From the NCBI GenBank assembly GCA_963971225.1, contig OZ020269.1:109377486-109441485 (forward strand): 64,000 nucleotides of DNA, written 5' to 3'. A program made the translations under genes and the position numbers. Origin of the DNA: Melieria omissa (Eukaryota > Arthropoda > Insecta > Diptera > Ulidiidae). Below, in pieces: positions 1 through 64,000 of this stretch (its first letter is position 1; every line of letters begins with the position of its first letter). The notes under the pieces were generated by a model. That model saw nothing but the letters and a program-made list of their open reading frames with translations. It searched no databases and was not told where the DNA came from.

Positions 1-942
1 TATTACAAATTGTTACTCTCAGCACTTTTCTCCTACTTTTTTAAGTATTCTTTTGGACATTTTTTTCGTGTCTTTTGTATCTGTATTCTACACTTTGTCG
101 ATCTTTGAAATTACAGATATTCTGAAAATTCCCGCAAAGCCGCAATTCAAAATCATTTCCGAATTTGTGAGTTATTTTTTATTACAAAGTTACTTTTGCC
201 ATTCATCAAATTCCTTTTATCACATTGTGTGCCAACAAACTGACCAGAAGCCATGAATATTCCTCATGGTATAAAGCCGTGTAGCCTTGTTGACTACAGC
301 CATGGCTGCCAGCCACAAAGTGAAAACCGGCCGCAAAAAACTCATTACTTAAAGAGTGCGATAAAGAGGTTTACGCCATTTTATTTTTTCCACACTTGCC
401 ACTCCGTTTTTAGGGAAAACGACCTTAAACCACTTTTTTACTTTTGATGCCTTTGATCCCTTTTTATAGAAAATTTTCTTAGCAGCAAACCGCATGCATT
501 TCATTGTGAACATCATTTGTTATCTCCTCTATAACGGATTTCTGTTTTATTGTGCCGTTGCGCTTTTCAGTTTTTTGTTTATTGTTTTGTAATTTCTGGT
601 GGTAGTTTGAGGTACTTTTGTGGGAAAACTATAAAAGGCAAAAAAATAAAAAAAAAAATTTTAAAAACAATTCAACACTCACATCGAGAAATCAAAGCCA
701 AGAAACCGGAACACAAAGAGCGCATTAACTTTCATAAATATACGCTATCCTACATAACGTACTAGAGAGATCCGATTTCAACATAGTAGCACTTAGTTGG
801 CATTGTATGCGCCAACTTTTTCAAGCATTTACACAATTTTCTATACAATACCAAAAGCTTGTACAACGATTGCCATTGAATATAAAATCGTTATAAAGTA
901 AAATATAAATAAAATAAATAGAGTAATAAAACGTGAGCTCAG

Positions 943-969
943 AAAGGATGACTTAGTTAGTCATCCTTT
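943..969. repeat. Perfect 11-bp inverted repeat (hairpin)
   Basis: aaaggatgact at 943-953 pairs perfectly with agtcatccttt at 959-969 across a 5-base loop. No gene boundary is recognisable nearby, so its role is unknown. Confidence 0.6.
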
Positions 970-3900
970 AGTTTAAACATTTTTACAAACCTTCTCCATT
1001 TTTTTCTTTTTGATAGTTGTGAGATCAGTAGTCGAACATTTTTCATTTTGAACTCTTTCAAAGATCCAAAAACATAACTGCGCAAGTAAAACTCGTAGGG
1101 CTAAATAAGATTGGGAATTAGCAAGTGAACTTCGCTTATTCATTTTGTTAAAATAAGCAATCTAACATATGCATTACGACAGCAACAAAAACAAAACTTA
1201 CGATACTTCAAAATTCCTTATGCAGCATGCACAAAAGAGTAGGCATGTCATAGCTGCAGCTAATAATACTATAACTACAGTTACAATGATAAAGCTGCAT
1301 GCACCAAAGTCGGTGTTTTCTATGCCTAAACAATCTCTCTCTCCTCTTCGTGTCCGTTCGACGTTGCAGGTAAAGGAGCACACACGGCATATTTTCACCT
1401 GCAACAGTGAGTGCTGCCCGAAGCGTTTTTTCGCGCTGTTTATTGTTTCTCATATTTTATTTGAATTTTTTCTACTCGAATTTTTTGTTATCCGCTCCAC
1501 GTACGTTCGAGTGGCGCGTGGTTAACTCCTATACATACAATTTAGGAATATATGCTGAATCGGCAGACTTGTTTTGTTGTATATCTGTATGCTGCAAGTC
1601 TGCATCCAAGTTTAAAGCCATGACGAAACTGAATTGCAGCATCAAGCGGCCGCAAAGCTTCCATCCAGACCTTGAGTTGTTCGTAATGCCGCTGCACATT
1701 ACTTGACTACAGCAGTCTGTCTAAATGTCTACCTTTAAATGAATTCTTCGATTTCGATATTTGCATAATTCTTACCATAGTTACAACAGCAACAATTCAA
1801 TGCAATCCAGGGGATGCGTTGGTTTTTCAATGTGAGAAAACTGGCGTGTTTTAGACTTTGGACTAGGAGTATTCATCTACAAAATCACTTTTGTGCTCGG
1901 GCTTGACCATTATGCATCCAACCAAGGTGGGTAGATGTTCAATATTCAATCGCCATTTTCACAGCCATTGTCTTCTCCCCTGCCAGTGCCATCACGTTTG
2001 CCCAACGTAATTGATTTGCTTCATGCAAATTGGATTGATTGATCTCGATTGACGCGTCAGTTGGTGCGACGACGACGCAAATGACCGTTAAACAGAAGCG
2101 GATATCGCTGATTGAGCAGGAAACGTACACTTGCAGTTTGCTTCCAATAACTGAGAACACGATACGACAAAAACAACAACCGTTGCAATAATTACATTTT
2201 TCAGAGGCGTCGCAGCCGAACTGTGATGATAAAGGGATCAAGGGATGTAGCTTCGTGATATAAGCGCGGTTTCCTTGTCAAATGTAGAACGCTTATTCTC
2301 CGAACAAAAAATATGCGAGTCGACAGACAAATGGATACAAACAAGCAATACTGTAGAGACATAGATGCCGATACAGCAAAATCTCATTGCTAACACCAGC
2401 ATTGCGCTTGAAATCCCAAACAGTCAAAATGATGCTACTTTGCAAAGTTTTATGTCATTCTACATATACTGCTAGTTTAAAGTCCATCCAACATTTCCAT
2501 GAAGATGTTCAAATTCAAAATTGTCAACATTACAAAGTGTTACAAATATTTGCATACTTTATACTAACTTGTGCAATACTATCACAACAACACCATTAAC
2601 GATTACGAGACGCTGTATAATGTAATTCAATACAAAAACAAGAGTTTTGATATTTGCAAATTTTTAAATTCGGTCCCTAGTACGAGCACAACAAGTGTAG
2701 CATTGACCACGCGTAACTGCAATGTGCACATGCAGGAAAGTAAACTGCCAGAAAACGTGCAATAACTGTCAATATCCTTCAATGCCGAAATTGCAACTCC
2801 CGTTGCCAGCATCACTCAATTCAGCTTCAAAAGCGTGTCTGGCTTATGTAGAATTTATGTACGAATCCATACATACATAAGTATGCACGTCTCGGAGTGG
2901 TTATAAATGCACACATACATATGCGAATGGGCTACATTGAAACGCGATTGAAGTGTTGAATAAAAAAATGAATGTTTTAATTAGTATACGCACAAATAAG
3001 ACTTTAATTATTTGATTACTTTGAAGTTGTACATTCCAAAATTTTCCTTTCTTTGTTACCGAAAAGTGAAACCTTCATTGCATTCATTTTGATGCATCCT
3101 TTGATGTTTAGCAACAATAACGATAGCCACGGTTGAGGAGAATGTCGGGCATCAAACACATCAGACGCACCTCGTGCACACTTTTATCTACCTACTTATG
3201 AAATTCCGTCGTGTGCCAGTATGCGAAAATAATTCAGAGGCATTCGTGCAACGGTGATAGGTTATGCGATTATTTAATTCGATATTGGATCACACTGTAG
3301 GCCTTCATTGATTAATCATCTGCGATTTAATCTCCTCGGAGAAAAATGTATGTTACATATTCTTGTTGTTTATCAAATATAATGATAACAAATACGTCTT
3401 GATAAATTCTTTTAGACTACAAATTTTACGCACTAAGTAGTTGAGCCCTGGAATAAAATTCTTTCACGCACTCGAAGCACTTTGTATTGTCGATTTTTGC
3501 ACATGCTTTCAATATTCCAATAACCACGAATTTATATTATAAATAAGAAAATAAAAATAATATGAATATAAATAAGAAGAAAATTTGACATAGAAAAAAA
3601 CATGAAAATAAACCAAAAAAAAAAAAATTTTTTGCATCGTAACATTGTCAATATGGTGTAGTATATTTTTAATACATACTAACAAAATACAAAAAGATGC
3701 ATTTGCAACACTTAGAAGAACCCACAGTTTATATTTACTATGCAAACATACGTGCAACACCGAATTGCAAAACTGCAACAACTGTTGAACACAGAAGCAA
3801 AAGACAAAAAGCAATTGTTAAACACGAAAAAGAAAGAAACAAAGAAAAGATTAAGCGGGATAAACTAAATAAAAAAATGGAGTGACGAGGATAAAAAAAA

Positions 3901-6900
3901 AACGAAATTATATCAAGGAGCTCTCGAAATATAAGTCAAGAAAGGGCGCTTTATAGCAAAAACTTAGACAGTACTCCTACGGTAACTGGCTTCATTCACA
4001 ATAGCTGTGAAGTTCGTGTTTTTGGAACAAGTATTGCAAACTAAAAATAAAAAGTTTGCTCACAAATTGCTGGCAAATGCTTGCTATTACACAGATTTGC
4101 AAAAAAAAGTCACAAATTGTGAATGAAGCCATTTATTTGTTTATTTATTTGAAAGCGTGGAAAAATATTATAATTTTTTTTCACTGGGTGGCAGGAGCGG
4201 CAACTCGCCTTTTCCAAACCTGCAACACAAGACCAAACAATCCTATATGTATTTATTTTAATACACTTATAATTTTTGTACTTCCTGTAACATTTCAATT
4301 TCTAAACCGATCATAAAAACGTTTTCACCAGTAAAACAGATCTTATAGATGTTCAAACCCATAAAAGTCTTTTCATTCGATTCCGAAATATAGTTGAACA
4401 AGCTGCGCGCGTTAATGGACAAATTTTGCCCGCAGGACTAGACTAGTATTACATAATAATGCTTAAAAACATGCTGCTTACATTCAGTCTATAGCCTTTA
4501 CTTACTTACATACGCATACGTCTAGCTCAGAAGTAGCCATTAATACTGTGACAATATAGTGTCAAAGTTTTGCCGATATCTAACGGGAAACACGATTAAA
4601 ACGAGATGTAAGGATGACTCAAAAAATCTGTTTGTTAAAAATTTTTTAACAGCCTGAAATATGGATAATCTTATATGTATTAGCACTCTCCAGCTATTTG
4701 GGAAATGGAGCTATCCGATCATAATACTCCACCCATGCAAGCCCAACGCTTATTGTTCCGTCAAAACGTACAAAGTTCTGTACTTTTTGTTATTGTCTTA
4801 TAACTGTCGATGGGTGATGAAGTACCCTTTTGCATATTTCGCCCGATGCGCCAATATTTATGCAAGTTTAAAACGTTGGCTTTTGGTTCGCTGCGGTGTA
4901 CATTTCTATTGCAACTCCGTACCAACTGGGAGCAAACACCACTTGAAAGTACGAAAATTGAGGGCACATTCGTTCGCATCGGTAATTGTTGACATTGAAC
5001 GGAGAATGGCAGAGCAGTCACAATACCATTAGCGCTTCTGATGTCTGCAAGAGCAACCGGAGTAATTTCAATTCCGTGATGTTAAACGTTGCAGCATCCA
5101 CTTGGGCTGTAACGGTGGTCCGATGGCAGCACAGCGCATGTAGCATGCATAATGCTAAACAGTGGCATACAATATAATAGTGGCACGTACAGTTTTAGGA
5201 AATTGCTTGCTCTATGATTCTCTTATCACCGCTACATCTCCTTTCGATGCTCCATCAGCCGCCATTTGGTTTTTGCGGTTTACCATGCCATCACTGTTGT
5301 TTCACTTCCAACCAGTAGCGCACACAGAATTTCGTTTTTAGGATACGGCTTCCATATGTTTTGTGGCTTACGCCATTTCGAGCCATGAAGCGATGTAATT
5401 TTCTGACTTCAATAAGAATAATTTGAAAACAAGTTCAAAAAAAAGAAAGCAAATCGAAGTGCTTTAATAAATTAGAATTCTATTTCTTAAAATATTTCTC
5501 AATTCACTGAATAATCTTGTTTGGCGGTGTTAAAAGACATTTAAAGGGGTACGAATGTCGAAGCCCCCCCCCCCGCGTACAATATTATTTCCAACATTAG
5601 TGACCTCCCTCCGTTGCCTTTTGGCAAACAAGCGTTACCACAATGTGTTGAAGTTTTAATATTTTATTAGCTATGCAGAATTTTCCATTTTTAACAAATG
5701 AGCGGTGGTGAGAAAGAGTCCTACAGGATAAGTCAACTTGTTGCTTAATGCATTTAAACAAATGCGCAAAATTTTCCCCGTGTTTATTTTTGTAATTTTT
5801 ACAATATATACTAGTATGTACCTATTCCCTCTCCTCTATTCCTTATATTTGTTTTGTATATTATAATTATTCGCTACAGCACGTTCAATGTACGCCTACA
5901 ATGCGCCTCATTTATTATCAGTGCCTCCCGTTTCAGTCTGCTTTCGTTTATTCGGTCGCTGGCCGTTCCAAGCACTTTTTAATCTCGTTTCCTCACGAGT
6001 GGCAGAAATATGATCCTCCTCCTGCCATACTCATTAAAAAAATCATGTCTAGCGCAAAATATTAATGAGCAAACAATAGTTTGTCGTTTGACAAGGAATG
6101 CAGACTTTGGCACTCACCGTTGCCGTATTGTTAGACCACGTTTACACACATGTAGGCATAGCACTCGTATAATTATGCAGTGCTTCTAGAAAAATTTCTT
6201 AAGTTCAATTATTGTTTTAATATCATTTGCATCTGCTTCGATAATATGCAAGCCTAGCCCCGGAGAGTGTAAATGAGGAACTGCATTTTCACGAGGTGTT
6301 CGGAAATATAATGCTTTTTTCTCTTACAATTTTAGTTATATGTGAATATATTCAAAAGTGTTTCATCGATTGGTAGCGATTTTGCGGTAATAAGACGAAT
6401 AAAATAAAACAAGATGCTAACTCACTTACGAAAACAAAATTGTTGGTACAAGGAAGTCGATGATTTCGATTCGTTCTTCCCCGTCTTTCCTACGAACTTG
6501 AATTCTATGAATGACAATTTTTATTGGGAAAACGAGGTCTGAACCAAATGCATATGCACCTTTCTATCTAATATTTAAAACGTTATGTCGAAGCTAAGAT
6601 GCACCCAAACCGAAACTTTCTACAACTAGTTTCCGACTGAATGTTCCGTCGATTTGATTCGGCCAAATACTTGGCCCAAACTTTTTAAATTTTACAGAAA
6701 ACAGCGTTTTCATGTGGCAGCAAAAGTAATAACCTCGTCTTAGTACTGTTCATCGTGAAAGTACTGTTCATACTCCCGCACCTGTTAAATTTTCTATAAC
6801 AGTACATGATTTTTTTTTTAATCTTGAACATTAGATAGACATTGGAAATGTCAAAAATTGCCACATTTGGAGTGAAGGGAGTCCACAAACGATTTACAAG

Positions 6901-7508
6901 GCACCATTACATCCACAAAAATCACAATTTGGTATGCTTCAAGAACCGGTAGAATTGCTGGTGCTTACTTCTCTAAATCTGAAAACGGCGTGAACGTTAC
7001 TTTCAAGGGTGAATGCCACACAGCCATGATTTCCGGTTATTACGTGCCCCAATAGAATAAAATGTTTACGAAACATATTTAACCGGACGGCGGTACATGC
7101 CACACAGCCACAGCCCTTCAAACGTCCAGGTAAACGCGTTATTTCATATAACGAAATCGTACAATTTAACGCCTATTTCTTTAAACCTACAATATTTTTT
7201 ATCTAGTTCTTGATCGGTTAGAGGGTTAACAAAAACTACATTGAGTAAATAAAAACATGTAAAACGGCAAAATACATTTAGTAGTGAAAGAATTTTATTT
7301 GCATTTTACTGTAAAATTAAGAAGAAAAAAACTTGGCTAAAACCAATGTTCAGCAGCTGAACCTAAACCAAAACCGAATACTAATAAAATATGTAACACA
7401 GCTTGTAACAATACAGTTCGAAGCAAAGCCTCAGATATGCCCACTATGCACTATACCCACAATTTTAGTTTTACTGAAGACGAAGCAGCCCGGTTCCGGG
7501 ACTATTAC

Positions 7509-7575
7509 ATAGTCCCTAGACTATGTCTAGTCTGTGTCTATATCTAGACTATGCCTAGACATCCGTCTAGTACAT
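7509..7575. repeat. Palindromic ctagac/gtctag cluster
   Basis: A run of about 65 bases is built from short variants of ctagactatg and its reverse complement, with gtctag and ctagac recurring several times. It can fold back on itself. It may be the end of a degraded DNA transposon. No matching partner end was found. Confidence 0.4.
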
Positions 7576-10500
7576 AGAGGAAACGGACCTATGCTTTACC
7601 ACAAATACATTACTCTTAGAAATTTGCCATTTTCTGCTGGGCTTAGCCATTGACTTCCGCAAAAAAGTGCTAGTTTTTTTTGTAAATTTTTGGCATAACT
7701 TCCCACCAGATCATATTTTAAATACTACAAACATTACAATATATCAGACCTTATAATAGTTACAAAAAAAAAATTGCTTCACTTCATCTATTATCTGTTA
7801 TTACCTATCTATCTTTATCTATTCACCTATTTGCGTTATTTACAAAGAAAATTCGGTCAAAACATCAAAAGAATTGGTACTTAGTAATTGTTCCACTATT
7901 ACCACATTTTGGCATGTTTTTTAACACCTTGCAGTACAGGTACCACATACTAACTATATACAGATAAATAATTTATAGAATTCAATAAAAAAATTAAAGC
8001 CTCGAAAGATTTTCTTTCATGTCCTTTTGACTCCCTTGTGCAATATATTACAGTAATAAATGGCATAAACGAATATACACATTACATTTAAGTAGCATTT
8101 CTTAAATTTAAAGCGAATATGACAAAGTATGTTGAGTGTGGTGTTTTTCAAGTTAATTCCTGTTCAAGTTTTCACAAGCAATTTACAAATAAGTATTAAA
8201 AGTCCTAAACCCACATTCTTGCCAAACATATTTATGCATTTGTGTAGTTTATTTTCATTATTTCTTCACTGACATACATACATTTATGACTTAGCAATTG
8301 TAAACCTTGGATTTCGTAATTATTGTGTGACATATTCACTAATGTCACTTTCGAAAAGCAGCTGCCATCATCACGAATGCACTCCCTATGGAGCAACTGA
8401 GACCGTTTTATACTTTTGTGTGTTTCTCTCCGACGCACCTGTATGAATGACACGCTTTTAAGCGGCACCGTCTGAACTACTACGACCACCACTCTCGGAA
8501 ACAGCAAATACAATTACCACAACACCTTCTGAATAGCAAAAAGCAGAACATGACCCAACTAAATGCAAGCGGAAGCAACTCATTTGCGCCTTCAAATTGT
8601 TGATCGTTGCTAGCTGGTTGCCTGTGTGCCAGTGACTGTTATTCCCCTGTTGTTAACGGGTTTCTTCTTACGGTATTGTTGGTGGCTTTTTGCTTTGTTC
8701 GCCGCTTTTGTAGTAGTGTTGCGTGCTAATCCTTTCGTTTCATTATGCATGTGTGTCACGTGCCACAACGACACGATCCGACAGTGCCAATACCACCGCC
8801 TGCACAACACGCTTCGCACCACACGGACCGAACGCCTTTTCACTGTTGGCGTACCTTCGACAAAGTTGGCGACAATTACTAGCATTTCTTTTTCAGCAGC
8901 TCTGTCGCACGTCCACTATGCTTTGGCCACTTCCACTTGATGTCCTTTTTATTTTCCCCTGCTCATAATACGAGCAGTCATACTCGTAAGACCGTAACAC
9001 GTCGATTCCTCCTGACATTTCGGCTGTGATTTTCTGATTGTAGTTACTTCCCGCGTTGCCTGTTTGTTGTTTTCTTGTAATTTTGTATGTTCCGTGTTCC
9101 TCCTTTAATTGCAGTTAAGTGCAATAAAATTATTTATTACCCTGTAAAGACGGAGACAAGCCAGGCAGACAGCCAGAAAGCTAATGGGGACAGGGGCACC
9201 GTTAGCATCGGGCGTATTCAACCTTGCAATAATTTAACGGAGTTAATAACAATAAACGAAATTAAATAAATGTCATTAGGAGCTTATTTCTTTTTACATA
9301 TATAAGTGTATGCATTCTGATAACATAGGTCAAACGAATAGTACACAGATAAGTCGTATTAACACAAATGTCGAAGCAATGTTCAAGTGTGGGTATTACT
9401 CGTCTAGAGATTTACTATGAAAGTTTAAAATGTACATTTGATAATTGGCTTCAATCCCTGGTGCGCTGTGGTTCCGTGGTATTGTGTTGGAACAACAGGC
9501 GGCCATCGTTAAAATTGAATTATATCCAAGTCAGGCCAACTGTAGGCATCCATAGTTTGCTCACTCCGCAGTCCAATTGAATATGGTGAAGTCACTTGAT
9601 TCATGTGCGAATCTCCGAGATGTGTTTGTCTTTTATTTTCGTACTGCGCAGAATACCCCACTGCTGCGTCCGCTGTTGTTGCGCACTACACGAACTCCTG
9701 ATTTTTTATTGACAAACTTTTCGGCTGCCAAGCAGCACGTCAGTTAAACTTGTCTTTATCGACGAGCTGGTGTGTTCTTAAATCCTTTAGTGCCTAGGTG
9801 CTGTTGCGCCGATGTCCTGCCTTCGACGCAAGTCGCACACACAAGTGTTGCAGGAAGTCAATTTCTGTGATTGTGCTACAACTGAGTTTGCTCTCACTTA
9901 TTGGCCTGGCGATGGCTTTTTAACCTACTGTTGTGCGCTTCAGTGTCGACCTCGCAGTCGTCTCCTGGCTACTTTTATTTTTATTTTGCAAGACTTGTGC
10001 AATTCTTTTATTAGCTATCCAAAGGCACTTTCAACAATTGTGCGGCCAGCCCACTTTGCCGTTGTGCATTTGTCATTTATTCTCCAAAAGGCATACGGCA
10101 AACACATTGGATGGGTATTCGTGAAAAATATATACAATAAAAAGATTTAACCACTTCCTGTAGCCGTCATGGAGTCGAAGGGTGGTCGAAATCATATGTA
10201 TTTAAATTCAGTGTGGATACTTCTGCAAAGTGTGAGGCATGCAGCTCTGTTGCCAACCGTACACTGAGTTTGTATGCAATCTGTGCAACTTATGTGAAGC
10301 GTTAAAGGCCAAAGTGCTTTCGGTTGCATGTCCACTTAAGCACATTAGCACTGCCAGTAGCATACAAGCAAATGCATACACACATAAGTTGAACATTTAA
10401 GGCCGGAGCTTTGGCGGCAACCTAACGTCATCTACAGCACTATTTACACTGTTTCACTTACATAGCCCTCAAAATGTTCAGTGCACCTGCTTGGGGAGGG

Positions 10501-12797
10501 CACCAACTTCAACTAACGAGCCGCAAGTGCGGTTATATTTCAGCTGCAAGCTGGAAACAGCAAGCAATATGTTACGGCGATGACCACCAACAACCGAAAC
10601 GTAACTTAACTCCTTCTGGTGGCTTCAAGCTTTCAACAATAGTCTGATAGTTTCTAAATTTTTCACAATTATGAAACATACTACAGGCCCTCGACCTCAT
10701 GTTAAAAAACACAAAAACAAATAATTAAAACAGGGTACCTATTTGGCAATAAGTAGCAACTATTCTGGGTTCAAAATCAGAACACTTATCGAACAACTGT
10801 TAACTGAAGACACATCTACGAGTACAATTACGCCTAGATTATTAGTTAGATGATTAGTTTGGAAGAATTTTCAGCATGCGACCTTTTTGGTCTTTTGTAC
10901 AAAATAAATCAATCCTGTAGTATTTATTTAAAACTATAATGCCATAATCAATAATAATTTTATTTTTGCATGAATAATTACCAGAGCGTATTGCAACTAA
11001 AAAGCATATCATTGTTGTTGCACTCGCTTTATGTGCCAACACCCGGCTAGTATCTTACAGTATAAACTTAATTATGCAAATTGCAGTCCAACACTAGAAC
11101 AACTGGAAATCTGGACTAAGAATATGTACGAGCAGCAATTGCACGTTTGTATACGTACAACAGGTGTGCCGCCTGCAAGACGAACGCTTTAGTTCCTTGT
11201 GCGACGCAATGAACTGCACGCTATCAGTTAACTTAAGTGAATATATGTATATACAGGAACAGACTCGTGCACAGCCACACAAAAAGTTGCTGCTCAACGT
11301 CCTTCCTACTGGAATCACCATTTAATGGTCTCATTTATGCAAATGAGCGCACGTTGGCGGTTGGTTGCCACAACCACTGTCCTCACCACAGCTTCTGCAT
11401 GCTGGGAAATGTATGCTAATGCGATATCATTGAATTTTAGCTTCTTAACACGTCGCGGTAATGTTGTTCTAAGCAATTAGGATGGTATTTGGCGCCATGA
11501 GCTGAATTCAGCTAAAGCTGAACTCAATTGAGACAATTCGATTTAAATTGACCCACCACAAACGGGTGCTGAACAGCAAATATGAGCAAAGTGTAAGCTT
11601 TGGCTTATTATAAATGCGCAAGCCGCGCTTTTTATAATTGCCAATGGCAGACGACGGGTAGCCACAGGCATTTTTAAACTGGTCACATGCAAAGGTGGGT
11701 ACACCCAACATAGTCGCGGCTGAGCCGGAGAGCAACGAAACTAAGCAACAGCTTTGTATTGACGCCGTTACCGTTGCCGTTATAATTGTAGAAAGACACG
11801 TCCGACGCTAATTTTGCCTGTGTCACTTTTGGCAAACTGGGGGCTGCGCCACATGCGCACGTTCTTCTGCATGCCCATTCGCTGTTCAGTAACCAAAATT
11901 CAAATCGGGGCGAACTCATAATTTTTTCATTGAAACACGCGTTTTGTGAGTTGATTACGTTTTCGCTATTTGGTTTAGGTTAGGTACGCCTTCTCATTAC
12001 CATTCATGAAATCAAACCATTTGTATATATTGTATTCTTATTTAGTTTCATTTCCTCGGAGAAAAGCGTATTTCTTGTGTAGTTGTACAACTTTGAAAAA
12101 CCGTACCGCCTGAATTCACCATTATTTGGATTTCCTTATAAACCGTAATGAATAGTTCCTATTAAGGTCGTTATGGTCCGGACCCTACAGCAAAGTCCGT
12201 ATCCCTCTTATAATCACATTGTCAGCACATGCTGACACAAACAAGTCAGATCCGTAAAATAGTTTGCATCCGTCAGCAATTCTGTAACAGCGTTCACGTA
12301 TGCATTTATGCACCGTGCCCGTACACATGTACAATGGGCTCACATACAGATACCTCTTCCTTTGGCTTTCATCGCTCAAACAATCGCCATCGCTTTAGCA
12401 ACAACACCAAGCAAACACACAAACACACTCAACAACAATATGCGTATGGAATTTCAGCGATTTGCCAAATTTTTCACACTGGAGGGTTGGGTGCTGCACA
12501 CGCAGACCCGTTCAGACAACTCGTTCACTCGCTCCACTAGCATGTAGCAAGCGGGACGCGTCGACTTTTGCTACGCGTTACACTTTATGGCCGCCTAGAT
12601 TATAAAATTCAATCATGCAAGCTATAGGAACTGCCTGTGTTTCGTGCTGCCCTTTGCTTGTTCTTCAACCCCAACTGGCCTGACGGAGAATAAAAAGTTA
12701 ATTACAGTTACAGTACTTGCCAGCATACTCCCCAAGCAACCCAAGCAGGAGAAATCTGCTCAACAAAATGTCAAATTTAAATTATGTAATAATTAAG

Positions 12798-13100
12798 AAT
12801 TGACTGGCACGACCGCCCGATTACTAGACTAAGGGCCTAGCTACCCGCAACCATCCGTGTTGTACGCGCGAATTTGTACAAGGTTGGAAGGGACCTACAG
12901 TTTTCTGCCGATTCCGAACGGCGAGTTGGGAACTTTTTCATAGCCAATTTTTACTCTCAGAGGTTTGCCATTTCCTGCTGAGAGTACAGCCACCGTTTTT
13001 TCTTTTTTTTTTGAGTTAGCAGCAACGGAGTCTTGAAATTGGGTTCGAGCGTCGCATTTGACTCGCGGCCCAACGCACTAACCAGCTGAGCAACGGCGGC
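12798..13100 (-). mobile_element. tRNA-derived SINE, copy 1
   Basis: About 300 bp that closely match a second copy at 57646-57974. Read on the minus strand it starts with a tRNA-like head: a box-A-like TTGCTCAGCTGG about ten bases in, followed about 50 bases on by a box-B-like GGTTC-type stretch. This is the layout of an internal RNA polymerase III promoter. The body then runs to an A/T-rich end near 12798. The copies differ by scattered substitutions and small indels, so neither is a recent duplicate of the other. SINEs of this type depend on LINE machinery to move. Confidence 0.7.
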
Positions 13101-13826
13101 TAAATTAAATTATCAAAAATTATCAAACTTGCAATAATTTTAACTGTTGAGAAAACAATGTGGGCGCTAAACAACAACGATTACATTCACAATGTAGAAA
13201 GAAGCCTGGACTTGAACAAATTTATGTGAAAAATATAACTTAAGCTAAAAGTTTGCTCTCAGTCACAAAACATCCAACATACAATTCGTACAAAAACACA
13301 CAAAAGGTGCTTTATATCTCTTATTGCCGTTTTTAAGACGCACGAAATGAACTTTATTTTATGATTGCTAGCTGCATTGGGCCAACTGCTTCCTGGCCCT
13401 CTCTTTCTACGCTTACTCCCATTGCCCCTTACCTGCTAGCGCATAGTAAGTAACGTGTGCTGCCTACACGGTGTATCAAGTTTTACGCGTTTTTTTACTG
13501 CGTGCATAAAATCTGGAATCCTTTCAACATTTCAACACTTTAGAAAGAAATTAAAGCAAGCATGCAGAAATGTTGCACACTGCCCACTTGAATTCAGTAC
13601 ACATCAGCCAAACGAATTTAATTTGGGGCCAACTTCTTCGAACCTTTATTATGTTCTAGTAACCATAGTCTGTTTCAAAATTCCAGAAATTTGTTTTCAA
13701 CGACTTGAGACACACAATTTCTGGATTAGGTTGCAACATTGTAACAGGACAGCACCACTCTGGCGGGCGAAAAAGGCCTAACATAAAAACATGGGAAAAT
13801 AATTTATTTGTAGAGGGTTTATTTAA

Positions 13827-14105
13827 CCCTAGAAGGGTGATCATACCTTACATGCGTTGTTGGTAAACTTTGTCGAATCGACGAAGTCGTATTCAACTTC
13901 GATTTTTGGAAGAACTATAAATCGTATAAACTTTACTTCATTATATAATGTTACTTAGATATTTATTTGTAAATAATTTTCACAATGAAGCGCATCGTCA
14001 ACTGGGATCACACGAAAAGAGAAAGCAATCAGATCGAAGAATAAGAGGAAATTTGAAGCAATGTATTTGGCGTTCGTCGAATCGACGAAGGTTACCCTTC
14101 TAGGG
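13827..14105. mobile_element. piggyBac-type MITE with TTAA target duplication (A)
   Basis: The ends are perfect 12-bp inverted repeats (CCCTAGAAGGGT and its complement), each directly flanked by TTAA (13823-13826 and 14106-14109). An inner inverted/direct motif, gtcgaatcgacgaa, lies near both ends. There is no transposase coding, so this is a non-autonomous element. TTAA duplication and CCC ends are typical of the piggyBac superfamily. Confidence 0.75.
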
Positions 14106-14287
14106 TTAACGCGTATTGAGGCACGACAAAAAAGTTAAATATTCTTTTGATGCAAAGGGCTGAGCCAGAACCCATCGTTGAAATCGCCTTTATGGAAGAT
14201 TTTTTTTAAATGGTGTTCTCTTGAACGGTTAACGGCTTTGGCTTTATGGCAAAATATTAACAGTAGGTAAAAAAAGTTTTACTTTAA

Positions 14288-14603
14288 CCCTTTCGCGACT
14301 ACTTTTTGAAACATGCATAACTATGTACTGTTCAATGTATTTAAACACCCAAGGCATCTCAAAGATTGGCGAAAGAGGCATAACAAAATCTGCTTTCACT
14401 ATTCGTTGCATTAATGTGGCTTTTATATTTGACCGATTTTTTATGTCCATTCATCTGTAGAAAATTATAAGCTCCTACAATAACGATCAAAGATCAAAGA
14501 CTTTGCTTATACCCAAAGCATATTTTTTAAATCCTGTTTCCAGATTTCCTTAGAGTTAACAAAAAACAAGCCGTTCTCGACATAAAACTCCGTCGCGAAA
14601 GGG
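14288..14603. mobile_element. piggyBac-type MITE with TTAA target duplication (B)
   Basis: Bounded by perfect 12-bp inverted repeats (CCCTTTCGCGAC and its complement) with TTAA on both sides (14284-14287 and 14604-14607). The body is about 316 bp without a significant ORF. It lies only about 180 bp from element A, but its terminal sequence differs after CCCT, so it is a related but separate family. Confidence 0.75.
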
Positions 14604-14805
14604 TTAAATAAAAAACTACTACTTGCTCCCTTAGAGAAAGAAATTGTGAAGCTGCTGTCAACATTTCAAATCGATCCATACCATGATTTCGAAAAACAAA
14701 TTAGTGCAAAGCACTAAATTACAAGCACGCAACGCCCACCGGGCACTGTTGCAAAACCAAAAATTAAGCTTGTATACATTTGTTTCATTATAGGAGTAAA
14801 TAAAT

Positions 14806-15052
14806 CTGTGGTCAAAAGCAATAACCGCCTAAGTCGAAAATTGCTGTTTCGAGCAATTTCGTTTTAAAGTTTTAGCGCGTAGTGTGTTCGTTATGGGAAT
14901 GCGAATAAGTTTTTATTAACAACTTTTTTTATTTTAAAGTTACAAACTCCCCGATTTTACACAAACGTAGAGCACAGTCAAGGGAACATGGTGGCATCCA
15001 TAACTTAATTTCATCTTAAGTCGACTTAAGCGGTTATTGCTTTTGACTACAG
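14806..15052. mobile_element. MITE with about 31-bp terminal inverted repeats, copy 1
   Basis: The left end CTGTGGTCAAAAGCAATA and the right end (reverse complement beginning CTGTAGTCAAAAGCAATA) pair over about 31 bases with two mismatches. A 4-bp AAAT sits on each side and may be the target duplication. There is no transposase ORF. A truncated copy in the opposite orientation is at 62987-63177. I cannot assign the superfamily. Confidence 0.75.
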
Positions 15053-16238
15053 AAATATTGTTGGTATGATCCGGAAATAGTATATACGTGTAAGACAAAA
15101 AACCAAAAAATCTATTTCTCCTAAATGCCCGGTATAGGTATGTAATTATTCCACCACTTTCAACACTACCTTTCTGCATTTACATTTTGCCATTAATTTT
15201 TAAATTTCCAGTAACTTTTAGTGAGCTCCTACTTTAGTGTCCCACTACTGCGAGCGGTCAGCAACTGCGCAGCTCAGTACAGTTCATATGCTCGGTCGCC
15301 ACGGTACGACACGCTGCTGCACAGAGATCACGAGTACGGCGCACATATTTTGCGGTTGCGGTGGAATAATATTTAGGATTCATTTGACCACATTTAAATT
15401 TCATGGTAATATTTGTTTTAACGCCAACCACAAATGTCCAGAACGTAAGTGCTGTTGCAATCAAACGCTTGATATCCGTTGCGACTGAACTCCACATGCA
15501 ATTTGCATTCAATGGACTATCAAACGTGCACGCCCTATGGACGAAAGTTGCGTTGGTTTAATTTAGAAGCCAACCTCACTCTGAGGTTGTGAGTAGTGTG
15601 GCTTAGCGCACTGTGTAGCTGCAAAGTAAGGTTTGTGATTACAAAATTGCGACCAGCCATGAAAATTATGTTTTCATTATTTTCGCTGCACTCCCTCATT
15701 GACCGATAAGCAGCAATTTGCTTTGAGCATTCCTCCAACGAAACAGCCGCAAGTCAACGAAAAATGATTAACGAATGTTTTATCAATTCTTCTGCTACTC
15801 GCATGAGGTTATCAACAACACTGAATCATTGCACGCCACGACTTTGTTGACTCGCTATTCTGCTGTCACCGCTGAAACTCACAGCATCTCAGCACAGTCC
15901 AACAGTCCCGCAGTCTTTCGATCTACCGGTGCGTGCAAATTCAAAAATAAACTAAGGAAAACTCCGCAAACAAAAAATAACAACGAAATACTCTTGTACA
16001 TTTTTCGCGCGTAATTTTTCTAGGAAAGATAGTGTCGATTTGAGTCTATTTTTAACAAAAGTGAAACAGGTGCTCAACGCCATCAACAGCGCATACAAAA
16101 ACAGCGCACTTGGTGCCACTGCTATCCTCTTGCAATGGCAAAGCCACATTAGCGATTTGGGTGCAAGACTGTCTGCTTTCCGAAAGCAATACATTTCTGT
16201 ATTTGAGCAAGGGAAATACTAATGTATGTGGCGACACA
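15053..16238. other. No gene recognised; upstream region of the Gr-like gene
   Basis: Ordinary AT-rich sequence without exons I can support. Its right end must contain the 5' UTR and promoter of the receptor gene that starts at 16239. I could not single out a TATA box or initiator. Confidence 0.4.
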
Positions 16239-19200
16239 ATGCCTACCACCCTAAACGACACTCAAAATAATGCCAAAAAGGAACATGATGCAGAAAAGTT
16301 CGATGGCAGAAGCGGTGCCGATAGCAGAGACGATCAGGACGCTACATGTCACGACTGCAGTCACAAATTCATCGGAGAAAGCAGTCGCATGCACAACGAG
16401 AACAGCTCGGGACACTGCAACCTCTCAAATTGCAGCAGAGCAACCGGTATAGATGGCGGAGGCGACACAGAACGTTTATTTTCCACAGAACAGATAATGG
16501 CACCGTTCTCGCGACAAACAACAGTGGACTCTTCGTTGCTTGGCGATAGCATGACAGAGATTGTTGTAAGTACAAATCATAACTTTAGCACACGAACTCG
16601 TACCACACGAAAATTGGTTTGTCCAGTTTCCGACGGGAGATTTTATTTATTTTTTTTATATGTTCATACATACGTGTATATGTGATGGGTGTGATTAAGA
16701 ATTTTTCTGTGTTTCTGTGTTATTATGTGTAGCAGATTCCAATTAAATTAAATCCTAAATGATTAATAAAAAAGATAATAAAAGAGCATTTCCGAATATG
16801 AAAGAGGTAACTGATAGACCTTTTGATTTTCTTTTCTTGTCGAAAAATGTTCTGTGATTCATTTGTGTATGTAGTTACAAAAGCATGTAATACGAAAAAG
16901 TTACAAGATCAAAACGGCCTTACAAAGATAAAAACAACTGCCTTCAGTCAAATTGGCATTGGCAACAGATACATTTTGCAAATGATAAAGCGAAGCAAAT
17001 GGGAAGCAAATGTTATACCTTCCGTTTAACTAAATGGAAGAATCTTCAGTTTCAAGAGAAGAGTACATGCTTAAACATAATTGATAGCGATCTTCCAAGT
17101 GTTTTTTCCCCCTGATCGCGTGATTTTTTTCTTGCCATTTTATATGTATCGCAACGATATTAATGCCATTTTTTTTGTTTCATAAATCGATTAAATGTGT
17201 CGCAGGTCGAGGATTTACAGAATGACAGTGAACCAACATCAGCTTTACTCGGATACTGCCAACGCAAGGTTCGTAAATGCCACAAAGTCTGAGTGAGTTT
17301 AAAAATTTTTGCCTGTTTTTCCTTAGACCCCGAAACTACTTGACTGATTAATCTAAAATTTTGACACAATGGGTGGTATAACCGGGACAACGTCCGTAAA
17401 ACTCAAATTTGTAGTATAAAATATCTTAGAAATAACAAGTCCTACAGCATTTAAATTTGGCATAGCGCTACAGTACAATTTCTTAGCCATTAGACGTTGG
17501 ACGTGGCACTTTTCAAGCAACCAAAAATCCGAATCGGTTCGGAAATGGATTTGATTCCGACCGTCGGTGTTCTACATTCCGATTATCGGAAATATTTTAA
17601 GTCCGAACGAATTTGGATCGGAAATTTGGTATTCTGCATTTCGATTGCCGGAAATTGTTGTCAAAAATATTCCGTTAAACAAAACGCTGGTGGAATTGAA
17701 ATCGGAAAGCAGCAAAACGAAAACAAACAACGAAAATGTAAGCAAATCAATTAAACATCGTGTTAAATAAAACTAATAAATTAATTTTTAATCAGGGGAA
17801 AGCATAAGACTGCTGACCAGAGCAAAACGCTCTTGGATTTTATGGAGGAGAATGCGGACATCGCGAAAGGTGTAACAGAGTGAAAAAAGGAGAGAAGTAA
17901 ATTAAATCAATTCATTTTATAAAATTTTGTTTAATCATAGACCTTGATTGATTGGAAAAGTGAGTTAAGAAGGAAGCTGGAGCATAATAGAAGATAAGCT
18001 TTAGCGACTGGCGATGGTCCTTTCCGAAATGGAAGAGACCTGGTTGCCCTTTCAATCTTTTCTAATGGAGCACTGCCGAAGAGAAGATTTCACTTCGACC
18101 AAGATCATGTTGAATGCTGCTTTAAGGCGGTACTGAGCAATAAACCTTAAACAGAAAATTTTGAACATAACTGAAATAACTTGTACTAGTTACAAAAAAT
18201 CTGGCAATTCCATCGGATTGCTGTGGTCTTGCAAAATTCTGCGCTTCACTTTTTCAACGGCGGACTGCTCGTTCTCAAGCAATACTGCCAATAAAATAAC
18301 CGAACTCATTTAATAAAATAAAAAATTTCACAAAATTTTACAATTGACTTTTTCATTTGAAGATTTCAAGCAAACAGGTGATTGAAGGTTTGTTTAACAC
18401 GTTCACGCACGTTCGGATTCGAAATAAACTTCGAATGTAAGAATTCCGTTCGGATTACAGAACAGATCTACAAATCAGAATCGGATTTAATTTCGATATG
18501 AATCCGATTCCGATTCGGATTCTGGAACAGGGCTGAATATAAATAGGCATACGTATCAAAATAGTGGTTTTGGTAAAAGCATTCAATATAAATAATATTT
18601 TTCTTCAATATGATTTCGTGATGTAGTAACGCACATTGGGTATACGCTAACATACATACATTAATTTAGTTCCTTACAAAATATTTTTAATCTCGAAAAA
18701 GTTCCGGGTTCCCGGGATTTAGATTTTCAGTCCTGAAAATCTCGGGATTGTAAAACTGGTCCAGGATTGCAATGCTTAGTATGTTCCTTATGTATATGCA
18801 ACCTAATCATTTATCTATTTATTCATTCACTGGGCCTTCCATCCGTTATATGGTGTAGTATAGTAAAGTGACTGAGATATCGTGTTTCTTAACCCTCTAG
18901 TTCCCAAGTTTTTAATCTTGTTAACAAAATTACCAGTGATAGTTTTGGAGTGCCAAAGTAATGTTTGTTCGGGGAAAAAAATATCATGTCCATAGGAGGC
19001 GTGGTAGAGGGTGTAGAAAGTAGAATGCCTACAGGCCTGCTTGGGAAACAAAGCCAAAAAAATCCCATATGAAATTTTTTTTTGTAATTAATTTAAATTT
19101 AAAAAAAATTTTTTTAACCTTCACTCTGTGCTTGGGGTATACAGTTCCCCACGACGACATAAAACATGAAATTGTAAAGGTTTTTAATTCTAAACGATAT

Positions 19201-19594
19201 ATTTATACTTATATCATTGGAAAGGTATTGATGAGAAGAATCTAAAAACATAAACAAATATTTTAGTTCAAGTATGATTAGGCAGATATAGCCAAAAATA
19301 GCACACAAACTGTTTGTTGTGCTTTGGGGAATAAATGACCCCGTTTCTTTTACCAATACATTTTGTATGCAAAACTTATCCAAGTTCTGAACCACTCAAG
19401 TTCTAAATCACGAGCAGACTCACCGGTGGAATAACAGATTCAAAGACGGCGTGCACATAAATAACATAAAAATACTAATACAAAAAAACCAACAAAAACA
19501 ACATTAATAATATGTCATATTATAATGATAATATAATTATTTCCCAAAAAACTATTATTTTACTCATTCCCATACAAACTATATTGGTTCAAAA

Positions 19595-19629
<35 letters not shown>

Positions 19630-21579
19630 GGCGAGGGGTAATGTGTCGTTGGGTAGTTTATACACTGCTTTTGGGGGGTGTATAAACTAGGAAACCTAAA
19701 CAAATCGGTATATATATATAAGGCGGTTCTTATGTAAGCGGTTCTTATGAGAGTGTAACAACTTTTTTTTCTCAAAGAATACATTAACAGCTACTCACCA
19801 ATAATTTTTTTAGTTTTATTGAGGCTCGCAATTTATTTAAAAAAATTGTTGTTTCTCACACAATTTCAAAAATAATTATTTGCTTACAACTTCAACTTTG
19901 TCTTTCAATTGTTGTGCATGTGGCAGCGTTAACTGACTCCATTTATTTTATAAAATGGAGATTCCCCTTTCCATACGTGTAAAATCAGCTAGAAAAATCA
20001 AAAGGTGTAATTTACAGAATTTTTTAAGCTTAGGATGTCTACAGACCTTCTTGGGAACTAGAACAAAACAAAGTTAAACAAAAAAATCTTATAAATGGGA
20101 GCATTGAAATAAGGCTCAGAAAAGAAGCGTACCGTGGGAAATATATGTCGGTGAAAGTAGACTGATTTACTTTAACTAATTCTTTAATTTAATTATTTTT
20201 TTTAACCACAGTTCTTGCGTCCATTTGTTATAATATTGACGCTGATTGGCCTTAATCCCATCTCAACGGACACATCGATCTGCCGTGCCTGCTTCAGCTT
20301 TTCTCACGCATTCCTTATTCTTACGATGCTCTTATCTGGTTACTTTTTGCAATATTTATGCGCATATCGGTAAATAATTATTTCCCATCCTCAAATCCAC
20401 TTATATTTTTATGTATACTTTTTCATTTTATTGTTTTTTTCTGTGCAATTGAAGAGGTGACCGTGGCTTTGCTAATTATTATGAAAATTCTTATCAAGAA
20501 TCCAAAGTCAATGCCTCGCATGCAGTTGGTGAATTGGTGTTTGGCCATTTAATTCCCAATGCTCTACATATGAGTGGATTCGTATCGGCTGTAATTGTGT
20601 TCAAAATTTTGGATCAGGAGCAGCTTCAGAATCTAATCGAACGGGTATTCCTATCATCAATGAAGCCACGACGCCTTTGTCGGGTACTATGGCTATATAT
20701 TTTGTGTGGCTCTGTAATTCTATGCTTTTTATTCGGAAACGCAATACCTCCTATATTGACACAAGATCGAATTGTGCAAGAAACATGGGTGACCAAAATA
20801 CTGGCAAACTGGCAGTTAACTATAAAGGTGTGTAAACTGAGACTGATGTCACGCACGCAACGTATTTTGATAAATGTTGTTTCCTCAGATTACTCTATTG
20901 ACCACTACATTTTTACAAGATTTAGTGGAAATCACGATTCTAGCCTGTTACTGCATTGAGTGCCACCTGTTGCACGTACATCTTGCTACGCTGTCACATA
21001 AACTGCTTATGCACTCTATTGAAACACTCGATTGGATGAGAGTAAGTAAATAATATAACAGTAGCATCAAAATTACCTGTTTGTATCCAGACTTATAAAC
21101 TTCCCACGTAGGAAGTGTTGGAGTTCCGAAAGCTGCTCAATCACCTCAACCAATGCATAGCCGTTCCCGTATGTTTATTCACAATTATGAATCTCACTTA
21201 TGCATTCGCCGGCTTGATTTACCTCTTCAGGAGCTTGGATTTTCCTAGCTCTGCAGTAAAGGGAGTCTACATGAACATTATTGAAGTCCTGTTATGGCTT
21301 TTCTTGGGGCTGGTGCCATTCTTTTTCGCTGCTTCTGTTACACGTGTCTGCAAAACAGCGCAGGCCAATGGACATCAAATACGCGTGCGCCCATTCGTTT
21401 ACCACAACACATCCGCAGACGATCTAAATTCAACACTTCTGTTTGCATCGTCTCTGAACATGTCAGCCAAGCTGTTCCGTATGCCGGTGGAACCCAATTA
21501 TCTATGCTTTGCATTATTGGCTGTTTCTCTTATAGTGTTCACGTTCGGTATGTGCCTAAACCCATCGTGGAGTGTATAG
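16239..21579 (+). CDS. Seven-transmembrane gustatory-receptor-like protein, 6 exons
   Basis: The coding exons are 16239-16565, 17206-17268, 20212-20369, 20455-20827, 20889-21041 and 21112-21579. All are joined by GT-AG introns in consistent phase and give 513 aa. Residues 1-130 are hydrophilic, Ser/Thr/Asp-rich and presumably cytosolic. From exon 3 a Gr-style segment (LRPFVIILTLIGLNP) is followed by about seven hydrophobic helices, the last being YLCFALLAVSLIVFTFGMCL. The layout fits the insect gustatory receptor/Gr-like superfamily, ligand-gated channels with an internal N-terminus. The canonical C-terminal TYxxxxxQF motif of Grs is absent, which favours a divergent Gr-like member. The ligand is unknown. 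The ATG at 16239 was chosen because it is the only ATG ahead of a long open stretch that ends at a strong donor (gtaagt). Exons 1-2 are joined to the receptor by phase and position only, so their link is less certain than exons 3-6. Confidence 0.65.
17505..18535 (+). mobile_element. Degraded Harbinger-like element with Myb/SANT-like ORF remains
   Basis: It lies in intron 2 of the Gr-like gene. AATCCGAATCGG near 17526 recurs inverted near 18520, and cgattccg-rich tracts fill both ends. Between them, reading frames at about 17798-17880 (TLLDFMEENADIAKG) and about 17945-18040 (DWKSELRRKL, then ATGDGPF after a stop) resemble the Myb/SANT-like DNA-binding protein that accompanies Harbinger transposases. 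They are interrupted by stop codons, so the element is dead. The boundaries are approximate. Confidence 0.5.
19595..19628. repeat. (ATT)n microsatellite
   Basis: About eleven uninterrupted att units in intron 2 of the Gr-like gene. Confidence 0.9.
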
Positions 21580-23278
21580 GTGTGGTCAGTGAAGAATTTT
21601 TTACACTTTTATTTATATGCTACCGCTTTACGCAATCACATAAATTAAAGAAATACACGAAATACGCGAAAACGACCAAACCGGCAAACTTTGATCATGA
21701 AGTTTACATTTGTCCTTTAACACTTGTAAATATGATGCATACTAGTGTTGCCAGAGGTTTTGTTCCCGAAATGCTATGACTTTCCACAGAACACCCTTCC
21801 ATCCCTTAACTCCCCCCCCCCAAATGACCATTTGCTACAAAATTGTGCACGGAATCCCCAAAATGAAATCCTATGTGTTATTTCTTAGAGCGACTCAATT
21901 TAATACCATCAGCATGCTGCACGGTTCAAGGAAACTTTTTCGCTACCGTTAATACATACCTCACAGTGACTGCAGATGTCGCTGGTGCTAACTTCATTGG
22001 TGATGATTGTGAATAGTTCCCCGAACGATGCAACCATGTTTCGTTTTTATGTCCACAATATTCTTTTGTTTTTTCGTGTCGCTTTTTTGTTTAGTTCGTA
22101 TTGCGTTGCTTCAGATTGTTGTGCCTTGCGTTGCGCGCAGCTGTGTGCGATTGTTTGTGTGATGAGGTTCAGTTCTAGCTGAAAGACGACGAAAACTCGA
22201 TGAAACGGAGTGAGAACACGATGAGGAAAATAGAAAATTAAGTGGACAATTAACTGAAATTCGGTGCGAAGTGCAAGAGCAGAAAATGAAAGTTATTAAA
22301 TCAATGAGATATTGTTAGAATTATATTCCGGATGGATTTCAGATATAGATAAACGAGCTTTAAGTGAACGGCGCTAAGCAAGGCGCTAATGGACATCAAA
22401 GGTGCAGAGAAAGGTGAGTACTGTATAATTTGCATATTGCAGGGCAAATTTAAGGATGATTGCATTGAAGACCTTGCATAGCCCAAACTTGGTACAGGAG
22501 TGAAAAGAAAGAAAAACTGAGACTGATTTGATGAGGCAGTGTGGCACAGGAAAAATCGTTACTGAGTGGCTCTTTGTTGTGATGAAATACAAAAAAAATA
22601 TTAATGCTCAACCAAATAAAGTACAAAAGACTACAACAACACCGAACTGTGTACGGTGTTTGTACCTACGAAAAGATATAGAAGTGCTTACTCCTATCCA
22701 AGGTAAATTTACTTTTGCAAATATATGAATGTGTAAATTTACCTTCACAAATTCGTAAATGTGCCTTTCTTTTACTAATTGAGGAATAATTGCGAGTTTT
22801 TGTCTGAAGAATATCTGACAATTGTCACCAAAATAATTTACACTTTCTCGGAGAGAGCAACGATTTTTGAGTAATTGTTATTGGTTCGATTGCCTTAATT
22901 TCTTGGTCGCTCGTTGCCCAAGATATGGTCCAAATAATCACATCTCAGAAGCTAAGCTATATAAAAACAGCATTTCACAAAAATACGTGCCTATGTCTAT
23001 ACAAGCAAATATGTCGAATATAAATGCATCTTTTTTCTACAGCCCAAACGTACGTATGCGAAAAAGCCGGCCATATATGTAGGAATCTCGTTCCATAATA
23101 ATAGTCAAACAACCTATCAACGAATGATCGAGGACAACAGTAAATATCACAATAGCAGTTTCAGCCACAAAAGAAAAAATACCAGTGTCGTAAAGTACAA
23201 AGAGAGAAAGTTAAGGACCAGGCACAGGCTGATTCGGAAATTGATTGTGTACATTGTCGAGCACACTCATAAAACAAC
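21580..23278 (+). other. Gr-like 3' region and ReepA 5' region
   Basis: No coding exon is certain here. A purine-rich stretch at about 22180-22413 ends in a good donor (gtgagt at 22414). It includes an ATG at 22389 that opens only eight codons before the donor, in a phase that does not fit the later ReepA exons. It is best read as a candidate ReepA 5' UTR exon. Confidence 0.35.
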
Positions 23279-26200
23279 ATGATCAGTGCAGTGCTTTCTC
23301 GTCTCATCATGTAAGTATGCCATTTTTGTCTTGTCATTTATGCAACCCCACCTAAGCGAATTCGCACCGTACTGTACCGCCGCATTATACAAAATATAAG
23401 GCAATGTGGTGTTTCACATATTAGGCGTTCTGTTATTATTGGAAACGCTAGTGAGTCCGGACTGTTCTCTATGTGCACTTTATTGTCATAACATCGTTTG
23501 GACGCGTGTCAATGACTCAAACGTTCGAGGTGAAATGCATTTTGTTGTTGTTAATACAGTTAGACATACCGATACTGTTGTACGGATTCAAGTCTATTCA
23601 AGACAAACTTGTCTCATATGTATTTGGCAATACCACGTTTTAACCACATTTTCGTTAATTAAAGTTTAATGTTTTTGTTAGTACATAATTCTATATAGGT
23701 TTGTGTGCATGTATGCACAATAGAAGCAGAGATGTTGGTTCATATAACTCCAAAACATTTTGACAAGCACTGCTGAAAACCAGATGTTAAAGTAACTTTT
23801 GAAGTCAGGTAACGACCAGAAATTAAATATGAAGTTTTACTAACAAAATGTATAAAATAAACAGATATTGTTTGTAAACCAATGTTATAGGAATATTCAA
23901 GCACTATGCCCTAATTAGGTTGCCAATTACCAAAATCGTGTAATACGCAGCGCCACTCCGTTACCAATCAGTCTTGTACCCTGCTCCGGAGCATGTTTAA
24001 CTTGCTCTTTCGTAGCAGCAAGCGGTCCGGAAAATATCTCGGCCAATTGCATGTTGTAGGTAAGCCTGCAGAATATTTTTAGTCCATTGAACGCATGAAT
24101 TTCGAAAATGTTTGTTGTGCTCGCTTTCGAAAATCCGCTCGTTGATCGTTGCTATTTTTAAATATGAGCGTGCGCCATCAGGTAGCGAGCGAGACAAGCA
24201 AATTTAGTTGAACTCCTTTCTATTGCGCACAAAATTAGGAACAAATCTCCTATTTTGCAATTCACTTTTTCTCAGTTTAGTCTGTCGAGTTCAATCATTC
24301 TTTTCGACCGCTTTTAAGTTCCATCAGCAACTACGGCAACAGTGAAATCTCTATTCAGGTTATGATTTAGTGCGACCAGCTGGTTGGTGCATTAAATCCA
24401 CAGTAGGCAAATGAGATTGACAACTGCTTAATATGAGCAATGATTGGAACAGCCACACTGGCGTGCCGTTGTCCCTGGCTGAGCAGGCGGCCTACCAGCA
24501 GAATCTGCCACAAAGGAAAGTCTGGGACACACACGACATTAATAACACTCATAAGCGTCGACGAGTCCATACCAATCGGGATTTACTGCTGTTGAGCAGA
24601 GAGCGCTCACTCATGGCACCGCAGGCCAACCGTCTCGTTTATCCTTACTTTATGTACCCATCCACTGCAGCTGCGTATAAAGTGGACAGCAAGTCAGCAA
24701 ATGAATCGATGAACTCCTTATCGGACGTTGTCGACTTCGATGATAATGAGGATAATGGTGTTCCAGCGATTGATGTGCATCCACACATTTATATGGGCAT
24801 CCACACTGAGAGCATCAGCGAACCGAAAGTTACAAATGCGGAGACTGTGGTACGCAAATTGACAACTTTCGGACGGTTTCTTGAGGCTGTACAGTGTTGG
24901 CCGCTGCCGCATCTTTCTTTCACCACGGCGTGCATCTGTGTGCTGCTGGCGATTTTCGTGTCGCCGCGTTCGTGCGCTCAAACTGTAATTTTTCCTGCTT
25001 TCAGACTGTCGTTCGGTACCCTGTATCCAGCATATGCATCCTACAAGGCTATGCGCACCAAAAATGTCAAAGAATATGTAAGTTCAAGTTCATTTGATGC
25101 TTCAGCAGTTTGATGCGAATAAACTTCGATGCTAATTGTGCTATACATGACAGGTGAAATGGATGATGTATTGGATCGTATACGCCTTCTTCACATGCAT
25201 CGAAACATTTACGGACATATTTCTTTCATGGTTCCCATTCTATTATGAAGTGAAGGTAATTATTGTCCTTTGGCTGCTCTCGCCTGCAACAAAAGGTAGC
25301 TCCATATTGTACAGGAAATTCGTGCATCCAATGCTCACTCGCAGAGAACAGGTAAATCGCATAAAAAAAAACTAAATGTAATAAAGTAGAAACTCCTTTT
25401 TATATTGCTCAGGAAATTGATGAATACCTTAACCAAGCCAAGGAGCGTGGTTATTCAGCCGTGCTACAACTCGGCTCAAAAGGCGTCAACTATGCAACCA
25501 ATGTCATCATGCAGACAGCACTAAAGGTAAATGCCTCTCCGCACAACATCAATTAAAATCGCCTAGACGTCGAGTGCTCCATCGTTAGCTGCATTTGCTT
25601 GCATTTGTTGCACCATTGCTCGCTCGCACATCATCATTTGTTCAGAGTGTAGAATTTTTTCATTTAATTGTTTACAACTGTTGCTGCTTTTTGTTGCTGT
25701 CCTAATTTTTAACAAAATCTATAATTCACTTGTTGGTTACGGGTGGCTAACCGACTAGCACTGCAGAGTATTTACTAAATAAAGCGGCGACCAACACTGT
25801 TTGCGGCATACGTCTTGAAGGCCTCCCGAACGCCAACTTTGCATATGTGCCACTACGGATCGAATATATCGAAATCATTTGTACTGCGTCAGACTATGAT
25901 GTATTTGCTATAATTTGTAAAAGGCTTTTATTAATAAATATTGTAATTTTTGGTTTCATGTTGTGTGAAATTACAATTGATGTATGCAGTGCAGCAATTA
26001 AGCCTAATTGTGCATCAGTATTTCTTTAAAACCACGATGCAGAATTTATGTATTTATTTTCTTAGGTCAAACAATTTTCTTTTCAAATTTTTCTTTCTTT
26101 TTATTTTTTCATTTCGGTTTCCAATCACGCACACATCGCTAAATAAACAACCAAACTATCTAACATTACACATTTGCACGATCGCGCGCATGTGCACTAA

Positions 26201-29200
26201 CAGACCATGCAACTTGGCTTCGGCGCGTCGCAAAGCGGCGTGCGTATACCTGCGTTGGCCACATCACAGTCGGCCAATGCCATATACGAGTATGAGCATA
26301 CGGAAGAGGGGCACAGTGAACGAGATGGTGGAGGCTTTATTGGCGAAAACGAATGGGTGCGGCGTTCAAATTCGCTGAACTCTATTCATATGCACGTTGA
26401 ATTCTCTGAAGATGATGAACTAGCAGTTTTAGTCGATCCCAACAAACGGAACGATGCGCCAGTTTTCCTTGAGCAAAATACTTCTGAATGGATAGAAGAG
26501 GAAGTTGGTGCAGCTCGTGCCCGTGAACCGCCCATACGTAAGACCAGAACTCAGAAAACGACCAAAGAGGCAAAGAAGACGAAGTCTAGCTCTAAAACTG
26601 CAACAACGGCTATCAAAGGTCGACGAAGGTTGCGCGATGCCACGCCAGACATGGATATCGACGTGGAATAATACGACCGAGTGAACCTACTCGTGTCCGA
26701 TCTCGTCAAATACCAATATATATTGATAGTTTTACGAATTTAAAGCATCAATTTAATTGCATCAACTCAACCTCAACCAAAATACAGTCATCATAGTGCT
26801 CGCTAATGAAAGTGCATTTACTTCTAATTTTAATTATATGATTTTTAACTTTGTAATTGACTCAATAATTATGTTCTTTTTACATTTAATATACATGAAA
26901 CGTTTCCATACTACCCTTGTATTGCTTAACACATCTAACAGTTGTAATCATTGCACTCATGCCTCAGAGTAACAAACGAAAGAACAGCAGCCTCTACCCA
27001 TTGCGACGATCGAGTTTTAAATAGTTGACAGTTTGAACTATATATTCTAACATGTATTTACATAATATTATTGAAGTCTGTATTTTACATTAGGGCGGCG
27101 GGAATCTGGTGCAGACTATACGACGTAGTTACAGCCTGAGCGATCTTTCAGAACCGGACATGCATCGTACACAGGATGAAGTAAATCTGCTCTTTGTTAA
27201 AGTCAATATTGGTACCATCTTTCTCCTCTTCATTCCTCTTTTATTCAGGTTGATGAAGTGATGACCATGAGAGCCCAGCCACGCATACTTCGTCCTCGCT
27301 TGCCAACATCAGTCGGTCGTTCAGCTTCCGGTACAAGGCACTCTACCGGCATGTACTTCTCAGAAGTTGATGTCGCCGCTAAGGGAAGTAGTGATTTGAA
27401 GTAAGTTACCCTCTAAGAATACACCACTTCAGTGAAATTCTAATTCAGAGTTATTTTCCAAACAAGCTTCAACATCAAGTCTTCGGAAGATATTAGTTCA
27501 GGTTATTCTAGTGCTGAGCCAATGCCCATTGGCCTGAGCAGGACTGCGTCGATGACAAATGCTTCCAAAAGTCGTTTGAAGACAAGGCGTACTGAGGTTT
27601 GTATTTGAAGTTAGACGTACATTTGTAGATTAGAAAAACGGTAGTAGAGCAGTATAGAAAATGTGGGACTATGTTCGAAAACAATGGTTTTCAAAAACGA
27701 AAATCTCGAATATTCACATTAAAAACAAAACGATAGGGAATACATTGTCGAAGTTGATACCTAGATTTTGAACCTCACACACATGGGACAGGCAACTAAA
27801 TATGTATTCACTTACTTAACTGGCCATAACAACGCGTTACTGGGTTACGGCCTGTTGCAAAAACTCTCTCCAGGCGTGTTTGCTGGCGCGCCTTCTGTAA
27901 TTGGTCACACCAAGAAATGACAGAGCGTCCTCACCTTGGTCCCTTTACCGGTGAAAAGTCTCCCTCTTTGCTGTCGACCTTCAACTACCACATCGAACAC
28001 TAACGGCAACTAAACACTCGGATATTTCCATAGGGGCCCCAGCACCACAATTTTCTTCAGAACTAATACTTTAATTGATTAACACTAATAATACTCCTCA
28101 ATACTTAGTATGTCCAGATTTGTAGCGAAATAGTATCCGTTTTTATTGGAAATAACTTTTCAGTACCCACCAACCGATCAGAGAAATGCCACACATTTTA
28201 ACGTACCCATGTCAATATGTAGTGGTTGGGAAGACGACATTTTGTTGGAGAATAAGATGTTCTATAATGCCGAATTCAGAAAACAACTCGAATTGTCGCC
28301 TACAGCTGATAAAATATGTAAAACTACAATTACAGAAACCTTGCGCAAAGAAAATGATTTCGTTACAGGCCATACGTCTGCGGAGAGGTTAGAGCCCGTA
28401 GTATGTACTGAAACCCGTAAAGCAGACAAAATTCTTTCTCAAATAAATGACACTAGTTCCACGGAAGAAGCGGATACCGTAGTTTCAGTATACCCACGCA
28501 TAGAAGAGCAAACACTAAGATCGAATCCGAGAATTTGTTATGTGTGAAGAGCAAAAATACGGCACAGAATATAATCGAAAGTGAAGACAAATCTTCGCTT
28601 GCCTCCGAACTTGAATCTGCTATTAGTGACGCATTTCCAGTTCGAAACCCCTTAACCCAGGCTTCAGATGCATCTGAAACTAGTATCGATGATAATGAAG
28701 AGTTTTTAGATGCCATATCATTGAATAGTGACATAATGGAACCTTTGCCTGTAGATGTGCTAATCAGAGATGATATTTTAGCATGTCCAGAGCCAAATGC
28801 GGTCATTCAAAAGCCCAAAGTCAGTCCAAAAGAACTTCAGGAAACTCTGCAAGAAATAAAGGATAGTTTTCGAGCTTCTATCGAATTCTCAGGAATGAAA
28901 CCAATTCCACAACAAGACTCTACTGCCCAACTTTATAGCAGTACGGCTCGCCGGCCGCTGCTGCACAACAAAGGCAAGGCACCTGCACCCCCATTACCAC
29001 CACGCTCAGTAAAAAGTGACTATGCGCCCACTATTGGCGGCCACGAGGACAACTGTGCAAATAACACAGTTTCGCCATGCTCGCATAAAGCATCGCTTGC
29101 GCCGCACCGCAGTATCTTTAAAAACATAAGATCAAATATTTTCCGCAGCAACAACGAAGCAAACCTTGCATCAGTTCCAAAAGAAGAAGAACAAAAGAAG

Positions 29201-29730
29201 ACCTGCGTTTTTGAAACAGAAATTTAAATGGGTTTTTAACAAAGTAAAGAAGTATGTGCCAAAAAACTATCATGTGTTCCCCTAAGCATTGTGTTGCTTG
29301 CGTTTTGTTGTTGTTTGCTCCAATGTAAAGTATGCAACGCTGATACTTGCCCTGCCTTTTCTCATCCGCCCTACAGACATATGATCGCCTGCCTGTGACT
29401 GTCTTTGTAAATAGAACTTTCTGCTAGTTAACCATAAGCTCTCGCGGTTATAATTGCGTACTAACACCAGATAGCGATATAGTGTACAAGCCGCTCAACG
29501 GCAACTATTTTGCACCGTTACACAATTGAAACTGTCATTATTTCTAAAGTATCGCACCGCCCTGTGCATGTGCTTCTTGTGAAATTGTATCCTTGCATTG
29601 TCAATTAATTCGTAACTTTTAATTTTAGGAAAAAGTTATGTCCGCCAGCTACACCACCCTTCCACGTACTAAAAAGTCTGAGAAGGTTGTTGCAAGTGCA
29701 GCCAAAACACGGAACAAATTGGAGAAGTAA
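23279..29730 (+). CDS. ReepA: ReepA, receptor expression-enhancing protein of the ER (whole gene)
   Basis: REEP/DP1/Yop1 proteins are hairpin membrane proteins that shape or link tubular ER to microtubules. The core exons are 23279-23310 ([10 protein letters not shown]), 25005-25077 ([15 protein letters not shown]), 25154-25351 and 25413-25526. They join in perfect phase to a 139-residue REEP core containing the family signatures [23 protein letters not shown] and PFYYEVKV. Three alternative 3' routes follow. One is 26204-26671. Another is 27094-27180, 27249-27400, 27467-27596 then 29629-29730. The third is the same middle exons then 28164-28547. Predicted proteins are about 294, 295 and 389 aa. 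The middle exons encode a Ser/Arg-rich tail ([24 protein letters not shown]) that looks like a phosphorylated cytosolic region. An alternative first coding exon starts at 24433. Confidence 0.9.
24433..25077 (+). CDS. ReepA: ReepA alternative first coding exon (long N-terminus)
   Basis: This is an open exon of 215 codons ending at a gtaagt donor after KNVKEY. The ATG at 24433 is preceded in frame by a TGA five codons upstream, so it is the natural start of this form. It adds about 180 residues before the REEP core: a Gln/Arg-rich start, an acidic patch (DFDDNEDNG) and a hydrophobic stretch ([13 protein letters not shown]). Base 25005 inside it is also a 3' splice site (tttcctgctttcag), used by the short form that begins at 23279. 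The same 73 bases are therefore reached either by splicing or by reading through. Confidence 0.7.
26204..26671 (+). CDS. ReepA: ReepA alternative terminal exon A
   Basis: It follows exon 25413-25526 in phase 0 through acceptor aacag at 26203 and encodes 155 residues to TAA. It begins [14 protein letters not shown], has an acidic middle ([17 protein letters not shown]) and ends in a Lys/Arg/Thr-rich tail before [11 protein letters not shown]. No domain is recognised. The acceptor's pyrimidine tract is weak. Coding bias and the clean phase support it. Confidence 0.65.
   Translation, partial: TMQLGFGASQSGVRIPALATSQSANAIYEYEHTEEGHSERDGGGFIGENEWVRRSNSLNSIHMHVEFSEDDELAVLVDPNKRNDAPVFLEQNTSEWIEEEVGAARAREPPIRKTRTQKTTKEAKKTKSSSKTATTAIKGRRRLRDATPDMDIDVE
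27094..27596 (+). CDS. ReepA: ReepA middle exons (27094-27180, 27249-27400, 27467-27596)
   Basis: Three exons in phase, separated by introns of 68 and 66 bp. They encode a tail beginning [20 protein letters not shown], followed by [19 protein letters not shown] and [19 protein letters not shown], which resembles the known ReepA C-terminal region after the REEP core. The tail is rich in Ser and Arg, with RSYSLS and RTASMT as likely kinase sites (inference). Confidence 0.85.
27805..28030 (-). mobile_element. RTE-type LINE 3' end fragment
   Basis: Read on the minus strand, the sequence ends with a tail like that of the RTE fragment at 49727-50500 (gttgttatggccag then ttaagtaagtg). The preceding ~180 bases are degenerate C-terminal coding (stop codons present). 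It is a 5'-truncated, dead copy in a ReepA intron. Confidence 0.6.
28164..28547 (+). CDS. ReepA: ReepA alternative terminal exon B
   Basis: It follows exon 27467-27596 in phase 0 via acceptor ttttcag and encodes 127 residues ([14 protein letters not shown]...) to TGA at 28547. Right behind it a 231-codon ORF continues in another frame. This exon probably once ran on, or still does through an unseen splice or frameshift (see 28458-29227). No known domain; acidic and Ser/Thr-rich. Confidence 0.55.
   Translation, partial: YPPTDQRNATHFNVPMSICSGWEDDILLENKMFYNAEFRKQLELSPTADKICKTTITETLRKENDFVTGHTSAERLEPVVCTETRKADKILSQINDTSSTEEADTVVSVYPRIEEQTLRSNPRICYV
28458..29227 (+). CDS. Continuation ORF of ReepA exon B in the -1 frame
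   Basis: This frame is open from just after a TAG at about 28455 to TAA at 29227 and overlaps the last 90 bases of exon B in a different frame. It encodes acidic, Ser-rich sequence ([39 protein letters not shown]), then a proline stretch ([16 protein letters not shown]) that resembles an SH3 ligand, then a basic end ([14 protein letters not shown]). The composition matches exon B, so I read it as the same protein displaced by one base. No start codon or acceptor of its own is evident. Confidence 0.5.
29629..29730 (+). CDS. ReepA: ReepA alternative terminal exon C
   Basis: It follows exon 27467-27596 in phase 0 through acceptor aattttag and encodes 33 residues beginning [19 protein letters not shown] and ending NKLEK, then TAA. 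The short Lys/Arg-rich end continues the basic tail before it naturally and is probably the main C-terminus. Confidence 0.75.
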   Translation, partial: EKVMSASYTTLPRTKKSEKVVASAAKTRNKLEK

Positions 29731-30750
29731 TAATTTTTTTGTCGGAGCTGTGGACCATTTTACATGGTTAGAAATCGATGGACTATTCTTGTGCTACATA
29801 TGTATAATAATTTACTTTCCTTGAGCCAATGTCGTAGATATGTATAAACATGTATAAGAAAACTAAAACACATCGCTGATGGCAAACTTGAAATTACATA
29901 CTTAGTAGTCACTTAAAGAATGTTTAAATATTATATTTTCAGTTCATATCTGACCACATCCAGTCGATCAGTCATTGACACAATAGTAGAAAATGGTTGG
30001 GCATTTAGGATACTAAAATGCGGAATCGCCATGTGTGGTTGTATAAGTAAAAATATTTCGAAAAGTATGAAAAAACTCTTAAAAGAAAATCCGAAGTTGT
30101 TTTTCACCAATGCAAACTAGTAGTCGTTTATTTCTATGTATTATATGCAAAAGTTGTCGATATGTTAAATATTCATCAATAATAATCGGTAGTTAAAAGG
30201 TGCAGACAAATTTCTCGGTCTAGAGAAGACAAGTGTGCAATATTATAGATTTTTCCCAATAATTTTTTAATTTAGTTGCAAGTCTCCGAACAAATATGAA
30301 CTTTCTGGGAGCGATTCCTATAGGTCGAAATATACTTTTGTAAATAGTATATTTTTAATTATGTAAGGACATTTAAAAGTAGTATTTCCGCTTAGGATGT
30401 CCTTTAACGAAATTCTATTAACTTCCTTGCATTTGCATAGTTGGCAATAATGAGAACGCGGTACAGTCACTATCGCCCTAGTTGTTTTAGTCAGCACAAT
30501 TCACCGGCAATGATTTTAGTGCTCAAATGTTATTACCTTAACGATTTATGATTTATGTAATTGTACCAGCACACTTCTGTTCACCATGTTCATGTTTTTC
30601 ATATGTAACTAGCTAAGCGAATATATTGCTAGTTATTAGTTAAGCGAGTATTGTTTAGAGTGTGATTTACTAAAGTTTCTTAGGAAGAATCGCAGTTGCA
30701 AGTTACATACTACGCGTATCCGTATTTACAGAAGAATCCACGCATGCAAA

Positions 30751-30937
30751 AATAAATCGATTGAAATAGCGGAAAAATGGCTGAATTAAGTACGTTTATA
30801 ATATACTTCAATGGCATTGCAAACCGTTTTGACTGATTTTTAGCGGGTAGTGTTGAGATTGAGTTGATGTGTAAGGCGAAACGGTACGGTCGACGAATGT
30901 GTCGCCGCTATCCTTGCCAAATATAAAAACGAATAAA
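30751..30937 (+). terminator. Candidate polyadenylation signals of ReepA
   Basis: AATAAA occurs at 30751-30756 and 30932-30937, 1.0-1.2 kb after the last ReepA stop codon. They are the first clustered canonical signals I noted downstream. Position only; no transcript data. Confidence 0.3.
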
Positions 30938-31940
30938 ATGTCAAAATGCATTACAATCATACTGTGGTCTATCATGTAACTATAAAAAAGGGGAAAATTG
31001 CTAACGAGCAGAACTTGTCTTCAAAGGGCAACAACGCTGCTGTGCCATGTGCACATGCGCCATTGCAAGCTGACCTTGACCTTGAAACTAATTTCATATC
31101 GCCTTGAGTATGGCAGTGTGGCTGGGATAGCACGGCCAGCTGCTATATTTGCACCTAAGGGCACAGTAACATACACACTCGCGCGCCACAGAACAAAGGC
31201 AGGCAAGCAAATCGCAACACGCAGAATTGCACTACCAGCGAGTCATCATCAGTCTCGCAATCTGCGCACCGCATTTTCACCATGGCGGTGACTGTACTTG
31301 TGCTAATGCTTGCACCACAGCCGCGTGTGCAAGTGGTGGATGGCAACAGACTGAGGAAAATGAAGACAAGACCACAAGAGATAAGCAGCAAGTAGGCAAC
31401 GGCAGGAATCTCCAGCCAGCCCAGCGACAACGCGCGGAGCGAAGTCAGCTGCAGCACCATGTGTTTAGTCGACCAGCCGGATTTATACTGCTGACAGAGA
31501 GCGGGACAAGACAAAGGGGAAAAGCAAGAACCTGAAATGTGTACAAGAACCACCACTATGGGGTTGATGAAAGGCAGGGTCGGCGCAGGCGCACAAACAC
31601 CGCTCCTGGGGGATAGGTGGAGAAACACACAAACTGATGAAGACAATGAAACAAGCGAGCGTGTTCTCAAATCAGCAGCTCCAGTATTTTAATTTACAAT
31701 TAAAAAACAATCACAGTGATATTTGAAATTTTATTCTGAAGGTTCGTGCTTCTGAGTTGGTTTCTCTGCTCTGTTCTGCTTCACTCTACCACGCTCTGTT
31801 CGCCGCTGCTACGAATTCGCTCCGGCTCCGACCGCGGTCATCTGACCTGCTTCGTTCCGCACTGGTTTTCATAGCACTTTCGCCTGGTTGCCGCGCAATC
31901 AAGTGGTCTCGATTACGGAGTAATCTACCATGAGCCAGCG

Positions 31941-31949
31941 TATATAAAG
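31941..31949 (+). promoter_or_regulatory. TATA-like motif
   Basis: TATATAAAG followed by GC-rich sequence in an otherwise unassigned block. It might be the promoter of a solo LTR. No downstream gene on this strand fits. Confidence 0.25.
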
Positions 31950-32272
31950 CGATCGGTGCTGCGACTTTAGCCAGGATCGGCTCGGCCCAGATCAGCTTTG
32001 GTGTGATGAAGAGTGAATGGAGTAGGCGGGCGTTGGTTGGCGTAGCGGCAGTGTGTCTGCTAATTTCGATCTTATTCATTCTTGTTCTGCTTCTGCTTCT
32101 TAGTCGTCTTCAACAAACAGTCAATTTAAACTTATGAGGGTCGTCCAAAGACGCAGCGCCACTTCATAATGGCTGCGTCTCGCTTCGGCCGGGCCGCAGC
32201 AGGCTCAGCTTGGAATTAGAGAATTGTTATTGGAAATGGGGGATTGTGGGGAAAGGAGTGTGAGTTTCGTTT

Positions 32273-32278
32273 TTTATT
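32273..32278 (-). terminator. CNBP: CNBP polyadenylation signal (AATAAA on minus strand)
   Basis: The plus strand reads tttatt 84 bases beyond the CNBP stop codon, in a T-rich setting. It is the closest canonical signal. Confidence 0.5.
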
Positions 32279-32361
32279 AATTTTTTTCTTCTTTTTTATT
32301 TGAATGAGTGGGTTATATTTGTAGCGTGTGTAAGTGATGGGCGAGCGGGTCGCGACGCATC

Positions 32362-32814
32362 CTAGTTGCGTCCGCCTTTCTCGTCACACTCGCGTCTCAG
32401 GTGGCCACTTTTGCCGCAGCCATAGCATGTCTTTGCCGTATCCGGGCAGTTCTTGGAGATGTGGCCCGTGCGGTTGCACTTGTAGCACGAGATGTTGCTG
32501 GCGCTGCGTTCGTTAAGCGCCTCCGGGCAGTTGCGCGCCCAGTGGCCCAGCTTGTTGCACTTGTAGCAAGTGGGATTGTCCGCCTGTGTGCACTCCTTCG
32601 AGATGTGACCGATGCCGTTGCAGCGGTAGCAGCGCTCCGCCTCCTCCGGGCAGGCGCGCGCGAAGTGCCCAAACTGATTGCACTTGTAGCACTTTTCGCG
32701 ATTGCCGCCGCGTCGCATGTCGCGACCACCTCCTCCTACCATGCCGCCACCGGCGTTGCAGTCGCGGGCAAAATGGCCTGGACGGTTGCACTTGTAACAC
32801 GTGGGAGCAGACAT
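32362..32814 (-). CDS. CNBP: CNBP/ZNF9-like CCHC zinc-finger nucleic-acid-binding protein
   Basis: A single coding exon of 150 aa. There are six CCHC knuckles of form CX2CX4HX4[71 protein letters not shown] and [14 protein letters not shown]. An RG/GG-rich linker ([16 protein letters not shown]) sits between knuckles 1 and 2. This is the layout of cellular nucleic-acid-binding protein, a cytosolic single-stranded RNA/G-rich nucleic-acid binder that promotes translation. The vertebrate protein has seven knuckles; fly forms have fewer. I start at the ATG at 32814 (MSAPTCYKC). The open frame extends 27 codons further up without matching the family and is probably 5' UTR. GC content is well above the neighbourhood. 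The gene is divergent from the PRADC1-like gene. Confidence 0.95.
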
Positions 32815-33596
32815 TTTGGTGCGGTGCTTTCTTTGTGTCGCGGGTGCCTTAAGAACTAACAAGTCTTTGCCACAGTCCAAACGGTAAAACGACAACTAAT
32901 GCAGCACGTTCGACTCGGTGAAAATTGCTTTCACCACTCCACGCACTGAACACAAATCGAAATGGCTGCCGACGTCGACGTTAGCCCAACAGCGCCTCCG
33001 ACTAACCTTCGCAAAAATGCCCCCATGACACGAGCTGCTGCCGCGACCGGTCGGCGTTGCCATTCATGAGTATAGCGTTCGTATATCGAACACCACGTTT
33101 GTGGCGGCACAATATATATAATGTCACCATTTAGCTTATAATTACTTCTCAGTTTATTTTCACCATTATTAACGTAATTCTTAAGATTTAAATACCTAAA
33201 CTCTGCAAGTGTTTGACATCTCAAACAATCTATGCAACTATGAGATTTGCTAATGATAAATAATACTGCCTCGGTTTAGTATCTTTGTTTTCGCAATATT
33301 TACTAAAACAATTCAAAATACTTTGACTCTAAAATAGCGTTATCCAAAACATTAAGAGAGTGTGCTGTCCGTTTAACTTGGTATTATTGAGTGTTCTATG
33401 CAACCGTGCAGCCAACCAAGTCCTTCAACAATGCCCCTAAGCCAGTTCAGCCATTGTGACACGGATGATTTTAGTGCTGCCAATTTCCCGTACGTTGTTC
33501 ACTGTTTGGAAGCATGTACTTAACGTACTGCCTGTCTCCCCTACGTGTTGTGAACGTCAAAGACAGCCGGCCAACAAGCGATATAACGGAAGAATT
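32815..33596. promoter_or_regulatory. Shared divergent upstream region, CNBP (-) / PRADC1-like (+)
   Basis: The two start codons are 782 bp apart, head to head. The half near CNBP is GC-richer. A shared bidirectional promoter is plausible, but 5' UTR introns are likely and no core-promoter motif stands out. Confidence 0.4.
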
Positions 33597-34365
33597 ATGT
33601 GCACCGGAGGATGCTTTCAAGCCACGGTAACCGCGCTTTATCTACTATTTGGGACCATTGCAGTAAAAGGTAGTAAAGGGTGGAAGGAATAATAGTTAAG
33701 CATAGCTACGCTGAAAAAGCTGAAGCTTTTATATATTTCCCCAAATAGGTGTTCATCATCCGCCTTTGCACGACATCGTTACTACGCAGGACATCATAGC
33801 CGGTGATATATTTTTTGAAATCACTGACCCGACAGATCTCGAGTATACGTACAGACTGCGCCCAGCAAAAGATTTCGGTTCTTCGTTCTCTCGTCCACTT
33901 ATGGGCGTAGCTCTGGTATCGACTGTTCCTTCGGATGGCTGCACAAAACTACGCAACCACCGGGAGCTGCGAGGAAATGTGGCGCTTATTGAACGGGGGT
34001 AGGGTTTGCCGTTAACATACAAGTGCTTATTAGTGCTAATATATGTATTATACTTGTAACCCCGCCACAGGGAGTGTTCCTTTTTAAGCAAGACGATTAA
34101 TGCCGAGTTAGCTGGCGCTAGTGCAGCCATTATCACCGAGTTCAACAACGAATCCTCAGAGTTCGACTATTATATCGAGATGATTCACGACAACACCAGC
34201 CGAGATGCACAAATTCCGGCCGGGTTCCTATTGGGCAAGAATGGACTGATTATACGGTCGACTCTGCGACGCCTGAAACGATCGCACGCAATTATCAACC
34301 TGCCTGTTAATCTGACTTTTACTCCACCAGCGCAAATCAATCACCCGCCTTGGTTGGGCTGGTGA
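33597..34365 (+). CDS. PRADC1: PRADC1-like secreted protease-associated-domain protein, 3 exons
   Basis: Exons 33597-33669, 33749-33998 and 34071-34365 join in phase (1, then 2) to 205 aa. The N-terminus is a signal peptide (MCTGGCFQATVTALYLLFG). The rest is one protease-associated (PA) domain with the hallmark cores GVALVSTVPSDGC, NVALIERGECSF and AELAGASAAIITE, ending in the family tail INHPPWLGW. PRADC1/PAP21 proteins are small secreted glycoproteins with a PA domain but no protease. The human protein is about 188 aa, so this is full length. NES in FNNESSEF is a possible N-glycosylation site. The start is the ATG directly before the signal peptide; upstream codons in the same frame do not look coding. 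Confidence 0.9.
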
Positions 34366-35647
34366 GGTTCCGTTGCGAGTTTCGATGCTAAATGCGATTT
34401 AAACGCTATACCAACAACCAAAGTGCATTCTTATTCTAGTGACCAATCAGTTCCCAGTAGCAAAATGTGAAAAGGGCAGATATTATGTAAAAAGATTTTA
34501 ATATATAAGTCGTCATTAAGTAGGGCTTATTTCAGGCTGATAAGAAGTGGTGAAGACGGATATGTACATGAAGTACGGAGAAGTACCCTCCCATTGCGAC
34601 AGAGTGACGGCTCATTTAACTTACTCCATAAATTGCAAGACCACAACGACATCATATTGAAAAGTAATGAAACTGTTATAAGGCAGCATTGCATTATTGC
34701 AAAAGTATTAAATATTACTGTGGTTTTAAGCTCAGTCGAGCGTGTAAGGGGTACGACTGTAAGCGAAAATGTGAGCCAAGGTACCGGCGTTCTTATAACC
34801 TTAAGTTGTCTCTATTTCATTTGATTTTTTTAACGCCTCTAAGGCAGGTTTTATGAACTGATCTGCAATAATTGTATAGGTGATGTAAAGAATTAATTAC
34901 GGATCAATAAATTATAATTGCGTGTGTGAAGATTTAATACAAACACATTTCTTCATTGGAATGCAAAATGTGAGGAACATCATTCAATGTGGAAATGTGT
35001 ATTTTTTTTTGTCTCAGGTGGTTGGTAATGCTCTCAATAGGGAATTTCAAGTAAAAAGTCTATGTTCAAAACTGGCATAGAACTATAGGTAACTTTATTC
35101 TCGTAATCGGGCTGTCATGTCAGTTCTGTATGCATATACGCAACGGTTGATCGGTATTGCTTTGAAAGTACTGATGGTGTGATTGAAATTTTGATGTTGA
35201 AATTTTCATTGAATATGTATATATATGAAATTCATGTTGCATAACCATCATTCAGGATATTGGTATTGGTTACCATGCTTCTGGTGAAAACTAATTACAA
35301 TTGGTCAAAAGTAAGGTAAGTTGTTTTTTAGTCAAAAATATCCGGTCTACTCTGCTCAATTTCAATTGCTTTTTCTTGTTTTAATAAGGTCATACCACAG
35401 ATAACTCATACTTTTTTTGGCCGCTGGACATCTACTTGAGTTATCTGTGGATTTATTTTCTGGCAGGGCAAGTCTATAATTCGCGCGGGCACGTATTTCT
35501 AAAAGTTTTGAATATATACAATATCTGATGTTTTTGTGGACAAGTTCAATCGGGATCATTTGGAGTTTAGGAAATCCGAAAGTTTATAAACACTTTCGTC
35601 AGCTTGACACAGTGGGTCAATTAAAGTTCTTTTCAATTTTAGGGTAA
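34366..35647. other. 3' flank of PRADC1-like gene, no further gene
   Basis: AT-rich sequence with the presumed 3' UTR and then nothing recognisable. Open frames up to 76 codons carry no domain. Confidence 0.5.
34906..34911 (+). terminator. Candidate polyadenylation signal of PRADC1-like gene
   Basis: AATAAA about 540 bases after the stop codon. It is the first canonical signal I noted downstream. Confidence 0.35.
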
Positions 35648-36286
35648 GGGGCCGTTCAAATATTACGTAAGCAGATTTATTACAATTATTTACCCCCCCA
35701 TCCCCCTTGTCAGCAAAAGTAAGCAAAGCTCTTACTCCCTCCCCCCATGCTTACGTAAACATTTTTCAATTAAAAATGTATTTTTTTATATTATAATTAT
35801 AATGTTATAATTATAATTTTAAAAATAAGAAAATAGATCTAGGATAGAGATTAGATTTACTGATACAGTACTCAACATAGAGTAAGGGACAAAAATATTA
35901 TAATCTTACGAACATAACAAACTTATTTTAAATTTTTGGTACACATATTAAATTCAAATTAACAGTCTTCAGTCCATGAAACCCGAATCCTTGATTCTAA
36001 GTTTTCGATGACATTGGATTGCTTGGATTGCTGCTCAGTGTTGTGAGTCTGCTCACTTTCATCCGATTTTGGAATGTCTACGTCGTTCTCATCGAGCCAT
36101 TCAACATCATGGTGCTCTAAATTTTGAATAATGCACATCAGCACCATTGCCATTCGTGTAAAAAAGTAAATAACTACGGATGACGTAATCATCATCTAGA
36201 CTCCCCTACCCCCCATGTCATCCAAAATAAGCAAAACAAAGACCCCCCACCCCTCCATAGTGCTTACGTAATACTTGAACGGCCCC
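35648..36286. mobile_element. Harbinger-type MITE with TAA target duplication
   Basis: The left end GGGGCCGTTCAAATATTACG and the right end (reverse complement GGGGCCGTTCAAGTATTACG) pair over about 26 bases with a single mismatch. TAA flanks both sides (35645-35647, 36287-36289). C-rich tracts (ccccccca and similar) sit inside both ends. A three-base TAA duplication points to PIF/Harbinger. An internal minus-strand frame of 78 codons (35959-36195) is acidic and may be a scrap of the parent element's protein. Confidence 0.75.
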
Positions 36287-36289
36287 TAA

Positions 36290-38705
36290 GTTGTACCCAT
36301 GCTTGTACAACTAACCCCAGAAATGCTGAACAGCTACGTAAATTCTATACCCAACAGATGTTAAAGCATTATTACGAATTATACTAACACTAATCACCAA
36401 ATGATGGGCGTGCACCTAAAACCAAAAGTATTTTTTTATACTAATTTTGGGTCGCTGTTATTTCAGTTATGAGCGAATGTCTCGAAGAGGAATCATCCGA
36501 TCAATGTCCCGAAGGTTTCAATTGAAACTTTATCACGTGTGTTATGCATCACAATTATTTTTGTTGAAGAATAGTGCTATGGCACCTCAATGTTACAACG
36601 TGGGTTTGAGTCCCAAATGATCTAATACGAAATATAGAAATTGCTTACCAACTATCCTCTTACCCGACGCTTGCAATGACGCTTACAAATCCATAATGAG
36701 ATACTTTCATACTTAACTTCGACGAAATTGCATACTGATTTTAACGGCATTCAATTTACCTCCATATACCTGCGGGAAGCTAGAACTAGCCCTGCTAAAG
36801 CAAAAATGCATAATCCTCATCGAATTGCACAATGTGCACAAAAACAACGCATGTATGTATACGACATATTTGAGAAGTCATACCTCTGTTGTTAGTACCA
36901 ACTAACACACAAAACCGATTCTCTCTTAGGAAGCTACTACACAGTCTTATTCATATACTTGTAAGTACACAATATGCATGGTGCTGTATACATATTTTTG
37001 TCTTGTTAATAATTTATTGACGGATACAAAACAATCATATGAAGCGCTATTAGACACATTGCTTGTGCTCGTTTATACATAAGTACATACATAAATAAGT
37101 CATATATGCATATTAAGGAGGAATTCTGTATTGTGAGGGTAAAATAAAATTTGGTTTGCAATATACAAAACAGGATGCTTTACAAATTAGAACAAGAAAG
37201 ACTTCGATTAGTAAGTGGCACCAAACTTGTGTCTTTATATACACATAATCGTATATGTAAATCATACAGATGTGTAAATAAAATTAGTTAAAAGACTACA
37301 CACAGTTACTCGATTTTCTTGTATTTTTCCATAATTTCATTTTTGTTACTTGTTATACATTTCGTATGGATCATTAGTAGTTAGTTGGGTTTTAAATGCA
37401 GTTGTTTTGCGCTTAACATAATCCACGCCCTTCTGTCAGCATTATTATCATAAATTTTTATCTTTAGATTTACTCTTATTAGATGCATTAAAACTAGGTT
37501 GTTAGTTAATGTTTTATATTTTGTTAGATTTACATGCGACTACCCAGCTTAGATGTTAAAATTCGTTAAATACTAAACTGTTTTTAAATCGTCATTTATT
37601 TTGCAACGTTTTTTGTTGAAAAATTCGTTTTTCGCTAGCGCGCTTGCTATAATAGCCAACTGGCTAACCAGCGCGTTTCCTTGTATCATATCGGCTTCAA
37701 CTGTAATTGTTCGTCGTGCTCTTTTGTTGTTCGTTCCCTTATATAAAATTAAATAAATACTTTTTGTGTTTGATTTCTAAACTAGTAAAAATGTTCTTCG
37801 GTTTTTCGATTTCATTTTGGTCTCCTACATTTAACATCTGTATGTTTCTAGTACGATCTAGACGTTCTCACATAAAATTTGTTAATTTTCTTATTGTAGT
37901 TATGTTGTGGTATTATTATTACTCGTGGTTTGTATCTGACTGCAATTGCTTGCTTGGCGATAATTCATATGAAAAGAGAGTAGCAAAATTTTGGTCTGTT
38001 GCATATTGATATTTCATTCCATTGAACAACTCAATAGTGTTTCTTCATTATAATTATTTATGGTAGATGCGCAGTAAAAGTATAAGACATTGGCATTTTC
38101 CATCACACGAAAAGGGGTTAGTGCGAAGACAAAAAGTATGTGTGTAGGTAGCAGAAAACAACATCCATTTCGATATCAATATATTAAGTTTTAATATATA
38201 TTGTCGCCTTGTTCATCAACAAAGAACGATGTGGATGCATTTGCATCAATTTCGTCTGGGTAGCTTGCATTAGATACGCTTTCAAAAGATAATACACGTT
38301 TACAAAAGTTTCACTTTAGTACAATACAAGCTTTCATTTTGTATCTTACTACGTAGTAACGTACACGAGAACGTGTATTATTTGCATGTACCGTATAGTT
38401 TTAGTATAGTGTGTATGTGTATGTTTGTAATTTTGTATATGTAGTAGTAATAGTAATAATAGAAATAGTAGTAGTAGTAGTAGTACATACATAGTAGTAG
38501 CAGTAGTGGTATGCAATAAAATTGAGTTATGGTATTCGTATTGATTGTGCCGCACGACGCCCTCAGCGGTGCTTCTACATGTGAAACTGAATGTATACGC
38601 TTCCGATGTGGCGCCAGTGGGTCGTTTGTGCAGATGAGCGGGGTATTCAATTGCGATCGCGGCGTACGGTGGCCCAACAGCGCGCAACCGAATACCCGTA
38701 TTGTA
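36290..38705 (-). other. Gene-free; probable 3' UTR and downstream flank of slit
   Basis: No ORF with recognisable content. The part next to 38705 would be the 3' UTR of the slit transcript, whichever stop codon is used. It contains an (agt)n microsatellite. Confidence 0.45.
38440..38510. repeat. (AGT)n-rich microsatellite
   Basis: Imperfect agt/aat triplets over about 70 bases, in the presumed 3' UTR of slit. Confidence 0.8.
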
Positions 38706-40952
38706 CTACCAGTGCATCAGTCGTATTTGATCAAGAATGCGTTGCTTAAAGAATGTGCCCAACATGCCGAACACCGTGGAGATGGCCGCAATTCCCATCA
38801 TGGCCTGCATGATGCAATGTATGCCCGATAAGTCCTCTTCGCTCGGTTTCTGACGGTGGCGCTGCCGGTGATGACGGCGGCTCTCGTGTTCACGCAACCT
38901 TTGCAGACGCTCCAATTCCTCGTCGAAGTGTGGAATTATAGCCAAATTTACCACTTCTGTCTTGGCGAGTACCTCTTCGTTGGCAATATTATTTGCCTTA
39001 TTCTGCTCGGTCGCATCGTTATAGTTTGGTTTGCTGTTGTAATGGTCTTTAGTAGAAGACTCTGACGACTGCTGATAATGTTGGTTTCTGTGTCTGGTGC
39101 GTTCGTCCAGCATTGTGTTATCCTGACTGAAGTCAAAATCAAGGTTTCGAGTGCGTGCCGAGGTGGGGTACTCCGCCAGATTAACTTTAGTAAGAAAGTG
39201 CAGTGTGGTTGTGTCTGTCACATGATCCACTGACACGCCAGCCAACGAGCGTAGCACTGTTTCAGTGGTAGGCGAATGTGTAGGACTGTCTTTAATACGG
39301 AATTGCTTAAATTGGTTCTTCTTTATACCGAGCACTTCGGACAGCGGTCGATTGATTATGGGCAGCACCGAGTCTGTAGGACGTATTATGAATGAACCGG
39401 TGGTGTCTGCTACACCAACGCCAGCATATTGCACTCCCCCCTCCAACTCGCCCTCGCTCAGTTTTGTGTTAATCTTGTCCCCTCGCACATCTGTCTGTTC
39501 GTCGTCAATATCTGCGGTCCCGTCGTTTTCATCATCGTCATCACCATCCGATTCGTCGGTCGATTCATCGTCGCTGTGAACTGAATGTGGTACATTATCC
39601 TTATTGTTTGTACGTGCAGCACTTGCTTTATTGTCCGTTGCATCGTTTTTGTTGTTGTTGAATTTGTGTGTCAGATTGCGAATTGGCTCATACTTCGAAC
39701 TCTCGGAGTCGCCGCGATAAAGCAGGGCAACCTTGCCATCAGGTGTCAACACAGGCGTTATTTTGGGATGCGAGGACGCCAGACGATGACTGCTCTCAGG
39801 ATCGGGCGATAGCGCGTCAAAGTCAGTGAACGATGTTGTTTTCTTGCTGGCAGTCGTATCCTTTTTTTCGGTCTCCTCTTCCGCGGGTGTCTGCTGGTAC
39901 ACAATACCTACTTTACCTAGTGGAGTCGATATTATTTTTATCGCGTCGTTTGTGTTTTTGCGAAAATATCGACTACTTGACTTTGACCGCTTCGAGTTGA
40001 AGAAGCTGTCACCTTCAGCCTCACCGCCATCGTTGCTATCATCACCGTTGTCGTTATCGCGGTCATCGTCATCATCCTCGTCATCGTTAGCAAAATTGCC
40101 GCTGCCTTCTCGCGAGTCAACTTCGTCTCTACTCGCGCTTTCTGTCAACAATTTCTGTTGCTTTCTATGGTATTTTTCTAGGTAATCTAACCTAAAGTTA
40201 TTATCATTAACATTACTTTTGTACCTACTTAATGCTGCTCTCCCATAGCTGCCACTACCTTCTTCGTTCATGAAGCCTTTGTTGCTGTTCGGGTCGTTGT
40301 AATTGTCGTTGTCATTGTCATTAGAGTTATTATTGTTACGCCTTTCACCACCTTGTTGCCTTGTTGTTGCAATGGCTATACGTTCATCATCCTCATCATA
40401 GCCCATATCTTCCTCCTCTTCAACAATCATTGCATGTTTGCGGTCTTTCTTTCCGTTGATTTTTTCATCGTTGAGCGATTGTACTAATTCCTTTGCTTCT
40501 GGCAAGATTTCGGGTTCCATATCACCATTCTGATAAGCTATTTCTCCATTATCACTCTCATACTCTTCATCTTCGTCATCATCGTCATCATACAAGTCCG
40601 TGCTTGGGTTTAGTTGCATGTGTTCCACCCCTTCTGCATTGTAGTCATCAGTCTCATAAGCGTCGTCAGCCTCTTCAATCACCGCCATTACAATGTCTTC
40701 TTCTCGCTGCACTTCCTTACCAGCTCTATTATCACTTTCAACGGTCCACTCGCCACTACTTGGTTTCTCTCCGGTGGCTCGTTCTTCTCCGGTTTCACTT
40801 ATGTTAGTATATATTATTTTTGTTAAGCTATCACTATTTTCGTAATCATTATTAGCATTGCTGTTGCTACTAATTAAAATACTCATATTTCTAGGTTCAC
40901 TTAAATTTATATCTAAGCTGCTATTCAGCAATTGGGTAGTCGCATCTTTCAG
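38706..40952 (-). CDS. sli: 748-codon in-frame extension after the slit stop codon (candidate readthrough domain)
   Basis: The slit frame ends TGC TAC TGA at 40953. The next codon CTG opens an uninterrupted 748-codon frame in the same phase, in the same exon, ending TAG at 38706. The extension is very acidic and low-complexity: DLYDDDDDEDEEYESDNG near the start, then Asn/Asp runs and Ser/Thr/Lys-rich linkers. A motif occurs twice (STPLGKVGIVY at about 39898-39930 and LTPDGKVALLY at about 39717-39750), and a less biased block reads IINRPLSEVLGIKKNQFK. A hydrophobic helix (CIMQAMMGIAAISTVFGMLG, about 38748-38825) and a 13-residue basic tail close it. No signal peptide is seen. The first ATG in the frame is at 40886. 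It may be a UGA-readthrough part of Slit, or a separately initiated second ORF on the same mRNA. No homology to a named domain is recognised. Confidence 0.7.
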   Translation of the reverse strand: MKDATTQLLNSSLDINLSEPRNMSILISSNSNANNDYENSDSLTKIIYTNISETGEERATGEKPSSGEWTVESDNRAGKEVQREEDIVMAVIEEADDAYETDDYNAEGVEHMQLNPSTDLYDDDDDEDEEYESDNGEIAYQNGDMEPEILPEAKELVQSLNDEKINGKKDRKHAMIVEEEEDMGYDEDDERIAIATTRQQGGERRNNNNSNDNDNDNYNDPNSNKGFMNEEGSGSYGRAALSRYKSNVNDNNFRLDYLEKYHRKQQKLLTESASRDEVDSREGSGNFANDDEDDDDDRDNDNGDDSNDGGEAEGDSFFNSKRSKSSSRYFRKNTNDAIKIISTPLGKVGIVYQQTPAEEETEKKDTTASKKTTSFTDFDALSPDPESSHRLASSHPKITPVLTPDGKVALLYRGDSESSKYEPIRNLTHKFNNNKNDATDNKASAARTNNKDNVPHSVHSDDESTDESDGDDDDENDGTADIDDEQTDVRGDKINTKLSEGELEGGVQYAGVGVADTTGSFIIRPTDSVLPIINRPLSEVLGIKKNQFKQFRIKDSPTHSPTTETVLRSLAGVSVDHVTDTTTLHFLTKVNLAEYPTSARTRNLDFDFSQDNTMLDERTRHRNQHYQQSSESSTKDHYNSKPNYNDATEQNKANNIANEEVLAKTEVVNLAIIPHFDEELERLQRLREHESRRHHRQRHRQKPSEEDLSGIHCIMQAMMGIAAISTVFGMLGTFFKQRILDQIRLMHW

Positions 40953-41747
40953 TCAGTAGCATTTCTTTGTACACCCACATTTACGTACGATATCTAAGTT
41001 CTTGATATACTTTCGATTACTGCTACACACCATGCGGACCTTAAAATATCAATTAAATAAAAAATAAATGAAAAATTAAACAAATTTCAACAATAGTTAA
41101 TGAAGCTAATGATTTGTTACCTTTCGTCTCCTGACAATCTTTGCCGCACAGCATTGATTTCCGCAACCGCCTACGCATTTTGCATATTTCAAAGGCTGTC
41201 GCGATCGGCAATCGTTCTCTGTGTAGTACTCCCTTACTTGTTCTTTACGACAAGTGGACGCAACTGGAATTATAAAACATCAAATTCTGAACAATACTGT
41301 CAATCGGTATATAGCCGTAATCTGTAAATATTAATTTATGACAGTCCATCGCATGACGAATCAACCCGGTTTTCGTTCGATAAAACCAAAAAGCTAAGAA
41401 AGTACGCGGAAGATATAAATTTTGTTTTACCGTCCGTTAAATACAGTCTCTCATTGATTCCATTGGTAAATGTAAAAAATTAACTATTTTCAAAATCTAA
41501 GTCTGTAGGCTTATTCAAATGAGAGAAATTATATGTATGTATTTATGATTGAGTAAATAAAATATGAGTATGAATGAAGAAAATGGTTAATACCAGTTAT
41601 TGCTGGGGGCTCAGTTGTGCCCTCACCTTGATCGCAATAGCGGCCCTTGTAACCCTGTCTACATTTGCACTGATACCCGTCTTTCGAGCTGGGGTTAGGG
41701 AAACACCGACTGCCACGTCGACATTTATTATTCTCGCAAGGGTCCAC
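40953..41747 (-). CDS. sli: slit EGF 7 and C-terminal cystine knot (exons 19-21)
   Basis: Exons 41747-41594 (EGF7, [20 protein letters not shown]), 41263-41121 ([18 protein letters not shown] ... [13 protein letters not shown]) and 41039-40953 ([20 protein letters not shown], then CGCTKKCY and TGA). The cystine-knot (CTCK) cysteine pattern is intact. The stop is TGA followed by C. Confidence 0.95.
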
Positions 41748-44700
41748 CTGTAAATATAATACATGTTCATATCGTCATGTCCACAAGAAAACATCATTTT
41801 ATTTTAACCTCTTTGATATGTGGTGTTTCATCCATAAAATCTTGTTCATCATCTTCGGCATTTTCACCTTCAAGCAGGGCACAACCGGGTGTGATCTTTT
41901 GTTGTCTTGCTGCATTACCGAAGTCAACCAATTTATGATTTATCCACACTTCCTTCATGCATCCCTTGAAGCTAGTTAGGTTTCTAATTTGCCAGTTCTT
42001 GTACGCTTGTTGTCCTGGTTCGGATGGTATACCGCCAAGGAACATTGGCGTTGTTAACTTTAGGTAGTCATTAGAGCCCTCGTTGATAATAGATCGAGCA
42101 AGACCCCGGTCTACGCGTAGGGTAAAGTTCTTCTTAATAGCTAGCAGCTCCACACAATGGTATTTGCTATCGGCTACCATTTCAAAACTATACATTGTGG
42201 AGACCGGGTAGTTACCCACATCATAACTAACACGTATTCGGCCGTTAAACAGTTCCACAGCCAAGTGTGCATCCTGACCATCATACATAAGAATTCCATT
42301 TTGCTCAGAGCTGCTAAATACAATTGTCACATTTGCGTCGGGCTTGGTTCGTAACGGCTCCATCTCGACGAATGAGTTGTTATGTACAAAACTAATGCTG
42401 GTCAAATACTCGCACCATTTGCCCGTGTAACCCGGATGGCATTTACAGAGATAATCTGATCCAGATGGATTGGGCTGGAAGCAAACGCCATGTTTGCACT
42501 CATGATTCTGACAGGGCGATGTTTGCGGATACATCATCGAAACCATGTTGTGACCCTCACAGTATTTGCCGGTGAAATCATCCGGGCACTGACAAACGTA
42601 GTCGTTAATGCCGTCAACGCACGTGCCGCCGTTCTTGCACATATTATTTTGGCAATCATCAATGTTATCACTACAGTTAACACCATGGAAACCAGGCATG
42701 CATTGACATGTGTAATGTGAGAAATGATCGTGACACTTGGCGCCATTGGCACATGGATTGAAATCTTCACCACAGAAATTAATTTTAGTATCACAATACT
42801 CTCCTGCAATGAATGAATGGCAAATTAAAAATTTTTTTTTCGAATAGCTACAGGGTGGGCGGAAAGATTCTACATAAAAAAACACCCTTAAGGATCATTT
42901 GTATTGCTTTTAAAACTTTTTTTATTTAAACAACTAAATCATATCCAAACAAAGTTCAATTGATCATTCATATTTCGCTTTCGAAAACAACACTGACGCT
43001 TCGGCCAATGATATGACATTCCACTCTTGTTTTACTCTCTCAATAATTCGAAGTCTATTGGCAGGTTTTGGACTCAGAAATACTGAATCTTGATCCTGGA
43101 CCAGATATGTTCAATAGGATTAAGATCTGGCGAATTTCCCGGCCAGTCTTCCCATACTAGCTTAAATAGACTTTTAGCAGCACTTATTGACTGTTTCGCC
43201 GTATGACATCGCGCACCGTCCTGCATAAAAATCGCTGTAGATGTACGAGGGAATTGCTTAGGATTTTCAAACCATCACATTATTGGGGATTTCCCCATTT
43301 CGTTTTCAAATAAAACAAGCAATCAGAATTTTAACTATATTACAATTGAAACGATGTATGCAGAAACTTTCCGCCCACCCTGTGTATGATAACTTACCAG
43401 TGAAGCCTGGTTGACAATCGCATGAGTATGACTCCACACCATCAACACAGGTTGCATTGTTTTGGCACTTAACTTCGCCCAGACAATCGTCGATATTTGT
43501 CTCACAGCGAGCACCTGTGTAGCCTGGCGCGCACTGGCAGCTAAAACGACCTTCTTCTAATACAGTACAAGTGGCGTTATTGCGGCATGGATTCCCATAA
43601 CAAGCGTCGATCATGAACTCGCAGTGCTTGCCGTGGTAGCCCGGCTGACAAAGGCACTGATAATCGCGCTGCGGAAGTGGAAGGCACTGGGCCTTGTTTT
43701 GACAGGGATGTGTGTAGCAGGCATCACATTTTGCCAGTATATCGTTGCTTACTTTTCCCTTGCAAACAAAATTATGCGATGGCGTCGACAGAATTAGTTT
43801 CTCCCTCATATGCTCCGGCTCAGCACAGCGTGCAATTCCCGGCTCAACATAGTCCAGTTTAATCCAGTCCGAAAACCATTTCAAGGAGCAATCACAGTAT
43901 AGTGGATTGCTGCCAAGTGCACTGCCGAGTCAAATGAACAATAAAATTTGGGGAAAAAAGAAAGTCAAATTTGCATTCGAGAAAAGTCGAACTACACTCA
44001 CATATGGGTTAAGGATTTCAGGTCATCAAAAGAGCCTTCAGGAAGCATTGAAATACGGTTTCCGTGCAGCGATAGTACACGCAGGTTACGAAGACCAGCC
44101 AAAGCGTAACGTTGCAGGCATTGTAGGTTGTTATAGGATATAATGCTGTGCGGAAGAAAGTTTACAAATTGTATTGCGATGAAAGTAAACAAAATAGTTC
44201 TATAATACTAGCTGCCGCCAAAGGAAAATCTGTTTTCTCAATGTTGGTGTAGCATTACCTACTCTTTATCATAATGAAACTATACTAGTAAACCAGAATA
44301 ACGTTTTTTTTATTATTATGATGAGAAGAGAGAAATTTGAAAAAGTATTTCTGATGTATGTCACAATGCTTAATAAATAACCCTAAAAAACTTTAAAATG
44401 ACAATTTTCTATTGCTCTTTCATTAATTTGTCTTCACTCAAATTATACATCAAGACGCTAAAGTAAAAATAAAAGAAAGCAATTTCCCTATAAAAATTCA
44501 TGAAAATAGCTAAAGTAAAATAGAACACCCCTTAACCCTTTGCAGCACGGTGGGAAGACGTATATCCCACCTAGAATACTACCACTTATCTTGAAAAGTT
44601 TTTAACAGATTGATACAAAAATTGGTGTCCAGGGGTTTTCGGGGTCGCTGATCACGAATTTATTATCAGATTACCAAAATTCAAAATGGCGGATCCAATA

Positions 44701-47700
44701 TGGCGGACCGAATTAGTGAAACTTATTCACATCTGTATGAAAATTGGTATACGGAGGTTTTCGAGGTTGCTGATTACGAATTTGATATCAGATTACCGAA
44801 ATTCAAAATGGCGGATCCAATATGGCGGACCGAATTAGTTACACTTATTCATATCAATATGAAAATTGGTATACGGAGGTTTTCGGTTTTTTCACTAATT
44901 CTGTCGGCCATATTGGATCCGCTATTTTGAATTTCGGTAATCTGAATCAAATTCGTAATCAGCAACCTCGAAAACCTCCGTATACCAATTTTCATACAGA
45001 TGTGAATAAGTTTCACTAATTCGGTCCGCCATATTGGATCCGCCATATTGGATTGCTGAATTTCAAAAATTTGATTACATATTCGTGATCAGCGACCCCG
45101 AAAACCCCCAGGGCGACTATTTTCATTGAAAAAAAGTTATCTGAAAAATGTATGCTTCAAAGGGTTAACGAAAATAATACTCCAGCAAAATTATGCAAAC
45201 CTCTTCCGATGGTTGGGTAGCAGTGCAGTCGTCCAAATAATCGTATCCATATGAACGTTCTGATTCTATATTTTGACAGATGCAGTCGTGTCGCTGCTGT
45301 CGTCTAAGCATATACATACATATGTACATACCTATGTACCAATTTACCTCATTTGCAATTATCGAATCGTTCAAGTGCAACAAAGTGAATCCTTGTGCAT
45401 GAACCGAGCGAGAATAGTGGAAACATTTGAAAGCAAGACATGCATAAGGCACGTCTTATTGTTAGAAAAAAGTCAGTAAATTTTTCTAACTATCAGCAAT
45501 ACTGTGTCAAAAGTACTTAAGCTTTTGGCTACGTCACATCGAAAAAAAGATTCACTACTATTGTGAATTTCTAACGCAGATCTTCATTTCGGCATACTTA
45601 CAGCGTTGAGAGGCTCGACAAATTGGCAAAAGTATAGTTGGAGAGACTCGTGATTTGGTTGTTGCTTAAATCCCTATTCAAAGAGAGATACAATGTAAAG
45701 AAAATTATTACACTTGCACATGCTTAAGTGGATGTTTCAATAAGCCACATTCTCTTCATTGTAAAAATGTTTCAACACTCACAATCTCGTCAACGATTTA
45801 AGATGCCTTATACGATCAATATAGATTACGCTGATCTCGTTCGATTCCAGATACAATTCCGACGTTTCGGTAGGTATGCCGCGCGGTATCTCCTTCAGCT
45901 GATTACGCGAGCAGCGCACCACCGTACCGGTGCATGTACACGACGGCGGGCAATAGCCATCGCCTAAGCAGCCCTCACTGTTATCTGCAGAGCATTTAAA
46001 CTCGTTGTGTGGCAAGTCTTTGATTTGCAAGTCACGTAACTTTGTTGGCATAGCGCAACGTGCAGATCCACCAATAAGTCCCCGCTTACGCAACCAGTCC
46101 GAAAACCAGGCAAGATGACAATTGCAATTAAATGGATTTGAAGCCAAATTTCTGTGGAATAACAAGCAAAACAAGGGAAATAAATATAAAACTGTTTGCA
46201 AATTGAAGGAACTATGAGGGCCCAATCAACAGAAGGATACATTGCTGTAGCGAATGGGATTCTATTATTGCATCCCTATGCACTATGGTTACTGCTGCTA
46301 GTAGTCACCATGGTAAATATGCAACCACGCATTGTTCGCTGGTTAAATAAACGTTCGTTAATGCCGCAGCTGTATTGCAGTACGATTTAAATCTAAAACA
46401 ACTCTTAAATTATTTGCTTTTTGACTAAAAACTCCAATTTCGAAATAAACAATTGGTGAATTTCTCCAACTTTCCATAAATCCTTTTTAAGAATTTTCTT
46501 GAAAGACTTACATATAAGTACATATATATTATCATAGTTTACTGTTTGTTAGTCTGTATGAATCGTTAATTAATTCTAGGCTATATCTTAAATAAAGAAA
46601 TACACATGTCCATATACTTTTCTTGATTGCGTTCTTGAGAGTGTCTTCTTGTGATGTATACTCTATAAGTCTATGTAGCTAGAGTGATGACGGAAACAAT
46701 GTATATAAACAGACTTTGCACAATGCTTAAGCTATTTCTATGTTCAACTAAATTTCAATTAATTAAATCATCGAAGTCAATAAAAAGTACTAGCACGCAC
46801 ATGGTGATTCGTAAATGATGCTCTACGCGACTCATTATTATTATGGGGGCCCAGAGTCGTCTACACAAGTGCTGCTGATGATTACAGTGTCGGCGATGAT
46901 GGCAGCATCAACAACGACGACATAAGGTGCCAGTGCGTGCGTTCTGTTGCTATTATTATTTGTGCAAAGAGCCACACAAAAGTTCCGCTCTTTCGCCCTC
47001 CTCCACGACTTTTTGTCATAAATTGAAGTTCAATTGAATTAAATGCATTTCTCTAGTGTGCGTTTTTCTGATGTTACGAATTTTAAGCAAACAGCGCTCA
47101 GTGATTCTCTAGCATACGAGTGTACTGCCAGACACCGCGAAGTTCACCCTCGCAATCATACCCATTAACCCCATTTCATAAAAAAAACTGTGCTGTGCGC
47201 AATCTACTCAATTTATACAATACAGCAGCAATTAATTACTTCCAATGAGCAGCAGTACCACTCCACTCTGTGCTGTTAGATATACGGACCGCAGCTATGT
47301 TGCCGACCTCTTCAACAATAGCTACCACAAGCAGACAACAAGCACTATGGCATGAGCCCAACTACACAGCAGACAACACAAGTGGAAAGCGCTTGAGATG
47401 CGTATGCATACTTACAGCGAGGTGAGCGACGATAGGAACTCAAAAGACCCAGGCATGACGCAGGAGATTTGGTTGTCGTACAGATTTCTAAAAGTAAATT
47501 AAACATTTAATGATTTTATAATCCCTACTTCAAAATCATAAATTGTTTGTTAGAATTTCTCAATCTTGAAAAGTGAAACAGAATAATAACAATACATTAC
47601 ATATTTTGTAAAAATTAATTGACCATAAATTTCGACAAAAAAGTATGTTATAATATTTCCCCGATCAAGTTACTATAAAATTTGAGAAAGTCAACTTTAA

Positions 47701-50700
47701 ATTCTATTTTCTATATTATGATTTTTTTCTCACAGCGTTTTTAATTGATGCAGGCCCAGAAACATCTTATTAGAAATTTCACGAATTTTATTCTCAGCCA
47801 ATTGTAAGTCTTGAATGCGTGAGGCACCCTCGAAAGCGTTCGGTTCAATGCCCGTTATATGATTACGTCTCAAATCGAGACGTATTAAATGCGGTAAGCG
47901 ACCGAAAAGTCCATCAGATTTTATCCGGCTCACTTCGTTGTCATTAAGTAATCTAAAACACAAACATTTTAATATACAATAATCACTGAAGCGCTACTAA
48001 ATTGTTTGCTTCAACTTACAGTTCCGTGGTATGTAAAGGTATATCGCGGGGTATTTCCAATAGCCCGCGTCCAGAACAGTCCACCGATGTGCCCTCACAC
48101 TGACACATAGCTGGACACTCGGTGTCCATGCGGCACTCGCTTGACAATTTGATGCGCAACTCATCCCAAGAACCTATAGATAATAACATTTCGCTAAGTC
48201 ACATTAATATACGTGTTAATAAATCAAAATCCACAACTCTGAAGTTGTTGGCACAGAAAGAATCTGAAAGTCGCAAACAGCCGACTTTGACGGCATTTGG
48301 GCGTTGGCACATTTTTGCGTGTACTCACATTTAAATTTCTCGTCCCGCAACGATTCAATACGCCGCCGATGCATCCGCTTCGGTGACTCGCAACGCGCAC
48401 CACTTGTCTCAATGGGGTTCTTGTGCAAGTAGTCGGCTAACCAACGTAAGTTGCAATCGCAAATAAAAGGATTTTTTGCCAAATGCCTGCGGACGAAGAG
48501 AAAAGTAAGAAATCACAGCTTTGCAAAGAAAGAATTTCAAAGAATCCTGTAAGAATGCAAGTAAGTGCTTTTTATGTATGCACTATGTCAAAAATGGGCA
48601 AGAAGGACAAGAGCAAAGGCAACTACAACGTAGAAAGTACAACAAAATACATGGAATGTCATACAGAATGTGGCCCTCAAGGCGCTTTCTACCATTTACA
48701 AATCCGGCACAACAAGTGTTATTGCTTCTAACGCTGCTGCTGTTCTTAAACAAAAAGAATGTGCCTATACCTAGCTCCCTTTCTTCTCTTTTTCCTCTTC
48801 GACTATTTATTGCGTAAACAAATAGTTGAACTTTGAATAGACAGACGGTTAAAACGTGTAAAAACATCCAAGCGCCGTCTACTTACATTTACACCGCAGT
48901 TTATGTACACAGAGCAAAACTACAAGCCAACATATTAAGCAGATTTTGGAACAAGGCACAACGATGGTTGCTTTACATCTTTGTGGAAAATTTTAGCACC
49001 GGATCTAAGCTAATATACAATAGATGAATGCCCAATCAGTTCTACAACAGTTCTGCATAGACACTTGGACTCGCCTAATCCAATAATTTTATTTTCCAAA
49101 CCCGATTATTCCTTCTTAGGCCTTAGGTTCAATTGCCCTTCGAAGCAATAAAAAAATAAACAAAAAATAATAATAAAGTAGATAGCTCTAGCAGTTACTG
49201 TCCTTTTAGCAGGATATGGCAAACCTCTGAGAGTATAACTTATTTATAATCTTTAAATAACTGTGTAAACTGTGTGTAAACTTGAAAGCTAAAGATTTTT
49301 AAAATGTTAAGTTCACCTATGCATATATATATAAAGTCCGACTGATTACTCGGTCGGAAGGGCAAGCATTAACCGATACCGATGACAATTCCGTAAATAA
49401 AACGAATGAATTCAATCAAAAACAGTTTATCTCACAAAAGAACAAAAACGAAGGGGCCACTTGTATATTAAATATACATTTGTTTGTAACATATATCGTT
49501 GTACAGGTGTGGTGGGTAGAGGTCAAAAAGGTAGAGGTCAAAGGTCATATTTCGTTGTACAGGTGGGTAGAGGCCAAAAAACAAACTTGGAAAAAGTAAA
49601 AGGTCTGTTAAAAAATGCTTGCAATTAACAAGAATATTAAAAAAGTAATTATATGACTTTGTTCAGATGCCCATATTTATAGACGAAATACATACACATT
49701 TCGAGATAATCTGTGTTTTTTAAGCGGCTTACGACGATGACATTGACATCATCGAACGTAACAAGCGAGATGTCACCGCTGCCTTTGCGGCAATCGAAAG
49801 AAAATCTGCCAAAGTGGGTCTGGTTTTAAATGAGGGCAAAACGACGTAGACGGCTGTCTACGCGCAGAGACTCGCAGTGGCTAGGGTCTCACGTCGAGGC
49901 TGACAGGTATACTTTCGGCGTTGTCAAGAAATTCGCCTACCTTGACACGGCTATAAACAGCAGCAATGATGTGAGCCTGGAGATAAAGCGAAGAATTACT
50001 CTTGCCAATAGGTGCTTCTATGATCTCAGTACACAACTGAGTATCAGAGACTTCTCTTGACCGACAAAATTTGAATTCTATACGACACTTATTCTGCCTC
50101 TATGGCGGCCAAACATGGACACTGTGGGTGTGTTCGACAGGAAGATACTTCGCAAAATCTTTGGCCCTGTTCGTATTGGTGACGACTATCGTATATAAAC
50201 CAAAAACGAGCTGTATAAACATGGATGTAGCACAGCAAATTGACATCCAGCGACTACGCTGGCTTTGCCATGTTGACGACGAAGCTCCGGCGAAAAAGGT
50301 GTTCAATGCGGTAGTTGGTGGTCGACGGCGAAGAGGGAGGCCGTGTCTCCGGTGGAAGGACCAAGTTCAGGAGGCTTATCTTCTCTTGGCGTTACCAACT
50401 GGAAAAGCCGCGCGTAAATCAGAGGCGTCTGAAGAAAGCTTTTACGGCAGACCGTAACCCGGTAACGAGTTGTTATGGCCATTTAAGTAGTTAGTAAGTA
50501 ACAATAGTTTTTATGAAAACATCTCTAGGAAACATTTATAATAAACTATATCTGAAAATTCGTTACTTAAAAAGGGTATAAGAACCCATATTCTGCTTTT
50601 TTTAAGTGACGTATTTTCGAATATTGCTTAAAATAGACATTGTTTAAAAAGCCCGAAGGCGCCACTTCAAATGGCAGCGTACAATAACAAGTGTATAATT

Positions 50701-53700
50701 AAGCAAAGCGAGTGATTCAGCATAAAAAAATTCCAAAAATTGGAAACTAAAATTAAAACAGAAAAACAGGCCGATGTGGCACCGGCCAAAAAAAGCCCAT
50801 ACCGATGCCGACACCAATTTTTGTGACCGATACTAGCCGATGCCGATTAATCGGTCTGACTCTATATCAATATATCTCCTCCATACAACCTAAATTTTTA
50901 TAGAATTATATGTCGGATATTATTGAAATTTTGTATACCGTCGTTCCACAGATGTGTCACTCTACTGGTAAAATTTTATAGGCGGTGGACAGGGGGTGTG
51001 AAAAATTGTTTGTGACTCAAATTTTGCGCGTAACTTTGGAACTGTAAGTCTGCACATCAATGAAACTGGGTCGCACCCGTCGACTGGAAGAATGTATTGC
51101 GCGTTGCATAAAAGGGGCATGGCACTGTATTAACAGTGTTGTATGAAGAAACTGTGCAAAGCGTGCAAAGCCGCGGAGCCTTGCTATTATTATATACTTA
51201 AGTACAAATTTTTACGAAACGGATAAAGAACAAATTGAGATTTTAAAAGGTATTTTGTAAATATTACTCCATGAAAAGTGCCGCCAACGTGCCTTAATGA
51301 CACTTAACCGATCCCCTGCAAATGCACGGTCTCTCTCTTTGCATAATCTACTTTAAGTTGTGAATGTGAGATTCACAAAAAGCACAGCTTACACTTGCAA
51401 TAACGACTTATGGGTAAGTACTCGCTCTTGTACTTACAACGTCTGAATACTCTTCATCGCATCGAAAGTTCCATTAGCCAGCGACTGTATGTTGTTGTCG
51501 TACAGGGACAGTAGACTAAGGCTGTGCAGGTCGCGGAAAGCATCTTTGCGTATGCACGAGATCTCGTTGGCATTCAACAGCAACAGCTGCAACGAAGTAA
51601 GTCCTTTAAAGACTCCTGAGGGCAAGTCCTTTATTTTATTGCCATAGAGAACACTGAAAAGAGAAAACGAGTACAAAAAGGAGTTTGTTAGGTGATGAGC
51701 ATAATGGTGAAATGGCAAAACGCTGACACGCCTAAGCAGATAAAATAAGCATAAAGGTGGTAATTGGCACGTATTCATGTAAAATATCAGGGGTTGTGGA
51801 GCACCAAGTCGCAAATAGAAACAATAATTTAGAGCGCCAGTATTCTTAAAAATGTAAAGTCAAATAAAACAAAAAAATTTGGATAAAATTATCAGCCTGT
51901 TTGGTAGCAGATTTGTACTTATTTCACAACCGTTACAAACGTCTGCACCAGTGGAACCACGGGCTTTGCCCGTACAACTGTTCAGCCCAATACCATGTGA
52001 AACCAAATTTTTTGGCAATTTTCGTGTTTGGTGGTGGTTTGAACCCCGAACTCTCCCCCGTCGTGCGCCGCTGATCTGCACTGACAATGCCGTAAGTATG
52101 TTGTAGCAATGTATGACCTTCTGATTTGCGGAAAACCTCAGAGGAAACGTGCACTTGTAGCCAACACAACAAAAATTAAAACAAGGGCAACTGTGAAAGG
52201 TGATGTCTGATAAGGAAGTTTACATAGGCTGATCAACACCAGTCACTCTCATACTTACATACATTTTCTGATGGTGCTGTATTTTATAGTTCACTATTGT
52301 TTAGTTTGTAATATGCAATAAGCTTTTTTTGCCGAAAGGTGAGGGCTAATGGACGCTTAAACCTATGCGGTATAGTACAGACTGTTAAAATTGGTATACT
52401 TACAGTGTTGTAAGTGCCTTGAGACCGCTCAATGCATCATGAGCTATACGCGAGATGTTATTATTAGACAGGTCAATGCGTCGCAAACGTCGGAAATTGG
52501 CAAATGCTCTAGGCGGTAACTCCGTTATGAAATTTTGTTCCAAACGTCTGCAGAGACATACAAATTAACAAAATTATCATTAAATGGACAGCGGGAAGGT
52601 ATCATTTACGCAAAGCGTTTACTCACAACTCTGTGGTATCGTCTGGCAGCGATACAGGCACGCTAATGAGACTCTTCTCTCGGCAATCAACAATACCGTC
52701 GGCACATCGACAAGGGTGTGGGCAGCTATTCTCCATACCACATTCCATTGGTGCGTGTTCGGTTAGGCCTGTAATGGTTTCAGCATATAAATATCCACTA
52801 ATATCAGCGAAACAGAAAAGTCAAATAAAACCCTCATTTAAGTTCAATCCTTGCAAGGCAACCATTCATCACATATTGTAAATGTGTTGATGCAAAGTAT
52901 CCAATGTTTCAAGAACCTATGATTATTGACAGCTAAAACTAATTTTCAACCGTCTTGACTCAACTCCGACCCTCGTGCACCCGCCGCAGCCGGCATCAAA
53001 GTTATGGTAAAGACAATTTGTTTTCGGCGGCAAGACTTATTCTTGCAAACTGGCTGTTGCAACTAAAAAGCCAAGCGTCCTCAACTTCAACTTTATTTCT
53101 ATGGTACATACCTATTTACATATTATGTATATTTCACTTTATCAATTTAGATCATTCACTAATATCATTACGTATCATACCATGATTTGTTGTTTTTCCG
53201 ATTTACGCTAATCAACAACAAAACAACTAATACCAGCTAACCAACCAGCTGCAATGAAGGCCGTCGTACCTGAACATTTGAACTCCTGATCGTGCAAGTC
53301 TGCTACGTTTTGTCCTTTCAGCTGCGATGGTGACTGGCAACGTGTGTACGGAGCCAGACGTGGTGCGCTGCGTAGAAAGCGCGACAACCAGGATAAATGA
53401 CAATCGCAGGAAAATGGATTATCAGAGAGCCGTAGGGCACGTAAACGTCCCAAGCCGCTAAAAGCATTGTGTGGCAACGACGTTAAGTTATTGTTGTTCA
53501 GCGTTCTGCACATTAAGAAGAGTCGAAAATAAAATATGTATAACAGTCTGCAATCGTTGTAAATATAGTGGACAGTGATACTTACAGTATCTCCAAATCA
53601 ATGAGCCCTTTAAAAGCATGTTCGTCTAAGCAGGTGATTTGATTATTGTCCATTTGTAAACTGCGCAACGACTGGGCGCCCTTGAAAACCCTTCGCCCCA

Positions 53701-56700
53701 CCGTTGTGATGTCATTGTGCGAAATATCTCTGTGGGGAAATTAGTGGTTTGAAATATTAACCCTCAGCTAAGATTTAAATCAAAAACGTGTTCATTCGAT
53801 ATACTCTAAAACCTTAATCAAATTAGTAAATTAAGGTGCTAAAAATTAAACTCAAGTTTTTCTAAGGCAAGGCTTGCAAGGTAACAAACTATTTCTTATT
53901 ACATACGTAACTAACCTACTTGTAAGCCTATGTAGCATGCTGTAAAAACCGTTTAAAAAGTTAAGAAGCAATTGCACTCGACTACTTACAATCGTAAAAG
54001 ATTCGTAGAACTTGTCACAAAGTTTTCAGGTATGGCTTTTAGACGATTATTATTAAGGCGCCTGCCGATTGGCAATATCAGAGTACAGTTGCATGCAGTT
54101 TGTGTGCACAAAATCCAAATGGAAAATGTCGAAATACGAGTAAACCAAAATAAAATTGTCGAAAGAACGAAACACATAAAAAAGATAAAAGATAAAGAAA
54201 TATGGTGTAAGAATGTGTAAGATACTACCTCTAAATAAATGAGACAACTCAATTAGATATATGTATTATGCAGCGTACAACAAGTTTAAAGCTCTATACA
54301 TTCCTAAATCATTGAAATTTATGCAAAAATATATATTTTTCTTATAGAGCTTTACACGCCAACCATGTAAAAGCTAGTAGTAGCCAAACATGCAGAAAGA
54401 TAGAATTGTAGCTTACAGTCGCTCCAACGACACCAGATCCTGGAAAGATCCTTTTTCGATTGTGTGAATTTGGTTGTCCGTCAATTGCCTGAACGCGTAA
54501 CAACGGAAAAAGAACAGAAGGTATCTTAGAACAAACGATCATATCTCAAACAAAAGTTGTGAAAGTAAGTAATACCAAAGCAAAATAATACAGAGTACCT
54601 ATTTAAACGTAAACTTAACTACTACAAAAGTGCAAAATATTTATACTTACAGTATCCGCAATTTAGTCAGCCGTTGAAAGTCGGACTCAAAAATTACGGT
54701 GATGTTATTGCCTTGCAAGTCCCTGAAAACATAAACAGCCATGATTGCATATGCAATAATTGTAGGTCAAAGCCATAATATGTATATGTCCGATTTATGT
54801 TTCTGTGAAATCTAATAACCATCAACGGTAACTAAATATTTGAACAAGTTTCATATCTGTCCGAGCACAGTCCAGTAAGATGAATATAAAAAAATGAAGG
54901 TGCAACAATTTTACAATTTATTATTTTGATTCCTAAAAGGAAAAGTCAGATCAAAGCTACTAAGCATGGAAGATTGAAAGAAAATCAAAGCGCGAAAAAA
55001 ATGTTCATATTAGTAGTTGTCCTGGCACGTACACACCAAGTTTTTGGGCATTTTCTTTTATCATTACTCTTTTACAATTATTTGCAAGTTTTCCGAACGT
55101 AGAAATCTTTTGGGTTTTGAACGAACGCGTGGTTCCACATTCTGAAAAAGAAATGGGCCTAAAATATATATATCTCTGTATATAAGAGAACGAAACATAT
55201 TTTATCTCAGATAATCACTCAAACCTCACTCGCAATTTTACAAAACGAGCATACACGTTGCTACCTGCAGCTTTTCAATGAAGAAATCTCTACAATATTT
55301 AACACACGAACCCGCGGACAAAGAACATTCGAAGAAGCTAAAAAATTTCGAAAAAGAAGGGCACCACACTCGGCTGCTGGTTTGCATTGTGTTGATTGCT
55401 AGCAGGTAAAATGGTTAAAATGGCAGTACATATACATAAAATCGATGTTGTATGTTAGTTGCCGCTACACAGAAAGCCGTAAAACCAAATATGTAGTATA
55501 AAAGAAAAAAGCGCTGATAGAACATCACCATATGGTCGGAAATGTGTCTTAGAATCAAGTCGCTTCATTTTGAGATACAGAGGGACGAACAACGGTATGT
55601 TCATGAAAACATGCAACAATTACAGTTATCAAGCAATAACGAGATAAAGAAATTAATTAAAACTTAAATTAATAAAAAAAATTAATAATAGTTTATAAAG
55701 CACAATAATCATAATCGTTTGATCTGCCTAGTTCTAATTTCTCCACAAAACCAATTCACAAAAAAAAATTATTAATATTATATAAACATACAAATTGCAG
55801 CCACTCTATGACTTTCGATTAAATTTCAAAGCAGCAATTACTCGATATATGTATACTTTCTCCGTAACAATTTGCCAGCCAAAAGAGTACACAAACTATA
55901 CAAATAAGTAAACAAACAGGTAATACCAAGAACTTACAAGTTTGCAGAAACAACTGGTATTATGTAAATTCAAGCTTAGCTGAGCAGACGATCGTGGGCC
56001 AGTAGTTTCACAAACACGTAAGCACATAATTGTTTTTTGGTACAATATGCATCCAAAAAAACTCAGATGAAATAATATAGTATTTGATTACTTCTTTCCT
56101 TCAGGACACGAAGGACATGGCGGAAATGAACAAGCAGACCACCTAGCAAAAATGGTGCCTTACGCCCACTGATAGGCCCGGAACCATTCTGTGGACTACC
56201 AAGAAGACACATTCAGAAGTGGTTACTGAAATGGGCTGAGCAGGGAAGAAAATTCCTAGCCCCGGACAGAGTGGCGTCCAATAATCTCCTCAAACTAAAC
56301 CAAGAGGACCTTCTCATCCTTAGTGGGTACCTAACAGGGCATTGCCCACTTTGGTACCATCTCAAAAATATGGGAACATCCTCAACGGGACGGGTAAAAC
56401 GAAGGCTGCACACAAGATTGGTCGAAATTGGTCGAAGTGTGCTATAGATAGATATATATTTATCTTGTTATCTACATATCGCACACGCACAACAAACAAC
56501 TCAAAATTTTTGATTTTTCAGAAAACGCAAAAAATTGTGTTTGAGCTAAATAAACATTTAAAAAAGAAACGTATAGACCGTTCAGAAGAAAATCCTTACA
56601 GATTATGCTTTATGATAAATTGCAAGAATTTTGTTTTTATTTTACACAAGAAAATCCAAAATTTTGAGTTGTAACTGTTTTGATGATATTTTAATTCAAT

Positions 56701-59200
56701 AATTACGGAACTATTTCAAGTTATGCCACTTATTCGGAATTTAATAATTATAAATTACAGTTAAAAAGTTGAAAGAAACATTTTGAAAAATTATAATTAA
56801 TTTTAATAATTAAAAATATATACAAAAATTGTCAGAATTTTGCTTAAAATTAACTTTAACAAAAATGTATTTCATCAAAAGTGACACAATTTGAGTTAGG
56901 ACTCTTTTGCATTGAGGTGCAGCGATCAAATAGCATCAAATTTCTGACATGAAGAGAGATCTAACTGTATTTTTGCAACAGTTAACAACAACAAAATATA
57001 CTGAGCTTTTGCTGATTGGTAGATTTATGCATTGTGCACAGTATTAACACATAAACCCGAAAATTAAAAATTTTGAGTTGTGTCACTTTTGTAGTGCGTG
57101 TGCGATATGTACATACGTATAATTGTTTGTTCTGACTGACTGACTGACCGATTCATTATCGCTCAGCCCAAGCCGCTAAAGCTACAAATATGATATTTGA
57201 ACTGTTAAGACGGGATTTTGATTTCAATTTTTCGAAAATCAAAGTCAAAGTGGTTGAAACACTTGGAATCAAAAACTATTTGACACGTTTTTCTAATTTT
57301 TTTGAAAATGAAAACTTGAAGGAGTGAACCTAGGGTTAAAAGTTTATATGAAAAATATGATTTTTTACGCCTTTTGTCTTCAAACTTGGTGAAAGTACTC
57401 TTAAGGCGAAGTAATTCGATACGTATTTTTTATTTTCTCGAAAATAAAAAACTGCCGTGGTCAACGACGGGTTAAAGGTTTATATGCAGAAACTGTTAAC
57501 ATGAATTAATGGGCATATTGACTTCAAACATGGTGAAAGTTCTCTTAGTACGAAATAATTCGATACGTGTTATTAATTTTTTCGAAAATAAAAATCTGAC
57601 GGGTTTATGTGCAGAAACTGTGAAAAACATGAATTAATGGGCCTAATAATAATAATTAATATTAATTGACTGGCACGACATCCCGATACCGCGACTAAGG
57701 CCTAGCTACCCGCAACCATCCATGTTGTGCGTGCGAATTTGAACAAGGTTGGAAGGGACCTACAGTTTTATGCCGATTCCGAACGGCGAGTTGGGAGCTT
57801 TTTCATAAGCAATTTTACTCTCAGCCGTTTGCCATTTTCTGCTGAGAGGACAGCCGCCGTCGTTTGTCGTTTTTCTTTTTTCGATGTTAGCAGCAACGGA
57901 GTTTTGAACCTGGGTTCGAGCGTCGCATTTCATTCGCGGCCAAACGCACTAGCCAGCTGAGCTACGACGGCGGCGAATTAATGGGCCTATTGACTTTAAA
58001 CTTGGTAAAGGTACTCTTAGTAAGAAAGTACTCTTAGTGTGTTTTTCATTTTTCCGAAAATCAAAATCTGACGAGGTCACCGATGGGTTAAAAATTGTTG
58101 TGGTGAAACATTACTTAATACACCAATTGACTTCAAATGTAGTGAAATAACTAGAGAAGTCTTTTTTCATAAAAATCTAACGGGATCATCAAAGTGTTAA
58201 GAAGAACTTGATTTATTGCCCTCATTGACTTCAAACTTGCGTGCAAGCCCGCGGGGCACTGCTAGTTAAATGTATATGATTCAATTTAATTATATATATT
58301 TTTACTGCTCGATAAATTCTCGCAAGGTCTTACAAAGTATACTGTGACATCACCTAAAAAAAATTAAAATTTACATGTTTTACATATTGGTGATTTACCA
58401 AAATTCGGAAAACAAATTTCAACTCTGAGTGCCCCGTTTTTTTTTTTGGGAGGGGGCGTCTAAATTATGCCTGACACGTTGTGTCGCAATCTCATCCAAA
58501 TCGAACAAGCATTTCAAAAGTTATTAAGATTCGTTTTTAATTATCACAGCATTTCATAGACTCTGATGCACTACGTTTGTACTCGTACGTATCCTTGCAA
58601 TTCAAGAAAATTAATGGCGTTTTACGAGTAATGTCTCGGCATCACACGGTGTACTAAAGCACGTGCATTATAATAGAATAGGCCATGTTAAATGTCACAT
58701 ATTATAGAAAAGTTGCAGTCTAAAGCGATCAGTTTTTGTTTAGTTTTTAACTGGAAGGCGTTAGATAAACGAAGTGTAGGTACTGAATACAAATGAAAAT
58801 ATTTCATAATCACATCTCGATAGAATGTAAGTGTGGTGCATTTTATTTTCCATCTAGTTGGACCTTTTTCAACATTCTCACATTTTCAAAGAAGTTGTAT
58901 TAAAGTCGGCATTGCTTGTACTTACAGTCTTTCCACATCTGCTGATATTTTCCTGGGCACTTGGGTTAAACCCCGATGCGAACAGTCCACAGTGAGGCCG
59001 CTGCACGAACAGACGCGTGGACACCGCGATTCACTGATTACACCTATACTGCCACCAGGAATGTGAATGCCCACCGAACCGCCACCATAAGGTTCAGCTG
59101 CAGCCCTGTGCGCACCGCTGTGGGCAAGTAACACCAACGCAACCAACATCCAAGCATAGAGTAAACATAGAGAAGAGCGCACGTTAGCCCAACTGGTCAT
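40953..59200 (-). CDS. sli: slit, secreted midline axon-guidance ligand (Robo ligand), 21 coding exons
   Basis: Exons in transcript order: 59200-58926, 54722-54651, 54488-54417, 54061-53990, 53729-53586, 53505-53270, 52768-52627, 52547-52404, 51653-51438, 48486-48329, 48173-48020, 47952-47734, 47487-47416, 46151-45783, 45673-45602, 44145-44002, 43921-43398, 42803-41809, 41747-41594, 41263-41121, 41039-40953. All junctions are GT-AG and in phase. The sum is 4464 nt, 1487 aa, against about 1500 in Drosophila. The domain order is complete: signal peptide, four LRR blocks with N- and C-caps, six EGF, laminin-G, seventh EGF, cystine knot. Slit is secreted by midline glia and repels axons through Robo. 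LRR block 2 binds Robo and the protein is cleaved between EGF5 and EGF6 (family knowledge). Many single-LRR 72-bp exons share phase 2, the classic Slit repeat-exon pattern. Long introns carry several transposons but no exon is broken. Confidence 0.97.
41809..42803 (-). CDS. sli: slit EGF repeats 4-6 and laminin-G domain (exon 18)
   Basis: One 995-bp exon. EGF4 ([15 protein letters not shown]) and EGF5 ([20 protein letters not shown]) are followed by the linker [10 protein letters not shown], the conserved region where Slits are cut into N and C fragments. Then come EGF6 and a laminin-G domain ([15 protein letters not shown] ... [19 protein letters not shown]). An acidic stretch ([13 protein letters not shown]) ends the exon. 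The donor, gttaaa, is weak, but phase and the next exon fit exactly. Confidence 0.95.
42851..43384 (-). mobile_element. Internally deleted Tc1-like transposon in a slit intron
   Basis: The left end CAGGGTGGGCGGAAAG and the right end CTTTCCGCCCACCCTG are inverted repeats next to TA on both sides, with two extra bases at the right end. Within, the minus strand retains the transposase catalytic core as a pseudogene. The element is about 530 bp instead of the usual 1.3-1.7 kb, so it cannot move by itself. Confidence 0.75.
43020..43229 (-). pseudogene. Tc1-type transposase fragment
   Basis: The minus strand reads [16 protein letters not shown] and, further on, [18 protein letters not shown], the second and third catalytic-acid regions of Tc1/mariner DDE transposases (D in QDGA, E in NPIE). 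A stop follows shortly after, and the N-terminal DNA-binding part is missing. Confidence 0.75.
43398..45673 (-). CDS. sli: slit LRR block 4 and EGF repeats 1-3 (exons 15-17)
   Basis: Exons 45673-45602 ([18 protein letters not shown]), 44145-44002 ([30 protein letters not shown]) and 43921-43398. The last holds C-cap 4 ([15 protein letters not shown]) and three EGF domains ([12 protein letters not shown]..., [12 protein letters not shown]..., the calcium-binding type [15 protein letters not shown]), about residues 790-1028. A piggyBac-type MITE sits in the intron between exons 15 and 16. Confidence 0.95.
44536..45164. mobile_element. piggyBac-type foldback MITE with TTAA target duplication (C)
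   Basis: It begins CCCTTTGCAGC and ends (reverse complement) CCCTTTGAAGC, with TTAA at 44532-44535 and 45165-45168. Most of the 629 bp is a large imperfect palindrome. A block containing caaaatggcggatccaatat occurs twice on the plus strand and then inverted twice. It lies in the slit intron between exons 15 and 16. Confidence 0.75.
45783..48173 (-). CDS. sli: slit LRR block 3 and N-cap of block 4 (exons 11-14)
   Basis: Exons 48173-48020 (N-cap [14 protein letters not shown]), 47952-47734 ([17 protein letters not shown] and two more repeats), 47487-47416 (one [18 protein letters not shown]) and 46151-45783 (C-cap [20 protein letters not shown], then N-cap 4 [14 protein letters not shown] and a first repeat). 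The 72-bp exon at 47416 is short but fits in phase and restores the missing repeat. Confidence 0.93.
48329..52768 (-). CDS. sli: slit LRR block 2, the Robo-binding unit (exons 7-10)
   Basis: Exons 52768-52627 (N-cap [19 protein letters not shown]), 52547-52404 ([29 protein letters not shown]), 51653-51438 ([14 protein letters not shown] and two more repeats) and 48486-48329 (C-cap [20 protein letters not shown]). They cover about residues 291-510. In Slits the concave face of this block binds Robo Ig1. It is the least diverged part here by eye, consistent with that role. A 2.95-kb intron between the last two exons hosts an hAT-like element and an RTE fragment. Confidence 0.95.
49333..50865. 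mobile_element. Degenerate hAT-like element, host of an RTE insertion
   Basis: Near-inverted ends (agtccgactgattactcgg at 49334-49352, and its 16/19 complement near 50840-50862) enclose about 1.5 kb. gccgataccgatgcc-type motifs lie near both ends. Inside are a short tandem of ggtagaggtcaaa (about 49510-49575) and an RTE LINE fragment. The superfamily is a guess from the end sequence. It lies in the slit intron between exons 9 and 10. Confidence 0.4.
49727..50500 (+). pseudogene. RTE-clade LINE reverse transcriptase 3' fragment
   Basis: Frame-broken coding reads [20 protein letters not shown], then [27 protein letters not shown], and later [10 protein letters not shown] and [17 protein letters not shown]. 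That is the order from just after the catalytic DD to the C-terminus of insect RTE-type reverse transcriptases. The tail gttgttatggccatttaagt followed by taagtaa repeats is the expected 3' end. Several stop codons and frameshifts show it is dead. Confidence 0.75.
53270..54722 (-). CDS. sli: slit LRR block 1 (exons 2-6)
   Basis: Exons 54722-54651, 54488-54417 and 54061-53990 are 72 bp each and carry one LRR apiece ([35 protein letters not shown]). 53729-53586 carries two ([30 protein letters not shown]). 53505-53270 carries the last repeat and the C-cap ([17 protein letters not shown] ... FKCS). Together with exon 1 they cover about residues 60-290. Confidence 0.95.
56104..56410 (+). pseudogene. 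LINE RNase H domain fragment
   Basis: It begins [17 protein letters not shown], the final catalytic region of a retrotransposon RNase H, and continues (one break) with [14 protein letters not shown] and [16 protein letters not shown], typical of the segment after RNase H. It is truncated at both ends. Confidence 0.65.
57131..58265 (+). mobile_element. Helitron-like element with about 130-bp tandem units
   Basis: At least four diverged units of the form ttgacttcaaac-ttggtgaaagtact ... attttcgaaaat-aaaatctgacg ... gggtta run head to tail. The right end has a GC hairpin (gcaagcccgcggggcactgc) followed by CTAG and T, the classic Helitron 3' terminus. The left end is uncertain; tctgactgac at 57131 is a guess. 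No Rep/helicase coding is present. A SINE has inserted into one unit. Confidence 0.5.
57646..57974 (-). mobile_element. tRNA-derived SINE, copy 2, with 15-bp target duplication
   Basis: Same family as 12798-13100. On the minus strand the head starts at 57974 with box A TAGCTCAGCTGG (57964-57953) and box B-like GGTTCAAAACTCC downstream. The tail is an AATAAT-rich run at the left end. The 15-bp gaattaatgggccta at 57631-57645 is repeated exactly at 57975-57989, a target-site duplication that proves retroposition by a LINE enzyme. Confidence 0.85.
58926..59200 (-). CDS. sli: slit exon 1: signal peptide and LRR N-cap 1
   Basis: The ATG at 59200 gives [20 protein letters not shown], then a hydrophobic core and AAAEPY, a normal signal peptide. 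Then come VGIHIPGG and the Cys-rich N-cap [19 protein letters not shown]. The frame stays open 34 codons further up to an ATG at 59302 with a Gly run. I prefer 59200 because the signal peptide would otherwise be internal. The donor is gtaagt after VER. Confidence 0.9.
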
Positions 59201-60789
59201 CGCTACATGCCCTCTTTCTTGTCCACTTTCATTTTCTATGCCGCCTCCCCCTCCTCCTTTACATCGCATTGGGGGCTGACATCGAATTTGTAGGTGCGTC
59301 ATCGTAGCACATTAAAGCGATGAAGTCGTATCTAATTGAGAACATAACCATCAAAAGTAAGCAATATGGCAACGCGGTAATAACAAAGCTAACACAGTGC
59401 TTACGGTGAGCAACAAATGTAATCCTTTCTATAAACGCAATTATTGTTTAACACGTTTTTATGAGTAGATGATTGATAAAGTGCGCAAAAACATCAATGC
59501 AAAATTGAATTCACTTCGATTCGACACTCACTTGGCATACTGTTTCATGGAAATGTTTTTAAACTAGAATTGCACTCAGTCCTGATTTATGAACGCACAT
59601 TTACATATAAGGGTTGTACTGGCTTTGGGACAAATCACTTTTACAGCAACAGCATTTACCACTCAAACGGGTCACATGTTCGCGACGTTCAATGATTTCC
59701 TTCGAGTTCACGTTTATAAAGAACACTCGCATGGGCTTTACACGCACTCACTCAACGTCTCACTTATTGTGAGCGCTGCAATCGTCGCGTTGCTCAACAA
59801 CTGTTGGTAGGGAAATGGGTAATGGCGACGCTCGATGCACTTTACGCACTTTACAGCCACGAACCCTGGCACATTACCGCTTCAACACGAAAGAGAAACT
59901 GAAGTTTCAACTAAGTGAAGTAGGTAGTGGAAGTGTTTGTTATACTGGTTAAATGCAGTGTCGATTGATAGCTTCACTTGATTCGGTTCTTACGTATCTC
60001 GAACTCGGCTTCTGTTTCGATTGTTATATTCGGCGAACAACACCTGTAACGAAAAATTGTATAGATGAAAATTGTAGCACGTCAATCAATAATTACACAT
60101 AAGCTATAAATATATATATAAATATGCCTAATGTTTTTATATACATAATTATTTTATTAATTATAAGGGATCGGAATTATATGCAAGTGCATATTTTTTC
60201 GAGCTTCCGATTTGAACGGGACCAAGACAGAAACTTTTTTTATTGAAAAGTATTAAGAATGAGGTAACATATGCACTGCATATTTGCATATGTTTGCATA
60301 TTTTTGCATAGTTTTTGCATATAAATCCGATAACTATTAATTATGTATAATTAATTATATACATAATATACAAATGTGTATATATTAGGTACATTCATTT
60401 CGGTAAGAGCGACAGTTCTGAACCATTAAAACCTTACATCAATTATTCAAGCAAAATCAAACAAATGTATTGCAAAAATTGGGTAGCGTGTTAATATATA
60501 GTTAGATAAAAGATAGGTATGTCATTTGTATGAGAAGGGGTGGTTGCCAGAAAATTTTGAAAGTTACAGCCAAATGGTTGACTAAGAAAGCTTAAAAAAC
60601 ATTATATTTACCCACCAATGTCTGATAGGCAAAAGTTATGTAGAAATCAAGGTTAGTATTTGATGTGGTAAGGACAGGCTTACGGTTCTCTCAAAATAAT
60701 TACTGTCTCCCTTTGAACACACCAGTGACCAATCACGTTTCTAGATTAATCTCTTGCATTACGACTTTTATGGCAAAATGATCCAGTTT
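59201..60789 (-). other. slit upstream region (5' UTR exon and promoter expected)
   Basis: No ORF with a recognisable product. A possible non-coding exon boundary on the minus strand is the acceptor-like cgttacag next to 60043. AT-rich with TTTGCATA repeats near 60.27 kb. The promoter could not be located. Confidence 0.35.
60261..60330. repeat. TTTGCATA-like tandem cluster
   Basis: Four to five imperfect copies of ttgcatat at spacings of about 12-13 bases in a stretch of about 70 bases. Each contains the octamer-like core TTTGCAT/ATGCAAA. Confidence 0.5.
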
Positions 60790-61520
60790 TCCTTGCAAAC
60801 TAGGTTAGGTTAGGTTTGGTTAGGTTAAGGTGGCTGTCTTGGCCTGGGACCTGCCGAAAGACACACTTAGGCCACGGAATGGGCCCGTTGTGATACCACA
60901 AGTTGAAAAGGTCTGTCTTACTACAAGTCGATAAGCCTAATTAAGCCATTTCGAAGAGTGGATGAACTCAATGAAGTCTTTTATGCTAACTGAATTGAGT
61001 TCACTCAAGTTGTCGAAGAAAGGAGAGCCTAGGGTTTTCCATCTTCGTCTAGATAGAGCCGGACAGTTGCAGAGAAGGTGGCTGATAGATTCCTCCTCCT
61101 CCTCCTCCTCATTGTGGCAACTGCGGCAGAAGTCCCAACTGTTGACGCCTAGTCTGAAGGCATGGCGTGCGAATAAACAGTGGCCTGTCAGAATTGCGAC
61201 GACCGTGCTAATGTGCTGCCTATTAAGCGAGATAAGTGCTCTTGTTCGCCTTTGATTAAAGACAGGCCAGAGCTGTTTAGTTATGGTACATGTGCTCTCC
61301 CCTTTCCATCGCCTGTTGGCCATATCGAGGAAGAGTGAACCGATCATTAATTTACAGGCGGCAAGAGGAATGCCTGCCGTGCCTGTGGTGTTAAGGTGCG
61401 GGAACGTGGTGCCACGTCTGGCAAGTTCATCAGCTACACAGTTTCCACTGATGTCTTTGTGGCTCGGTACCCAGATAAGGATAATGTTGTGCGCATGCAT
61501 GTTGTGCAGGCTGTGCGGTT
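60790..61520 (-). pseudogene. RNase H-bearing LINE 3' fragment
   Basis: The minus frame reads LIWVPSHKDISGNCVADELAR (RNase H terminal region), then KRWKGE-type sequence, LTGHCLFARHAFRLG, a zinc-knuckle CRSCHNEE...HLLCNC and ends near 60937. The 3' UTR ends in a ggttaggtta-type repeat at about 60800. A (CCT)n run codes for a glutamate tract. It belongs to the RNase H-encoding non-LTR clades (I/LOA-like). The rest is missing. Confidence 0.75.
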
Positions 61521-61750
61521 TTCGCTGCTCAAAGACGCATACGTACCTTGGCTGCAACAAGGTAGTGGTCCGAGTCGATGTTCGGCTCTCGGAACGTGCG
61601 CACATCTAGAATGCTAGAAGCATCAATCACAATGTGATCAATCTGGTTGCGGGTTATACCTTCTCGCCCGACATTTGCATTGAAGGACGATTTTGACGTT
61701 ATGGGCCAGGCACCCGTCGTAGAACCAACGGAACTGAACCCAACTAATCT
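61521..61750 (-). pseudogene. LINE endonuclease fragment
   Basis: The minus strand reads GITRNQIDHIVIDASSILDV then REPNIDSDHYLVAAKV, the end of an APE-type endonuclease (SDH motif) of an RTE-like LINE. It abuts the RNase H fragment of a different position in a LINE, so the join is a rearrangement or a nested insertion. Confidence 0.65.
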
Positions 61751-61758
61751 TTATTATA

Positions 61759-62030
61759 AAGGGTGACCAGATAAAAACTATAAAAGACATTTAAATATAA
61801 CTACAACGGTGTAGGGTATGAAACTGATTTGGCTTATTATAAAAGCCGTTATACATCAGGCCTCGTCTTCGCTGACAGTGTTTTAAGCGGTTGGTCAAAT
61901 TTTCGATGACTTGGTTGAGCTGATCGGCTTTGTTTTCTTCACTTCGTACCAATATCTGTCTCGTTGGTGGCTTTAACAGCTTGGGAGACCTCACTATTGG
62001 AAAACTTGTCACTGCTATCTGGTCACCCTT
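61759..62030. mobile_element. TA-flanked MITE (Tc1/mariner type)
   Basis: The ends AAGGGTGACCAGATA and TATCTGGTCACCCTT are perfect 15-bp inverted repeats, flanked by TA on both sides. The 272-bp body holds a minus-strand 84-codon frame (ENLTNRLKHCQRRRG) that may be the C-terminus of the lost transposase. Confidence 0.7.
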
Positions 62031-62032
62031 TA

Positions 62033-62986
62033 TTACAAGATACAAATCAGTGAAATTTTATAAAAAAAATTGAATTTTCCAAAGTTTGCTGGAACGTCAA
62101 AATCGAACAGGGGTGGCACATTACAAAGAGTGGCACGTTACAAAGAATTCCCCTACATTTTGAAAATCTTTTCGAAAAGTAAATTTTTTTTTTTAAATTT
62201 TGAAAAATACTCAAATTATGCCTTCCTTTTAGTGTTCACTTTTCAACTAGTCAATGCCGAAATTCATTATTCAAATTGTAATTTAAAAGGAAAAGGATAG
62301 ACGCAACACACTCTGAGCAGAAGCAATAATTCAAGCTCGAGTCAAGCACAAAGTTGAAATGCTTTACAATGAGTGTTCTCCAACAGCAGATTAAGATAAC
62401 ACATTATGGTATGATAATCGGACAAACACTCCGGCACATACATATGCACATAGATAGTTATGTATGTAGTGGAACAAATCAAATATCTGGCATAGCATAG
62501 TGCGTAAAGCTTTATACTGTTTGTTCGAATGTCATACGGTAAATGTGTAAGATAGCTTGGGCTATGGGCAGCACACACTACAAGCTCCAGTCGATGGCTT
62601 ATATTCTTGCAGAAATATATGAAAATCAATCATTTCCACAAACGATTCACCCAAATGACTACTCAAATTCACATATTATTAACAAGATGGAATAAATATG
62701 TCTTAAGTTTAGTAAGTTAACTTCGTCAAATGTTTGAAACAAATATTTGTTATACATATTGATGCCATTAATGATATTTCACATATACCTGTATCATGCA
62801 CCTAAATTTCTTTGCATATACCTTCTTCAAAAATATTGAGTCATCGGTTTCACATACCAAAACAATTGTAACTTTGAGGTTCATTGTCCCCGTATAGCTA
62901 CATTTAGTTTTTTTTTACGAATACAAAATAAAATAAATTCGTGTTTTTGCTGATTTTGCTCTTCCAATCAAATGATATCTATATAT
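62033..62986. other. No gene recognised
   Basis: AT-rich sequence with short domain-free frames only. Confidence 0.5.
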
Positions 62987-63177
62987 CTGTGGTCGAAAGC
63001 AATAATCGCTTAAGTCGACTTAAGAAGAAATTTAGTTATGGATGCCACCACGTTCCCTTGACTGTGCTCTACGTTTGTGTAAAATCGGGAGTTTGTAACT
63101 TTAAAATTAAAAAGTTATAAATAAAAACCTATTCGCATTCCCATAACGAACACACTACGCGCTAAAACTTTAAAACG
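62987..63177. mobile_element. MITE with long inverted ends, copy 2 (truncated, inverted)
   Basis: It matches copy 1 (14806-15052) in reverse orientation from CTGTGGTCGAAAGCAATA to ctaaaactttaaaacg, where it stops about 50 bp short of the other end, exactly at the start of LINE sequence. Confidence 0.75.
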
Positions 63178-64000
63178 GCTTCCGAAGACAACGATCGACG
63201 GGAGACCTTATGGCGGTACTCACCGAGAAATGGAACCATAGCATTCTAAACCTCGGTGAAAGCAAGGTTGTTGCATTGGATATTTCCAAGGCCTTTGACC
63301 GGGTGTGGCATAAAGCACTCGTGTCAAAATTGATTGCCTATGGTGTCGGTAGTACCTTCTCTCGTTGGATTACGAGCTTCCTCTATGATCGCTCTATTCG
63401 TGTTGTAGTAGACGGCATAGCCTCGGGAAAGCATTCCCTTAGCGCGGGAGTGCCGCAGGGTTCGGTCCTTTCTCCAACCCTCTTCCTGATCTTCATCAAC
63501 GACCTGTTGTCGTCGACGAAGAATCCCATCTACTCGTTTGCGGATGACAGCACCATTTGTCATTCATACTCTTTCACAAAGAGTCCCAGCTCTGTGGAGA
63601 TTGAGAGAGAACGGCGCCGTATGAATGACACACTTAATAGCGACCTACAAACAATCTCCAAGTGGGGTCAAGCGAACAGGGTCGATTTTAATCCCCGCAA
63701 GACCCAATGTTGCCTGTTATCTCACAAACGAGTCTCCCCACATCCCAACACATCCCTGGTTATGGGTGGTGTGGGTATTGCGGAATCGGCAGCTCTTGAT
63801 GTTCTGGGCATGTCCATTAAGAACGATCTTCGCTGGAACGATCATATTTTTGGCGTGTCGAAAGAAGCAGCCAAGTGCCTCGGCTTCCTAAAGCGGTGCA
63901 AAAAATATTTCACTCCGTCTGATCTCCGCATTATTTACACTACCTATATCCGACCTAAAATGGAGTTTAACTCGCACCTATGGGCGGGGGCTTCAAAAAC
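63177..64000 (+). CDS. Non-LTR retrotransposon reverse transcriptase (partial, runs off the window)
   Basis: It opens mid-domain at GFRRQRSTGDLMAVL and stays open in one frame for 824 bases to the window end. The fingers/palm motif VALDISKAFDRVWH, the GVPQGSVLSP motif (63447-63476), the catalytic SFADDST (63537-63548) and the thumb region LGMSIKNDLRWNDHI are all present in order. The catalytic FADD is intact and there is no stop, so the copy is young or conserved here, although its 5' part is replaced by the MITE at 63177. The RT is of the Jockey/CR1-like group by eye. The rest lies beyond 64000. Confidence 0.85.

Follow-up and report, generated by a model that had tools for sequence, protein, structure and literature searches.

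A conserved 748-codon frame behind the stop codon of fly slit, a candidate readthrough extension with a C-terminal hydrophobic segment

In the fly Melieria omissa (Diptera; Ulidiidae), the reading frame of slit remains open for 748 codons after its TGA stop. We found that this frame is conserved as coding sequence in other Diptera, that it is attached directly to the slit stop, and that it ends in a conserved hydrophobic segment. Readthrough of the slit UGA is the best explanation of this extension in the light of comparisons of predicted proteins, and we consider it likely. Slit is a textbook secreted guidance cue, and a readthrough product of this kind would turn it into a type I membrane protein.

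The slit locus and the frame behind its stop

The window, that is, the whole stretch of 64,000 nucleotides that was analysed (contig OZ020269.1 of assembly GCA_963971225.1), carries slit on its minus strand. In tblastn, D. busckii Sli (P0057) and a Glossina slit (P0056) match it piecewise from 59278 down to 38709, and Pfam recognised EGF, Laminin_G, and LRRCT in the two slit exons that were scanned. The last canonical exon ends at the point where canonical fly Slit also terminates. The FlyBase identifier of sli changed around 2012, possibly because a downstream gene model was merged with it. The features discussed below are as follows, in positions of the window.

41039-59278, minus strand: body of the slit gene (spliced exons with LRR, EGF, laminin G, and the start of the cystine knot), from tblastn and Pfam
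59123-59170, minus strand: hydrophobic core of the Slit signal sequence, assigned by eye in the translation of the first exon
40956-41039, minus strand: last canonical slit exon, 28 residues, end of the cystine knot
40953-40955, minus strand: TGA stop, proposed to be leaky, in the context TAC TGA CTG AAA
38709-40952, minus strand: conserved in-frame extension of 748 codons, from translation, protein searches, alignment, and codon usage
40935-40952, minus strand: LKDATT directly after the stop, with L-x-D-A-x-T invariant in nine sequences (the window and eight relatives)
39894-39944, minus strand: conserved motif AIKIISTPLGKVGIVYQ, residues 337-353 of the extension, a weakly predicted beta hairpin
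39711-39764, minus strand: second, similar motif KITPVLTPDGKVALLYRG, residues 397-414, a weakly predicted beta hairpin
39669-39677, minus strand: N-glycosylation sequon NLT, residue 426, kept in 43 of 53 aligned rows
38748-38816, minus strand: conserved hydrophobic segment, residues 713-735, a proposed transmembrane anchor, followed by the basic tail KQRILDQIRLMHW
38706-38708, minus strand: TAG closing the extension

The original prediction, made from the letters of this DNA, had read TGC TAC TGA followed by 748 sense codons up to a TAG, and we recovered the same coordinates (40955-40953 for the first stop and 38708-38706 for the second). The length of about 2236 residues for the whole readthrough product is the value given in that prediction. 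The extension is the longest of the seven stop-to-stop frames of at least 200 aa in the window, the next one having 366 aa. The number of stops expected in it is 49 from the base composition of the window or 44 from that of the stretch itself, the corresponding probabilities of a run this long are about 1e-22 and 3e-20, and between 19 and 101 stops interrupt each of the five other frames at this place. Codon usage fits that of the slit exons best in the extension frame, which scores +0.312 log-odds per codon; the remaining two frames on this strand score 0.063 and 0.057 (with stops set to 0), and 500 intron controls reached at most -0.054. The first 22 codons of the extension are weak by this measure, at 0.066 (intron control median -0.117, 95th percentile 0.198). 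A chance open frame is ruled out by the length, the expected number of stops, the codon usage, and the homologs described below; the claim that the run is too long for chance holds, and coding conservation in relatives adds to it. Among the best candidates scored in the 490-Mb genome, the extension has a single match.

Beyond the TAG, the same frame is open for another 118 codons (38349-38705, minus strand), a stretch that has no coding signal (-0.071; intron 95th percentile 0.060). Several relatives have sequence past the terminal HW region: P0037, P0038, and P0052 continue with similar tails (GVRYWVGLSRRG, GVRFWVGLSRRG, and NIRFWIAFNRRSG), and P0054 and P0055 continue with YWWLVVPF. These tails perhaps reflect a second leaky stop in some lineages. 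On the other side, upstream of slit, a 222-aa open frame (60940-61605, minus strand) matches RNase_H below the threshold (E 0.0004; 21 bits against a cut-off of 25.8) and is probably a transposon remnant.

Conservation and content of the extension

A protein search with the extension returned 52 relatives at E <= 0.001, and two further protein searches added three and five. The relatives span tephritids, calyptrates, Drosophila, Megaselia, and Anopheles, the comparison thus lying within Diptera; the named ones are Rhagoletis, Anastrepha, Glossina, Sarcophaga, five Drosophila, and Megaselia, and others are tagged 'lgn', which we take to mean Logan assemblies. Three Anopheles slit models aligned with 20-52% of the queried part, and their identity to it was 29-41%. 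Conservation of the frame in related flies, on which the original prediction turned, is therefore found at the protein level from Drosophila to Anopheles and, judged by its sequence, the extension is a conserved coding region rather than a product of chance.

Conservation is concentrated in five islands, which together hold the 29 invariant columns of the 53 aligned rows: AIKIISTPxGKVGIVYQ, ITPVLTxDGKVALLYRG, NRPxSEVLGIKKNQF, NLAIIPxF, and the C-terminal hydrophobic segment. The sequence between them is acidic and of low complexity, and in 48 of the 53 rows, as far as each row reaches, Cys is absent before the HC at the hydrophobic segment. Searches of Pfam and the PDB found no known domain in the extension. 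No Pfam family matched any of the 53 rows at E <= 0.001, the window extension alone gave one sub-threshold match (E 0.26) when Pfam was searched up to E = 1, and the PDB held no match by sequence. By fold, the best PDB match had an E of 4.7 on a model with a mean pLDDT of 43.8, values for which we give this result no weight. The AlphaFold model of the window extension is mostly disordered, apart from a helix and two weak hairpins at the GKV motifs. The two motifs, AIKIISTPLGKVGIVYQ and KITPVLTPDGKVALLYRG (39711-39944), are similar and look as if one small beta hairpin, which has no Pfam match, had been duplicated within the protein long ago. Two relatives, P0003 and P0005, bear the public names 'dentin sialophosphoprotein-like' and 'probable WRKY transcription factor protein 1', which are probably misnomers arising from the low-complexity acidic, Asn-rich stretches.

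The most consequential feature of the extension, absent from the original prediction, is its C-terminal hydrophobic segment. Hydropathy peaks near the C-terminus in all 53 rows: the 19-residue stretch with the highest mean (1.65-2.24) lies there, and the flank on its C-terminal side is net positive. For the window sequence, AlphaFold predicts a helix at residues 705-747, in a block with a pLDDT of 65-91. P0016 has, in addition, a Val/Gly-rich stretch whose hydropathy comes close to that of the segment (1.80 vs 1.88).

The junction itself was addressed with a targeted protein search, which returned eight relatives, all eight in phase across the stop as ...KKCYW-L[KQL]DA[AT]T; the variants are KKCYW-LKDATTQ, -LKDATTH, -LKDAATH, -LQDAATP, and -LLDATTQ. 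As the query spanned the stop and the candidates were length-matched, it is partly by construction that these records cross the stop; the match of their residues is not. In the window and the eight relatives, conservation of the peptide begins at the first codon after the stop. Before the first Met, 9 of the 36 pairs that can be formed from the nine junction sequences beat all of 200 shuffles, and these are mostly pairs of close relatives. Most pairs from distant lineages do not rise above the shuffles, so the early extension beyond LxDAxT diverges fast. In one relative, P0053, the last slit intron seems to be absent (RRRKVRMVC is uninterrupted), and the junction past the stop is kept.

Readthrough and its alternatives

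At the position of the stop, the window has TGA as DNA and the predicted proteins of the eight relatives have W. In principle, several relatives could have TGG here; Slit would then be ancestrally longer, a recently acquired stop would have removed its tail in some flies, and readthrough would not be involved. We regard this as very unlikely, as the extension is still open and codon-biased in the window, and canonical fly Slit ends at the same point. The W would most simply reflect a gene finder that translated TGA by genetic code 4. Two relatives point to this, as their records begin a little further downstream, as though interrupted by a stop: P0009, with 508 of 676 residues identical to P0002, starts at the eighth residue after the stop, and P0034, with 374 of 404 residues identical to P0036, starts at an internal Met.

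In Rhagoletis, Anastrepha, Glossina fuscipes, and four Drosophila, public records list the extension as a protein that lacks Slit, which would agree with a separate gene or downstream cistron that has its own AUG and encodes a tail-anchored cytosolic protein next to slit. Such a protein would also have a hydrophobic segment near its C-terminus, and a Met (MQ[LAST], residue 112 of the window extension) is common to 29 of the 53 rows, mostly from higher flies, where it could serve as an internal start. However, the first Met in P0035 comes only at residue 241 of 444 and in P0036 only at residue 408 of 441, past the conserved GKVALLYRG block in both, and with no Met before these residues their conserved GKV blocks are not made from an AUG of their own. 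Conservation moreover precedes the first Met and reaches back to the stop codon, and the sequon kept in most rows is at odds with a cytosolic protein. The first Met of P0002, P0010, and P0012 is at residues 101, 107, and 104, and the stretch before it aligns far above shuffles (for example, 47 of 97 residues identical). The higher-fly rows alone would leave the question undecided; the explanation by an independent AUG fails on P0035 and P0036, and we regard a separate gene as very unlikely. The readthrough isoform of the original prediction is thus favored over a separate gene by conservation that starts with the codon after the stop and by two relatives in which no AUG is available for a large part or most of the extension.

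Alternatively, an intron around the stop could be spliced out in a minority mRNA and so connect slit with the extension in frame. In seven slit models from the databases (P0015, P0026, and P0056-P0060), the extension is indeed reached through a junction that removes the stop. Some of their left sides recur (...IVRK in two Drosophila, ...VR in Sarcophaga and A. coluzzii), the true donor after RRRK is used in the Glossina and A. epiroticus models, and the last exon contains GT dinucleotides, such as GTACGT at 40988 and GTAAAT at 40984. Yet when left and right sides are taken together, the seven models have seven different junctions, and each model deletes at least part of the last cysteines of the cystine knot. 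The Glossina pallidipes model also lacks the conserved IISTP block that is present in its relative P0011. Furthermore, junctions that skip the stop leave the first codon or codons after it untranslated, although those codons are conserved. We therefore think splicing around the stop unlikely, and the inconsistency with which gene models skip the stop rather speaks for the readthrough reading.

The sequence around the stop agrees in part with readthrough. In the available sections of PMC5100048, C after UGA is one sign used for readthrough candidates. The original prediction had placed the slit stop in the leakiest context; the UGA followed by C stands, but the site reads UGA-CUGA and not the UGA-CUAG motif given in those sections. 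No stable stem-loop was found 3′ of the stop (z -0.30; further foldings -1.39, -0.38, and -1.42), so that RNA structure after the stop has no signal as a readthrough stimulus in the folding z-scores. Rfam includes SECIS models, and no SECIS match was found among its families between 34000 and 41300 up to E = 1, which speaks against the reading of the UGA as a selenocysteine codon.

A membrane-bound form of Slit

From these observations we infer readthrough, the topology of its product, the tethering of Slit, and its role. A fraction of ribosomes would decode the slit UGA as an amino acid and continue in frame for 748 codons. The product would consist of Slit with an intact cystine knot, a long acidic and mostly disordered stalk with the two short GKV motifs, a transmembrane helix, and a short basic cytoplasmic tail. 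The pattern of a type I protein is present, as seen by sequence, by eye, and by structure prediction, in that an N-terminal signal sequence is combined with one C-terminal hydrophobic segment and a basic flank. With a signal sequence in front and the hydrophobic segment at its end, readthrough Slit would be a type I membrane protein, and both the signal sequence and the conserved sequon are consistent with a lumenal route. Most Slit would be secreted as usual, and the readthrough form would remain bound to the surface of the cell producing it. Proteolytic cleavage of Slit would then set free its N-terminal, Robo-binding part, and Slit-C would stay behind on the membrane.

In 2011, Jungreis et al. 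reportedly described genes with conserved stop-codon readthrough in Drosophila and Anopheles. Slit resembles the known insect readthrough genes, in the available sections of PMC5100048 (Jungreis et al. 2016), PMC3840789, and PMC4528330 (on the rule-benders of FlyBase), by its UGA with C next and by its conserved in-frame second ORF, and it resembles the long extensions of PMC4528330 by the low-complexity stretches between conserved islands. It is unlike most in length, with 748 codons compared with extensions mostly of 8-300 aa (range up to >1000) in the available part of PMC4528330, and unlike the known insect readthrough genes in that a secreted signalling ligand would gain a membrane anchor. 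Eight readthrough extensions with predicted transmembrane domains are listed in Table 2 of PMC3840789 (Dunn et al. 2013); readthrough of slit would likewise add a membrane segment, although slit is not among the eight in that table and the segment described here is conserved in all 53 rows. The names 'sli' and 'slit' are absent from the main texts of PMC3840789, PMC5100048, PMC4528330, PMC4999894, and PMC8417969. Slit may nevertheless be listed in the supplementary gene sets of earlier readthrough studies. Among the papers found for slit or sli together with readthrough, none was on slit readthrough by its title or the start of its abstract. None of the six proteins from a length-matched database search was named as D. 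melanogaster, each of them representing a 90% cluster for which one name is shown. Readthrough with conserved extensions is well established in insects.

A form of Slit held on the membrane of the producing cell has a parallel in the artificial tethered alleles slit-CD8 and slit-GPI, which, according to the available sections of PMC7648596, were engineered at the endogenous locus, disturb midline repulsion, and were used to study short-range Slit action. Unlike these alleles, the form proposed here from sequence would occur naturally, as a counterpart that a fraction of ribosomes produces. Given these alleles and their effect on midline repulsion, natural tethering of some of the Slit would be directly testable.

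The seven public slit models reach the extension only by skipping the stop. If readthrough is true, about one third of the longest form of Slit lies past its canonical end. We lean somewhat towards the view that, across flies and mosquitoes, regulated readthrough of one UGA sets how much Slit is diffusible and how much is cell-bound, and that a natural tethered Slit has been kept since these lineages split. Translation would then be a step at which flies could control the balance between diffusible and cell-bound Slit.
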